Shown: positions 1 to 64,000 of the stretch, one piece after another | Layout of the letters: each line of letters begins with the position of its first letter | Position numbering within the stretch: position 1 is the first letter of the stretch | Source: Xestospongia bergquistia | Lineage: Eukaryota; Porifera; Demospongiae; Haplosclerida; Petrosiidae | Direction: 5' to 3' | Length of the DNA stretch: 64,000 nucleotides | Assembly (NCBI GenBank): GCA_963965975.1 | Contig: OZ014411.1 | Coordinates: 932,501-996,500, forward strand | The notes under the pieces: model-generated | The model's input: only the letters and a program-made list of their open reading frames with translations | Told to the model about the DNA's origin: nothing | Database searches by the model: none | Position numbers and translations under genes: made by a program

Positions 1-199
1 TGTTTATTTGAAGAACAAACACAAGAAACTTAAACTTGATGTTCACCCAAGAACAAAAGTCTTAAGAAAGAATTTCATTGTGAGTTTAATTATTCATCTG
101 TCCATTAATGTTTCTATTCATCCATTTTCTGCAGGATGATCTTATGTGACATGTCATAGATATGAACAAGGTATCCCTCAACCAATAGAGTCTGGATCT

Positions 200-2345
200 A
201 GTCTCCTGTGTGTTAACTCTATACTATTGATGATGACAACTCACTTCTTATAGAAATTAATATACATATAGATGCTGTTCATTTAGATGACAATAAAGAG
301 GGCTTTCCCTTTATTGATACAGAAAAGATCCATTCAAGGTATGTTGATCCATGTGAGATACACAATACATATGTTGTTATAGTTAAATGTACTATTAATA
401 CATTATACTCAAATAATATACATGTACTCGTAAGAAGTTGATGTGATCAATTATTGTTTGTTATTATTATTATAGGTTTAAGAAGTTATATGATACTACT
501 AATTTCAGGTTAATATCAAATTATACTACTGATGAGAGGTTATTGTGGTGACTAAAGAACTTCCATTCAAAAATAAAAGGATGTGAGTTTGTGTACATAT
601 ACATTTTTGTTACCATTGAAATAAATGAAGACATTAATGTTAATAACACTAGATTTAATTAAGCGATGGGTGTGGCTTCATAGTATATGGATAAAATTTA
701 TAATTGTGACCTTTTGTAGATCCTTATTACCAGAGGTACTCATGATCAGGGAAATAGTCATGACTTTGAACTCTTTGGAGATGATGATGAGGTATTAATT
801 ATTACATCCACTTCATAGATAAATGTGATACTGGAGCAATTACATCTTGTCACATTGATAAAGATGTTTGAGTATAAGAAGTAGAGCAAAGCACAAAGTA
901 CTACCAATCAGCCATAAGACCCCATTAATTGAGTACACTAATTATTTCATTAATCGTATTATATTTATTAATAATATTAATTATTTTTATTGCCTGCACA
1001 AGATAGAGTACATTTCTTTTATGTTGATCACAAGATGTTGTATTTAATAAATAGATTAAGTGATGTCAGTGAAAAAACTATAAAAAGACAGTAATACAAG
1101 ATGCTCTGGAGAAAGTGGGTATGTCATCACATGAAAGTGTCATACAATAGGTAAATGTATATTATGAAATATTATTATTAATGTTGCAATAAAAACAGTT
1201 ATGTCTCATTATTGTTATTACTATTACTAGCTATTACATAATGTTCTTAGTAGACAAATTCCTGGAGCAATATCACATGAATGATGATTATGAGACATTT
1301 GTGTAGTCTGACTGGCATACCGAGCTCGGGTTTCTTACTATATTTCTTTATCCATTGTTCTAGTAATATATCAAAGTATCTCTATATTAATTATTGTAAG
1401 CATGATACATTTGTACAAGGTACAAATAAGATTATATAATCTCACCTCATTCTCAAAGAAGTGTGACTATTATTCATATGTCCCTAGGGTTGGTTACAAA
1501 TGTACATACCGTCCCCTTCTTCTGAGCTGTACAATAAAATGATAATTTAACACACACACATAATTATAAAAATGTACCTTATCTCTAAATCCATTAATAT
1601 ACAACAATCATCAGGAGTTAACTCATCTAATATGAATGTTTAGTCTAAGACAGATTACTGTGGTTTGTTAGATGACATGATGTCCTATACCTCTGATAAT
1701 GTCTTATCCCTTGAAAACAAGAATGCTAGAAGAATAGAAGACTTATTCTTAAATCAATTTCATAAGAAACCCCAAGTAACTATCTATACTTTGTAGATGG
1801 AACAGTTACTTAAAAAGATCAAGGATTAAAGCATATTAAGACAAAAAAATAACAGTACAACAATGACATGTTAACCTTTATTATGTATGGCTATAATATA
1901 AAGACTTTTATGTGGGAATATTAGTATGTGTACTATGGAGAACATAGTTGTGAAGAGCATGCAACTTAAATTGACTTGTTAAATATTACAGTATTAGTGA
2001 TACTGAAGATTTTAATACTTTCAGTATGTAAGTAGTTGTCATCTGATACAAGTTTGTTGCCATATTCGAAGTTTGTTGCCATATTCGAAATCTTAATATT
2101 TAGATCACAATGATCTCATTTTCTTTCTCTAGCTAAACTAGTTACACTGGCTTATGCTATTCATAAATTACAGATATCTTGTGTTGTAGAAGATGACAAA
2201 GTAATATCAGTTAATATATTAATATTATCATTAATATAATAATAAATATATAATACACACTATACTGGTACAGAAATTCTTCACAAAAGCTATGACTGTA
2301 TTTGAAGATATTGTACAACCAGTAGATGTGATAGCATTTAATTGA
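200..2345 (+). pseudogene. Unrecognised multi-exon gene remnant
   Basis: Several short stretches read as exons with splice-like borders, but I do not recognise the protein. Around 230-340 an exon encodes ...GFPFIDTEKIHSR and ends at gtatgt. After tattatag at about 475 a continuation reads FKKLYDTTNF and then hits TGA in ERLLW*. Further coding-like pieces are at 720-790 (ILITRGTHDQG...FGDDDE), 1085-1150 (IQDALEKVGMSSHES), 1240-1300 (DKFLEQYHMNDDYE), 1665-1790 (MMSYTSDNVLSLEN), 2135-2205 (KLVTLAYAIHKLQ) and 2275-2345 (FFTKAMTVFEDIVQP, then TGA). The in-frame stops and changes of frame suggest decay. A real gene with micro-introns and a divergent sequence is the alternative. Confidence 0.35.
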
Positions 2346-3898
2346 GTTTAATGAACTGAACTAGATCTGTGTGTTTATAATCTTTGGCACATGAGATTGT
2401 TGTAATGAATAATTATAATTAATTATTAACATCCTTTAGTTTAGATGAACATTTTAACTACATGTGTTGAACTCAGTTTGGTAATAATGAATCTTCTATT
2501 TTGCTAATAGTCTGATTAATTAATCGTAGGTGTGATTACAATAATAATTATAATTTCAATGTTTTGTGATATGACTACATGATCTTAAGAAAAAGAATAT
2601 TGAAATGAATAACTGGAGGAAATATAAAAAATCTAATGAAAATGTACTCTTAAAATCTGATTGTCATTTAGCTTGTCATCAATATATTAGAAGTGGCACA
2701 TGTTTAAAAATATGTCACATACAATTTTATTAATTGGCTTTGGGCATATTTATAGGAGAGGTTCTATGGAACAAATAGTTATTATTTATAATGTAAAGTA
2801 CATTCATATGCTTAGCTAAACAAGACATGAATTTTTGATATAAAAACATGTTTATATCTACAGCAATGTCAGCATATAATATTTTTGACCTTATTTGAGC
2901 ATTATAGTTCTTGTCACCTGATTTAGTGGAGATATCTGTTATTATAAGACAATAATATGAATCTCATTATTAAATACCAGACTATGATAATTATTTCAAT
3001 AACATTGTTCATTTACAACTCTAAGTTTTAAGAAGTTTTCCTCATAGGTTGTAGTTCAACATGGCTTTAAGGAACTTACGTAATAATATTTATTATTTAT
3101 ATGATTTTCATTTACATCATCCAATATGATGTCTCTTAAAAGAGCTGAGATTAGTATGTTTAATAATATTAATTGCTGTCAAAACTAACGATGTTTTTAG
3201 ACCTTAGGTATGATATACTTTGGTATTTATGAATAATATTAACTAATAAATTGCAAGTAAATGAAATAAATAATGTTAACTGTCATGATGAGTAGAGATC
3301 AAATTTTGATACAACAAATCTATAAATTTATAATATTTTATGTCTAATAAATTAAATATTATGATGGAACATTTTACTTATTGTCCTCTAATATTTTTAT
3401 TGATAAACCAAATAACTCTCTAAACATATTACAAATATCGGATATTTTGGACTCTTGCTTGTAATAATGACCAACCTACAGTATAATAAATTCATGATGA
3501 CATCACATGATGTCATAATTAGACTTGTATCAAAATATCTGTTATTATGATAGTTAGACTAGTTCAAAGCACCAGTTAATTGAAGTGTGGATAAGTCTTA
3601 TATACCTTCATTAGACCTATGTATTAGAACAAAGTCAGTAGATGATAAGTCTCCTAATTATTATTTTATTATTATTATTATAATTATAGATGAAGACAAG
3701 TCAGTATAAAGTGGAATTATGAACCTCTACTTTAAAGTAGATTTGTGCAAACTATGTTTATTACTACTCTAGAATATTTATATGACATTCCTAATTAATT
3801 ATTAATCACAACTATGAATAATAATTATGCGACTATAAAAACAGATGCAAAGGCGCAAGCACAGCAATTGGTAAAGATTTAACTTTTTGCATACTCTT
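2346..3898. other. Intergenic, no gene seen
   Basis: Very AT-rich sequence with stops in all frames. I see no coding-like stretch, RNA gene or clear repeat here. Confidence 0.5.
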
Positions 3899-6322
3899 AT
3901 GACAATGGCTAGCAGTATATCTTCTACTATTGATACAGTTCCTCATCTTCTAGGAGATAAACTGCCTACTACTTTAGTTACTTTATTATGTAGTCAATGT
4001 AACTTACCTTTGATCAAGACGGGCTTCTTGTGGATGTCGTATTTGTGTAACTGTTTCTCTTCACTCAATGAAAGGTAAGTGTTTATTTAAAGAAGACAAG
4101 GAGATAACTGTCTCTCTCTTACATTGTAGTGTTGATACATTTACTTGTAAAAGATGTGGCTATGATTTCTCCGTAAATGAAGTAAGTGTTGAGCCTAATT
4201 GACTAGAATTAATACTCTCTTATTTTATAGATATTTAAAGACAAAGCTGTAGAGATTAAGCTAAAGAGGACTTCATTTCCTTGTTATCATCATGACTGTC
4301 TTTGGTGTAGTAGTAACCCCAATTATAGAGTAAGCTCCTGTATTATTATGATAATTATAATTGTGTTTCATTCTTATTTCCCTGATTACCCTAGTGATAG
4401 TTAATATATTATGATATATTGTGATATGATTATGAGTATGTTCCAATACTATAATTACTATAACCTTTTCTCTCTATTATAGGATCATATCAATAATTGT
4501 AAATTTGCTATTGTGGTATGTAGTAATCCTAGCTGTGGTGTCTGTGTAGTGCATGATGAATTTGATGGACATTTGGTGACCTGTCCTTATAAACCAATAT
4601 CATGTCAATATTGTCAAGCCAAGATAATAGCCAACAAGAAACAAGTAATACTAATCTGATTAATGAATGTCAATATTAATTTTAATCTTATACAGGAACA
4701 TATCAACAATGATTGTTGTGAATATAACATACCTTGTACAGCTGGATGTGATGAGAAAATACAAAGAAAGGAAGTATGTTAACTGTCATATTTTCTTGTT
4801 CTAATTATAGCTTCCTTATTTACAATAGTTGAGAGAACATCTTGATAAATATTGTAAACAACAAAAAAGGTTGTATTGTTATTCAAAATATGGTTGTCAT
4901 TATAAGGTGTGTTAGTATTACTTTCATTATTAAGGATATCTAAGAATCATCAATAGAACATAATAATAATTACTAGTATTACTTGTACTAGTAATAAGTA
5001 TTATTAATACGGTAATGTAATGTTATGTGGTTTGTGCTCTAATCAAACGTAAACATTAAGTCACCTCATGTAGCTGTGGATGATGGGTACAAAAAACTCC
5101 GCCCCTAGTTGTGTGTTGAATTTTAGTTGTTCATTGCTAATGGATTGACCAAAATTAATAATGAAATTTGTACTGAGAACTGAATTCAATATTGACCAGA
5201 ATATAAAATACTTCAGTAGATTAAAGATTAGAGAAGCGAAGAAAGGTATAGATCATTATTTTATTATTCAAGACGTTTGTATTTCATAAAAGAAATAAAG
5301 AAGTAATAATCAATGTCCTATGTATTAGTAGTAAGTTATGATAATTGCCAATCAATCAGACTGACAATGGTTTGATCTATGACACTTACCAAGTTTCTTC
5401 TTCAGACTTAACTCTTGGTAGTGAAAGCAATTGTTTATTTCATATTTATTATTAGTATTACTACAACTTGTTGGTTCTGTTCCTTGTTCTAGATTTCATA
5501 GGTACTGTTTTAAAATGTTCACTTTCTACTTCATTATTAGGATACATTTGAACAATTAGTGAGTCATTATCCGTTAGAGTCATTTTATCATGTGGATGTA
5601 CTGGAGAAATCATTAGATAGTAGTCACTTTCATTTGTCTCAAAAAGTGTCAGTAGATACTCAAATACAACTTGAAGACATTGAGAGGAGAGGACTGAAGA
5701 CAAGTTCAAAACTTTTAGGATACAGAGATGAAGTATATCATAGACTGAACTCACTGACTGATAGACTCTTTAATTTTTAGGATAGTTTCCGTGAGACACA
5801 ACCAGCAACAAGTTATAATGGACAACTCATTTGGAAAATAGAAGTATCTCAAAGGACATGTGAAACTAATTCAGATCTTCATAGCTCTCATTATAAGGTA
5901 AATTAGTTCAATATTATTATGTGAGATTTTTTTGATTAGGTTACTTTAGAGTTTCCTTGTGATTATCAAGTCCCTTCCTGTTCTAAGTGTGATAATGACC
6001 TCAACTACAAAGTAAATTGTATTATAAATTGGTAGATAATAAACATGTTTTTAGATGATTACAAGTATGCCAAAGTGTGATATTGAACTGGTAATTTTAC
6101 ATTCTTACAATAATGATGACAACAGGTACAGTATAAAATACATTATAGATATATGATAAACCTGATATATTGTATAGAGTCTATAAACCTGATCCACAGT
6201 CTGAGTTAGTACTCAGTAGTAATTTAGTAACAAGAGAGGGTATCTCATCAAAAGAAGAAATGGTTACAGGAGTGGGTCCACTTACTAGTCTTCCTTTTGA
6301 TAAGACTAGCATCATCATATGA
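3899..6322 (+). CDS. TRAF-like adaptor (zinc fingers, coiled coil, degenerate MATH)
   Basis: An 11-exon model stays in frame: 3899-4074, 4130-4181, 4231-4329, 4483-4644, 4696-4773, 4829-4906, 5541-5732, 5781-5897, 5940-6011, 6055-6125, 6178-6322. That gives 413 residues and stop TGA at 6320. An N-terminal RING-like start (CSQC) is followed by several Cys/His pairs typical of TRAF zinc fingers (CKRCGYDF, CNY-type spacing, CPYKPISCQYC, HINNDCCEYNIPC). Then comes a polar linker or coiled region (about 190-250) and GQLIWKIE, the usual opening of a MATH domain. The rest of the MATH domain is short and divergent. TRAFs are cytosolic adaptors or E3 ligases below TNF-receptor and Toll-like signalling. 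The RING core is scrambled in this frame (see findings), so ligase function is doubtful. The start could also be ATG 3905. Confidence 0.7.
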
Positions 6323-6889
6323 TGATTTCTTTATTAATAAAATGAAAAGAAATATTTTTAATAATTAAAGAGCATGTTGACAATTTGCATAATGGGACCA
6401 AAATTTTAACTATTATTTCATAAAATATACTAATATGCTGTAATGTTTTTTGTTAAAAGAATACTATTTTCAATTTTATTATTATACTTAACAGTGAAAT
6501 AAATTTAAAAGCATTAATTAAAATATGGATTGTCTATCATATATTATCACAACTAAATATATTGTATTTGATAAGATGTATTTTATTACTATTCTTACTC
6601 ATGCATTAAATGATAGTAGTCTGTTGTTTGGTCCTTTTAGTCAAATGGTCACAAATGTTGGTTAATATATACAGTAGGGAAGAAGCATGTCATAAATGTG
6701 TTAAACCAGTGGCTGACTATTTTATTAATAATCTTTAATAATTATTAATGTATCAAATATTGTCAAGAAGACTGTGTGGCTTCTAATGACACCTTTATTT
6801 ATCATGGAGAAGGATAGTAAGCAATAACTATCTTTACCAACAATAAAACAAATTAGTTATACTCCAGATAACACATTAAACAATGAACT
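6323..6889. other. Intergenic, no gene seen
   Basis: AT-rich spacer between the TRAF-like gene and its dead copy. Nothing I can support as coding. Confidence 0.5.
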
Positions 6890-7145
6890 CTTACATCAAG
6901 CTAGGGAGAGTTAGAAAGAGAACTTTACCTTATGTACTTGAACAAGAAAACCAGAAGAAAAATGACAACTTGAGAAAATGATAATCGACAGTTCATTTGG
7001 GAAATCCCAGAAATATCTTGAAGGACACAAGAAGCATAATCAATGAGGAACATCTCATTGCATAGTGCTCAATTTTATACCAGTTGATTTGGATACAAGC
7101 CATATTTAAGATTATATTTAGATGGAGATGGATCTGGTAAATTGA
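6890..7145 (+). pseudogene. Dead TRAF/MATH gene copy
   Basis: A coiled-coil-like piece (LEQENQKKNDN frame, about 6938-6975) runs into a MATH-domain opening, NRQFIWEIPEIS, followed by TGA. After a frame change the next piece reads SLHSAQFYTS, a TGA, then FGYKPYLRLYLDGDG. The last two are the hallmark MATH strands (S-x-x-F-Y ... GYK ... YLDGDG). At least two in-frame stops and a frameshift make it a pseudogene. It lies in the same orientation just downstream of the TRAF-like gene and preserves a more canonical MATH core than that gene does, so it is probably a relic tandem paralogue. Confidence 0.7.
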
Positions 7146-8571
7146 AAATTGTACATACCTATATAGTGTTTAATATATTTTATCCTATACATTGAGGCTC
7201 AACATCAAAGCCTCATTACAATCCCTTACTACTGAGAACAATAGCAACTGAAGTGTTGCCAGTAACATTAAAGCTATTTAAAGATGTTTTCTTAGTTATA
7301 GAAATATTGAAGCTTCAAATTTGTCATAGAGCATTCTCAATAATAGTGATTATATTCACTGGTTGCTATGTGTGTCACTAGTTACTTGATATGAGTTAAT
7401 TGATTTTCTAATTTATTTTATTAATAAAAGGGAAAAATATTTCTAATGTTTAAACAGCACAGGGAGAAAATGCTGGTATTTGTTTATTAGAAAATAAAAC
7501 TGATTTGTTCAACTTGACCATATTAACATAGAAAAGTAAACCATTAATACTTCCTACTGACACATCACAATATATTTAAAAAATTTCATAAGTCTAATTA
7601 ATGTATACATACTGGAAAAAACATTTTCTATTGTCCAAGAGTAGAATGAAACAGCAATAAAAGGAAAAAGAGATGTCATCAATACTTATTTAAAGATGAA
7701 TGGCCCCACAGGACAATCGCCTTTAAATAAGCTTACTCATAATCATCTTCTCTTGCCCATTCCACTCAAATGTCTTAGTAATGATCTCAAATTTATGTCA
7801 CAGTGAGTGAACCTTCTCTTTCCTTATTAAATTCTGGTATCCCCATCTACTGTTGTGGGTGGAACGTATGTTCACTTGAGATTCTCCGTTCAGGTGCTTC
7901 ACTGACTAAATTTCATCATCTTTCATTTTCGGCTACTTTCTAACCTGATCCCTTTCCCTTCTGTATTGAACATTCTGAACAGCTTCGGTCTCCATGTTAT
8001 TGCTTCCAGAAAGTTGTTCACCTTCCTCATCCATTCTATTATCTATTCTTAATCGTGTCTTTATATTTCTGAATATGATGCTAAATATCTCAAACAGGCC
8101 CCTCAATGTAGCGCTTGGGTTTTGCTTATCATGCTTTGATGGAGCTGCCTGGCTTGTTTCAAGTATATAAACTCTAAGATTTCGACAAAGACTGTTTATT
8201 TAGAATAAACAATGCCTTTATATCTATAGGCCATATAGAGTAAGGGAAGATAAAATGGAATAATTTATAAAGGTGATTGGTTAAATGAAATTTATTGTAT
8301 ACATGTGCCAGCATTAAAAGGATGCAGTTGATTTAGTTTGTTCATATTGATCAAAGGTTGCTTATCACAGTATATTATAAAATTGTGAAAGTGGACAAAT
8401 TAATATCATGTTGTACATTAATAGCTTGCTATATGACCTTGTGCCTGTCAAAAAATGAATCTACTTTCAATTTTAAAGTATATGGAGCACTCATCAGTTG
8501 CCATATGTATTTAAAAATGTAATATGCTTTTAATTTTAATTGTCACATGGATGCAATTAAGTAGCAATTAA

Positions 8572-8572
<1 letters not shown>
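7146..8572. other. Intergenic; GC-richer patch near 7.7-8.1 kb
   Basis: Mostly AT-rich. Between about 7700 and 8110 the base composition is less AT-rich and short open stretches occur on both strands. One is a minus-strand acidic stretch ending QYRRERDQVRK at about 7937-8030; another is a plus-strand stretch with GIPIYCCGWNVCS at about 7832. I recognise neither. It may be a decayed exon or transposon piece. Confidence 0.25.

Positions 8573-8617
<45 letters not shown>
8573..8617. repeat. (TA)n microsatellite
   Basis: Uninterrupted TA dinucleotide run of about 45 bp, directly visible. Confidence 0.95.
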
Positions 8618-8619
<2 letters not shown>

Positions 8620-9169
8620 TATAACTATACAGTAAATAGTAGTTTAAAATAGTTATCACTATTAATATCATGCATATATGTAACTTGCACATTAACCTGT
8701 GCTCGTAATTAAATTATAATTTCCATGCCAAAAAACATCATAATTTTCTTACTTTTATCTAATTAATTTATAATACTTTCTCTATTTTTTGTAGTTATTA
8801 ATTTTAGTCTCTACCACCAGTTCCTGATCCATTTCACTTGCTTCCTCTGAAAATGTGCTCACTTAGACGATTTCACTGCATCATGTTTACATGACAGTTA
8901 CTGTTGTTTAAATGATGTAAATGTTTTATACAATATTACAACAATTGTTTATTTGCTGGATTGTTGGAGGATTACCAGTGGAAGTTACATCTACAATTAC
9001 ATTGCTTTTACATCAAATTTGCTATAGTAAATGAATTACAACAGTATTCCAATACATGTACATTAGTTAAAACCCAACAATATACTATACGTTGTTTGTG
9101 ACAGAAAATTATTGTGAAATTACTTATTGTAAACTCATTGCAAGTGTGACAAACAGGGTTTTAACTCAC

Positions 9170-10150
9170 AAAAGAATTTGAAAATGAATGCTTACGTATA
9201 AACAGTTGCTATACAGTCATCTTACATGGGAAGTCCTCATATGCAGAATGAACAAACATGATTCCTGTAGATTTAAGGTTCATGAGCTTCCTGACTGTGT
9301 AGCAGCCATTTTCATGCAAATGTTTATTCAAAATTATTGCATGATACCTGCTTCATCAGATACAATCTACTACAGTATTTGGATTTGTTAAACAGTAATA
9401 TGACCTATATTAACTTACTGTATTCTTAATATCAACAGAACAGCCATTCTCAATTAAAAGATATACAATAATTATATCTATATGGTCATTCTTAATTAGC
9501 AGCCAGATGCAGTGTTGTTTCTCAATAATAATATAACATATGACATATAGGAAATAAACAGATGTATATGTACACTGTACTCGTGTTTATGTACATGTAA
9601 TTAGACATTCTAATAGAATAGTATATCTTCTCTAGGTGTTATAATATACTTTAATAACATTAAGTAATTAATATTAAATGAAATCATTCAATATGGTGAA
9701 AAAAACATATATTTATTGGAGCCCATACAAAATGCATTTCTTTTAAAGTTTCTAATATTTATAAAATGGGTAGGGTAACTATTTTGTCACAGATAAACAA
9801 ATAACTACAAGTACAGATAATATTATGAGATAGTACAGAAATAAAGACAAGGTGATTTGCTTTATATTAATCATTGAAATGTGGAAGAGAATATGTTACC
9901 AAATAACAAGTAGAAATATTCAAAGAAACAAATTAAGAGAGACTACTGTTTAACCACAAGACATATTTACATGTTGTTACATTAACTTCTTCAACTAAGT
10001 TGTTAATTATCTCAATCTGATCTATCCAAACAAAGTAATAATATAAAGATACAGAACTAGTCACATATATCAGCACATTTATGTATATAACATGTTAAAG
10101 GAAGAGACATGAGAGGTAGATATTAGTGGATGATAGTTCAATAGTGTAAA
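9170..10150 (-). repeat. Dispersed duplicate of an ankyrin-locus segment
   Basis: This segment matches, in the same order, about 61,810-62,735 (intron plus ankyrin exon plus next intron of the giant minus-strand gene), and more weakly 39,780-40,560. Shared landmarks are cttac-flanked exon sequence with acagaacagccattctcaat, and the downstream stretch ttaattatctcaatctgat with tgagaggtagatatta near its end. It lies some 24 kb beyond the 3' end of that gene, between unrelated genes, so it is a dispersed segmental copy. Confidence 0.8.
9419..9525 (-). pseudogene. Decayed ankyrin-repeat exon
   Basis: Read on the minus strand the exon relic gives ETTLHLAAN, then stops or a frame change, then KNDHIDIIIVYLLIENGCSV. 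This is the same exon type as 62,078-62,176 (TALYLAAENNHTDI...LLIENGSSVDI). The donor-like gtaag is kept, but the 5' half is shifted and stopped. It lies inside the duplicated segment described separately. Confidence 0.75.
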
Positions 10151-10153
10151 GTA

Positions 10154-10448
10154 CGGAAGCTGAAGGCAGACTTGCAATTCTACTTTGTAATTTCATATTT
10201 TGCTTTTACGTTTTCCGAAAATATCCAAATCTACTTTGCAGTTTTGCTCCAAAATTCCAATTCCAATTCTATTTTCTATCCCTCGATGACAACTAAAATC
10301 CTATACCCCCACCCTAACCGGAAACATGTTGCTTCGCTCCATTCTAAGAGACGGCTGATGGTGCTTATGCTCTTGTGCTTCACTTCATTAAGACTTCATT
10401 GAGCGATGGAAACTAGAATTGGAATTGGATGTCTGCCTTCGGCTTCTG
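10154..10448. mobile_element. MITE-like element with terminal inverted repeats, TA target site
   Basis: The left end, cggaagctgaaggcagac, is mirrored by the right end, whose reverse complement is cagaagccgaaggcagac. The match continues imperfectly into sub-terminal tracts containing aattccaattcta. The 295-bp element is flanked on both sides by TA (10152-10153 and 10449-10450). Size, TIRs and a TA duplication fit a non-autonomous Tc1/mariner-type or similar MITE. No transposase is encoded, and the open frame inside is incidental. Confidence 0.7.
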
Positions 10449-10450
10449 TA

Positions 10451-11394
10451 GTAAAATATATTGTTTTTTGCTGATCCTTTTGTAAAGAATCACTAGCTAA
10501 TCTATCACTGTTGGTCCTTTTGATGCCTAATGTTATAAGATTGCTTGCATTTCATGCTTGATAGACATGATAACTATACCTTTACATTCATACTTGTTGT
10601 GCCCATGTTGAGCTGTTTACAACAATAATGGTTAATACATGTACAATTATATAACACTACGTTTATACTGCAAATGCAATTGTACAAATTGAGGGGTATT
10701 AATCACCCACTCTGTTTTAAGTTTTGAGTCTGTAGCCCCAAGCCTCCCTTTTCCTATCCCTATGAGTATATCTCATGATTGTCCTGGGATGTAATAATCA
10801 AGGTAAAATTACCATCCAGGGATCCTTAAAAACATTTGCGTGAACATAACCACTGCCATGTCTTAAGATTATATATCTCAAGATCATCAATCTAACCATG
10901 CTATCCTGAGATAGTTTGTCATACAATCCTGGGATAGTTTGATTAATGACTATGGGCATAGTAAATCGCAAGACTATCCTTAGTGATAATATACACAGTA
11001 ACGTCTAGATCTATTGAGTTTGATACTGTTATGTTGTCATAACATATCTTACATTATTTGTTGTCTTTTATCTCACCTTAGTTATTCTCATTATGACTAA
11101 TTGCATTTATTATAGCAGAATCAATAAAACAATTATTTGATGGAATTAATGATCATGTTTCATTTGTGAATTAGTTATACCAAAAATCTTCATGCATTTG
11201 TTTCCTCAGTTCTAGGCTACAGTAATAGTGCTACTCATCTACATTAGAAATGTTATATGTTGTAGTTACCTTTATACAAAGTCTAACAATCTCTTAAACG
11301 AAACTTAAAAAGAGTGATGCAAATATTCACGTGACCGGATACCTTTTTGGAATTGCGACAGGAAGTGAATGTCAATTTTCGCTCTGAAGAATCA
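10451..11394. other. Intergenic upstream of ACSBG
   Basis: No coding region seen. At about 10,770-10,985 there are reiterated atcctgggatagtttg-like units (10,903-10,919 and 10,926-10,941) and partial reverse-complement versions, suggesting an old small palindromic repeat. The last part should hold the promoter and 5'UTR of the acyl-CoA synthetase gene, but I see no element I would name. Confidence 0.4.
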
Positions 11395-14300
11395 ATGGCT
11401 ACTGCTAAGTATTGGACAGTAGAACCAGATGCTGAGGCAACAATTAAGGTTAGTTTGATACATCTCTTTTTAGCAATATCATAGTTTTATGTGCACAAGG
11501 GTATTGTACATGCTTGTGCATTACTAGGTACCTTCTATTATACATGTGTTCCTTTTGAAATACTGACCTTTTGGTATAAATTGTTGAATAACAAACTCTG
11601 TTCATTGAGTACGCTGAGACCAAATGTCATAGTGGTCAAAAAGTCAAGTCTTTCTAATTTAATTGTTCTGGTTAATTAGTCTGTGAATGTTGTTGTCTTA
11701 GGTTAATGAAAATCAGTAAATGAAATTGATGATGAGGTACCAGTTGTTGTTTCCATGTTTATGGCTTTGTTTTTGAAATCAATAATATCAACTACAACAA
11801 AAGATTTTGGTAGAATAATCTCTCTTCTATGTTTTCCTACATTTTATGTGTCTCATAGGTGTCATTAACTGGTCCAGCTTCTATTCCTCCTGTAATTGTT
11901 AATGAAGCCTTTAAACAAACTGTCTCAAAGTTTGGACATCGTCCTGCACTCAAAGTGAAGCGTAATGATATATGGATAACCTGGACCTATAATCAGTATC
12001 TTAATGACGTTGAAAAAGCAGCAAAGTCTATGATTAAGCTTGGCTTAGAAGCTCATAGTGGAGTACCTATTTTAGGTTTCAATTCTCCTGAGTGGTTTAT
12101 CACTTTCATGGGATCTATAATGGTATGACCAGACTCATTCATCACAGAATATCCTTTAAGATATTTAATATGTTATCAAACCCATTGGTTGTTTTGTGAT
12201 ATAAATACCTAATGTATAAAATAAGTAATCTTTTGTAGGCTGGTGGTATTGCTGCTGGTTTCTACTCTACTAGCAACAAAGGTATGGGACTTGTGCTATA
12301 TTAACAGGAGTATTATACTATTGGAGTAATTTGATAACAGAATATGTAATTGTAAATTAAACAATAAAAACTTAACACAAACAGGCTTTTGTCTCTTATC
12401 ACAACAAGTCTATTTATGGGATAGCTATTGTGTACTACTATAGTTTGAATAAAAATAAACACTTGTTAATAGAAAAGCACTTGTACTGTTGTCACAGTGA
12501 TCAACCTTCTTTTCAGAGATTTGCCATTATAAAGCTGAAAGTTGTCATGCTCAGCTGTTTTTTTGTGAGAATGATGAACAACATGAGAAGATATTAGAGG
12601 TATTAACATTAATGTGAATTATACTATCAAATACCTTAATTAACTAATCAGATTGCTCCATTTCTGGTCTTTTAATAACTTATACACTCCCTGAGAGGTG
12701 TACAAGTTTTATGAACTCTTTTGAGGCAATGATTTTCAAGGGTATTGCGATCAATTTAGTTGAAATTGCTGCCTTATTTTTCAATGAGTAGAATTGTTAT
12801 GACAAAAATTGTGAAAATTGAAGTTAGTAATAAAATTTATTAATAACAAATTTAATAGTTCACCAATATTATCTACGCAGCTCAAGATTGTTTATTATGG
12901 AAGACAATACTCTTGAAAGCATAAAACAAGCAAAGATTAAGATTTAAAGAATGCAACTACCATGAGTACCATTCCTGCTATCTTGTTTGCATTTGTTGTA
13001 AAGTGCCAATGCTAGCTATCCCTACATTTTCTTCTTTTTTTCTTGTTATAATATTAGGTGAAGGATCGCTTACCTCATCTTAAGGCTATTATCCAATATC
13101 TTCCTGGACCTGTTACACCACGTATGAAAGAAGCTGGTGTTATGTCTTGGGAAGAATTTTTGGAACTGGGAAAGGTAACAATATATAGTAATTGCTACTT
13201 GACTTTGTTAGTATTAACAAATGATGTAAGACATGTGTGTATATATATGACTTGATTTGCAATAAGGGACCACTTCTGTCAAAACATTTGTGACATGATT
13301 TATGAAAAGGATACCTGAGCTACTGCATTCTGTATCTTTTGATCATATTGTCTAATGGTTCTAAAGTTAGTGTTTATTTCAATTTTATGTAGGATGTACC
13401 TGATTTTGAGTTGTCTTGGAGAATTGATGCTCAGAAGCCAGGTCATTGTGCTTCAATTGTTTATACATCAGGAACAACTGGCCCTCCTAAAGTAAGGATA
13501 CATATTGAGGTTGATGATAGTTCTGACATTTTTACTAAAGGCCAACTTATTTTGTTTTAATTTACTTTTACTGGGGGTTATAAATGTTATAGAGACTGTG
13601 GAAGTCCATATCTTGAAACTTGTACCTGGAGCTGTTGTGTTTATAATTAACATTAAATAATGGCATTAAAATGTTACAGCAAATTATAAAGCTTGAACAA
13701 TCAGAGTATCCTGAAAAATCAAAGCATAATGTTGTCTTTTGTAGTTCTCTTGAGTGTTAGATAGAGGTATATAAAAGATTTAACCTCTAAAGCTACCCTC
13801 TAATTTTTTAATTGACAACATGGATTGTGACGTATATTTTTAATTTTTTATGGAGATTATTTTGAAATTTACCATTGTTGTAAAGTTGTTGTTATGTTTA
13901 GCATCCTTTACCCATTTGTTCTTTACAGAAGTATAACCTTATTTAGTGCAAGTTAACAATCAGACTATTAATAGCTTAATTGGCTTAAAGACCTGCAACC
14001 TTTGTTTTTAGTGAAGTCTAATTATAAATTTTCACTAATGAAATTGATGGTGTATTTTGTCAATATGGATTCCTTCATGTTTTTATCCATTTACTATTTT
14101 TTTTTGTATAGGGAGTGATGTTGAGTCATGACAACTTAATATGGACTGCTGTTACTGTGTCCCATGCTTACAACCTCAATGAAGTGAGCTTTTAAACACG
14201 TCCCTTTGAATTGACCTTTTTGATAGACAGTACTAGATACTAGATACTAATTGAACAATCACAATTTCAGATCAATAAATAATTTATTCCCAGTGTGGTG

Positions 14301-17300
14301 TATAAGATATAATACGCTCTTTTCTGAGGCAATGTTTTTTAAGGTTTTAGCAAATAGAATGCCTGAAATTACTGCCTTATTCTATTTTCTACAAATCAGT
14401 AGATTTAGTATGAGAAACATTGTGAAAGTTTTGAATGATTAGTAATAAATAGTCAACATATTAACATTTACACAGCTCAAGAATGTTGGTATATAGAATA
14501 CAATGTTCAATGAAAGTGTGAAGCAAGCATAGTCTGAGATTTAAAGAATGAACTTGATAAATGCTAAATAGGCTGATGGTAAATTTCTGTGGTAGTTTTG
14601 CAAGCCCTTCCTCTCCAAACAAAGTGCTGCCCATGTAAAATTATTTGAGTTGTTTAATTTTCCTGTTGATAGAGACTAATACCAAACAAAATTTTTCCTG
14701 AGCTTAAACACCATTATTGATTTTGTTATAACATTGGTAGAATAGTCTCGTCATGTATTGTAAACAATAGTGTAAATAAAAAAGTTTATATCTTCTATTG
14801 CAAGTAAAATGATAAGTGTTCTTATGTTATCTAAAGCTAATAAGTATATTTTGACACACATACATCAAAAGCAGTAGACGCAATGTATCTAACACAGTAA
14901 TTGATTTGTCAACATGGTACAAATCAGTTATATACCAAGGTCTTGTTAGCTATGTGGTATATGCACTGTGGCAATTGGTGTATAGATTACATATCAACCT
15001 TAACCTTGGGTATATAACCTATACATGTGATAACATTCTAATAAGATTTTATACACTACACTACATAATAATAATATGACTTATAATAGTACATAGTAAT
15101 GTATTGTTATTTACAATTTGTAGGAATTTCGTATTGTCAGTTTTCTACCATTGAGTCATATTGCTACTCAGATGGTAGACATTATGTCTCCTGTTGTCAC
15201 TGGTCATTGTGTTTACTTTGCTAAACCTGTTGCTCTTAAAGGCAATCTTAAAGAGACTCTACTGGTATAATATGTGTGATAAAATTGCCTTATTTCCTTG
15301 TTACTTTGTAGGAAGTTCGACCCAATTTGTTTGGATGTGTACCTCGTGTTTGGGAAAAGTTTAAAGAAGCTATTGAGATTCAGACAGCTGAAGTAAAAGG
15401 TGTTAAGGCATTTATCTTGGAAAAATCAAAAGTACTGTTTATTTGTCCTCATTATAATCGCCTAATATTAATGTAATAATCTCAATGTTATGTTGCTATA
15501 ATGAACCTAACTGTGTTGTTGTTGACATAATGTTTGTAAATATTGAATGAACATTTTTGATCCTCTTTGATATCTATAACTTTAGTTATTTTTTGTTAGG
15601 ATATTGGAAGGAAGAGTTATAACAATTGGTTATCTGGAGGAGGTGCTGCTTGGGGTTACTGGCTAGCTAATTGGTAAGCATAACTGAAAGAAAATGTACC
15701 TGCATCTTATCTATTATGCATTAATTTTGATGTTTGAATTGCCTATTTATTTTTGTTACTGTATGTATCATATCTGTTACACATAGAATAGGAATTGATT
15801 GATGTATTATTGGTTGTAAATATACCACTCAAACTTACTGAGTTGTTTCCGTTTAAATGCTATACAGTTCTTTATACACCAATAAACTGAATTACATATA
15901 TTTGGTTTGTATAACACATAGTGTCTATACTTTTTTGATAAGGACATGTTTGTTTTTTCTTTCGCTAAAGTAAGTGTTACTTTGTTTATTGTAGCTTTGT
16001 ATTCAAGGGTCTTCGTGAAAAACTAGGATTGGATCAGTGTCATATAGCTGTAAGGATTACCATAGATACCATAACTATAATTTGTTTAAAGAGAATTTTT
16101 ATAGTCATTAATCTATATCCTATTCCAAACTCCTTTTTTAACTTTCCTAAAAGGAGTATTATTGTTCTACTGAATTGCTTCTTTAATGGCACTTTATGGT
16201 GTTTGAAAAGTAGTATCATAATTTAAGAATCATTTAATTGTTTTTGAGATAGGTTAATGTTGTCTATTGGCTATATTATAAGTGAATTTTGAAGTGATGA
16301 TTCAGTAACACTGCATTTACTTGCAATAGACATTTGTATATTGACTGACCTAGTGATTTGATGCCTATTTGTCACAATGAAAATATAACTTTGTTGGGTA
16401 TGACTTTTCTAGGCTTCTGGAGCTGCTTATTTGCCCACTGCAGTGAGTGATTTCTTTGCTGACTTCAATATTCCTCTATATCAGGCATATGGTTTGTCTG
16501 AAACAACAGCAGCGGGTTGTCTAAACACACTAGGTAAACAATATATATCATTTCTTGGAAGGTTGTCTCACCAAAAACATAGTGAACCAAAACTGTTACC
16601 TAAGAAGAGGGTAGTCCAAAGTATAGTAGATTGACAATTGACACAATTTGCTTAAATCACACTTCACTGTTTCTTAATTTTGTGAACTCAAAATGCTTGT
16701 ACAACAAATGGGATTTGCTTTATTGTCATGTTAACGATTTTATTGAGCATATCTCCTCAAACTTTTTACAAGCAGCTTTTCATTTTGTAGTGTTGAAAGG
16801 ATGATGGGATCAACATGTCTGTGTTGAGTGTTTTATTGCAAAAATATTGTAGCACCTGTAATGACTTTTACTATATCTGTCAATTGTCATACTGGACATG
16901 TTGTAGAAGTAAATTTGAAAATGTCAAAATATCTCAACATTGTCATTGCTTTTTTAGAGCTAATAAAAACCACAATGTTGCTTTTGATACTTGCAGTAAG
17001 ATTTGTAGATTGCAATATTTATTGACTGTTAACAGTATTTGGTAAATGTAGTTTGTTAATTTCAAAAGTTTCTTATGACGATGGAATAAAATAATACAAG
17101 AGCTAGACATACTTCTGTATGGAGTATGTTACCTCTAGTATAAACAGTCGTAGGATTACCTGACATGTAAATCAATCAGTAACAAGTTGAATGAAGCTCT
17201 GAAGTAATAGTTGACTATTGTTGCTGACGCACATTTATACTCTGTTCATGTTTAGATACACAATTAATTATAGTTAACTACTATTTGTATACTTTCTCCT

Positions 17301-19002
17301 TAGATAAATTCAAACAGACTTCTATTGGACAACCACTTATGGGTGGTGAGGTAAGAATTGATAGTCCTGGACCTAATGGTGATGGAGAAATATGTCTTCG
17401 TGGACGTCATGTGTTTATGGGATATCTTAATGATGAAGAGAAATCCAAATCCTGTATTGATGAAGATGGGTGGTTTCACACAGGAGATACTGGACGTATG
17501 GATGATGATGGTATGACCAATTATATAGCAAAATTCAAATCATTTGTGACTTGCTAATTTACATGTTTTGTTAAACTATAATAGAAAATTCAAGTATTAT
17601 GACTGTTTATGATACTACATTACATAGGGTTTTATTATATCACTGGACGATCTAAGCACTTTATAATTACTAAAGCAGGAGAAAGTATTGCACCAGTACC
17701 AATTGAAAATGTAAGTACAATAGAATTTGTTTAAGGTACTATATGTTTATTGCAACCTTAGAATCCACCCTATGAATACAATGTTAGTTATATATTGTTG
17801 TCTTCTTCCAGCATATGTTAAAGATGATGCGACTTCTAAGTAATGTGATGGTTATCGGAGATGATCAATATTACCTCACCATGTTTGTGACTATCAAATG
17901 TGAGGTAATTGTTGCTCTATAATTATAGTGCACTATGTCTTGTTGATTTGTGATTGTCATTGTTTTAATCTTTTATAGGTTGATGACCTTGGCAATCCTA
18001 CTGAGGAATTAGATTCTCTTGCTAAACTTGTGTTGAATGAAATTGGCTCCAATGCCACAACAGGTAATAATCATCTTTAATTAAAATATCAATAAATATA
18101 GTTATTGAGATATCATTGCATTAGCTACCTATGTCATTTTGGTTCAGATTGCTATACTCTGTTCACATTGGGAATGACCACTAACTCAAGAGTTATAAGT
18201 CTGTCTGGAAATGAGCTAGAAAGAAATAGTTTACACCATTTATAATACCTTGTAGGTCTGCAAATTTTCTAAAAAATTGAACACTAGCTATTTAGGAAGG
18301 GTACAAACCAGAAAATCCCATACATGTTCTTTGCATTCCATTGTGATTTATTTTAATAAGTATGGATGGTATACTCAGCCTATATATACTCATTATGAGA
18401 GTTGATATTGTTTGAATTGTGTCAATTTGGTATATGTAAGTGATATACTACATTCTGAGATATGACAATTAGGTTTGTATATATAATGTCTTCATAGTTC
18501 ATACATGTCATTTTCATTTAGGTAGTAACATCACTTATGTACATTATCATAGTCATGGTTTATATAGTAAAGAAATTTGGATTTAAAGTTAGAAAATGTT
18601 TTCTCTTTCAGTTTCTGAGACTAGGACTGATGATCTTGTGAAGGACTATATTCAACAACACATGGAACAAGTGAATGAAGATGCTATTAGCAGATCAGCA
18701 CAAGTTCAGGTAAGTGAAGTGTATAGTTGCTCATTTCTCTAGTTTTGTTTGTACAATTCATGTACTGTACTGTCTATACAAACTACAAGTCTTTGAAGCT
18801 TTGGATGTTTCTATCACTTTTATTTAAGATATTTCTGTAATGATGCTTGAAATAGTACAATCACTCTACTTTATAGAAATTTCGTATTCTACCTTGTGAT
18901 TTCAGTGTTAATGGTGGTGAACTTACTCCTACACTCAAAGTCAAGCGAGAGGTAGTTTTGGAGAAATATCATTATTATGTCACCCAGATGTATGCTGAAT
19001 GA
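11395..19002 (+). CDS. ACSBG: Long-chain fatty-acid CoA ligase, bubblegum family
   Basis: Eighteen exons (11395-11448, 11859-12122, 12239-12281, 12517-12599, 13058-13174, 13393-13491, 14112-14183, 15124-15264, 15312-15431, 15600-15673, 15995-16049, 16413-16533, 17304-17510, 17628-17710, 17812-17904, 17979-18063, 18612-18709, 18877-19002) join in frame to 1935 nt, 644 residues. The enzyme activates long or very-long fatty acids with ATP and CoA. Visible motifs are the AMP-binding P-loop YTSGTTGPPK (about 211-220), PLSHIATQ, FGCVPRVWEKF, YGLSETTA (about 400), GWFHTGDTG (about 470), YYITGRSK hinge and the C-terminal ELTPTLKVKR with the catalytic-type lysine. Family members are 650-720 residues, so it looks complete and functional. 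The start ATG is followed by a short first exon, MATAKYWTVEPDAEATIK. Confidence 0.95.
12715..12966. repeat. Intronic repeat, copy 1 (ACSBG intron 4)
   Basis: About 250 bp, diverged but collinear with 14,312-14,563 in another intron of the same gene. Shared words include tgaggcaatg, gcctta(t)tt, cagctcaaga and gatttaaagaatg. Confidence 0.65.
14312..14563. repeat. Intronic repeat, copy 2 (ACSBG intron 7)
   Basis: Second copy of the repeat at 12,715-12,966, same orientation. No coding potential or terminal inverted repeat recognised. It could be an old non-autonomous transposon or a local duplication. Confidence 0.65.
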
Positions 19003-19306
19003 TTTCTACAAGTCCATCATCATAGCTGGACACTTTGCTAATATTTGATACTATGAATATCTGCTGGACTATTAAAATATTTAAAACAGTAGGTTACTGA
19101 AATGCATCAAGTCTTTACTCATTTGACTGTTTATTTTCATGTTAAATTCAATACATGTTCTCTTTATTTTAATATTTATAAAACAGTATGCAGTATAATT
19201 TTTTTTATATATAAAATATAATAAATACACAAAAACAAATAAAAAGCTTCAAATAAAAGCAATAATAGGATCACTATATGAAAGGTGACATTATGTCCAT
19301 TTTGTC

Positions 19307-19637
19307 TTAACTGTTTTCTTGGTCAATGTCTTTACTTTCTTCACTTAATGTATCAACAAGGCCTTCATGTGACACTTCAAGTATTGCTTGAGATTGTACC
19401 CTGACGTCTGCATACTTCTAGTGATGGTGGTCAACTGATTTGTTGTTCCTGTACATTGTCATCTTCACTCTCTGTAGATGAAGAAGAGGACGATTCATGG
19501 TCTTGTTCAAGGACAGACTCATTTTGAACATCTTTTCTCAAAGGAAGATTACTCATATTGGAAATGTTCAGGTCAGCTGATCCAACAGATGTAATTGACA
19601 ATTCACAATGTAATGATATAGTTGTAGTTGAGATGAC
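19307..19637 (-). CDS. Small acidic Ser/Glu-rich protein, hypothetical
   Basis: On the minus strand, after an acceptor-like tgctag at 19,638, an exon reads VISTTTISLHCELS..., then MSNLPLRKDVQNE, QDHESSSSSSTESEDD. A very short (about 35 nt) possible intron follows, then VQSQAILEVSHEG...SKDIDQENS and TAA at 19307. The composition is acidic and serine-rich, as in a disordered tail. No domain recognised. It is convergent with and close to the 3' end of ACSBG. It may be the 3' part of a larger gene or a decayed one. Confidence 0.35.
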
Positions 19638-19984
19638 CTAGCAGGCATGAAGCAGTAGGAGCTTGTGATTGCTGATGACCAAGCTCTTACTTATAAAATG
19701 CATTATAATTTATAATTACCTAATTGCAGTTATATGTATTTACTAGTTACTGGGAGCTTACTGATACTGATGAGGACCAGGTATATATATTCTGCATTGG
19801 GTAGTATTCTTCAGTATTCAAAGGAGAAAGACTAGGCCATGATCTTAATTCTGGGGCTTGCAGTAATTGTATCAATGATAACTTTCAATGTTTAATTCTG
19901 GCAAAGCATTTCATTGTTTATATTCAATTAGTCTATCCTTGTTACATTGTATTGCTACTGTGGTGTTAAATATTGATATGTAAT

Positions 19985-20172
19985 AAAGAGAGGAGCTCAA
20001 ACAGCAGGTTTAAAAAGTGCAATAAACTTGTCAGTTGAATTATCTGCCAAAAATGTTCATCCTAACATAGTGATTTATCACTAGAAGTCTTCATAATATA
20101 ATAGTATATTCAAACATTAAGATATGAGTGGCTGACAAACATTAATACTGAGTAATATTTCAATACTGTATG
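19985..20172. repeat. Second dispersed ankyrin-locus intron fragment
   Basis: Collinear with about 63,645-63,830. Both contain aacagcaggt, aataaacttgtcagttgaat, tatctg, a tttaccactagaag/tttatcactagaag stretch and aagatatgagt(g/a)gctgaca/ataaacatta. In the giant minus-strand gene this lies in the intron upstream of the 62,078-62,176 exon. Confidence 0.75.
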
Positions 20173-20177
20173 CTGAG

Positions 20178-20500
20178 GGTAATTCTTTTGTGTTTATGAT
20201 AAGTTTATAACCAATACTGCAATACAAGTTCAGTATTCCAAGTAATATTTTAGTAAGTATACTCAACATATGTATAATTATTTGAACACTGCATGTAGTT
20301 CAGGTCTTAAGTTTGACTATATTAGCCTGTCAAATTCCTTTGGTACGTAATGTAAAATTATTTCTGTTACTTTTTTTATATTGAATGTTTGACATTCTAC
20401 TTTCACATATTCTTTTGTTCATATATGGCTTGAAACTTAAATTGGTAAATAGAAAGTGCCATATTTTGCCATTCGTTACAAGACGAAAGAGTCGAAGTTC
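20178..20500 (-). pseudogene. Inverted partial copy of the 3' end of the 20.9-22.3 kb gene
   Basis: The reverse complement of this stretch matches about 22,105-22,430 almost throughout. On the minus strand it still encodes LVTNGKIWHFLFTN and FKPYMNKRICESR, parallel to VLTNGIIWHFLFTN and FKPYMNKCICES in the plus-strand copy. Only the C-terminal part is present, so it is a truncated inverted duplicate about 1.6 kb from its partner. Confidence 0.8.
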
Positions 20501-20898
20501 AAAGTTTATTACATAAAGGCACGATTTGGAATAAAAAAATCAGAATTAATGTAATAAGTATGTTAGACAAAACATCTAACATCTTTGAACTTTGAACATA
20601 TCGAATAAACTTTGAACTTTGAACATAATAGTAATATGTTGTTAAGTGGTATAAATTATATCCTAAATTAAAGTACATAATATTATAAGCTGTGACCTCT
20701 TTTCTGTCTGCGACATTCTCTCTTCCATACCTGCTCAACTCTCTCTAGTTGTTAGTTTTTGTCATAGCTACTAATGTGATCAAAACTAATAAAGATGGTG
20801 AGTGAAGTCACGTGTATGCTAAGCTTGTATATAGGTTTATAATACAACAGATTGGGCTTTGGTCCTTGAAGAGTTTGTTATGAGTAGCAGAACTGTCA

Positions 20899-22303
20899 AT
20901 GTTAGATTACCAAGAGGAGAAGGAGAATGTAGAAGTAAGTGTGGAAGACTTTAATATTCTTTTTAAGCTGTTGGTGAAAAAGGTTTACAGATTATTGTGG
21001 AGTTATGAACTCCATTTAGTACTAAATCTAGAGAATTATATCAAAAAGTTAATAAAGGTACATAACAAGATAAATTTATTTGGTATCTATCATTGCAAAA
21101 ATTTATGATAATAACTAAAACATATTCAAAGTGCTTTTGGTCTCCCAGTACCATTTTTATAATGTAACACATACAGTATTGTACATAGTGTTATGATTGT
21201 TATCAATAAGGTAAAGGACACTTCCTTACTTTGAAAGATTTAGTTATGGAAATCCTAGTTATAATGAAGTGTGCATCAGGTTATTTTATATACAGGTGAA
21301 TGATAAAGGTGAAGAGGTTGAGGATGATATAGATACTAGCACAGTAACAGACGGTGAGTGGTAGTGTTTATATCTAGTACAGTTTTTGTTTTAGGTTCTA
21401 ATAATATTAGTTCTGTATTAGTTATAGTTATGGTATTTTTACTATTAGCAACAAGTACATTTAATGTGCTTCATATGATACTTCAAGTGCTTCTCTTGAT
21501 GATCATGAACCAAAAGCCAAAAAACTTAAAAAATCAAGTTCAAATTTTCACATAAAAGTAAGGTGTTAACTTGTAGTGTACACCAACATTTGCTTTTTTA
21601 CAGGTATAGCAACTAAAAGAAGGAAAATTATCTCCATCTGATTGCTTCTGGGAGCTAATGGAGTATGTAAACTTTCTCCTACCATTTCAGACATTCTTAC
21701 TTATGTCCCAGTCAGTAACAGTACAGGTTCCTGTGGTTGATTTACCTGATTTCTCAGACGTAGCGTTACAAAGGCTACAAATTGGTACTATTCCATTAAA
21801 TGAGGGATACCCAATGGCTGCTTGTAGTATTATCCTTTCACATGTTGTATATCAACTGAATCATCAGGATACTAATGAATCAAACTATAAATTTGGCATA
21901 TATCTGATCGTTAAGAAAGAAAAAACCAGCGAATGAATAAAGCTAGCAATTTTAATATTTTCAGAGTGATGAATGAAAGAACTTTTGTAATTATTGAAGT
22001 AAAGCTGGATGTAGCTCCAGATATTACAGCTGGCAGTAAAACCCAACCTATCTCAATTGTTTTTGGAAGCAAAATATGAGAGAGAAAGAGAACATTGTCT
22101 TTACAATGAACTCTTATGTGTTCTAACCAATGGAATAATATGGCACTTTCTATTTACCAATTTAAGTTTCAAGCCATATATGAACAAATGTATATGTGAA
22201 AGTGTAATGTCAAACATTCAATATAAAGAAAGTAACAGAAATAATTTTGCATTACGTACCAAAGGAATTTGGCAGTCTAATATAGTCAAACTTAAGACCT
22301 GAA
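20899..22303 (+). CDS. Probably damaged gene with PD-(D/E)XK / Crinkler-like C-terminus
   Basis: Exon-like pieces, in order: MLDYQEEKENVE (20,899, then gtaagt); VNDKGEEVEDDIDTSTV (about 21,296-21,353, then gtgagt); SLDDHEPKAKKLKK (about 21,480-21,555); LKEGKLSPSDCFWELME (about 21,610); VPVVDLPDFSDVALQRL (about 21,726); then MNERTFVIIEVKLDVAPDI (from about 21,967). A one-base change of frame leads to QLFLEAKYERE and LLCVLTNGIIWHFLF. An E-x-K strand followed by a Gln helix and a LTNG-x-x-W-x-F strand is the pattern of restriction-endonuclease-fold domains such as those of Crinkler-type proteins; this is inference from pattern. The frame change and an unclear exon near 21,460 suggest a pseudogene or sequence errors. 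Confidence 0.45.
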
Positions 22304-22430
22304 CTACATGCAGTGTTCAAATAATTGTATATGCATTGAGTATACTTACTAAATATTACTTGGAATACTGAACTTGTATTAAAGTATTGGTTATAAACCT
22401 ATCATAAACATGAAAGAATTATCCTCTGAT
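22105..22430 (+). repeat. Right arm of long inverted repeat
   Basis: Plus-strand partner of 20,178-20,500. Roughly 300 bp at high identity, ending near ttataaac...catgaaagaattat. It includes the last coding part and the 3' flank of the 20.9-22.3 kb gene. Confidence 0.85.
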
Positions 22431-25400
22431 CCTAACAGAGCATCCCAGATGAGCAATAAATTAATCTTACCACATGTAATATATCTATTGTTCACAGACA
22501 GTCCCACAAAATTCTTATCATTAATATTTATAGGTTCTTAGAAAAGTCCTTGAGAAATCAAAAAATCAACTAATAATTTATACCTTCTTTTCCTTTTTTT
22601 GTAGCAAAGTGAAACATACTTGAGCCTCATTTTCATTTTCATTACTTAATGATAAAAGTCAACTGATAAAAAATACACTACTTTTCAAAACCAATCGTAA
22701 TAATCACTTACAGAACACACAAAACACAATTTTTGAACTATATCCTTCATCCTCATCCAGTGTGGCCATGGTAGTGTGACAGTTGTGCCCACATTTAACA
22801 TACGTTAACACCATTTGTCAGGTGACTACAAATTATACAGTTCTAAAGTCCAAGTCATGGAAAGATAGCATCACATGTGATCTATGATATCTGTCTAACC
22901 AATTCTTTCTCTCTGACTTCATCCTCATCCTTAAAATGGGAGATGATTAAAATGTTACTTATTAACTAAGCTTGAGTCTTAACACTAGTATCCTTATCCT
23001 AAAGAAGAGAAGGCCTATGTTATTTATTGTTATCATTGAACTATCTAACCTTTTCTTTTAGCTTTAGCAGCAATCTTTTCTTTCTAATCACTTCTGGTGT
23101 CTTTTTTGTGAAGTTTTTAACTTTAATCATCTCTTCCCTAAAGAGATTTTAAAAAGATGTACATAATATATAGATATAGTTATGCTGGCCATCTGATGAC
23201 TTTAAGCAAAGTCTTGTCCTGTTCCGAGTGGGGTGCCCTTAAATCAATAAAACACTCACTAACACTACTATGTTCCTTGTACTTACCTCACACTGTACAT
23301 ATGCATTTCCTTCTCCCATCCTGAGGCACTTATTCCTGACTCTGACTCCATCTAATGACAATGCATTCACACATGAGAATGTGTGACTAACCCTTTGAAT
23401 TTGAATTTAGTAGAAATGTTATGGACATGTCACAAATGTCTCTTAAGCTAATAAATTTGCTCAGTCTATAGTGTTTTTGTTTTTGTTTTCATTACAGAGG
23501 ACCAAGAATAAAAAAAGAACTGTAAGCAGTAAGCCCCCTTCCTCCAATGAACATTTTGTCAAATTATAATAATAATTAATTCGTAAATTGTGTTCCTCTG
23601 TGCATGACCACTCTCAGGTGTTGACCATGTTGTCATTAGTCATGAGCTCTCTCTCCAGTCACAGTGTATTCTCTCTGTTATGAATACTTGTTTAGACATT
23701 GTATTTTAACTCAGTTCCATATCACAGAACTTCCATCAAATCAGCTGATACAAATATTTTAATGAATTTTACAATCTTCAATAGAAGTTTACTGATCAGA
23801 ACTAGTTAGAACTTTAATCAAATCATCAATACCATTATATAATAATGAATACTTGTTTAGCCATATACATGTGGCTTTAATTTTGAACATTATCTTATCG
23901 TAATGCTCTATCTACATCATGTACAAGATCTTGCCTCCCCTCCGTTACCTAAGATGACATGGAACACCACATCTTGAAAAGACATACCAAGATTTGTCTA
24001 CATTTATTTTGAGATGTATTATATACTACTGAATATAGGGTCTGCTTGTGTCAAAATATTTGCTTTATTGTGTGTATTTCATATTACTAATGTAAATATC
24101 GTTAGGATACAACAAAGAGAATAATGAAAAAGAATAAGTTACAATTAGAAGCTCTCAAATGTTTTCAATGCCTCCAGCTACACGAGAGATGAAGGATGGC
24201 CTCTGTGAAATTGTCATTGTTTGAGCATAATTAATTAAGCTCTATACCGGAAGTATGAATACGGAAATATTATTTGTTAAACAGGATGTTGTTACACTAT
24301 TAACTACTATAACACCTCAAAGACTAACAATGAATGAAGTTATGTTAAAAATAACACACGATCTGTGAATATCAGATAAAACACAACGGGATGTACATTA
24401 GTTATTCTGCGTTAAAGTGAAGACATAATTTTAATCTAGGACAGCAATCAATACTACTGAACACTTACATTTGATATCTAGTGTATAGCTATTTTTAAAA
24501 TGTTTATTATATTTATTGTGACTAGTTGACAGTATAATATTAATTTATAGATGTAATTGTGCATTGTAGTATATTTGGCATAATTGCTATCAACACTACA
24601 TTTTAAATTTGTATAGAACATTACCAGATGACTTCATTGTTACAGTTTTAATTTTTTTTCATCACAGTACACAACTTCTGGAATGATACATCTTATCACA
24701 TTTCCCATAACTTAAATATATGGTTATATATGTATGTGTTACTGTTCTTGAAAGAAAACAGAGGAATTCCATATTGTACAATAACCAATACCTTTAATAA
24801 TAAATGTTATTGGCATCTGTTAAAAACAGTTGAGTAGGTCTTAATAGAACATTTACTTTACTGCTTATACGCATATACATTATGTTTAGTATACAATACT
24901 TTACTTTGCAAATCATTTGGTTGTGTAAGCTTGCCTAGTTGGTGGCCATTTGAATATTGATACTTCTTCAACATACTTTTAAACTTATTCATTTCATGCA
25001 TTCTACATGAAAAGAGTCCTGCTGTGTATTGTGGTATAAGGTCTTAGTTAAGACTTATTTGGCACTTAAGTGAGATATTTTGTTCCTTTGCTATAAACGG
25101 TGTCATACACATGTGTACACACTAATATAATACAGTATTTTATCATTGTTGTTATTCTCAAAGCTTAAACTTAACAGCAGCAAAATTTCAATGTGCATAT
25201 GACAATTTGAGTACATGGCCTTTATCATATATGTATTTGTAAATTAACTTTTCTTCATAATTTAGTCTGTTTCTAATTCATCCTACTTCTGTATTTATTT
25301 CCGACACAGACAGGTAACATTCTATATTGTTTGATAAAGAAAGCTGTCACAATTTAAACAAACAGCCATGTTAGTTCTGCTATTTATCCGAACTCGACAT

Positions 25401-26139
25401 GTAGCATTACTATTACCACTGTCAGGTGTAACAGACAGTATAAAACAAATGGTTTGATGTCATATACTTATACACTACCCTTTTTCTTATGTAGTTAAAA
25501 CCAAATAGGAATTCCTAATTAAACATTTAATTTATATCATATTTGTTAATCTACCTGTCATTAAAGATCCTTTGGAATATACAAGTTGAAGATAAATGAT
25601 TACATACATACATGTATTATGTATTGTTGTATTATGTACTTGTATAGAACCTTTAGACACTGTGAACTCTATAATTTAATTCAAATCAAAAGTAATAATT
25701 GATAACATATGATATATTGGTTCTATGAAGTATAAGTAACATTACATACTAAATGTATGAGGCTAAATCTGAAAAAAAAGAATTAATATGGTTTTTTATA
25801 ATAATATGACATATAGGTTATATAAAATAAATGGTTATTGAATTTGATACAACTAGTGGCCTATGATGTAACTGTTATATAGTCAAGCAAACTTCAGATT
25901 GTACTATGGTTGTCCTTAGTATGTACCTTTTTTCATCTTTTAAATTAACACTTTATAACAATAGAATGAATGTATTCAGCAATGAAAAACAATTGCAATC
26001 ATTACATGTCAATACTAATTACTTTTTGCAGACTGTGCTCAATATCAAATTTTGTGAATAGCATATATGCAAATCTTTAGTGTATGTAAATGCTAATGCT
26101 TGAAGTACTCACTACCATTCCTACCTCTATTATTCCTTC
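22431..26139. other. Long intergenic stretch, little supportable content
   Basis: No gene I can support. On the minus strand, 23,287-23,380 reads VRVRNKCLRMG then GNAYVQCE before a gtaagt donor. This resembles a strand pair of RBM34/Nop12-type RRM domains. A lysine-rich piece (MIKVKNFTKKTPEV) follows at about 23,050-23,135. The same DNA also has an open alternative frame, so this is weak. The remainder is AT-rich with stops in all frames. Confidence 0.3.
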
Positions 26140-28212
26140 ATGGCTATAGCTTTAGAAGATCGTGTAAGTTGTTGAAATTAACTTTAAATTCAGTCATTAT
26201 AAGTCATTTGTAGTCTTGTGAGCCAAACCAATCCAAAGCAAAAAAAGGAGGTTGGTTGTGTTCACAAGATTAGTGAAAAATTAATGTAAAGATCATCAGT
26301 AAATATACAATTGTACACACACACACACACATACATGGACATGTATGTTTGTGTGTGTGTGTGTGTGCAGAATTGTAGCCTCTCTTTAAAATTGCTGCAT
26401 TAATTGACCAAACTACTCTGTCTATTTCTAAGCATTTGCTATTTGACTATACGTCTGTAAGAAAGATCTTTTGAGCTTACTGTAGAAGGTGGGTGCATAT
26501 GAAAGAATTCTGTCATAAAGTCGCTTCTAGTGTCTAGATTTTTACGAATAAACTTTAATTTTCAAACAATCACGCTAATATACAGCTGGTCTTAAAGCCA
26601 GGCATTCTAACATTTCTTACGCGCACTTTCGAGTATTTTGTCCGTCCTGTCGTCCTCGGCTATGGAATACAAACTACGGCAAAAATAGGCGTCAACATAT
26701 TGTTATTGCACAATCTAGTTTTCCTGTGAATTCCACGATTGTTACAAAAATGGAGAATTGGTAATGAATCTCGAATTCTTGGTATAATCATGAACTGCGA
26801 AAGGGTAATAAACACGATTTTCAGGTAAAGTCATGAATTTAGACTATGCAATAAGTAAGGTTTTGATGTCTATTTTTGTCATAATTTATATTTCGCAGTT
26901 GTCTTCTCTACAAACTATACATCCTGAGACTCTGATAAGTAATATAATAGCATGTGTTTTTATCTAATATTTGCCTCTACGTATACGTTAAAAGTTTAAT
27001 GATGATTGTTATATTAAATAACTAATACAATTAGTAATAAATTAGTAATAAGAATTTTTTGATTTTTCTTGTTATCTTCTAATGTTGTCATTAATAATGT
27101 TTAGTATTTAGAAAAATGTTTGTAGCAGTGTCTTCCATGGTCCTTGTATTTTTCACTAGAATAAAGAATTAATTGTTGCTGTCCGGTCTGGAGATGTTAA
27201 TGGAGTTATCAATGCCCTTGAAAACGGCGCAGATTTATATACTCAAGACAATGTATGTTATATTTAATTTATACATAATTGCTGATGATGCACTTCTAAA
27301 TTTTATCATTATTTTAATTAATATAATACCACATTTATATTATTTTTCATTCTTTTCTTGTAGGAAAACTATGGCATGACTCCTTTACATTTAGCAGCAT
27401 TTAAAGGTCACTATGACATTGTGAAATTATTATGTGAACGGTATGGTGCTAATATTAATTGCTTTGATAATGTAAGTTATAGTCACTATAATAGCCTCAC
27501 TATATATTTAGACATCATGTGATTGTTTAAATAAAATTAATAAATAAAAACTAATTATGATTTCAACATACAGCCTGGTGACACTCCATTGCATGATGCC
27601 TGCAGATATGGTTATGAAAATATAATACATTATCTACTCTCTAAAAATCCTGACACAACCATTACTAACAAAGGTGGTCATACTCCAGCAGATGTCCTTA
27701 AAAAGGACATTGACAACAGGCAAGACATACTGAGACTTTTAGGGAGTCCAGGTAGATGTTTAATACATAATAATATATAATAAGAAATGTTAATACATAA
27801 TAATGTAAAATACTAGATGTTTAATACATAATACTAGATGTTTATTACACGATGATCATATTTTGTATATAAAATTATATGAAATTATGATGTTTCTGAT
27901 TTTCTGCCTAGCTCGCTGCAGTTGTATATAATGGTTTGGACAACAGTATATTTCTTAAATATAAGCAATAATAAACTACACACGTTAACCATAATGGCAG
28001 CTCTACAACGATAGATGTGGCCAATTAAACCTCTTAAACCTTCTAGTCAGCTTTTTAGCATTGTACTGTCTACTGCTAACTCTGTAATATAATTATAACC
28101 TAAAGTTACTTTAAATTAGCAGCATAAAAACTATTATAAGGTCAATATTTAATTCTATTTTTGTTCAGATAATGATTATCTGCGTCATTCTGATGAACCA
28201 GATGATGACTAA
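26140..28212 (+). CDS. Small ankyrin-repeat protein
   Basis: Five exons join in frame to 447 nt (148 residues): 26140-26163, 27160-27252, 27364-27471, 27574-27751, 28169-28212. The start exon MAIALEDR is followed by three ankyrin repeats, seen in the L..AV.SGDV..V..AL..GA, TPLHLAAFKGHYDIVKLL and TPLHDACRYGYENIIHYLL motifs. It ends in an acidic tail (DNDYLRHSDEPDDD, TAA). The last repeat ends with TPADVLKKD, a normal capping form. Ankyrin-only proteins of this size act as protein-binding adaptors; no partner can be named. All splice sites are GT-AG and there are no internal stops, so it looks intact. Intron 1 is long (about 1 kb) and holds a CA/TG palindrome. Confidence 0.85.
26314..26368. repeat. 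Palindromic (CA)n-(TG)n microsatellite
   Basis: A (CA) run, then atacatg-ga-catgtat, then a (TG) run. The two halves are near-perfect reverse complements, so the 55-bp tract can form a hairpin or cruciform. It lies in intron 1 of the small ankyrin gene. Confidence 0.85.
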
Positions 28213-28743
28213 AGCTAAGCACTTCATTCCAAAGAAAACAATAAAGACAATGTACCTTACTAACATATATAATTGATGTATGTATGGTGACTTGAGTAAC
28301 ATTTTCTATTACATAAACCTATGTACCAATGTATTATTTTAAAATATTTTTATTCTTTATATTTTATGTGATAGGCAATGTATTGTTTACATATATTATT
28401 GTGTGATATTAGTTCATATTGTTTTAGTTTAGACTTAATTGGTGATATTTATTTGTTGTTAGGTATATTGTATGAGTAGTTTTTAATTTAATGCTAATTT
28501 CCTATTAGTCTTTAATCTGTTAATAGATGTTAACAGATATATATTAATTATTATTGTTGTTAATTAGATATCTTTGATTTTTTTCCCTTAGCACTAAGTT
28601 TTCTTGAGTTACTTTTTGATTTACACCTGTTCATCTATCATTTTTTAATTCAATAAGAGTCTTTGTAATTTTTGAATCATCCAGTCAGTTCAGTGACATC
28701 AGTGCTTGTGTAGCACTAGATCTTCTCAATTCTTCACATTTTC
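28213..28743. other. 3' flank of small ankyrin gene
   Basis: AT-rich, no coding stretch seen. Contains several aataaa/attaaa-like words that could serve as poly(A) signals; none is decisive. Confidence 0.4.
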
Positions 28744-28746
28744 TAG

Positions 28747-29117
28747 AGTGAAAACTTATTCACTCATAATGGAGATATTGTTGGAGTGAGATTAAACCTT
28801 GAAATGGAGCCAATGTGGAATCTTATAATGAGGTGATTGATGAGTTGGTTTATATCATAATATAATGTCTCTATTAACTTTAGGATGAAATGATAGCTTT
28901 GAATATTGCTGCAAGTGAAGTTAATATGCTCCTACAATTTGATGCAAATCCTGATATTGATGACAAGGTAGTGTGTTTTTACTGTCAGATTTAATGATAT
29001 TATTACAAGTAATAGTTTTAATATATGTATGTAATTATTTTGTTCTCACAGATTGCATCAGCTAAAGTTCATTGTGAAATCATCCTATTAATCTTACAAT
29101 TTAGTGCAGATTTGAAT
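28747..29117 (+). pseudogene. Decayed ankyrin-repeat gene fragment
   Basis: Three exon relics with splice-like borders. The first, about 28,747-28,831, gives HNGDIVGVRLNLE and, one base out of frame, GANVESYNE. The second, 28,884-28,967, gives DEMIALNIAASEVNMLLQF then DANPDIDDK. The third, 29,052-29,117, gives IASAKVHCEIILLILQFSA. The ankyrin consensus (LH.AA....V..LL..GAN...D) is recognisable but eroded, with a frameshift in the first piece. It lies directly downstream of the intact small ankyrin gene and is probably a dead neighbour or paralogue. Confidence 0.6.
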
Positions 29118-29259
29118 GTAAGTTATGAGATCAACAGATTGCTTCTGTATGTCTATGTATTATACTAGCACAAGTCTGGTATGTGTCCACCCGCATTTAA
29201 TAGTTATTAGTACCTAAAATTTGGATCATTAATAATTTAGTTATTCAACAATTTACACA

Positions 29260-29751
29260 ATGACTCCAGTCTTTTCTCTTGTTCTTGATCAAGATATCTT
29301 TTCAAATGTAGCATTAACTTATCCATGAATGTAACCATTACATTTCTTACATCACAAATAATAGGGTCAATCATTTGTGTAGATGGTACTATTATGTTGC
29401 TTGGGTTTTGGCTGTTTGAGTCTCAGTTAATTCATGTTGTGGCTATTACATTTACTGCTCTAATAATGACTGAATTATTAATAATTGCATTAGTCATTAG
29501 AACTTGGCATGGACTTTTGATAATGACTAAAATAATCAGCAATGTTTTTATATATTTTATCACATGTTCTTCTCAATTATCATATAATAAAATAATATAC
29601 ATCTCTTATTAGATGGTAAGTTTCTGTCAACTTTTGACTTTGTGTGGAAGATAGCACTTATTACTACATTAAGCTGTGTTCCATTGTGGATAGGATCTTG
29701 TAGATGTCCCCTCCAAGTTATGCAAAACTCTTGAAACAAACTTTATTTTAA
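29260..29751 (+). pseudogene. ATP9: 3' fragment of an ATP9/Neo1-type P4-ATPase
   Basis: The fragment reads [11 protein letters not shown]...VALTYP then TGA. It continues as an open stretch (29,325-29,612) containing LFESQLIHVVAITFTAL and MTELLIIALVIRTWH, then FVWKIALITTLSCVPL after another break, and finally SPPSYAKLLKQTLF and TAA. These are the characteristic C-terminal transmembrane-helix and tail motifs of ATP9-class P4-ATPases, phospholipid flippases of endosome/trans-Golgi membranes. Stops and at least two frame changes, and the absence of the whole N-terminal and catalytic region, make it a dead fragment. No clear introns remain, so a retrocopy is possible. Confidence 0.8.
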
Positions 29752-30426
29752 AAATGCTGTACATTATCGTGTTCATAAGTATTTCTGTGTAACGTTTTGA
29801 CTTAGATTGTGGTTATAAATGATAAGGTTGTTAATTAGATGTTAGTGAAAGCTAACCTTTAAATTTTGAAGTTTGTGATTGCATGGCTTGTCTTTGTTAG
29901 TATTTTCTCTCTCCTCTGCAACACAAATAGCTTTTTCTAGACGAAAAAACCAGTTTAGTTTGACAGTGAAAATCAATTTGCTTTCCCAGGGATTAGAATA
30001 TGAAAATGACTGTTCAGTAACTTTTAAAGTAGTAGAAAGTATCTCTTGTTTCCTGCTATATGAAGGCAGAACAATTCCCAAGACAATATCATCAGTTTAC
30101 CATAACTCTGTGGCTGGTCTTATATGAAGAGGAATTGAATGCACAATTAAAGATGAACAAAACTACAAGATACATAACATGTTGTTAATAACATATCACA
30201 CTAACCTGCTGCTGCCAATTTACGGAAAACATTCTGAATTTTTTTAGATAATATGATTGTAGATAAATTATACAATCCCCTATACTATTATTGATCTTGC
30301 CATCAATCATGAGTCATGGTGGTACTAATCTATTTATTTACAGTATACTTGATGTATGAGATGAGTTAGATGAGGCATATAACATGTAGTCAATCCAATT
30401 TAATATATGTGGAATTTTATTAGAGA
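29752..30426. other. Spacer between dead fragments
   Basis: Open stretches overlap on both strands at 29,842-30,127. Neither product is recognised, and I would not call a gene. The rest has stops in all frames. Confidence 0.3.
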
Positions 30427-31287
30427 TTAGAGAGTTGTCATCATGACCTCAACGCTAACCTTCTCTATGAAGTCTATGATCAACCTAATATTAAGGCATT
30501 CATTACTAATTAAAGTAGGGTGTCAAAGTGCACAAGATCATGAAGAGACTACATTAGCTCTAATGTTCTCAGTTTTTACTGACCTATCTTTATGTCATAA
30601 GGTATAATTCTGTAATAATTGATGATATTATTTCCATTGTCGTTTAGTCCTATACCACACCAACATTAGTGACAAGAGATGGTATGGGTGTGGTTTTTTA
30701 TATTACAGCACTTTTGATTCTAGAAAAATTTCCAAAATTATTAGAATCAATTTTGGTTTGACCTGATACATAAATCTAATAAGATTGATCCATCATTTGC
30801 TTGTTAGTACTGTGATTGTAAAGGAAAGTTACCATGATGATTTTTATAAGTGTGACTAAGATTCTTACTTGTCATACATTAATAAAATTTGTCGCTAGTC
30901 AATTAATAACAGCTCAAAAATTAAATTGAACTTGTTGTCCAAGGTAATTTCAGTTATCTGATTTACTTCACTTTTCATAGGTCCAAGTTTGGTCTCCATA
31001 TCACTGAAAAAAGGGGTTTTTAAGAAAAGCAATAGTAATAATTTTTTACATTGTTAACAATATCTATCAGCACTAGAAAGTTTATTTGTCATTTCTGAAT
31101 TGATTCATTTTCTATGGTGTGTGATTATTTGCTTAGAAAGTAATCCTTTTATGATCCAATGTTTTAGAGTCTAATCCTGTTGTATTTGCTAATGCTAAGT
31201 TGTCTCTTTTTTATGAATGGCTTCTCTACAAGCCTGAATTAGATAATATCATGAACATAGGTCAATTAGTATCAAACCTTATATCAG
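30427..31287 (+). pseudogene. INTS3: Integrator complex subunit 3 gene fragment
   Basis: Piece 1 (30,427-30,601) gives LYEVYDQPNIKAFITN, a stop and frame change, then QDHEETTLALMFSVFTD. Piece 2 (30,648-30,761) gives TLVTRDGMGVVFYITAL then LEKFPKLLESILV and TGA. Piece 3 (31,168-31,287) gives [12 protein letters not shown] then [11 protein letters not shown]. These parallel, in order, the INTS3 family motifs QQHEE..LGLFTLVLTE, NRDGMNYV and SNAKLALFYDWL...D.IMNI. INTS3 is the large scaffold shared by the Integrator and SOSS complexes in the nucleus. Most of the protein between pieces 2 and 3 is missing and frames are broken, so this is a relic of a duplicated gene, not the functional copy. Confidence 0.7.
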
Positions 31288-32094
31288 GTACGCTCATTAA
31301 GACATTCTTTTCGTTAAATATGCTAAATATGGTGTTTTGTATAATGATAGTATAATTGTTGTACATACAAGTTCCAGTAGTACACACAGTAGTATACAGA
31401 GAAGTTCCAGAACCAACATTTGAATGAACAATACAACCAATTATCACAATTGTTAAATTACTACCTTGAACATTATCGACATTGAAGATAAAAAAACCAG
31501 TGACATTACAATAACAATATCTGAATAGTCGACAATATGTGAAGTTACAGTAACTGATACTGACAGTTATAACTAAATACTATTATGACTGAATGACCAA
31601 CTGACAAGAGTAACACTAGTAGTATTGTAAATTGATAAACCACATTTAATATTATTTTGTACAGACAAGTTATTTAACTGAGGATCTAAAACTGAATTAA
31701 TGACAATACCTCTACTGCAGTGAGTGATGGTTAGGTCATTGGTATGAATGACAGTTGTAATAGACACAATAACAGCAATTGATGTCTTGTAAGTACATTT
31801 AATAATAACACTTGATTGGATAACTGAATGATGAAAACCTTGTACCCACTGACCTTGTCCAAGTAATGTCATTGTTATGACCTTTTCCCAGAAGTACTTC
31901 ATTTGCCATTAAAAGGTGTTCACCATTTATAAACAATAGAGTTACATTGGAAGGTAATGTGATGTTGTTGATATAGTAAGAGAGAGTATGACACTCTTGA
32001 TCAGTAGGACAGTTCTGGTTACCAGTTGTTGATATGACATAGTAGAGAGTACTGGCTACATGACAGAGTAGTACTGACAAAACCAAAGCAATCT
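31262..32094 (-). pseudogene. Secreted parallel beta-helix protein, frameshifted
   Basis: On the minus strand it starts with a hydrophobic signal-like segment (IALVLSVLLCHVAST), then YYVISTTGN, CPTDQECHTLSYYI, VTLLFINGEHLL and GHNNDIT. After a one-base break near 31,875 it continues LLGQGQWVQGFHHSV, VIIKCTY, NDLTITHCS and NLSVQNN. A second break near 31,570 leads to NFTYCRLF...FIFNVDNV and TGA at 31262. The repeating short Asn/Thr/Ser-rich strands fit a right-handed parallel beta-helix, as in pectate-lyase-like surface proteins. Two frameshifts and the truncated end indicate a pseudogene. An acceptor-like site at about 32,095 implies a lost or unseen first exon. Confidence 0.65.
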
Positions 32095-34189
32095 GAATGG
32101 AAAATTTTTTAATAATTGCTAAATATTATAGCACTCTGTTCACTTTGAGAGATTAAGTGGAATTTTAATTACCCAGGCATCCTGCAGTATCTACTGCTTG
32201 CACATGCGTATACTTATTTATATAATAATATTATAGTGACATCATAATTACAACATTTTAAAGAAAAAATGATGTAACAAACAATAGAGTGGATTTATAC
32301 TGATGATGTCTTAGTTACTAACGCTCTAGTTTTTTAAAATAAACTAGTTTCTTGCAAGGTGTTTATAATGGTGTAAAGTATTTATCTTTAGCTCATTCTT
32401 AGTCAGAGTTATAAGACTAAGTTAGTGATCGTTGTCAACATGAGCATATATCATATATTAGTCTGTAATAGTACTATCTTTAACATGTATTTTGAACATA
32501 CTATCAAATATTAACACATGGAATGAACTCCTCATGACACTAGCTGATGTTGACTCCAACGTCTATTCTGACTAATAAACTTACAAATCTTATGCTATTA
32601 ACTGATCAGCGCATAGTTACAATAATAGATATATCTTAAGCAAAACTATACAAGTTATCACTCACAATTAATTATAATTCCAGTTTGTGGTTACAACAGA
32701 CAAAAATGCTATTACTTTATCTCATGAGTCAGCATAGTTTTGAATTACTGATCATCCTATATTCAAGACTTTTGTTAGACATCCAGTAATTAGACTTCAT
32801 TAAAGAATGAGGTTGTTTCTGCTGCAATGATGGGTAATGTAGCAACACAATGACAGGTTAATAGTTAATAAAATGTGATACTATAGTGTATTCTTTAATA
32901 ACCTGTCTCTAGTCTATTGTGCCTTGTCATTTACTGTATTATGAGGTATCATAGTTAACAGTACATCTTAAAAATCTCCACACACTTACTCAGCAGATGT
33001 TTCTATCTATCTGTCTCTCTACTGAAGGTTTCAAGTCATTCACAACACCTCAATCTATTTCACATTCTGAACATCATCTTTTATTGCAGATGACATTAAC
33101 ACTAGACACCACAGCTAATTTTTAAATAGATTGCAAGCAACAAAATATGTATATGATTATCATAGGAAAGTTTTATATATACAAAATATGATTATCATAG
33201 GAAAGTTTTATATATACAAATAATGACAAGAGTACAGTAACATCTACTGAGTATGAGGACATCTTTGAGATGTTGTACAGTCATGTCATGACATGCATGG
33301 TTACTGTACTAATATTGTGTCGATGGTATTCTCCTTGTTGTGAAGAAATATGATTCACAAGACTGGAAGCTATGATTCTGTTCAAAGAGGTTTTATTGAG
33401 CTACAATATTTTCCTTAGTCATGGCTTGTTAGAAGTGTTTGTGCGCAGTAATTAAATTTAGAAATGTGTCAGCAGTTACCTTATGTGAGTTTATATCATT
33501 CATTGCTCTAAACGTTGGATGCAGCAATAGAATAAAAGAATGTGAAATGGACATACCAGTATACATCATAACATGTGGTCCAATAGAATTTTAACAATCT
33601 TGCAAACTTTGTGTGCAACTGAATAAGTAGTTATAATTAGATTGTACTTGAATCTAGATCTATTACTTATTTCTATTAATTGTTTTGATAGTCAGTAAAT
33701 GATGGTAGTTATAGTATAATAAAACATGAGAACATGTGTGTCCCACACCTACAATTATTTGCCTCTTTTCCCCCTTTGTTCCTCTCCATTGATACAACAA
33801 TAGAGTTTAATGAAGATATTGTTTTTTAAATTTATTCACTTTATTTTATAGCCTTTTCCCAACAATGATAATGATATAAGTCCCTCATATACAAGTTGAA
33901 AATGTCATTAAATGCCTAGGAGTTGATAAAATGATATCACCATCTTGTATCAGATATAGGACTCCATGTTACATGTGAATACTAGCTTCTTTAGTATCAA
34001 GCCACAAGCATCCAACATCAGTATAATGTAATGTAAAAACCAGGCTTGTTTTACATCACATGTAGCCAATATTTCCTTCTTATGTGTCTGTGTAGTTAAA
34101 AATAGCTAGTAGAATATTGAGTGTACCATCAATATAAAAATGGTAAACAGACCAAATATTACATTAAGATAAGAACAAAACTAAAATGT
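32095..34189. other. Intergenic, no gene seen
   Basis: AT-rich with no supportable coding region. It contains a perfect 35-bp tandem duplication at 33,151-33,220 and is the 3' flank of the giant minus-strand gene. Confidence 0.5.
33151..33220. repeat. Perfect 2 x 35-bp tandem duplication
   Basis: The unit beginning atatgattatcataggaaag occurs twice head-to-tail without mismatch (33,151-33,185 and 33,186-33,220). Confidence 0.95.
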
Positions 34190-35265
34190 TCAGTATTTAG
34201 AAAAAATCTTTGGATTTGCTAAGAAATCTGGTATATTCTTAGCTAGAACTGGTTCATTGACAGGATATTCTTCAATGACATCAATAAGGTTCCTCCATGT
34301 CACATCAGATGGTTGTGTACTAATCCACGTCTGCAAGACTTCAGAAAGTTTGCGAGTTTCATTATAACGAGCGTCATTTTCAATAGATTGAATTCTTTCA
34401 TCAGGAATTTCCAAGGCTTCTCCAATCTCTCTCCATTTATGTTGAATAGGACCAAGGACACGTTGAACATGAACTTTTTTAGGTTCTTTGTCTGAAGATA
34501 AAAAACATCATTATTGCAATATTATGATATGATGTTAACAATATTGCAATATTATGATGTCAACAGAAAGATAGAGTAATATACTAAGGATATTCAATTA
34601 GTTACTTTATTGATAGAGGGCACATTTAAAACAATGGACGTATTGTAAGAAGTGGTTGTACTCTGAAATTATATCTTACAATATACTTATACACTTGAAC
34701 TATGTCAAATACTATACAAAAAAGATTACCTAATAGATTTTCTACTACTGTATTAAAGCAAGATGAATCAGTAGTATCATTTGATGTCTCTACATTAAAT
34801 GAGAAGTGAAAATATAACTAATAGCAATTAATTACTCACAATTAATTACCTGAAATAGGAGTACTTGTACTTACAGCTCCTACTGCTTTAGGAGAGCCTA
34901 GGAAAGAAACACAGAAGTAAAAATAACCCAAAAAAATCACAAAAGATGACCATTTTAGTGAGATCTAAGCAATGACTTTTAACCATTACTTTTATCAACA
35001 CGTTTCAAACAGAAGGCTATTGTATTAGTTCAGTATATATTCTTATACAGTTAACAAAAACATGTCTAAAGAATTTAAAAATCTTGACTGTTATACCTGA
35101 TGAAGGAGACAAGGTTGGGTTAGTAGTTACTTCTGCCATATCTGATCCTACCAAATAGTACGTAATACATAATAAAATAAATGTAGACAAACCTTGGTAT
35201 GTCTTGGCAAGTGGTTTAGAGGTGTGTTCCATGTCATCTTTAGTTAATGGAGGTGAGACAAGATC
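34190..35265 (-). CDS. C-terminal exons: linker module 2 and death-like domain 2
   Basis: Exons (minus strand, 5' to 3'): 35193-35265 (DLVSPPLTKDD...KTYQ), 35097-35147, 34850-34897, 34730-34789 (ETSNDTTDSSCFN...VENLL), 34190-34491. The last encodes a death-fold domain: VQRVLGPIQHKWREIGEAL, ERIQSIENDA, LQTWISTQPSDVTWRNLI, then a short tail to the stop. The first and fourth exons are paralogous to 36015-36099 and 35798-35857 of the upstream module. Death domains recruit other death-domain proteins by homotypic contact. Confidence 0.8.
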
Positions 35266-38200
35266 CTATACATGACATAGACAGAGCAGTACAATAAGAC
35301 AATGTTAAAATTAAAATTACATGTACACTAAAAGTAAATAAGTAACAATACATTCACTTACCAAAGGATTACATTCAGAGAAGACGTATTCGCTATACAC
35401 ATCAGGTCTCTTTAGAAAAGTATGAATATCATCACCAATTTGACGATTGTTAACAATTGGACCTTCCACTTCCTTTAATAATTTTTTCCATTTGGCTTCA
35501 TTTGATTTCTCCTCTAGCCATTTATTGATCACAATCGACAGGTTTATCTCTGTTGAGTTATTGCTTATCTTTAAGCTTTCTAATTCTCCAGTGTTGACTT
35601 CAAGTGAGACTCCAATGAGGTACCATTTGTCTTTAATAGGCATTAGTAAAGCTAAAACATCTTTCATTTTGGGAACTTTAGAAAGAATGGGATCATTACC
35701 TACAAAAGAATGCAATCAGCCTTAAATCAAGCTTTAAAAAATATTGTAGTAATAATGAGAAACATACAAACAAGCCAGTACCTTACATTAATCTTACCTA
35801 ATACATTTTCTATTGGTGTATTAAGATATGATGAATTAGTAGTGTCATTTGATTTTTCTATATTACATGAGAAATGAGAATATTAATAGTAACAATGATT
35901 AATAAATTACATGAAAAAGGAGTACTTGAGCTAGCAATACTTACTTCTGTTTTATCACAACAAATCATAATACGTATAATAAAGCAATACAACATCAAGC
36001 AAACAATGACTTACCTTGGTGTGTCTTTTCTACAAGTGATTTAGAGGCACGTTTAATCTCATCATCAGTTAATGGAGGGTCAGCAAGGTAGGCAAGATCC
36101 TGTACATGATGTAGATACAGCAGTACAATAAGATAATGTAACACTACATGTACATTGTTACATGTACACTAAAAAGTAAATAAGTAATGGTACATTTACT
36201 TACCAAAGGATTACGTCCAGCAAAGACACTCAAATGGCTACAGTGCTCCTTTATAGCGATGTGAGTACATTCAACAGATGATAAAAATGTGTCACAACAG
36301 ACATCTTGAATATGTTGAAGATAATAACCTTGAATTGGTAACTCAGCATTACTTGTATTGAACAGTGCTTTCGTTACCAAAGGAGCAATGTGAAGAAAAG
36401 GATCTTTATTTCCTACAATCTCTTTGACATCACGCACAATACCATCTGTACCCATAATATTGTTTTTAGCAAGAATAGAGACAGCAACATCTTCTATTGA
36501 ATAAAGTGTGCGTTTACAGACTTCAAGAGTATGAGCAGTAGATACCTGATCTGGTGCAATCATATATTCATCACTTGTACATGAACAAAATTGCTCCTTA
36601 AGACTCAGGACTTTCTTAATAACTGAGTTAAAAACTTGGCGACTTTCCTCCATTTCTTTGTTTGATGTAAGTACAGTGACACAACGATTGTGTTCAGAAA
36701 CTTCAGCAATAACCTCAAATTTGTTCTTCCAATATATACCATTAGTCCATACTGTACAACGACGAGCTAACTTTTGTACAGCAGGGTTAGTTTCATTAAT
36801 CATACCAGGTTTTCTTCGAGGACAAAGGCAGTAAATATAGGCAAGGCAAAGTAGAAGGACATGAAGAAATCGTGTCGAAAGGAATTGATTGGGATCAGGA
36901 CACCACAGACACCATCCTAACCCATCCTCTATTTTGATATCAGTGGGAGGTTCAGCACTGACAAGTGCTGGAAAAAACAAGACCTCATCTAATGGCAAGG
37001 GTATTGATGTTGATATGTTAGTTTCAAGATCACCAAGTGTGCTTGATTCAATCATGTGGCAGAACTGAAGACTTTTAAGAAAACCAACTAACATATCAGT
37101 ATTATGATGAGGAAATGCTTCTTTGAGAGCTGATAGAGGTACAATGCCAGTATTACTAGCCATATCTCGATAAACACGCTCAATTGCTGATGGAGCAAAG
37201 AGGACACCATTGATTTCTGAGAGTAGAGCTGCCTTGTTAATAACTATCCAACTTTGATCTACATTATTTCTGAGGAATAAAATAAGACCCTTGTCACTTA
37301 AAGTGGTCAGAAATTCAAGTAACACTGACATTTCAGATGGAAGAGAAGGATCATTACGCTCTTTTAATAAACCACATAACTCTTCTAAACTAATAGCTAC
37401 TCTTTGAAGAAGCTGTAGGAAGGAGTATTGAACGTGGCAATAAAAACTAATTTTGTCGGATCGATCAAGAACAGCTTTACAGCTCTTTGACAAAGTAATT
37501 ATGAACTCTTTGACTCCTTTACCTCCAGGACGGTGGCATTCCATTGGTACAAACCCATGGAATTCCTGTGAATAGGTTGCTTTCTTAGCAACATCACGAA
37601 CCAATTCAGATATTGGATCCAAACTAGTAGTTAGCTCATCTAGACGACTTCCAATGACAATAATTTGTGATCGTTTTGAACTCTTCATTCCTTTGCTGAT
37701 GTTTTCAATGAAGTTAAACCAGTAGTATAACTCCTTTCTCATGGTCTCCTTGTTGTTAATTAGCTTGGAAAGGACCAAAAATACAGCAGGTGAGCTAAGC
37801 ATTAGATTTTCCAGGACAGCAGCATGACTACTGTAATATTCCCTATGACCAGCAAGGTCATAGAGAACGACGTTCCCAATTTCATGACTTGTAAAGGTAT
37901 GTGCATTAATACCAGCTGTTAATGGTTCTACAGTGACACATTCGGATGTATGAAATTTGTGATCAGCTGGTTTCTTAGCTCGTTCCATGATGACAGCAGT
38001 AAGAGAGCTTTTCCCTGAAGTGGTATTGCCACACATAAAGACTTTACCATAGGATTCCACAGGAAAGTCAGCTTGACTTTGCTGAAATGGCTCAAACATT
38101 TTTAAAATATCAAAACGATTCTTGTGACTTTGAGGAACAAGTTCTATAGGTACTTCTTCTCTGCTATTTCTGGACATTGGATCCACTTGCCCAGATGATA

Positions 38201-41200
38201 AGAGAAACTTGATAGCATCTACTGAACCATTAGAACAAGCATCATGAAGTGGTGTGTTTCCACTCTAACAGAGAAAGAATAGCATAAACATTCTACCATA
38301 TTGTTGATTTTACACATAAAATGAGAAAAAGTAAGAAAATGTGAAAATCTTATTACAATTATATGTATTGACTATAAAATGGTTTTTAACATTTAATCAT
38401 ACTCACCACATTCTTAACATCAATCTGAATAGTATGATCCACAATTGCCCTAATAAGGTCAACATTGTTATTGTAGGCTGCACAGTGTAAAGCGGTGTCA
38501 TCATCCTAAAAATACAAAGACATTGTAACAAGTCATTCCGTTATGTAGCAACAATGCTACTACAGTAGATGAATGTATATTATTTTACATATTAATGAGA
38601 TAAAATATGTATTTAATGTAACATAATATGCAGCATGAAGTGTATATGTCAACACAATATGCTGTATATGTTGTATAGACTCTCAATATTTTAATAATTA
38701 AGAGATATATAGAAAGAAGACAAATATGTATAGATTCCATTTGAAGTAATAAGTCTATCACCTATTCTGTTTATTAACAAGGTGCTGGAGGCTAAATAAG
38801 CTAGTCGTCCTACATTGACAAATTAATTGGCTTAGGTATTCTTGTTCCCAAACTACCACACCAAAAGGGAGATGAGTGGTAGTAGACACACATGGTCCAG
38901 GTTATCATAAGTATGTTGTGCTGTAAATTGTTTAGGGGGACTATTTACAACCTGACAGTGCTAGGATCCACAGTAAGTATAATGCAGATGTATCATTATC
39001 TTGATGTTATTTTGTACTGAAGTACCTCAAACTAAGGAAGCCTATGCACTGGATAGAATAATATCCATCTTATTTTGAAGCCACATGGGTAGTTGGCAAT
39101 TACTATATCATTGAGACCAGCATTGAAAGAACAAAGATTTGTGTCAAAGGCTGGCACAACCAACTAAAGGTGTAAAAAAAGATCACTAAAATATATTCGA
39201 AATTGTCACAATTTTAATGAAAAGGCAGGCCTCGATAGAAATGTCTCTTTCACAGCTTTCTGCTGAAGCTGCAGATACATAGATCCAAAAACCCTTTAGA
39301 GATCAAATGATTAACAATTTAAATGAGAGGCTGACATCAATCTCCATTATTTAGAAGAGTATGTATCACTTATCTTCTCATACTAGTTTATAGATAGATT
39401 TAATTAATTTTGGTATATATATATAATTTCCAACAAGTTTTTCTTTAGTAGGCAAAATGATACAAAGTAAAATTAGTAAGCAAATGGTAGTTTGTAAAAT
39501 TAGACTGGGTGAAACAACCCTATATCAAATGTCTTCATTATCACTTGGCATCTAAAACTAGAGATACTATTGTTAGACTTGACAAGAAACAGGGATTGAT
39601 TAACATTCTTGCTACATTTCTTGTCAAAAGAAAGTCAAGGCAAAATAAAAGACTATAATTTGCTGTGGTAGTTTAGGGACAAGACCAATGTACTATATTC
39701 TATATATTCCAGTAGGCCATTTGTTAAGCTAAGGAGAGGCTAACATGTAATATAGACTAACAGTATGTAAACACATGAATTACTAACTATAAGTGGCTTT
39801 GTTAACTAACACGATAACCTATATGAACTCACATTATTCCTAATATCAACAGAACAGCCATTACCAATCAGAAGAAGTCCAATATCTGTATGGTTATTCT
39901 CAGCAGCCACATAGAGTGCAGTCTTTCCATCCTAATAAAAATATGAAATAAAAAGAATAAACAGATGTACATGTACACTGTACTTGTATTTATGTATATG
40001 TATTTAGAAATTTGTCATTGTTTGTTTGTTTGTTAGATCAAATCTTAATAAAAATGTGTACAATATGGTCTTAAAAAATATTTTACCAAATCACTAAACA
40101 TTGTAAGGATATAGCATGTGAGATCTATATTACAGGAACCAATACAATAACATTTTCCTTATGGTTAAGAAAGAAACAAGGAGACTTCTGCATCGTAATT
40201 ATAGAAACAACTACAACTACAGAAAATACTATAACAGTTAAAGATAAGGTTAAGTACAGAAATAAAACAAAAGGTCATATACTTTAAATTTATCATTAAA
40301 ACATATATCTTAATATGTTGCCAAATAACCAGTAGAAATATTCAAAAAGATAAACAGAGAGTGTTTGTTTCACCACAAACAAATCACATCATTATATGAC
40401 CTCTCTACTATGTTGTTATTCATCTTAAATCTGATATGTCGAAACAAAGTAAGAATACAAAGATGCAGAACTAATGGCATATATCAGCTTTATGTATATC
40501 ACACATTACAGAAAGACACAAGAGAGACAGAGGCTAGTTTATGATAGTTTAATAGTTTAGACATAATATTCATAATTTGTATGACTGCCTTTTGTGTATT
40601 ACTACTATTTGTCATATGAAATCTAAGCTATCCAACTGGTTTATGATAACAGTCAAGTAATTATACTAGATGTAATTTTATTAAGATTTAGTGACATACA
40701 TTTGTAAAAGGATCATTGTTAATACAACTAGGTTGAGTTCAATTCAGTAGTCTCTTGAAACACTAAGTTATCATTGCAAAAAGAATTCTTTTAGTCTTCT
40801 TTCTCTGAATTTGAAAACTCTCAACGATTCATTACATTATACATGTGTTTATACACTAAATATTGAGATGCAAAAGATAGTAGGGGGGAGGGGGTTAGAG
40901 TCCCAATAGCTCCTATGGTTCCTACATGTACAGTGGATTGTTAAATGTCATAGATAATATACAAAACATGTACTGGATATACAATTATAATAATAGTTTA
41001 TCAAAGCAATAAAAACATTTGTTGTGGCATAAATCCATAATTAACATATAATAAATCCATCATAAAGTCAAGTATAGTAGATGTAATCTCACTAAAACTG
41101 TAGTCACTTATCAAAAACATTTTGCTCTGTTTAAAAACAAGACAATTAATGTATATTATCAAATGATTGAAACAATTAGTAACTAACGTAACTATCAACA

Positions 41201-42366
41201 CACACTACAACTAATATTGTAATAAGTGTTATACCGTCATTTGATTTGTCTATCTAATATAAAATATACTATGGATAATTTGGAATGTCTACATTGAAAA
41301 AATGCCTGCATCATTCATTTTAATACCAAGTTAAAAAGTGACATGTAAATAATATCAAGGTCTTTATAGTTACTAATGGATTACAATAATTATCTTAATT
41401 AAAGTTCAATACAGTTGTACATGAGACAACTTACTATGTTTTCCAAATCAGTACTAGCATTAGCCTTTAGTAATACTTGAACAATCTCAATGTAGCCTTC
41501 CTTTGATGCAACATGGAGAGGAGTCTCATTTTCCTATATATATATATACAAAGATAAATGTCATGTGAAAAACATCAAATTAAATGTGAGTGCAAATATA
41601 TATATTACATCTAAACAGTAACAATATACACATGTAGAATGATAGAAAATATTATTAAAAAAATTGAATTAACAATAATGTAATACATGTGTATGTATGT
41701 ATTAAGCCAAAGAAAAACTGGTATACATGTAAATGTATGTGTATAGGTTGTAGTAAATTCATGTAGAGTAAAAGTATACATATCACCAAAAAGAAACTGG
41801 CTCCCATGCATCAAATATGTCTGTGATTAGCAACAACTTTCAATATTATTAAAACATTAAAATGACAAGTCTTCTTTTGCTATAAATAACTCTGAAAGGA
41901 TATAAAGTGACAAAAACAAAAGTAACATTTTGTATACTTTTTTCAGGTAAGAGTTAATATGCTATAACCTTTAATTTGTCTATTAAATAACATATTGCTA
42001 TACAATCAATGCAATAGTACATTAAAAATAATTAGTTAATTGAATACTATCTTATGAACAAAAATAGGATTCTATTTACCTTGCATTCAACATCTATAAC
42101 CATATATTGATTAAATCAACCAATTGATTTTTACAGTGATATAACTACATTGAATAAACACAGGCCTTGGTTTAATACCAGGTCAAAATACTTTGAGTTG
42201 AATATAAATCAAGGTATTTTAACCAATGAAATACATTAATTATATTACGTAAGACAACTTACATTGTTTGCTATATCAGTACTAGCATTAGCCTTTAGCA
42301 ACAATTCCACAATTTCATTGTAGTCTCCCTTTGAGGCAACATAGAGAGGAGTCTTGCCATCCTATA

Positions 42367-42444
<78 letters not shown>

Positions 42445-43974
42445 TCATGTAATAAACATCAAATTAAATAGTAAGTATAATCATATATTTTATGTTACAT
42501 CTAACAGTAACAATATACATGTGTTGTATGATAGAAAATATCATAAAACAAATTAAATTAACAATAACATAATACATGTGTGTGTTTTTAATATCAAAGG
42601 AAACTGGTATACATGTAAAAGTACATGTACAGGTTGTAGTAAATAAGTGTATAGTAAAGCTACATAGTTATTGTCACATTTAAATGAATGCATTACATGT
42701 AGATATGTACTGTATTTCAATGTATGGTGTTTAACTCAGGAGAATTGGGCCAATTTTAATATGCCTCAAAATATAATGTAATTTAAATTTAAGATATATA
42801 ACTATAGCTAATTAAGAAAAAAGCTTATCAGAAAAATACATCACTCAAAAAAAACTTGTCTCTTGCATGTGCTGATTAGTAAACAATTACTAAACACTTT
42901 CACTATTCTAAAAACATATAAAAAGTCAAGTTTTCATTAGCTATAAGTGACTCTGAAAAGCTATAAAGTGATAAAAACAACAGTGCATTTTGCATACTTT
43001 TTGTCTGATAAGAGTTAATATGTTGTAACCATTAATTGGTGTATTTAATAACATATTATTATACAATCAATGCCATAGTACATTAGAAATATTTAGTTAA
43101 TTGAATAGTATCTTATGAACAAAAACAGGATTCTATTTACCTTGCATTCAACATCTATAACCATATATTGATTAAATCAACCAATTGATTTTTACAGTTA
43201 TATAACTATATTAAATAAAAACCTGCCTTGTTTTAATGCCAGGTCAAAATGGTCAAAGTTGAATATAACTCAAAGTATTTTAACCAATGAAATACATTAA
43301 TTATAATACATGAGACAACTTACATTGTTTGCTATATCAGTACTAGCATTAGCCTTTAGCAACAATTCCACAATTTCATTGTAGCCTCCCTTTGAGGCAA
43401 CATAGAGAGGAGTCTTGCCATCCTATATATATATATTGATAGAAATAAATAATATTATCACAAGAGAAACATGAAATACATTAATTATATTACATGAGAC
43501 AATTTACATTGTTTGCTATATCAGTACCAGCATTAGCCTTTAGCAACAATTCCACAATTTCTCTGTAGCCTCCATTTGAAGCAACACAGAGAGGAGTTTC
43601 ACCATCCTATATATATATATATATTGATAGAAATAAATAATATTATCACAAGAGAAACCAAAATACATTAATTATATTACATAAGACAACTTACATTGTT
43701 TGCTATATCAGTAGTAGCATTAGCCTTTAGCAACAATTCTACATTTTCAGTGCAGCCTTTTTTTGAGGCAACACAGAGAGGAGTCTTACCATGCTATAAA
43801 TATATTGAGAGAAATAAAGAATATTATCACAAGAGAAACATGAAATACATTAATTATATTACGTAAGACAACTTACATTGTTTGCTATATCAGTACTAGC
43901 ATTAGCCTTTAGCAACAATTCCACAATTTCATTGTAGTCTCCCTTTGAGGCAACATAGAGAGGAGTCTTGCCAT

Positions 43975-44027
<53 letters not shown>

Positions 44028-47000
44028 TTCATGTAAGAAACATCAAATTAAATAGTAAGTATAATCATATATTTTATGTTACATCTAACAGTAACAACAT
44101 ATACATGTAGTATGATTGAAAATATCATAAAACAAAATTAAATTAACAATAACATAACACATGTGTGTGTTTTTAATATCAAAGGAAACAGGTATATATA
44201 TAAATGTACATGTACAGGTTGTAGTAAATAAGTGTATAGTAAAGCTACATAGTTATTGTCACATTTAAATGAATGCATTACATGTAGATATGTACTGTAT
44301 TTCAATGTATGGTGTTTAACTCAAGAAAGTTGGGGACCAATTTTAATATGCCTCAAAGCATAATGTAATATAAATTTAAGATATATAACTATAGCTGTAA
44401 CCATTAATTGGTTGATTTAACAATATATTGTTATGCAATCAATCTCATTGCATATTACGATTATTTAGTTAATTAAATAGTATGTTTGGAATAGAAACAG
44501 TAGTGTATTAACCTGACATTCAACACATATGACTACATATTGATTAAATCAACTAATTAATTCTTACTTGAGTTAACTTACGCTGTTTGCTATATCTGTA
44601 TTGGCATTAGCAGTTAGTAATACTTGCACAATATCACTGCACTCATTATATGATGCAGCATAGAGAGGAGTCTGATTTTCCTATATATAGATACCGAGAT
44701 GAATACCATGTGAAAAACATCAAATTAAATAGTGAGTATAATCTTGTATATCTAAACAACATATACATGTAGTATGATAGAAAACATTATAAGACAAAAC
44801 TAAATTAGCAATAACATAATACGTGTGTGTGTTTTAATATTCAAGGAATCTGGTATGCATATAAATGTACATGTACAGGTTGTAGTAAATATGTTTATAG
44901 TAAAGCTAAATAGTTATTGTCACATTTAAATGAATGTATCACATGTACATGTGAACTGTATTTCAATGTATGGTGTTTAACTCAGGATAGTTGGGCCAAT
45001 TTTAATATGCCTCAAAGCATAATGTAATTGAAATTTAAGATATATAACTATAGCTAATTAAGAAAAAAGCTTATCAGAGAAACACATCACTCATAAACAA
45101 CTTGTCTCTTGTATCAAATGCATGTGTTGATTAGTAAACACTTTAACTATTATAAAAACATTTAAAATGACTAGTTTTCATTTGCTATAGTGACTCTGAA
45201 AAGCTTTAAAGTGACAAAAACAACAATAACATTTTCTATACTTTTTATCAGATAAGAGTTAATATGATATAACCATTAATAGGTTGGTTTAACAACATAT
45301 TGTTATACAATCAATGTTATTGCACATAAAGACTATTAAGTTAATTAAATAGTATGTTAGGAATAAAACAGTAGTGTACTAACCTGACATTCAACATGTA
45401 TGACTACATACTAATTAAATCAACTAATTAATTCATATTTGAGGTAACTTACACTGTTTGCTATATCTGTATTGGCATTATAAATTAGTAAAATTTGTAC
45501 GATTTCACTGTAGCCATTATATGATGCAACATAGAGAGGAGTGTTACTTTCCTATATAGATACAGAGATGAATACCATGATAAAATGCCAGGTTATTTAA
45601 TTCATCACAATTGCATCAAGTTTTGACATGACTTAAAGCATTGATTTAAGCAAATCTTACTCTAACAGAGCAGCTACAAGTATTTCAGGTGAAGTATTGA
45701 ATCAAGTTTCAAAGGTGGGTACCACAAAATGGTTATACTCCTTTAATGTTAAACTTCAAGGTTATTCATTTTATTAGAATAGAGAGTAATGGAACTAAAC
45801 AGGCTTCAATCCATTAGTAATTACTGTTACAACTGATGAACACCACAAAATGTTATTAAATTTTGTGATTATTAATTAATGTTGTGGTCAAATGCAACAG
45901 TAAAATAGAATGTATTAGAATAGTCTCATGACTTGCACAATACATTTGTTTGATTCTCCAGCATTCCTATAGAAACCACTGTTTTGGCAACAGGTACTTG
46001 AGCAATCCACAATATGTTTTACATATGCTTAGATATTCTGTTATCAAGAAACGTGTCATTGCTAAATTATGTACATTACTACAATCAAAAAAAGCTTCTC
46101 TCTGCTCTGAATGTGTAGACTCTACATTCCATACCACCAATAAAAGCTTCTATTTGGCATTATCTGCTCTGCTGTCATATTCCAGCTTCGCAAGTACTTC
46201 TTGAATACTTGGTGTTTTCTATTCTCCATGTTGATACACATGGTTTCATGTGTTTACATTAACATGTAATATTACAAACAAGTTATATAATGTTACATAG
46301 TTAATGAAATTCCTTTTCGACAGCTGTATTATGCAAGTAGACTAGACCCTTCCCATATAAGTAAATCATCTTGCCTAGTGAGACTAGTATTAGAATTGAT
46401 AAGTGCTATAATATAATATTATTATAATTATTCAGGAATATGAATACTATGGCTAGCAGGAAGTTGTGTTGAATATTCAAAACTTACATCTGCTCAGCCA
46501 CCAACTTAACACATTCAGTTGCCAGAGACAAAATATTTATAACAATTGCTCTCTTTAGCTACTGTTAGTCTGCAGTTGTTTTGCTGCAACTAGCAATTAA
46601 GGCTTTAAAGTTTGGAAAAGTTTAAAAATCCAAAAGTAATCATTCATAAGTAATCACAAAAAGACAAATGTATGATTTATAACTAAGACAGTGCTAGTCA
46701 TTCTCTCGCTTTGTAGAACTTTTTCTTCAATACATTTCAACATTAGGTTTGCTAATTGTCTTGATTAGTGCACAATATATATTGTTCTTTGCTACTATAT
46801 AAGCATATATTGTATAAAGTCAACATCTATAGCTATAGTATATTCTTCATGCATTATGTAGCAGTATTTGTTTGCATAAGAGAATGACATCAAATCTTGT
46901 CTAATTGCATTTTGAATTTACTATAATTCCTCAAGTACAATAAAAAATGTCTGTGTTGATGAAATATTTGAGAGCCAAAAATATTCCAAAAAATAAACTC

Positions 47001-47826
47001 CAAACTGAAAACAATGTGACAACTGGATATGGGTTAAGCTTGAAGTTCCAGTCAAAATGCAGGTGTCATACATAGGCCTGTATTGTTACCTTTCAATGCT
47101 GATTAAAATATTAAAACTCAAGAAGATAGTTCATTTAAGAAAAGTAAAGCTTATCAAAGACAAGCCATACTAGAGTTCATGCTTCGAATGCATCTGTGAC
47201 TAGTAAACACGTAGACTATTTCAAAAAGGTTTAAAAAGACAAATCACAAGTTTGCTAACTAGTAATTTGGAAAGGGTAAAAGGCCTACTTCAGTTCTAAT
47301 TAATTAGAAAAAGTAAACTTAACTACAAAGCAAAAGCTAGTCAAATATTAGAGCATGTAAGAATGAATATTGACCAGAGGGCTACTAATAGTGAAGAGGT
47401 GACTTCATTAGAAGTTATTGGGTAACACATTTGTGGCATAGAACTATATTGCATTTAATTAACTTCCACTCATATAGATAAAAAGATTGAAAATACCCTA
47501 AACGTTTCTGCTTTAAAAGATTACCATAGTTATTTCCTCAACTAAAAGCATTCTTTTAATAAACACCTACCATGAATACATGTTGAGAGTAAGCATCATG
47601 TTTGCACAAATAAACAACTGATCTAAATAAATGCATGATATGGCCTGGCCTGGAAACGCTATCATTTCCCAACATACATTAAAATTTACTTTTCAATTGT
47701 AAGTGTTAGTGACGTCTCAGTTAACTGCTGAGAAGTTTCAAGTTAAGGAATAACTTCTTTGAATAAACACCCAGACATAAATGTTGTGAATGAATAAACG
47801 CTGGTGAATTTAATGGAAGAAATACA

Positions 47827-47873
<47 letters not shown>

Positions 47874-50800
47874 AACTCAGAGAATTGATAAGTTGAAGAA
47901 GTTATGGTGCTTGGACAAAAAGGTTTATCACTTAGCTAAAGAAAGGCTAGCTTTTTAGACTAAAAATTTGTAACAAATCAGCTAATATAGTAGGTGGCTT
48001 TGTTAAGCAGTACTACAACCTATATTAACTCACTTTATCCTTAATGTCAATAGAACAGCCACTCTCAATGAGATGAAGTGCAATATCTGGATGGTCATTC
48101 TCAGCAGCAACAAAGAATGCTGTCTTTCCATCCTATTGTAACATAATTATAACATTTACAAAGAATAAAGAGATGTATTAATGTACATGCAATCAGAAAT
48201 TGGTAACTCTTAATCATTAAAATTAATTACTCACAACAAAATGTGTACAACATGAACTACTATAATAAGTGGCCTTTTTAACCAGTACTATAATCTATAT
48301 TAACTCACCTTATTCTTAATATTAACAGAACAGCCATTCTCAATCAGAAGAAGTGCAATATCTGTATGGTTATTCTCAATAGCCAAATGAAGTGCAGTCT
48401 CTCCATGCTAATATAACATATACGACAGGTAGAGAATAGACAGATGAATTTATGTATATGTAATTAAATATTTGATATTCTTTGTTTTGACAAGATTATA
48501 ACAAGAACGCATACAATATGGTCATAGACTATACTTTACTATGATTGAACTACTAAATATTGAATTGATACATTTAATATAGTTGTTAAGACATAATATA
48601 TTGATGAATATTGGTAGATGGTCTACTATGTCATAGTTAAAGAAATAACTACAATTACAGAAGAAATAAAGATGAAAGATCATTCACTTAGTATTTATCA
48701 CTGAAATGTACATATACATATTGTCAAAAAACTAAGAGAAATGTTCAAAATGGCAAACAGATGACTATTGCTTAGCAAAAAAACATACATTTGCATTATT
48801 GCATCAACCTCTCCAACTACATTGAATCTGACTAGAGAAATGCTATGTATATTTACATGAGGCAAAGATGTTTAAAAACACATTAACTTGATTCATCTTC
48901 GATAATTTAGGCTAATCTTTCAGACATTGGTAACATATACAGACAGATTTAAAGGCATCAATAAGTTGGAATAGCAATTAATGTTGGAACACTAGCTGTA
49001 ATAAATAATAGAAGAGCATGTAGTAGCAGTAGCAGTAGTAGTTGAAGTCGTGGTAGAAATAGTAATAAAATATAATAGAAATAACAGTTGTAGGTATAGT
49101 AAGAGCAATACTACTTCTTTTTTAAAAAAAAACATTTGTAATCATCTTGTTTGTCATCATCCACAAAAGCAATCAAATAGTCACTATGTATGTGCTTAAT
49201 CACCTACAGCAACACTTCTGGATCACTAGATCTGAAAACTATGCCATTTGGAACTACTATTTCATGAAAACCAAAGTGTATGCAGTTGGAATAAGCAAAA
49301 TTACCTGTTCGTACAAAAAAAGAGATCCTTCTGAGTTGTAATTAAATTGGGTAGGGCTCTGATGAAATATTAAAACTTGAAATATTTCTTATTTCATTAC
49401 TAATAATCCACTCTTAAAATTACAATACAAAAATATAATTTGTTAAATTGACATTGAGTATACCTCATTAGCAATGTTAATATTGGCTTGTTTAGTGAGT
49501 AATTCTCTCACACCTTCCAAATCACCTTCTTTTGCAGATTTGAGTAGTAGAGTGTCCTATAGAAGAGATCACAGTACACGATTTATGTCCATATAACATA
49601 ACATAGTACTGATACAATACAATTCACTGAACATTATATTACATTATACATTATATGTAACTGAATAGTGAATTATGATGTATACCTAAACAGTAGTGAT
49701 GCTAATAGAGGATTTAATATTACTGTGATTGACATATGTTGATTTTATTAGCTTTGTCTCCAGTCTATAAAGTTAGTTTATTTACATTTTTTCCTGTATA
49801 AATATCACATGTTACTTACAACTTTCACTTCCTCCAAATTACTGTCTCTGGATAATGTTAATAGCTTGACAATATCATCTTCATTTTCCCAATATGCACC
49901 ATGTAGTGGAATTCTACCATACTAGACATACAGTTATAATTAAGATGCAAATTTAATATTAAAAATATGAAGCAAGTATAGAAGTAATAATAGCTCATAG
50001 TATAAAAAGTTATTTGAAAGCTGTTTTGATATACCATGATTGCAACCATAGCTAAACAATACACAGAGATCATTCTTTGTCATTTTTCTAAGTGGCCGAA
50101 GTAACTCTCAATGTATAAACATCAATAATATTTAGTACATGTACATGTCAGTATTTACATAACTTAACATGAATACATGATATGTCACTGACCTTGTCTG
50201 GAACATTCACTTGAACACCATGGTCTAGAAATACTTGTACTACTTCATCGTGACCTTTGTAACATGCTATGAACATCGGAATCATGCCATCCTAAACAAT
50301 ATAAAATATTATTTTCACATACTGCCACAAACTATATAGAAAAATTATTACTAAGTGACACTCTGTTAGGTGAACTTTTACTAAAATTTATCAACATGAT
50401 AAATGTAATAAAGAGTTACAGTGTTTATAAATATAAAATCATACACTACTATAGTTACTCCATAGTTTACAAGTACATAATACTTAGATTGAATTCAGTC
50501 CCCAGTATCCACCATTTATAATAAATGAATAGTCTAATTTTCAATAACAGAATTAATGTAAAAGTAAATTTTAAAAATTAGAGAAAAGTCAACAATGTGG
50601 ATATGACAATGCTAAAGAGGAAGAGACAAAATTTTCAAGAATAATTATGCATATAAAATCCATGCAAAAGTCCCTAAATAAGTAGTTAACCAATATATGT
50701 CCTATACTGATGTATGAGAGCTTAAAAAATAAAAATATCATCATTCTCAGTTAAGAACAAAATAGATTGAAGGGTCTAGCTATTTACAGAGAGAATTTTG

Positions 50801-53800
50801 CATGACTTTCTGTGTACATATTCATCCTTAGCTGTTTTATTTCAATTGTTTTTGATATAATAATTAACACAGATCAAACTAAACAGCAATATTTATCTGA
50901 AAGATGGACGCATTGTGAAGTGGAGAATACTACAAATGTGGACGTTCTCACAGCAATAACTTTTATTTCAGTTTTCTAGTTTTGCATAAACATAGAGTAT
51001 AAAATCGTCTAAGCGTCTAAAGTATAAAAATAAGTTGAGACACTCCACATACATGTATGTACATGAGACAATAGGTTTTTTAAAAACACATTAAATTGAA
51101 TCATCTTTAACATTTTTGGCCGATTTTCAGAGATAGGTGACATATATAACTGTCAGTATAGTATATTAATGAACTAATATTTAGAACAAACAATATATAT
51201 AGAGAGATGTTATAACAGAAACTGTATTAATAATAGTCCATAGTAGGTGCATTAAAATAATATACATGAAGCTGACTTTTAAATTGATTTACAGAGTTTG
51301 AATATTCGATAAGAGATGGAAGCAAATTCCACAACTTAATTGTGGTAGGCAAGAAGGAGTTATACAATGCATTTGTGTGGCATACCAGCAACTTTAAATT
51401 GTGAGGATGATTGAAGTAAGATATTGAAGATTTAGGAGTAAAACATTTGTGACAGATAATTATGTAGAGGAGGATTATTTTTTGAGGTGGTACATATGTA
51501 CAGGAAAGGGTTATGATTTAAAAATGGTCAACAAGTGTAGAATAGTTATAATATAGATCATCTCTTAGCACATACTTTAGTGAAAAGAATTGGACTTTCT
51601 ATTGGAAATCTCCCTTTAGTGAACTGAGGGTCCCAGATAGATGAGAAGTAACTTAGAAATGACAGAACTTGCAATTTGTAGAGTTTATTGGATCTTTGAA
51701 AAGGTGGAACCCTCAAGTAAAACTTATTGAAATCTGCAATTTAAGTTGCTATTTGGCCAAGGTGGAAAGGGTATTTAGAAGTGGTTAATGAGTAATGGAG
51801 TTAAAAGCTTTGATGAGATCAAATAAAGCACTGCATATGCACTTCAGACCAAGGAAAGGGTGCCATGACTTGGTAGTGGATATTAGAGCTGTTTCTGTTA
51901 AGAAAGCTAACCTAAATCCACGTTGACTTGACAGTCAGAAAAAAATTTATATTTGAAGAGCAAACATTGCATAATCAGTTAAACATGTGAAGTCCAAAAA
52001 CTTTACTTATAAAAGAGAGAGAAGTGATATTGGACATCAATCAGTTGGGTAAGATGTTGAAGGTCTTTTAGGGATATGTATCATCACTTGAGAGAATGTC
52101 CAGTCATCAAAGAATACAGTAGCCAAAATTGACAGGTTGAAGAAAAGTGACAAGGGACAGACTAATGTAGTTAACACTTCCTTTTAGCATCTTAGCGATA
52201 TATCTTCAAGACCAGATGCAGTGTCAGTCAGCAATTGGGTATTGACAGTCAGAAAGAAATTTATATTTGAAGAGCAAACATTGCATAATCAGTTAAACAT
52301 GTGAAGTCCAAAAACTTTACTTATGAGAGAGAGAGAAGTGATATTGGACATCAATCAGTTGGGTAAGATGTTGAAGGTCTTGTAAATGCTAATTCATTGC
52401 TCTTATTTAATGGCATTTTGTGGACATTAAGAGAGAGACATGATTCTTGTTGCAGAATACATGACTTTGACATTCAGAAAATGTAAACAGGTTGTTACTA
52501 GTAAGAGGTAAGGTTAGTGGTTTCTTATTTAGCTTTTTAACAATGACTGAAATCATTTGGAGAAAGAAAAGATAGAGAAGTTTTGAAAACTTTAGTCTTT
52601 TGTTGATATGGAAGAGTCTTGTTGCAGTAGATGTAATATCAAGGCATTATATGAGAAGAACCTGCCTTTTTCCACTTTCATATAAACGGTTTCTTTTCCT
52701 TACACATTTAATGATAGGTTCATGTGCCCATGGTGGAGAAGTAGATAAGAGATCAGAGACAATTAATGTAAAAGGGGAACAATAGTGAGAGAAGTGGGTA
52801 GGTTTATGAATAATTTGATGAAGAGCAAGAAATTTTGTGAAATAAAGAAGTTTAAGATGAGGATTTGTTAAAATCAAGAAGAAATTGTGACAATTATTTA
52901 AATATATGTAAGTGAAAATCCAGCTAGAAAGTCCAAGTCCATGATTCTATTAGGACGACTATAAGAATTAGAAAGTGTGAACTGATACATTTTAAGCATG
53001 ACTGATAGAAGAATGAGTTCTAGATTTGCAAGCAAGCCAAGGTATGAAAGAGACAATAAAGGTGGTTTTAACATAGGTAGCTACACCACCACCATGACAT
53101 TCACAATCATGTTGAAAGAAGAGATAACTGTGAAGAGATATCTCAGAGCCAGAAATATTAGGGGATAACCAAGTTTCCACAAGATAGATAATGTCAGGAG
53201 AAGACACAGATTAAAAGACGGTCATCTAAGTTAGAGATTAAGCCTCTGGCATTGAAAGGTACATTTATTGTTTTATTGTTAGAGGATGGTGGGGATGTGG
53301 TAGAAGTTCATGAAGAAGATTGATAATGTGAGATATTTCCTGATAGGGGAAGAGATCTGAGAACGTGGGAATCATCTAAAAAGATGAAGGATGGACAGAA
53401 GGATAGCTGAGAAATAGTGACAAGATGAAAGGGAGGGAAGTAATGGAAGTTTCATTGGAAGAGGTGGAATCATTGAAGAGATAGAGGATGTACTGGAAGA
53501 TAATTGGGAAATGGAGGGTGACAGGATAGATGTGGAAGGAGAGATAACGAAGTAGGAAGTAATGGAAGTTTCATTGCAGGAGATGGTGATAATTATGCTT
53601 CATTAGATAAGATGGTAATAATGGTGGTTCCATTGGAGAAGATGGCAATAATGGCGTTTTCATTGGAGGAGGTGGTAATATTGATAGAGGGTTTTATTGG
53701 AAGTAATCGAGAATTTAGTAGTGCAGGTTTTATTGGACATTAAAATAAAAAAAGGTTTTCATGGGTGTAGAGAAGATGGCTTGCTTTTGACAGAAGGTAG

Positions 53801-56800
53801 TTGAATACTTATGTTTGAACTAGGTTTGGTCCTATGGTTTTGAGATTTCTAGTAAAAATAGCAATGTTGATTGTTCTACTTCATGGAGTGGAGGAGATAT
53901 TGGGCTGCAAAGAGCTTTCATTGCTAAGTATATCTGCAGTGAATGTAGAGGTAATCTTGTTTGAGTTGGCATTAGAAATATTGGAAACAAAATAAGGAAG
54001 AGAGGCATTTAGGATAGAGTTAGCATTTGGAGTAATAGAAAGAATGCTTCACCATGAAGAGTTGTCATTGCTAGGTAGATTGGTAGTAGAAACTAAGGTA
54101 ATATGACAATCACTATTGTGGCTAGATGAACCTAAAAAAGACTGGGCACGTTGATTTTCAAAGAATCAAGCACTGAAAGACTTAAAGGAATTTTCAAGAT
54201 TTATAATATGAGCTTTTAAGAGAGAAATTCAGACCTTAGATTAGATATCATAGAAAGAAATGTTTTGACACAGTATGGGCAAACAAAAGGAAATTCATTG
54301 GCAACTTGAGCAGCAATGTTGACACATTCACTGAACATGAACAGATTTCACAGTGGAGCACTAGACCATGTTCTTCTTGCAAAATACAAATACATTTCAT
54401 AACATTACCTTAAGGGTCAGGGTTAATTTCTATATCACCACAAAGTAGCAAAGAATGCAGAGAAAGAGTTGTGTTGCAAGAGAGGATAGGGGAAATGAGT
54501 GACATTGTTATAAATTTCTCATAAATTGAGAGTGACTAGATGGACAACCATAAAGTCAGTCCTTGGTCATGATACATAGACTTTATTAACAAATATATAG
54601 ATATAGACATATTCTTATATGGACACAGAACTACTAACACACACATATATAGGAGGATGTATCAATTGTAGAGTCACTGGAAATATTCTGCTGACTTAAC
54701 TCAAGGTGGCATTGACATTCGTGTTCCGCATTTATTATAATAACAGAGTAATAATATCATTCATATTATTCATTATTCATCATTATTATTATTCATTGTT
54801 CAAATAATTTAGACAAAAATATTTCATTGATAGAGGACAACAAATTTTTTTAAAAAACACCAATTCCCAGAATTATGATACATGTTATAACATGCTGATT
54901 GTCAATGCCTTATAACCATATATACTATCATCAATTGCGACACTCCTCATTTTAAAGTATCATGTTATTTCATGATGAAAACAATTAGAGCATAATAGGT
55001 CATTTTTGTCTTTATGACAAATTAAACTTCCATATTTTAATAACATGAGTGAACAATAATATATTACAGTTCTGACATTAACATAGAACTACACATGCAT
55101 ATTGTTTTATATAAAAATTAACCACTCTCCATGTTGTAGTAACTACATATATAATATTATGTAATATATTATGGAAATCACAACTTCTACAGTGAGAAGT
55201 ATTGTTACAGCATTGGTTTTTATAAGAAAATAAATCATAAGTTTTTAAATTGCATTTTCAACTTACAAAATTTCCTCAATTAAGACTACTTCAAATAATT
55301 GCCTTCCATAATTAAACACAGGAAGCAAACATAAGTTAATAAACCCTTGAATAAATGTCTTTGCTGAGTGTTGTTTGAAGCTCCTATCAGGATGTATATA
55401 TGGTAGGCCTGACTTCTGAGGCATTAAAAATTAAAACTCAAGGAGATCACCTATCATAGTTACAGCAGCTTAAAAATCAAGTTTATTAGAGAGGCTTTGT
55501 TTGAAGAAATAGATTCAATACTTTAAAAATGGATCTGTGATTACTAAACACTTTTACTATTTAAGGAAGATTAAAAATGATAAGATGTAATTTGCTACAA
55601 AGTGACTTCAAAAGGCCAAAAGTAATGAAAAATAACATTTAATGTTTTGTATTTGTTGTCAGGTAAGCATCAATAAAACAACACCTACACTGAATAAACC
55701 CTTTCCTTGTTTTAATAACAGATCAAAAAGCGTAATAAACAAGGAGTTTAAAGAAAGAAATACAATTTTGAACTCATCAAAGCATCAATACAACTGTATA
55801 TAATAAAAACTTACTTTGTTTGCCAGATCAGTATTAGCATTAGCCTTTAGTAACATTTGCACAATTTCACTGTAGCCCTTCTTTGATGCAACATAGAGAG
55901 GAGTCTTGTCTTTCTATATACATACAAAGATGAACGTAATGTGAGAAACATCAAATTAAATAATGAGTATAATCATGTATATAGTACATCTAAACAGTAA
56001 CAACATACACATGTAGTATGATAGATAATATTTTAAAAAAACAAAACTAAATTAATAATAACATAGAGCTTTAACAAAGCTTTTTGTCATACTTATTGCC
56101 ACATTTAGATGGATGTATTACATGGTGTTTAACTCAGGAGAGTTGTGTCAATTTTTGATATGCCTTAAAGCATAATGTATTCGAAACTGAAAATATATCA
56201 CTAAAGCAAATTAAGAAAAAAAGATTCCTTGTCAGATAAGAGTTAATATGCTATATCTATTAATTACTTAATTTAATAACATATTGTTACACAATTAATC
56301 TCATAGTACATTAGGAATATTAGTTGATAAAATAGTATGTTATTGTATTTACCTTACATTCAACATCTATAATCAAATATTGATTAAATCAACCAGTGAT
56401 ATAACTACATTGAATAAACACCTGTCTTGTTTTAATGCAAGGTCAAAATGGTCTGATTTAAATAAAAATTAAGGTGTTTTAATCAATGAAATATATTAAT
56501 TATATTACATGAGACAACTTACACTGTTTGCTATATCAGTACTAGCATTAGCCTTTAGCAACAATTCCACAATTTTATTGTAGTCTCCCTTTGAGGCAAC
56601 ATAGAGAGGAGTCTTACCATCCTATATATATATATAGAGAGAGAACTAAATACTATGATAGAAACATGAAATACAATAATCACATTACATGAAACAATTT
56701 ACATTGTTTGCTATATCATGAGAGAAACATAAAATACATTAATTATATTACATGAGACAACTTACATTGTTTGCTATATCAGTACTAGCATTAGCCTTTA

Positions 56801-59800
56801 GCAACAATTCCACAATTTCATTGTATCCTCTCTTTGAGGCAACATATAGAGGGGTCTTGCCATCCTATATATAGATAGAAAGAAATAAAATGAGATAAAT
56901 ATGAAATACATTAATTATATTACATAAGACAACATACATTGTTTGCTATATCAGTACTAGCATTAGCCTTTAGCAACAATTCCACGATCTCACTGTAGCC
57001 TCTCTTTGAGCCAACATAGAGAGGAGTCTTGTCTTTCTATATACATACAAAGGTAAATGTTATGTGAGAAACATCAAATTAAATAGTGAGTGCAATCACG
57101 TATATGTTACATCTAAACAGTGACAACATACACATGTAGTATGTTTAAAAATATTTAATTAACAATAACAAAATACATATGTGTGTGTTTCATATTGAAT
57201 AAAAAATGATGAGCACAAAAATATACATGTACACATTGTAGTGAAAATATGTATAATAAAAGTACATGTATTTGTCACATTTAAGTAGATAATCCTCAAA
57301 ACATGTACTACATGTAAATGTCTATACTATGATAAAATGTCAAACTATTTAACTCAGGACAGTTGTATTAAGTTTTGACATGTCCCAAAGCTTAATGTAA
57401 TGAGAACAAATGACCTTAAGTAAGTCTTTCTTTGATGGAGTAGCTCCAACTACTTCAGGTTAACCAAGGGATCAATTTTCAAGGCTAACATTAATCAGTG
57501 TTACTCAATAAACAGACAGTGATGTTACAGACCACACCTAGTCATGGCATTTCTTTTACCCGGCCATATATGAATAAATTGCAATGCAAGCCTTGGCTCC
57601 CTTATTTTAAAAGCTGTTTATTTCCAAAAATATTTTTTTAATAATCAGATATGTTAAACCCTACTACAAAAGAAGACTAATCATTGGATAACTGTCTTTT
57701 ACATAGCAAAAGCATAGAAACATTGTCTAATATAAGTACTTGCTTTGTACATGTTCTGCAGACAAGCACCATGTTAACTTTGACCTTAGAAATCACTATA
57801 TCATCATATTAATACACATATCCTTTCTTCTAATAATAGTTTATTATAGGTAATAAACAGATCTTGTGATTAATAATCCATAACTATGATGGGGACATAG
57901 TACCACATCATAACAAGTAATTGTGTTATTGCATGCTAAAATGAGGAAACTATAGACAGAGAGTCTTAGTTTTGTTTTGAATAAGAAACACACATTATAT
58001 AATGAATTCAAGCCGTTATAACATTACATTGGAAACAAAACCTTTTGAATGTCTCTGCCTAAATAAATTGATCTTCCAATTTCAAATTTACAAGTTATAG
58101 GCCTTTCAGTTAGGGTAATCAGGTCTAAATTTTGCTATGCTTGCCCATCTTTAGACTTACTACCTCATTCATAAAATGTTATGTGGGTCTTATCATTATG
58201 AGATCTGAAAGATCAATACTGGCTGCTATGAATTATTAATTCTGAGAATTATTTATATAAGATATTACCTACTTTCTTATTTTTCTCTCTGAAGAAATTA
58301 ATTAAATGATATACATTGTCATATCATAAACTTACGTTATTAACAATATCGACATTAACTCCAGCTTTCGTTAGAAGATCAACAGTGTTATAATCACCTC
58401 TAGAACATGCTATGTGTAATGCTGTGTCACCATTCTGCATACAACAAAGATACATAATAAATTATAACACAATTGTTATATAAAGAATATCTGAACTTTG
58501 ATGCATACTGGTGCTTTAAATAGATATTTTAAGGTTAAATACCTTGCTACTTTTGTGTATGATTATGCATGCATGTGTGTGTGTGTATAGAACAACAGTA
58601 TCAGTGAATGTCTTGGAATTCAACAAAATTTAATTTAAAATAGTACATGTACTAGTAACACAACATGTATATCATCTATAGGTAGGTAGATAGAATCACT
58701 ACAACTTGTCACAGTGTGTTGTACTCTCGTATAGTATTATTATGAGAGTGGCTCTAATATTATGAAGTCAACCAAACTTTAAAATAAAGTATGCATGTAC
58801 AATTTGACCAAGGTTGCTGGGACTAAAATGAATAATTATTATTATGCCAGTGGTTTAGCTCCACCCATCTATTTACAATTAATGTTATCAAATATTAGGA
58901 AGAGTTTGTCAACTTAATAGATAAATGGAAAAATCCTATAGCTAATATGACTGGCACATATCAGTTTACATGCCTGCAAAAACAATAAAATATCATTTCA
59001 TATACTTCTATCAAAGGTTATAATTTTTTGTGGTTAAAATACATAACTTGCTGTATCTAATAAAATTGTTTAATTCTCAATATTAATTTTTGTCAATTTG
59101 TTTCTAAGCACTTTGTAAAGAAAGTGTAAAAACGTCTTTAATACCCACATACTAATAATATTCAGTACATGTACATGTCAATATTTACATAACTTAGCAA
59201 AAACACCTGATGTGTCACTGACCTTGTCTGGAACATCATGAGCACCATGGTCTTGTAATAGTTGTACTACATTATCATGACCAAATAAACGTGCTATGTC
59301 CAATGGAGTGTCACCATACTAAACAACATAAAATAATACTGTCATAAACTAGCACAAACTAAATGGCAAAGAGAACATTGATCCTCTGTTATAGGCTATG
59401 TCATGTGTTTTTTTTACTAAACTAATCACGTACTATAATCTATTTAAACTACTCACTGATAACTATGACATTCTTTTATAGTCTTCCGTAGAAGACTAGT
59501 ATTTATAATTACAATAAACACAACAATGGGTGTGGTTTATTGTCATCAACTTGTAACCATACTAAACAACATAAAATATGGTGTATTGTCTACATACACC
59601 CTAACTATGCATACACAGAAGTTGCAAGGCTATTTAAATTAGTTATCTCTAAAATCCACTCCATATTTTATACGAATGTAATTTTTCAGGATTTACAGTA
59701 AATTATAGATAAATTAGCAAAAATTAAACCTCATCAGCAATGTTAACATTGGCGTGCTTGATGATTAATCCTCTTACACCTTCCAAATCACCCTTTTTTG

Positions 59801-62800
59801 AAAAATTGAGAAGAAGTATGTCCTATAGAAAAGATCAAAGTACACATAACATAACGTAATATTGATAAAATATAATTCACTGAAAATTATATTACATCAT
59901 ACATTATATCTAACTGATTATGGTGATCTATACCTAAACAATAGTGTTATCATTACTAACAGACGATTTAATATTACTATGATTGCTCTATATTAATATT
60001 TTTAGCTTTGTATCCTATCTAGTTTAATCAACATTTATTTATGATTGGACATAACAATTTACTTACAACTTTCACTGCCTCCAAATTACTGGCTCCTAAT
60101 TGTGTTAATAGCTTGACAATGTCATCTTTACTTCTAGAGTAGGCAGCATGCAGGGGTGTTCTGCCATACTAAGTAATAACAAAACCAACGACATATTACA
60201 AAATATCATGTGAAACTATTCAATTGTAACATATTATTATTGTCTTGTCATAATTATATTGTGCTGTTTAATAATAAATCTCAAATATATGTAAGTATTC
60301 AAATTTTTATGCCAAGTTGTTATCTGTTTATATATGATATTTAATAATCTGACAAGATTGCTAAATTCTAATTATTTAATTTGTGTGCATTTTATAAACA
60401 AAAAGTACATTCATCCTTTAATACCAACATAATGACTAAAAGCTGTGTCCATATATAATACCTTTATAGCAATTATGAAAAGGGATTTAAAAGCTTTATC
60501 AATACAGCAACCATAGCTGAACAATGAAAATAAACATAATATTAGATTTGTCCATTTCCTAATTGATCAAAGAAACTTCTACTGTATAAACATCAATAAA
60601 TTCAATACATGTACATGTCAATATTTATATAACTTAACATGAATACACAATATGTCACTGACCTTGTCTGGAACATTCATTTGAACACCATGATCTAGTA
60701 ATACTTGTACTACTTTATCATGACCATAGTAACATGCTATGTACAATGGAGTCAAGCCATCCTAAACAACATTAAATGTTACTGTCAAATACTAACACAA
60801 ACTATATACAAAAATATTACTAAGCAATCATAGAGAACATACACCCTCTGTTAGAGATATGTTATCATAGATTGTCTTCCTTTAAATAAATTATATCCAA
60901 CTGTGGATAATACTGTACCACACCTCTTTTTTGAAAAGCTAAAAGGTGTGACAAGAAGAGTTAACTTTTCTATTTTTAGCCATGTAAGTGTTAATAAAAA
61001 TGTCTCTGATGAAAAAATGTCTACAAGCCTCATTTTAACACCAGGCAAAACATGCCTTAATTACATGTATAAAAACACCAAGGTGTTTACAGTAATTAAT
61101 GAAGTATAATAATTATCTTAATAAAGTAATCCGTATCAGTATAATTGTACATAAGAATACTTACTTTCCTTGCTATATCAGTCCTAGCATTTGCCTTTAG
61201 TAACACTTGCACAATTTCACTGTAGCCTTTCATTGATGCAATATAGAGAGGGCTTTCATCTTCCTACAGAGGTAGATGTCATGTGAGGAACATTAAGTAA
61301 AATAGTGAGTACAATCATGTATATATTACATCGAAACAGTAACAACATACACATGTAGTAAGATAGAAAATATTATAAAACAAAATTAAATTAAAAATGA
61401 CATAATACATGTGTGTGTTTAATATAAAGGAAAACTGGTATATATACTACATTCTACATGATGCATTAGTAGTAAAAGTATTGGTTATAAACTAAAGTAC
61501 GTCTATATGTACTTGTCTTAAATATCATGTATATGTACTATGTGGAATTACACTTGAAATTAACTTTGATCTTGTAACAATAATGACTGTGGTCATTATA
61601 ATCATAAACTCATGACATACAGTCAAGGATGAACCACTACTTATCTGTTATAGGTATGTCTAAAGTTCATTGGATCAAAGGCTTACTCATAATGAACAAT
61701 CATCTGCCTAATTTGCTTACCTTGCTTGTCGGCTAAGGCGAAGTTAGCTCATTAGTTTTTATGTATGTAAAAATTTGTGACCAAGTCTGACAAGAGTGGT
61801 CTTATCTCACTCAAAAATTTGAAATAAATGCTTATGCATAAATGGTTACTATACAGCTATCTTAAACAGAAAGTATATATAATGCCATATGAAGGAAGAA
61901 TAAACATTATACTTCTTGCATACTAAGATTCATGAGCTGCCGTAAAAGATCCCTGCATAGCAACTGTTTACACACAAGGATTTTTCAAAATGTTTACATT
62001 ATATAAATTCTTTTGGAAATTTAAACTATTACAGTAAGTGGATTTGCTAAACAGTAATATAACCTATATTAACTTACGTCATTCTTAATATCCACAGAAG
62101 AGCCATTCTCAATCAAAAGACGTAAAATATCTGTATGGTTATTCTCAGCAGCCAAATACAGTGCAGTCTTTCCATACTAATATAATATATGACATTAAAA
62201 AGAATAAACAGATTTACATGTACAAATTAGAAATTTGAATAGACTAATATGTCATTTATATGTGCTAGTATATACTTTATTAATTAAAGATAAAAAAAAT
62301 TGAATGAATCCATTCTATATGGTGGATAAGATATATATTTACAGAATTCCACACAAATACATTGTTTTTAAAAGCTACTAATATAAATAAATTAAAAAGA
62401 GTTACTATTGTGTCACAGATAAAGAAATAACAATAAGTATAGACAATACTATGAGAGAGCAAAGAAATAAATACCACGTCAGTTACTTAATAATTATAAA
62501 TGAAATGTACAAAAGAATAAGTAGAAATATATACTGTCTAATCACAGGATATATCTCTACATTGTTACATTAACTTCTTCAACTAAGTTGTTAATTATCT
62601 CAATCTGATATATCCAAAGAAAGTAATCAAATAAAAATCCAGAACTACTCATGTTATCATTAAGTTTATGTATATCACACATTAAAGGAAATACACATGA
62701 GAGGTAGATATTATTGGATGATAATTGAGTAGTTAAAACATAAATTAATGTTTAATTCTAACAAAGCATTTGGCTTACTAAATATGATGTGTTTGGAATC

Positions 62801-64000
62801 ATTAACAATTAGTAAAATAATTGGTGTAGATGGTACAAACCACACCAATTATTTTACTAATTGTTAATGATTCCAATACAAGTTCCAATTTCATTTTATA
62901 ATTAAACAACAATGATCTCTATTACTAACAACTGTAGTATTGTAGTCTGTTCATATCTAGTTAACAAATAACTTGACTTTGTCATTACCAATTATATCTG
63001 CGTACTTTCTGTAATGACAACACTTGTATATTTAAGTATTTTAAAATAGACAATTTCAATGTATTTATAATTGAGATATATACATGTAGTTACACTATAT
63101 TATGTCAGGCTTATATGCATGTAGACAATGCATGGTAACTACAAAGTTGTTGTGGTTAAGCCAATTTCGTAAAATTTATATGACAACCTTTTGTGTATTA
63201 CTATATGTCATATGAAATCTAAGCAATCCACCTGGTTTATGATAATGGTCAAGTTAATAATTAGATGTAATTGTATATTACACATAATTTTATTGAGACT
63301 ATAGTGACCTAGATGTATTAGATATGCTCTATTTACTAAATAACATAAATAAATGTGGATTGTTTTAGTCTGGTATGGGTAAAACTAACATTCATATTAA
63401 GAAGAACAACTATGATATTTCTCCATTGATTATATATAGACTCATAAGTTCACTTCTATTAACACTGTAGTACAGACAAACAAATCACTGTCTATATAAT
63501 GAGATTGGATTCAATTCCATAGTCTCTCTAACAACTACTTTATTCTTAGAAACCTTTCTTTGTCTCAATATTTTTTGAATTTGAAACCTATCAATAAATC
63601 TTTACATTTAACATGTGTGTATATAACTAAATATTCAGATGCAATGAAGGGGCGGAGTTCATAAACAGCAGGTACAATAAACTTGTCAGTTGAATTATCT
63701 GTCATATAAGTTTATTCTAATGTATTATTCAAATGTAGCTATTTACCACTAGAAGACTTCATAACGTAAAGGTGTATTCAAAAATTAAGATATGAGTAGC
63801 TGATAAACATTACTATTGAGCAATATATATATATATATTCACAGCAGGCAAGGGTCTCTAATTTTAGAATAAATTTACATTATTTCATCTCTAAATATCC
63901 ACTGTTAAAATTAATATATAGAAATCAAATGTGCTGAATAATTTGAGATTTTGCAGTAAATTATAGGTACATTAACATAGTGTATACCTCATTAGCTATG
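34190..64000 (-). CDS. Giant ankyrin - ROC-COR - death-domain protein (5' end beyond window)
   Basis: One minus-strand gene assembled from 26 complete ankyrin exons plus a partial one at the edge, a 2,061-nt ROC-COR exon, and eight C-terminal exons; every junction is GT-AG and in frame. At least 1,880 residues lie in the window. Order: many ankyrin repeats, a Roc GTPase with P-loop GNTTSGKSS and switch DLAGHREY, COR, death-like domain 1, linker, death-like domain 2, stop TGA at 34190. The same back half (ankyrin-ROC-COR-death) occurs in death-associated protein kinase DAPK1, which also has an N-terminal kinase and far fewer repeats. Whether a kinase exists here lies outside the window. Likely a cytosolic signalling scaffold of cell-death or immune type (inference). 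No internal stop seen, so the gene appears alive despite intronic transposons. Confidence 0.85.
35362..36099 (-). CDS. C-terminal exons: linker module 1 and death-like domain 1
   Basis: Exons 36015-36099 (DLAYLADPPLTDDEIKRA...), 35798-35857 (EKSNDTTNSSYLN...IENVL) and 35362-35699. The last encodes a death-like domain with LALLMPIKDKWYLIGVSL, LESLKISNNS, IVINKWLEEK and KWKKLLKEVE. It ends ECNPL before gtaagt, in the same way as the preceding ROC-COR exon ends GRNPL. This recurring exon end supports duplication of the linker-death-domain unit. Confidence 0.8.
36204..38264 (-). CDS. ROC-COR GTPase exon
   Basis: A single 2,061-nt exon, 687 codons, phase 0 at both ends. It opens with the last ankyrin repeat (SGNTPLHDACSNGSVDAIKF), then a linker. 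A Roc Ras-like GTPase domain follows: P-loop GNTTSGKSS, G3 DLAGHREYYSSH, G4-position IVIGSRLDEL. A COR region with winged-helix-like sequence follows (VYRDMASNTGIVPLSAL, LVGFLKSLQFCHMIE), and a hydrophobic stretch FLHVLLLCLAYIYCL. The G4 motif is SRLDE rather than the usual (N/T)KxD. Roco proteins dimerise through COR and signal from the GTPase to flanking domains. Confidence 0.9.
38407..39931 (-). CDS. Two ankyrin exons next to the GTPase
   Basis: Exons 39833-39931 (DGKTALYVAAENNHTDIGLL, type E) and 38407-38505 (DDDTALHCAAYNNNVDLIRA). Both are 99 nt and phase 0. The intron between them (38,506-39,832) holds a MULE-like transposase relic. Confidence 0.9.
39022..39370 (+). mobile_element. MULE-type transposase remnant
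   Basis: On the plus strand, antisense to the host gene, 39,022-39,085 gives VPQTKEAYALDRIISI. One base out of frame it continues YFEATWVVGNYYI, then SIERTKICVKGWHNQLK and TAA at about 39,173. The spacing ATW...ERT...V.GWHNxLK is that of the C-terminal part of MULE-like (Mutator-superfamily) transposases. A further piece (SLSQLSAEAADT, YLEEYVSL) extends to about 39,365. Frameshifted and truncated, clearly dead. Confidence 0.55.
39932..41434. other. Long intron of the giant gene
   Basis: Intron between type D exon 41435-41533 and type E exon 39833-39931. The segment to about 40,860 is collinear with 62,177-63,640, the intron beside the other type E exon, so exon and intron were duplicated together. 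No gene seen on either strand. Confidence 0.6.
41435..45551 (-). CDS. Block of eight near-identical ankyrin exons (type D)
   Basis: Exons 45453-45551, 44582-44680, 43877-43975, 43695-43793, 43508-43606, 43324-43422, 42263-42361, 41435-41533. Each is exactly 99 nt, phase 0, coding for one repeat such as DGKTPLYVASKGDYNEIVEL then LLKANASTDIANN. Several differ at only a few bases. Introns are of two kinds: short ones of about 83-88 bp (43,423-43,876) and long ones of 0.6-1.0 kb that also resemble each other. Recent tandem amplification, possibly with gene conversion, explains this. Confidence 0.9.
42363..42440. repeat. (TA)n tract at a 3' splice site
   Basis: About 78 bp of TA repeat with one tg interruption. 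Its left end is the acceptor of exon 42263-42361 on the minus strand. Confidence 0.9.
43978..44020. repeat. (TA)n tract at a 3' splice site
   Basis: About 43 bp TA run adjoining the acceptor of exon 43877-43975 (minus strand). Confidence 0.9.
45552..48033. other. 2.5-kb intron of the giant gene
   Basis: It holds a coding-like plus-strand stretch at 45,950-46,204 (YLSNPQYVLHMLRYSVIKKR, LCTLLQSKKASLCSE), unrecognised and without a proven start. It may come from a transposon. The part 47,040-47,280 resembles 55,370-55,640, another intron of this gene. A (TA)n tract occupies 47,830-47,868. No exon of the host gene seen. Confidence 0.4.
47830..47868. repeat. (TA)n microsatellite
   Basis: Uninterrupted TA run within an intron. 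Confidence 0.9.
48034..50291 (-). CDS. Ankyrin exon block C-B-A-E-E
   Basis: 5' to 3' on the minus strand: type C 50193-50291 (DGMIPMFIACYKGHDEVVQV), type B 49820-49921 (102 nt, YGRIPLHGAYWENEDDIVKL), type A 49464-49556 (93 nt, DTLLLKSAKEGDLEGVREL), type E 48309-48407 and 48034-48132 (HGETALHLAIENNHTDIALL; DGKTAFFVAAENDHPDIALH). All phase 0. The C-B-A order repeats at 59,730-60,761. Confidence 0.9.
50292..51226. other. Intron sequence left of the LINE
   Basis: Intron of the giant gene. No coding stretch recognised, and part may be 3'UTR of the inserted LINE. Confidence 0.4.
51930..52380. repeat. About 137-bp direct duplication inside the LINE
   Basis: 51,930-52,066 and 52,244-52,380 are almost identical (gacagtcagaaa... 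to ...tgttgaaggtct) and both encode the RT motif CPISLLSLISKVF on the minus strand. The intervening 177 bp is LINE sequence. Confidence 0.9.
54413..54454 (-). other. 2A-like motif in LINE ORF1
   Basis: Minus strand SLLLCGDIEINPDP. Consensus 2A is D(V/I)ExNPGP. The glycine codon here is GAC (Asp) and the next codon is a stop, so the motif is inactive, but its ancestry is clear. Confidence 0.65.
54561..55814. other. Intron sequence right of the LINE
   Basis: Intron of the giant gene. 55,370-55,640 resembles 47,040-47,280. No exon or RNA gene seen. Confidence 0.4.
55815..57036 (-). CDS. Second block of type D ankyrin exons
   Basis: Four 99-nt phase-0 exons: 56938-57036, 56766-56864, 56523-56621, 55815-55913. 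Two (57036 and 55913 ends) begin KDKTPLY; the others DGKTPLY, as in the 41-45 kb block. Between 56,621 and 56,766 lies a truncated relic of a fifth copy (56,703-56,719). Confidence 0.9.
56703..56719 (-). pseudogene. 17-nt relic of an ankyrin exon
   Basis: attgtttgctatatcat with the preceding ttac donor is the 3' end of a type D exon; the rest is deleted and the sequence jumps into intron (gagagaaacat). It marks an unequal recombination or deletion event. Confidence 0.75.
57037..58335. other. 1.3-kb intron of the giant gene
   Basis: No coding or RNA feature recognised. Confidence 0.5.
58336..60761 (-). CDS. Ankyrin exon block C-B-A-C'-F
   Basis: 5' to 3' on the minus strand: C 60663-60761 (DGLTPLYIACYYGHDKVVQV), B 60067-60168 (102 nt, YGRTPLHAAYSRSKDDIVKL), A 59730-59822 (93 nt, DILLLNFSKKGDLEGVRGL), C' 59223-59318 (96 nt, YGDTPLDIARLFGHDNVVQL), F 58336-58434 (NGDTALHIACSRGDYNTVDL). 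All phase 0. The C-B-A part is paralogous, exon and intron, to 49,464-50,291. Confidence 0.9.
61165..62176 (-). CDS. Ankyrin exons of type E and D
   Basis: Exons 62078-62176 (YGKTALYLAAENNHTDILRL) and 61165-61263 (EDESPLYIASMKGYSEIVQV), each 99 nt and phase 0. The region 61,810-62,735 around the first is the source type of the dispersed copy at 9.2-10.15 kb. Confidence 0.9.
62177..63987. other. 1.8-kb intron of the giant gene
   Basis: Contains the perfect hairpin at 62,793-62,876 and sequences shared with 9.5-10.15 kb, 19,985-20,172 and 39,932-40,860. No exon seen. Confidence 0.6.
62793..62876. repeat. Perfect 35-bp stem, 14-nt loop inverted repeat
   Basis: Arms 62,793-62,827 and 62,842-62,876 are exact reverse complements (ttggaatcattaac... 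and its complement), separated by agatggtacaaacc. It could be a fold-back element or an RNA hairpin precursor in the intron. The paralogous introns at 9.5-10.15 kb and 40 kb lack it. Confidence 0.95.
63988..64000 (-). CDS. 3' end of a type A ankyrin exon at window edge
   Basis: The last bases read (minus strand) ...ATA GCT AAT GAG before gtatac, the same ending (IANE) as type A exon 49464-49556. The exon continues beyond the window. Confidence 0.75.

Follow-up and report, generated by a model that had tools for sequence, protein, structure and literature searches.

The region from 41435 to 62176 of the 64,000-nt stretch of DNA analyzed here (the window) raises the question of what kind of gene carries a long series of similar ankyrin exons, how such a series comes to vary, and what the variation could serve. 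Using our own 33-residue repeat profile together with splice borders, we identified 24 ankyrin exons in this region, all on the minus strand, with the 5' end of the array at the high coordinates (Table 1). Every exon border of the gene is a prediction from DNA. All 24 exons have AG/GT borders and are in phase 0 at both ends, and 19 of them are 99 nt long, the others measuring 102 nt (two exons), 93 nt (two exons), and 96 nt (one exon). The minus strand of the 104-kb contig gave 22 ankyrin matches of at least 30 bits, whereas no match of at least 15 bits arose in 10 versions of it randomized in two-base blocks. These figures bear out the original prediction that one ankyrin repeat corresponds to one phase-0 exon, mostly of 99 nt. 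The exon order that it proposed is exact after the letters are renamed, C-B-A-C'-F-D4 being B-A-a-B'-F-D4 in our typing and C-B-A-E-E-D8-E being B-A-a-C-C-D8-C. Its figure of 26 exons is right as a total, although the last two (39931-39833 and 38505-38407) lie outside 41435-62176.

Table 1. Predicted exons and domains of the gene (window coordinates; values above 64000 lie upstream of the window)
Feature	Position	Strand	Basis
Ankyrin exons upstream of the window (L009): N0, N, B, A	N0 67388-67293; N 66194-66096; B 64830-64732; A 64454-64350	-	Profile and splice borders
Type-a exon, 3' end (whole exon 64080-63988, crosses window end)	63988..64000	-	Profile and splice borders
Ankyrin exon type C, 99 nt, phase 0	62078..62176	-	Profile and splice borders
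Ankyrin exon type D, 99 nt	61165..61263	-	Profile and splice borders
Ankyrin exon type B, 99 nt	60663..60761	-	Profile and splice borders
Ankyrin exon type A, 102 nt	60067..60168	-	Profile and splice borders
Ankyrin exon type a, 93 nt, weak donor gtttaa	59730..59822	-	Profile and splice borders
Ankyrin exon type B', 96 nt	59223..59318	-	Profile and splice borders
Ankyrin exon type F, 99 nt	58336..58434	-	Profile and splice borders
Four type-D exons: 57036-56938, 56864-56766, 56621-56523, 55913-55815	55815..57036	-	Profile and splice borders
Ankyrin exon type B, 99 nt	50193..50291	-	Profile and splice borders
Ankyrin exon type A, 102 nt	49820..49921	-	Profile and splice borders
Ankyrin exon type a, 93 nt	49464..49556	-	Profile and splice borders
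Two type-C exons: 48407-48309, 48132-48034	48034..48407	-	Profile and splice borders
Eight type-D exons (first four): 45551-45453, 44680-44582, 43975-43877, 43793-43695	41435..45551	-	
Eight type-D exons (last four): 43606-43508, 43422-43324, 42361-42263, 41533-41435	41435..45551	-	
Ankyrin exon type C, 99 nt	39833..39931	-	Profile and splice borders
Ankyrin exon type t, conserved array-final exon, 99 nt	38407..38505	-	Profile and splice borders
Large exon: last ankyrin repeat, Roc GTPase, and long conserved stretch at the COR position	36204..38264	-	Pfam; 3' border by eye
Death-domain-like exon (no Pfam match at E 0.1)	35362..35699	-	By eye, borders included
Reading frame with death domain PF00531; stop codon is the likely gene end	34190..34507	-	Pfam

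Beyond what had been predicted, the gene reaches past the window end on its upstream side, Roc and death-domain exons follow the array downstream, and the gene has a large family of relatives. The full array runs from 67388, upstream of the window, to 38407 and comprises 31 ankyrin exons ahead of the Roc exon, all of which read in phase 0 (for N0, the first of them, there is no preceding exon against which to compare its 5' side). The large exon that follows (38264-36204) contains a Roc domain above the Pfam cutoff, and a Pfam Roc match was obtained for all 11 family members scanned. GxxxxGKS and DxxG, which we take to be the GTPase motifs, are conserved in the Roc exons. The switch domain is Roc, and Pfam yielded no NACHT domain for the Roc exon. 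None of the 11 members scanned gave a COR match at an E value of 0.1, despite the long conserved stretch that follows Roc. Among the PDB sequence matches to this exon, the 60 listed of 123 rows were confined to residues 1 to 100 (its ankyrin end), and a separate PDB sequence search returned 54 rows, again at the ankyrin end; an AlphaFold model of the exon alone, from a single sequence, had a pLDDT of 36, which is too low to use. The last reading frame (34507-34190) encodes a death domain (PF00531; E = 5e-8). Between it and the Roc exon, short exons and a death-like exon were recognized by eye; this set of short exons plus a death exon appears twice, and the tail thus looks like a duplicated module too. 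An Rfam scan of the window gave no matches. The locus is probably a single minus-strand gene of the form ANK(about 32)-Roc-(COR position)-Death, a predicted member of a lineage-expanded animal Roco family, the Roc domain being the feature that places it there.

The 146-Mb genome contains at least 63 such Roc exons, including that of the window, and contig C1 carries 45 of them. The closest 25 other Roc exons are 71 to 88% identical. No internal stop was found in 24 of the 26 closest exons, and 19 of the 37 more distant ones contain at least one stop; part of the family may therefore be pseudogenes. A death-domain match lies within 9 kb downstream and on the same strand for at least 16 of the 63 Roc exons, as counted from 108 of the best 150 death-domain matches (those on Roc-bearing contigs; an earlier, hand-picked subset led to the same count). 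In the controls, none was counted on the opposite strand and side, and random positions averaged 0.6, which indicates that ankyrin-Roc-Death is the architecture of the family rather than a chance neighborhood. No relatives of the Roc exon were confirmed in bacterial or archaeal genomes or in viral contigs.

To characterize the arrays themselves, we read seven of them, on two contigs of one assembly of one species: that of the window gene (W) and those of P1, P2, P6, P8, P9, and P13, with P1 and P13 read in part. A census of five regions, from which two relics and all matches below 9 bits or with poorly scoring splice sites were excluded, contained 153 exons. Of these, the 134 exons of 99 nt fell into six sequence types at the chosen cut, to which types A (102 nt) and a (93 nt) are additional. 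Lengths of 103 nt (two exons) and 79 nt (one exon) in the census are boundary-finder errors at changed donors, and its threshold dropped N0 and one type-A exon of the window gene, both of which are present in the final 31-exon model. The order of types recurs across the seven arrays: A stands after B and before a in all 8 cases, C follows a in 7 of 8, F is preceded by B in 5 of 5 (once by a decayed B), and D-D follows F in 5 of 5. Decayed exons were counted here under their own type, and the 105-nt exon of P9 and P6, missed by DNA profiles, is absent from the order strings. None of 5,000 within-gene shuffles matched the real counts of BA, Aa, aC, FDD, and BAaC, and 3 matched that of BF; these are not strict probabilities, since the arrays are related (three are tandem copies), some blocks are duplicates, and the counts are not independent.

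Conservation is seen in the start exon N, in the end exon t, and in the Roc tail, whereas the array between start and end exon differs among genes in both length and order. Array length across the family ranges from 13 to at least 71 ankyrin exons. The shortest, P9, has 13 ankyrin exons ahead of its Roc exon (14 when the start exon N0 is counted), and P13 shows a near-strict alternation of B and D, with 51 exons in 30 kb. In P1, at least 71 B/D exons lie within the 139 kb that separate a single start marker from a single end marker, these counts being lower bounds based on 132 of the best 150 D matches and 140 of the best 150 B matches, with the markers likewise taken from the best 150. None of the 63 Roc exons falls between the two markers on the strand of the array, and the marker-bounded array is likely to be one gene, although a diverged start marker could have escaped detection.

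The tandem copies P9, P8, and P6 provide the closest view of how arrays change. In blocks of at least 250 bp and above 80% identity, the longest alignments, introns included, are 92 to 96% alike, and the shorter ones are 80 to 97% alike. P8 and P6 read C-t-C-(decayed C)-C-t where P9 reads C-(truncated t)-C-C-t, and P8 reads B-B-D-D-D-B where P6 and P9 have the 105-nt exon followed by B-D-D-B-B. Frame-broken or truncated exons persist in all three arrays, and the Roc frames of all three are open. The predicted frame-safe gain and loss of exons is therefore visible as differences in exon content that already separate three tandem paralogues. Read from the assembled sequence, these comparisons show germline birth and death of exons, one exon at a time, between genes, with the intermediates preserved. 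More generally, units of one to several exons have been duplicated in tandem and deleted along with their introns.

The explanation that we consider probable overall is an ANK-Roc-Death family with germline turnover of its arrays and an NLR-like repertoire as the result. Unequal crossing-over or replication slippage between similar intron-exon units would be the mutational engine, and the phase-0 borders would let almost every such change keep the reading frame. By analogy with NLRs and with DAPK1, which has ankyrin repeats, the ankyrin solenoid would act as the sensor, Roc as a GTP switch, and the death domains as the output. The family would then function as an NLR-type intracellular repertoire for defense or self/non-self discrimination, with its diversity made mainly in the germline and exon skipping, if it occurs, adding to it. 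A role in defense or recognition is suggested here by this analogy.

The alternative that competes most seriously is near-neutral turnover, in which frame-neutral exons are cheap to gain and lose, the solenoid is a loose scaffold, and the variation has no function; we regard it as a real possibility, short of probable. Substitution patterns bear on it. In an alignment of 11 of the 12 fetched Roc loci (A1; L018 was excluded because of an in-frame stop), the mean dN/dS of the Roc exon was 0.15 for Roc, 0.27 for the part behind it, and 0.24 for its ankyrin repeat. Parsimony counts on exon trees gave 0.64 for type D (47 distinct exons), 0.68 for type B (37), and 0.78 for type C (14). The repeats thus appear less constrained than the tail, a pattern that either a recognition surface or a relaxation of constraint would produce. 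We then separated seven repeat positions, which we take from DARPin design to be target-facing, from the 26 others. At the seven positions, dN/dS was 0.92 for D (1.20 on short branches, not significant), 1.47 for C (not significant), and 0.46 for B (significantly below 1; p = 0.018); at the 26 others, it was 0.55 for D (p = 4e-5 for constraint), 0.60 for C, and 0.71 for B. The contrast between the two classes (Fisher test) gave p = 0.005 for D, p = 0.002 for C, and p = 0.59 for B, and p = 0.06 in the window gene's own D exons; concerted evolution of the exons violates the independence that all of these selection tests assume.

No position class was significantly above a dN/dS of 1 among types D, B, and C, and decayed exons are tolerated, both as near-neutral turnover would have it. 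Against it stand the constraint on the 26 other positions of D, the coincidence of the looser positions of D and C with those presumed to face a target, and an exon order that is rule-bound across seven arrays. The presumed target-facing positions are looser than the rest in types D and C and not in type B. Purifying selection at all surface positions, the pattern named in advance as contrary to a variable surface, was not found in D or C, and B is constrained. A variable recognition surface is plausible but unproven, and the earlier interpretation of the array as a whole is partly supported.

Could the exons instead serve mainly for combinatorial skipping within one individual? Dscam is an example of such splice diversity, and all 31 exons ahead of Roc would be frame-neutral if skipped. 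Comparable repeat exons are spliced in brown-algal ROCO genes and in NLRP3, according to the relevant parts of the respective papers (PMC11378527 and PMC6642158). Frame neutrality by itself, however, is no proof of skipping, and donor sequences track exon type, 44 of the 48 type-B exons having GTCAGT, a pattern that simple copying would produce. We therefore consider splicing unlikely to be the main use of the phase-0 exons.

Similarity among the D exons could also reflect gene conversion rather than duplication. Exons 43975 and 42361 are identical in nucleotide sequence and their 60-nt flanks are 92 to 94% alike; exon 57036 is 91 to 92% like 43975, 43422, and 42361 with an upstream flank of 0.67 to 0.77, near or below the baseline; and exon pairs from different loci at 85 to 95% identity have flanks of 0.77 to 0.82 against a baseline of about 0.75. 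However, copied units within the locus include introns. Self-comparison of the window gene revealed such units of 587 bp (91% identity) and 562 bp (89%), with a 184-bp tandem unit inside the block of eight D exons (41435..45551), and intron-bearing copies in relatives reach 94% over 5.4 kb (P2) and 97% over 3.8 kb (P13). Within a locus, flank identity climbs together with exon identity from 0.75 to 0.95 (all flank identities were taken from a lenient alignment, whose baseline is near 0.75). Between loci, pairs at 80 to 95% have flanks of only 0.77 to 0.83, hardly above that baseline, which implies that the exon types have been shared from older times or through exon-sized exchange. Moreover, constraint on the exons can account for their excess identity, and identities of at least 90% occur in only 12 of the 6,870 pairs from different loci. 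The near-identical D copies had been attributed to recent amplification or gene conversion; the former stands, with introns copied as well, and the latter is not needed within the locus. Gene conversion as what keeps the D exons alike thus appears quite improbable. An assembly artifact, in which collapsed or falsely duplicated haplotypes mimic array variation, is very improbable indeed: this is a single assembly and tandem blocks of high similarity pose difficulties for assembly, but the same architecture recurs in seven arrays on two contigs with graded divergence (66 to 97% in the blocks listed), and both point changes and decayed exons distinguish the tandem genes from one another.

Germline turnover in an ANK-Roc-Death family has its nearest counterpart in brown algae. 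In the parts of Teng et al. (2024; PMC11378527) that describe the LRR-ROCO genes, one LRR corresponds to one 72-bp phase-2 exon, the exons are shuffled, positively selected sites and splice variants were observed, and the proteins are proposed to be immune receptors; earlier work on these genes is cited there as Zambounis et al. 2012. The same source gives 9 to 47 ROCO genes per species, called by its authors more than in other reported organisms, which are mostly dispersed and of the LRR-ROC-COR form only. Common to both systems are a Roc domain behind a repeat array, one repeat per exon of fixed length and phase, a large family, and the gain, loss, and reordering of exons between paralogues. 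The sponge genes differ in having ankyrin repeats in exons mostly of 99 nt and phase 0, death domains, and at least 63 Roc exons, many of them clustered; they show relaxed constraint, in a reading of DNA only, where the algal genes show positive selection and splice variants. The present family is probably a convergent ANK-Roc-Death version of the brown-algal repeat-exon shuffling, reached independently. No publication describing arrays of ankyrin exons in Roc-Death genes was found in a search of the open-license literature, which does not prove that none exists.

Several animal proteins share parts of this architecture. DAPK1, one of the four human Roco genes, is described in the relevant part of a review (PMC6337361) as a group-3 Roco protein with Roc and a C-terminal death domain, no LRR, and a kinase domain before RocCOR. 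The present gene likewise combines Roc with C-terminal death domains and lacks LRRs; a kinase domain was not noticed on its 5' side, which was read for ankyrin exons and for short frames also present in P2, P8, and P9. NLRs resemble it in joining a nucleotide switch, solenoid repeats in frame-preserving exons (in NLRP3, modular LRR exons with two LRRs in 171 bp, as given in part of PMC6642158), a death-fold output, and large sponge families (such as the expansion in Dysidea avara described in part of PMC12909245), but they use NACHT and LRRs where the present family uses Roc and ankyrin repeats. In Amphimedon, Death/TRADD-N proteins with C-terminal ankyrin repeats form a large expansion for which an immune role is argued in the pertinent section of PMC8195603. 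They share with the present family the joining of death-fold domains to ankyrin repeats and the large sponge expansion, and they carry TRADD-N instead of Roc; compared with that section, one repeat per exon is noted only here. In the portion of PMC5094078 that concerns them, sea-anemone Roc proteins carry either a TIR domain or a combination of kinase, death, and TIR domains, and similarly link Roc to immune signaling domains in a non-bilaterian animal. Their partners are LRRs or kinases rather than an ankyrin array, and an exon array is noted only here relative to that portion.

Large expansions of NLRs and death-fold proteins are already known in sponge genomes, from the relevant parts of PMC12909245 and PMC8195603. 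The at least 63 Roc exons of the present family, some of which contain stops, exceed the number of ROCO genes per species given for brown algae in the part of PMC11378527 cited above. A bolder reading is that the family forms an animal combinatorial ankyrin-Roc death-domain repertoire for defense or allorecognition, with arrays that differ between individuals and perhaps, through splicing, between cells, such that recognition by repeat-per-exon ROCO proteins was reached independently in animals and brown algae; we put this forward tentatively, as a rather doubtful extension. The arrays themselves are a record of repeat addition and loss, one exon at a time, in which intermediate states have been kept. 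If they vary between individuals, the family would offer a directly testable system for the generation of a repertoire without adaptive immunity.

The death-domain tail of the ankyrin-Roc-Death gene, at window positions 34190-36099, seems to be a three-exon death-domain module present in two copies. Read by eye, one or more introns of this tail are in phase 1, in contrast to the phase 0 of the ankyrin array. Across the whole genome, at least 150 death-domain matches were found, many of which are distant from every Roc exon found; clusters of these matches occur on contigs C6 (8.38-8.64 Mb), C11, and C12.

Within the window, the largest intron of the array contains, on the minus strand, frames (51227-51517 and 52992-53210) that by eye look like fragments of a LINE-type retrotransposon. 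A decayed type-C ankyrin exon that belongs to none of the arrays found lies approximately 25 to 29 kb past the 3' end of the gene. In DNA comparisons, its region matched the C regions of this gene at 71% over 1,034 bp and 69% over 804 bp. The window also includes a separate gene with ankyrin exons on the opposite strand (Table), the second of which was called at 103 nt, and its two borders therefore differ in phase.

Coordinates of ankyrin-related features in the window and in other parts of the genome
Feature	Position	Strand
Decayed ankyrin exon of type C, whose flank also matches the C regions of this gene	window 9419-9520	minus
Two ankyrin exons of a separate gene, opposite in strand to the main array	window 27364-27676	plus
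Largest intron of the ankyrin array	window 50292-55814	minus-strand gene
Type-B exons with altered donor, P13 array (L039)	C4:5399810, C4:5402358	
Array marked by a start exon and an end exon	C1:639118 to C1:606743	minus

In P13, a related array on contig C4, two type-B exons carry a donor changed from GT to GA, their frames being otherwise intact, and these exons may be skipped in splicing. The array at C1:639118 to C1:606743 has none of the 63 Roc exons found genome-wide; it may represent a gene whose tail has been lost, or a gene with a tail that did not fall among the scored candidates. On contigs C3 and C14, ankyrin repeats are encoded in numerous open reading frames of great length (up to 2,968 codons among those listed), and these frames represent a family distinct from the exon-per-repeat ankyrin family.
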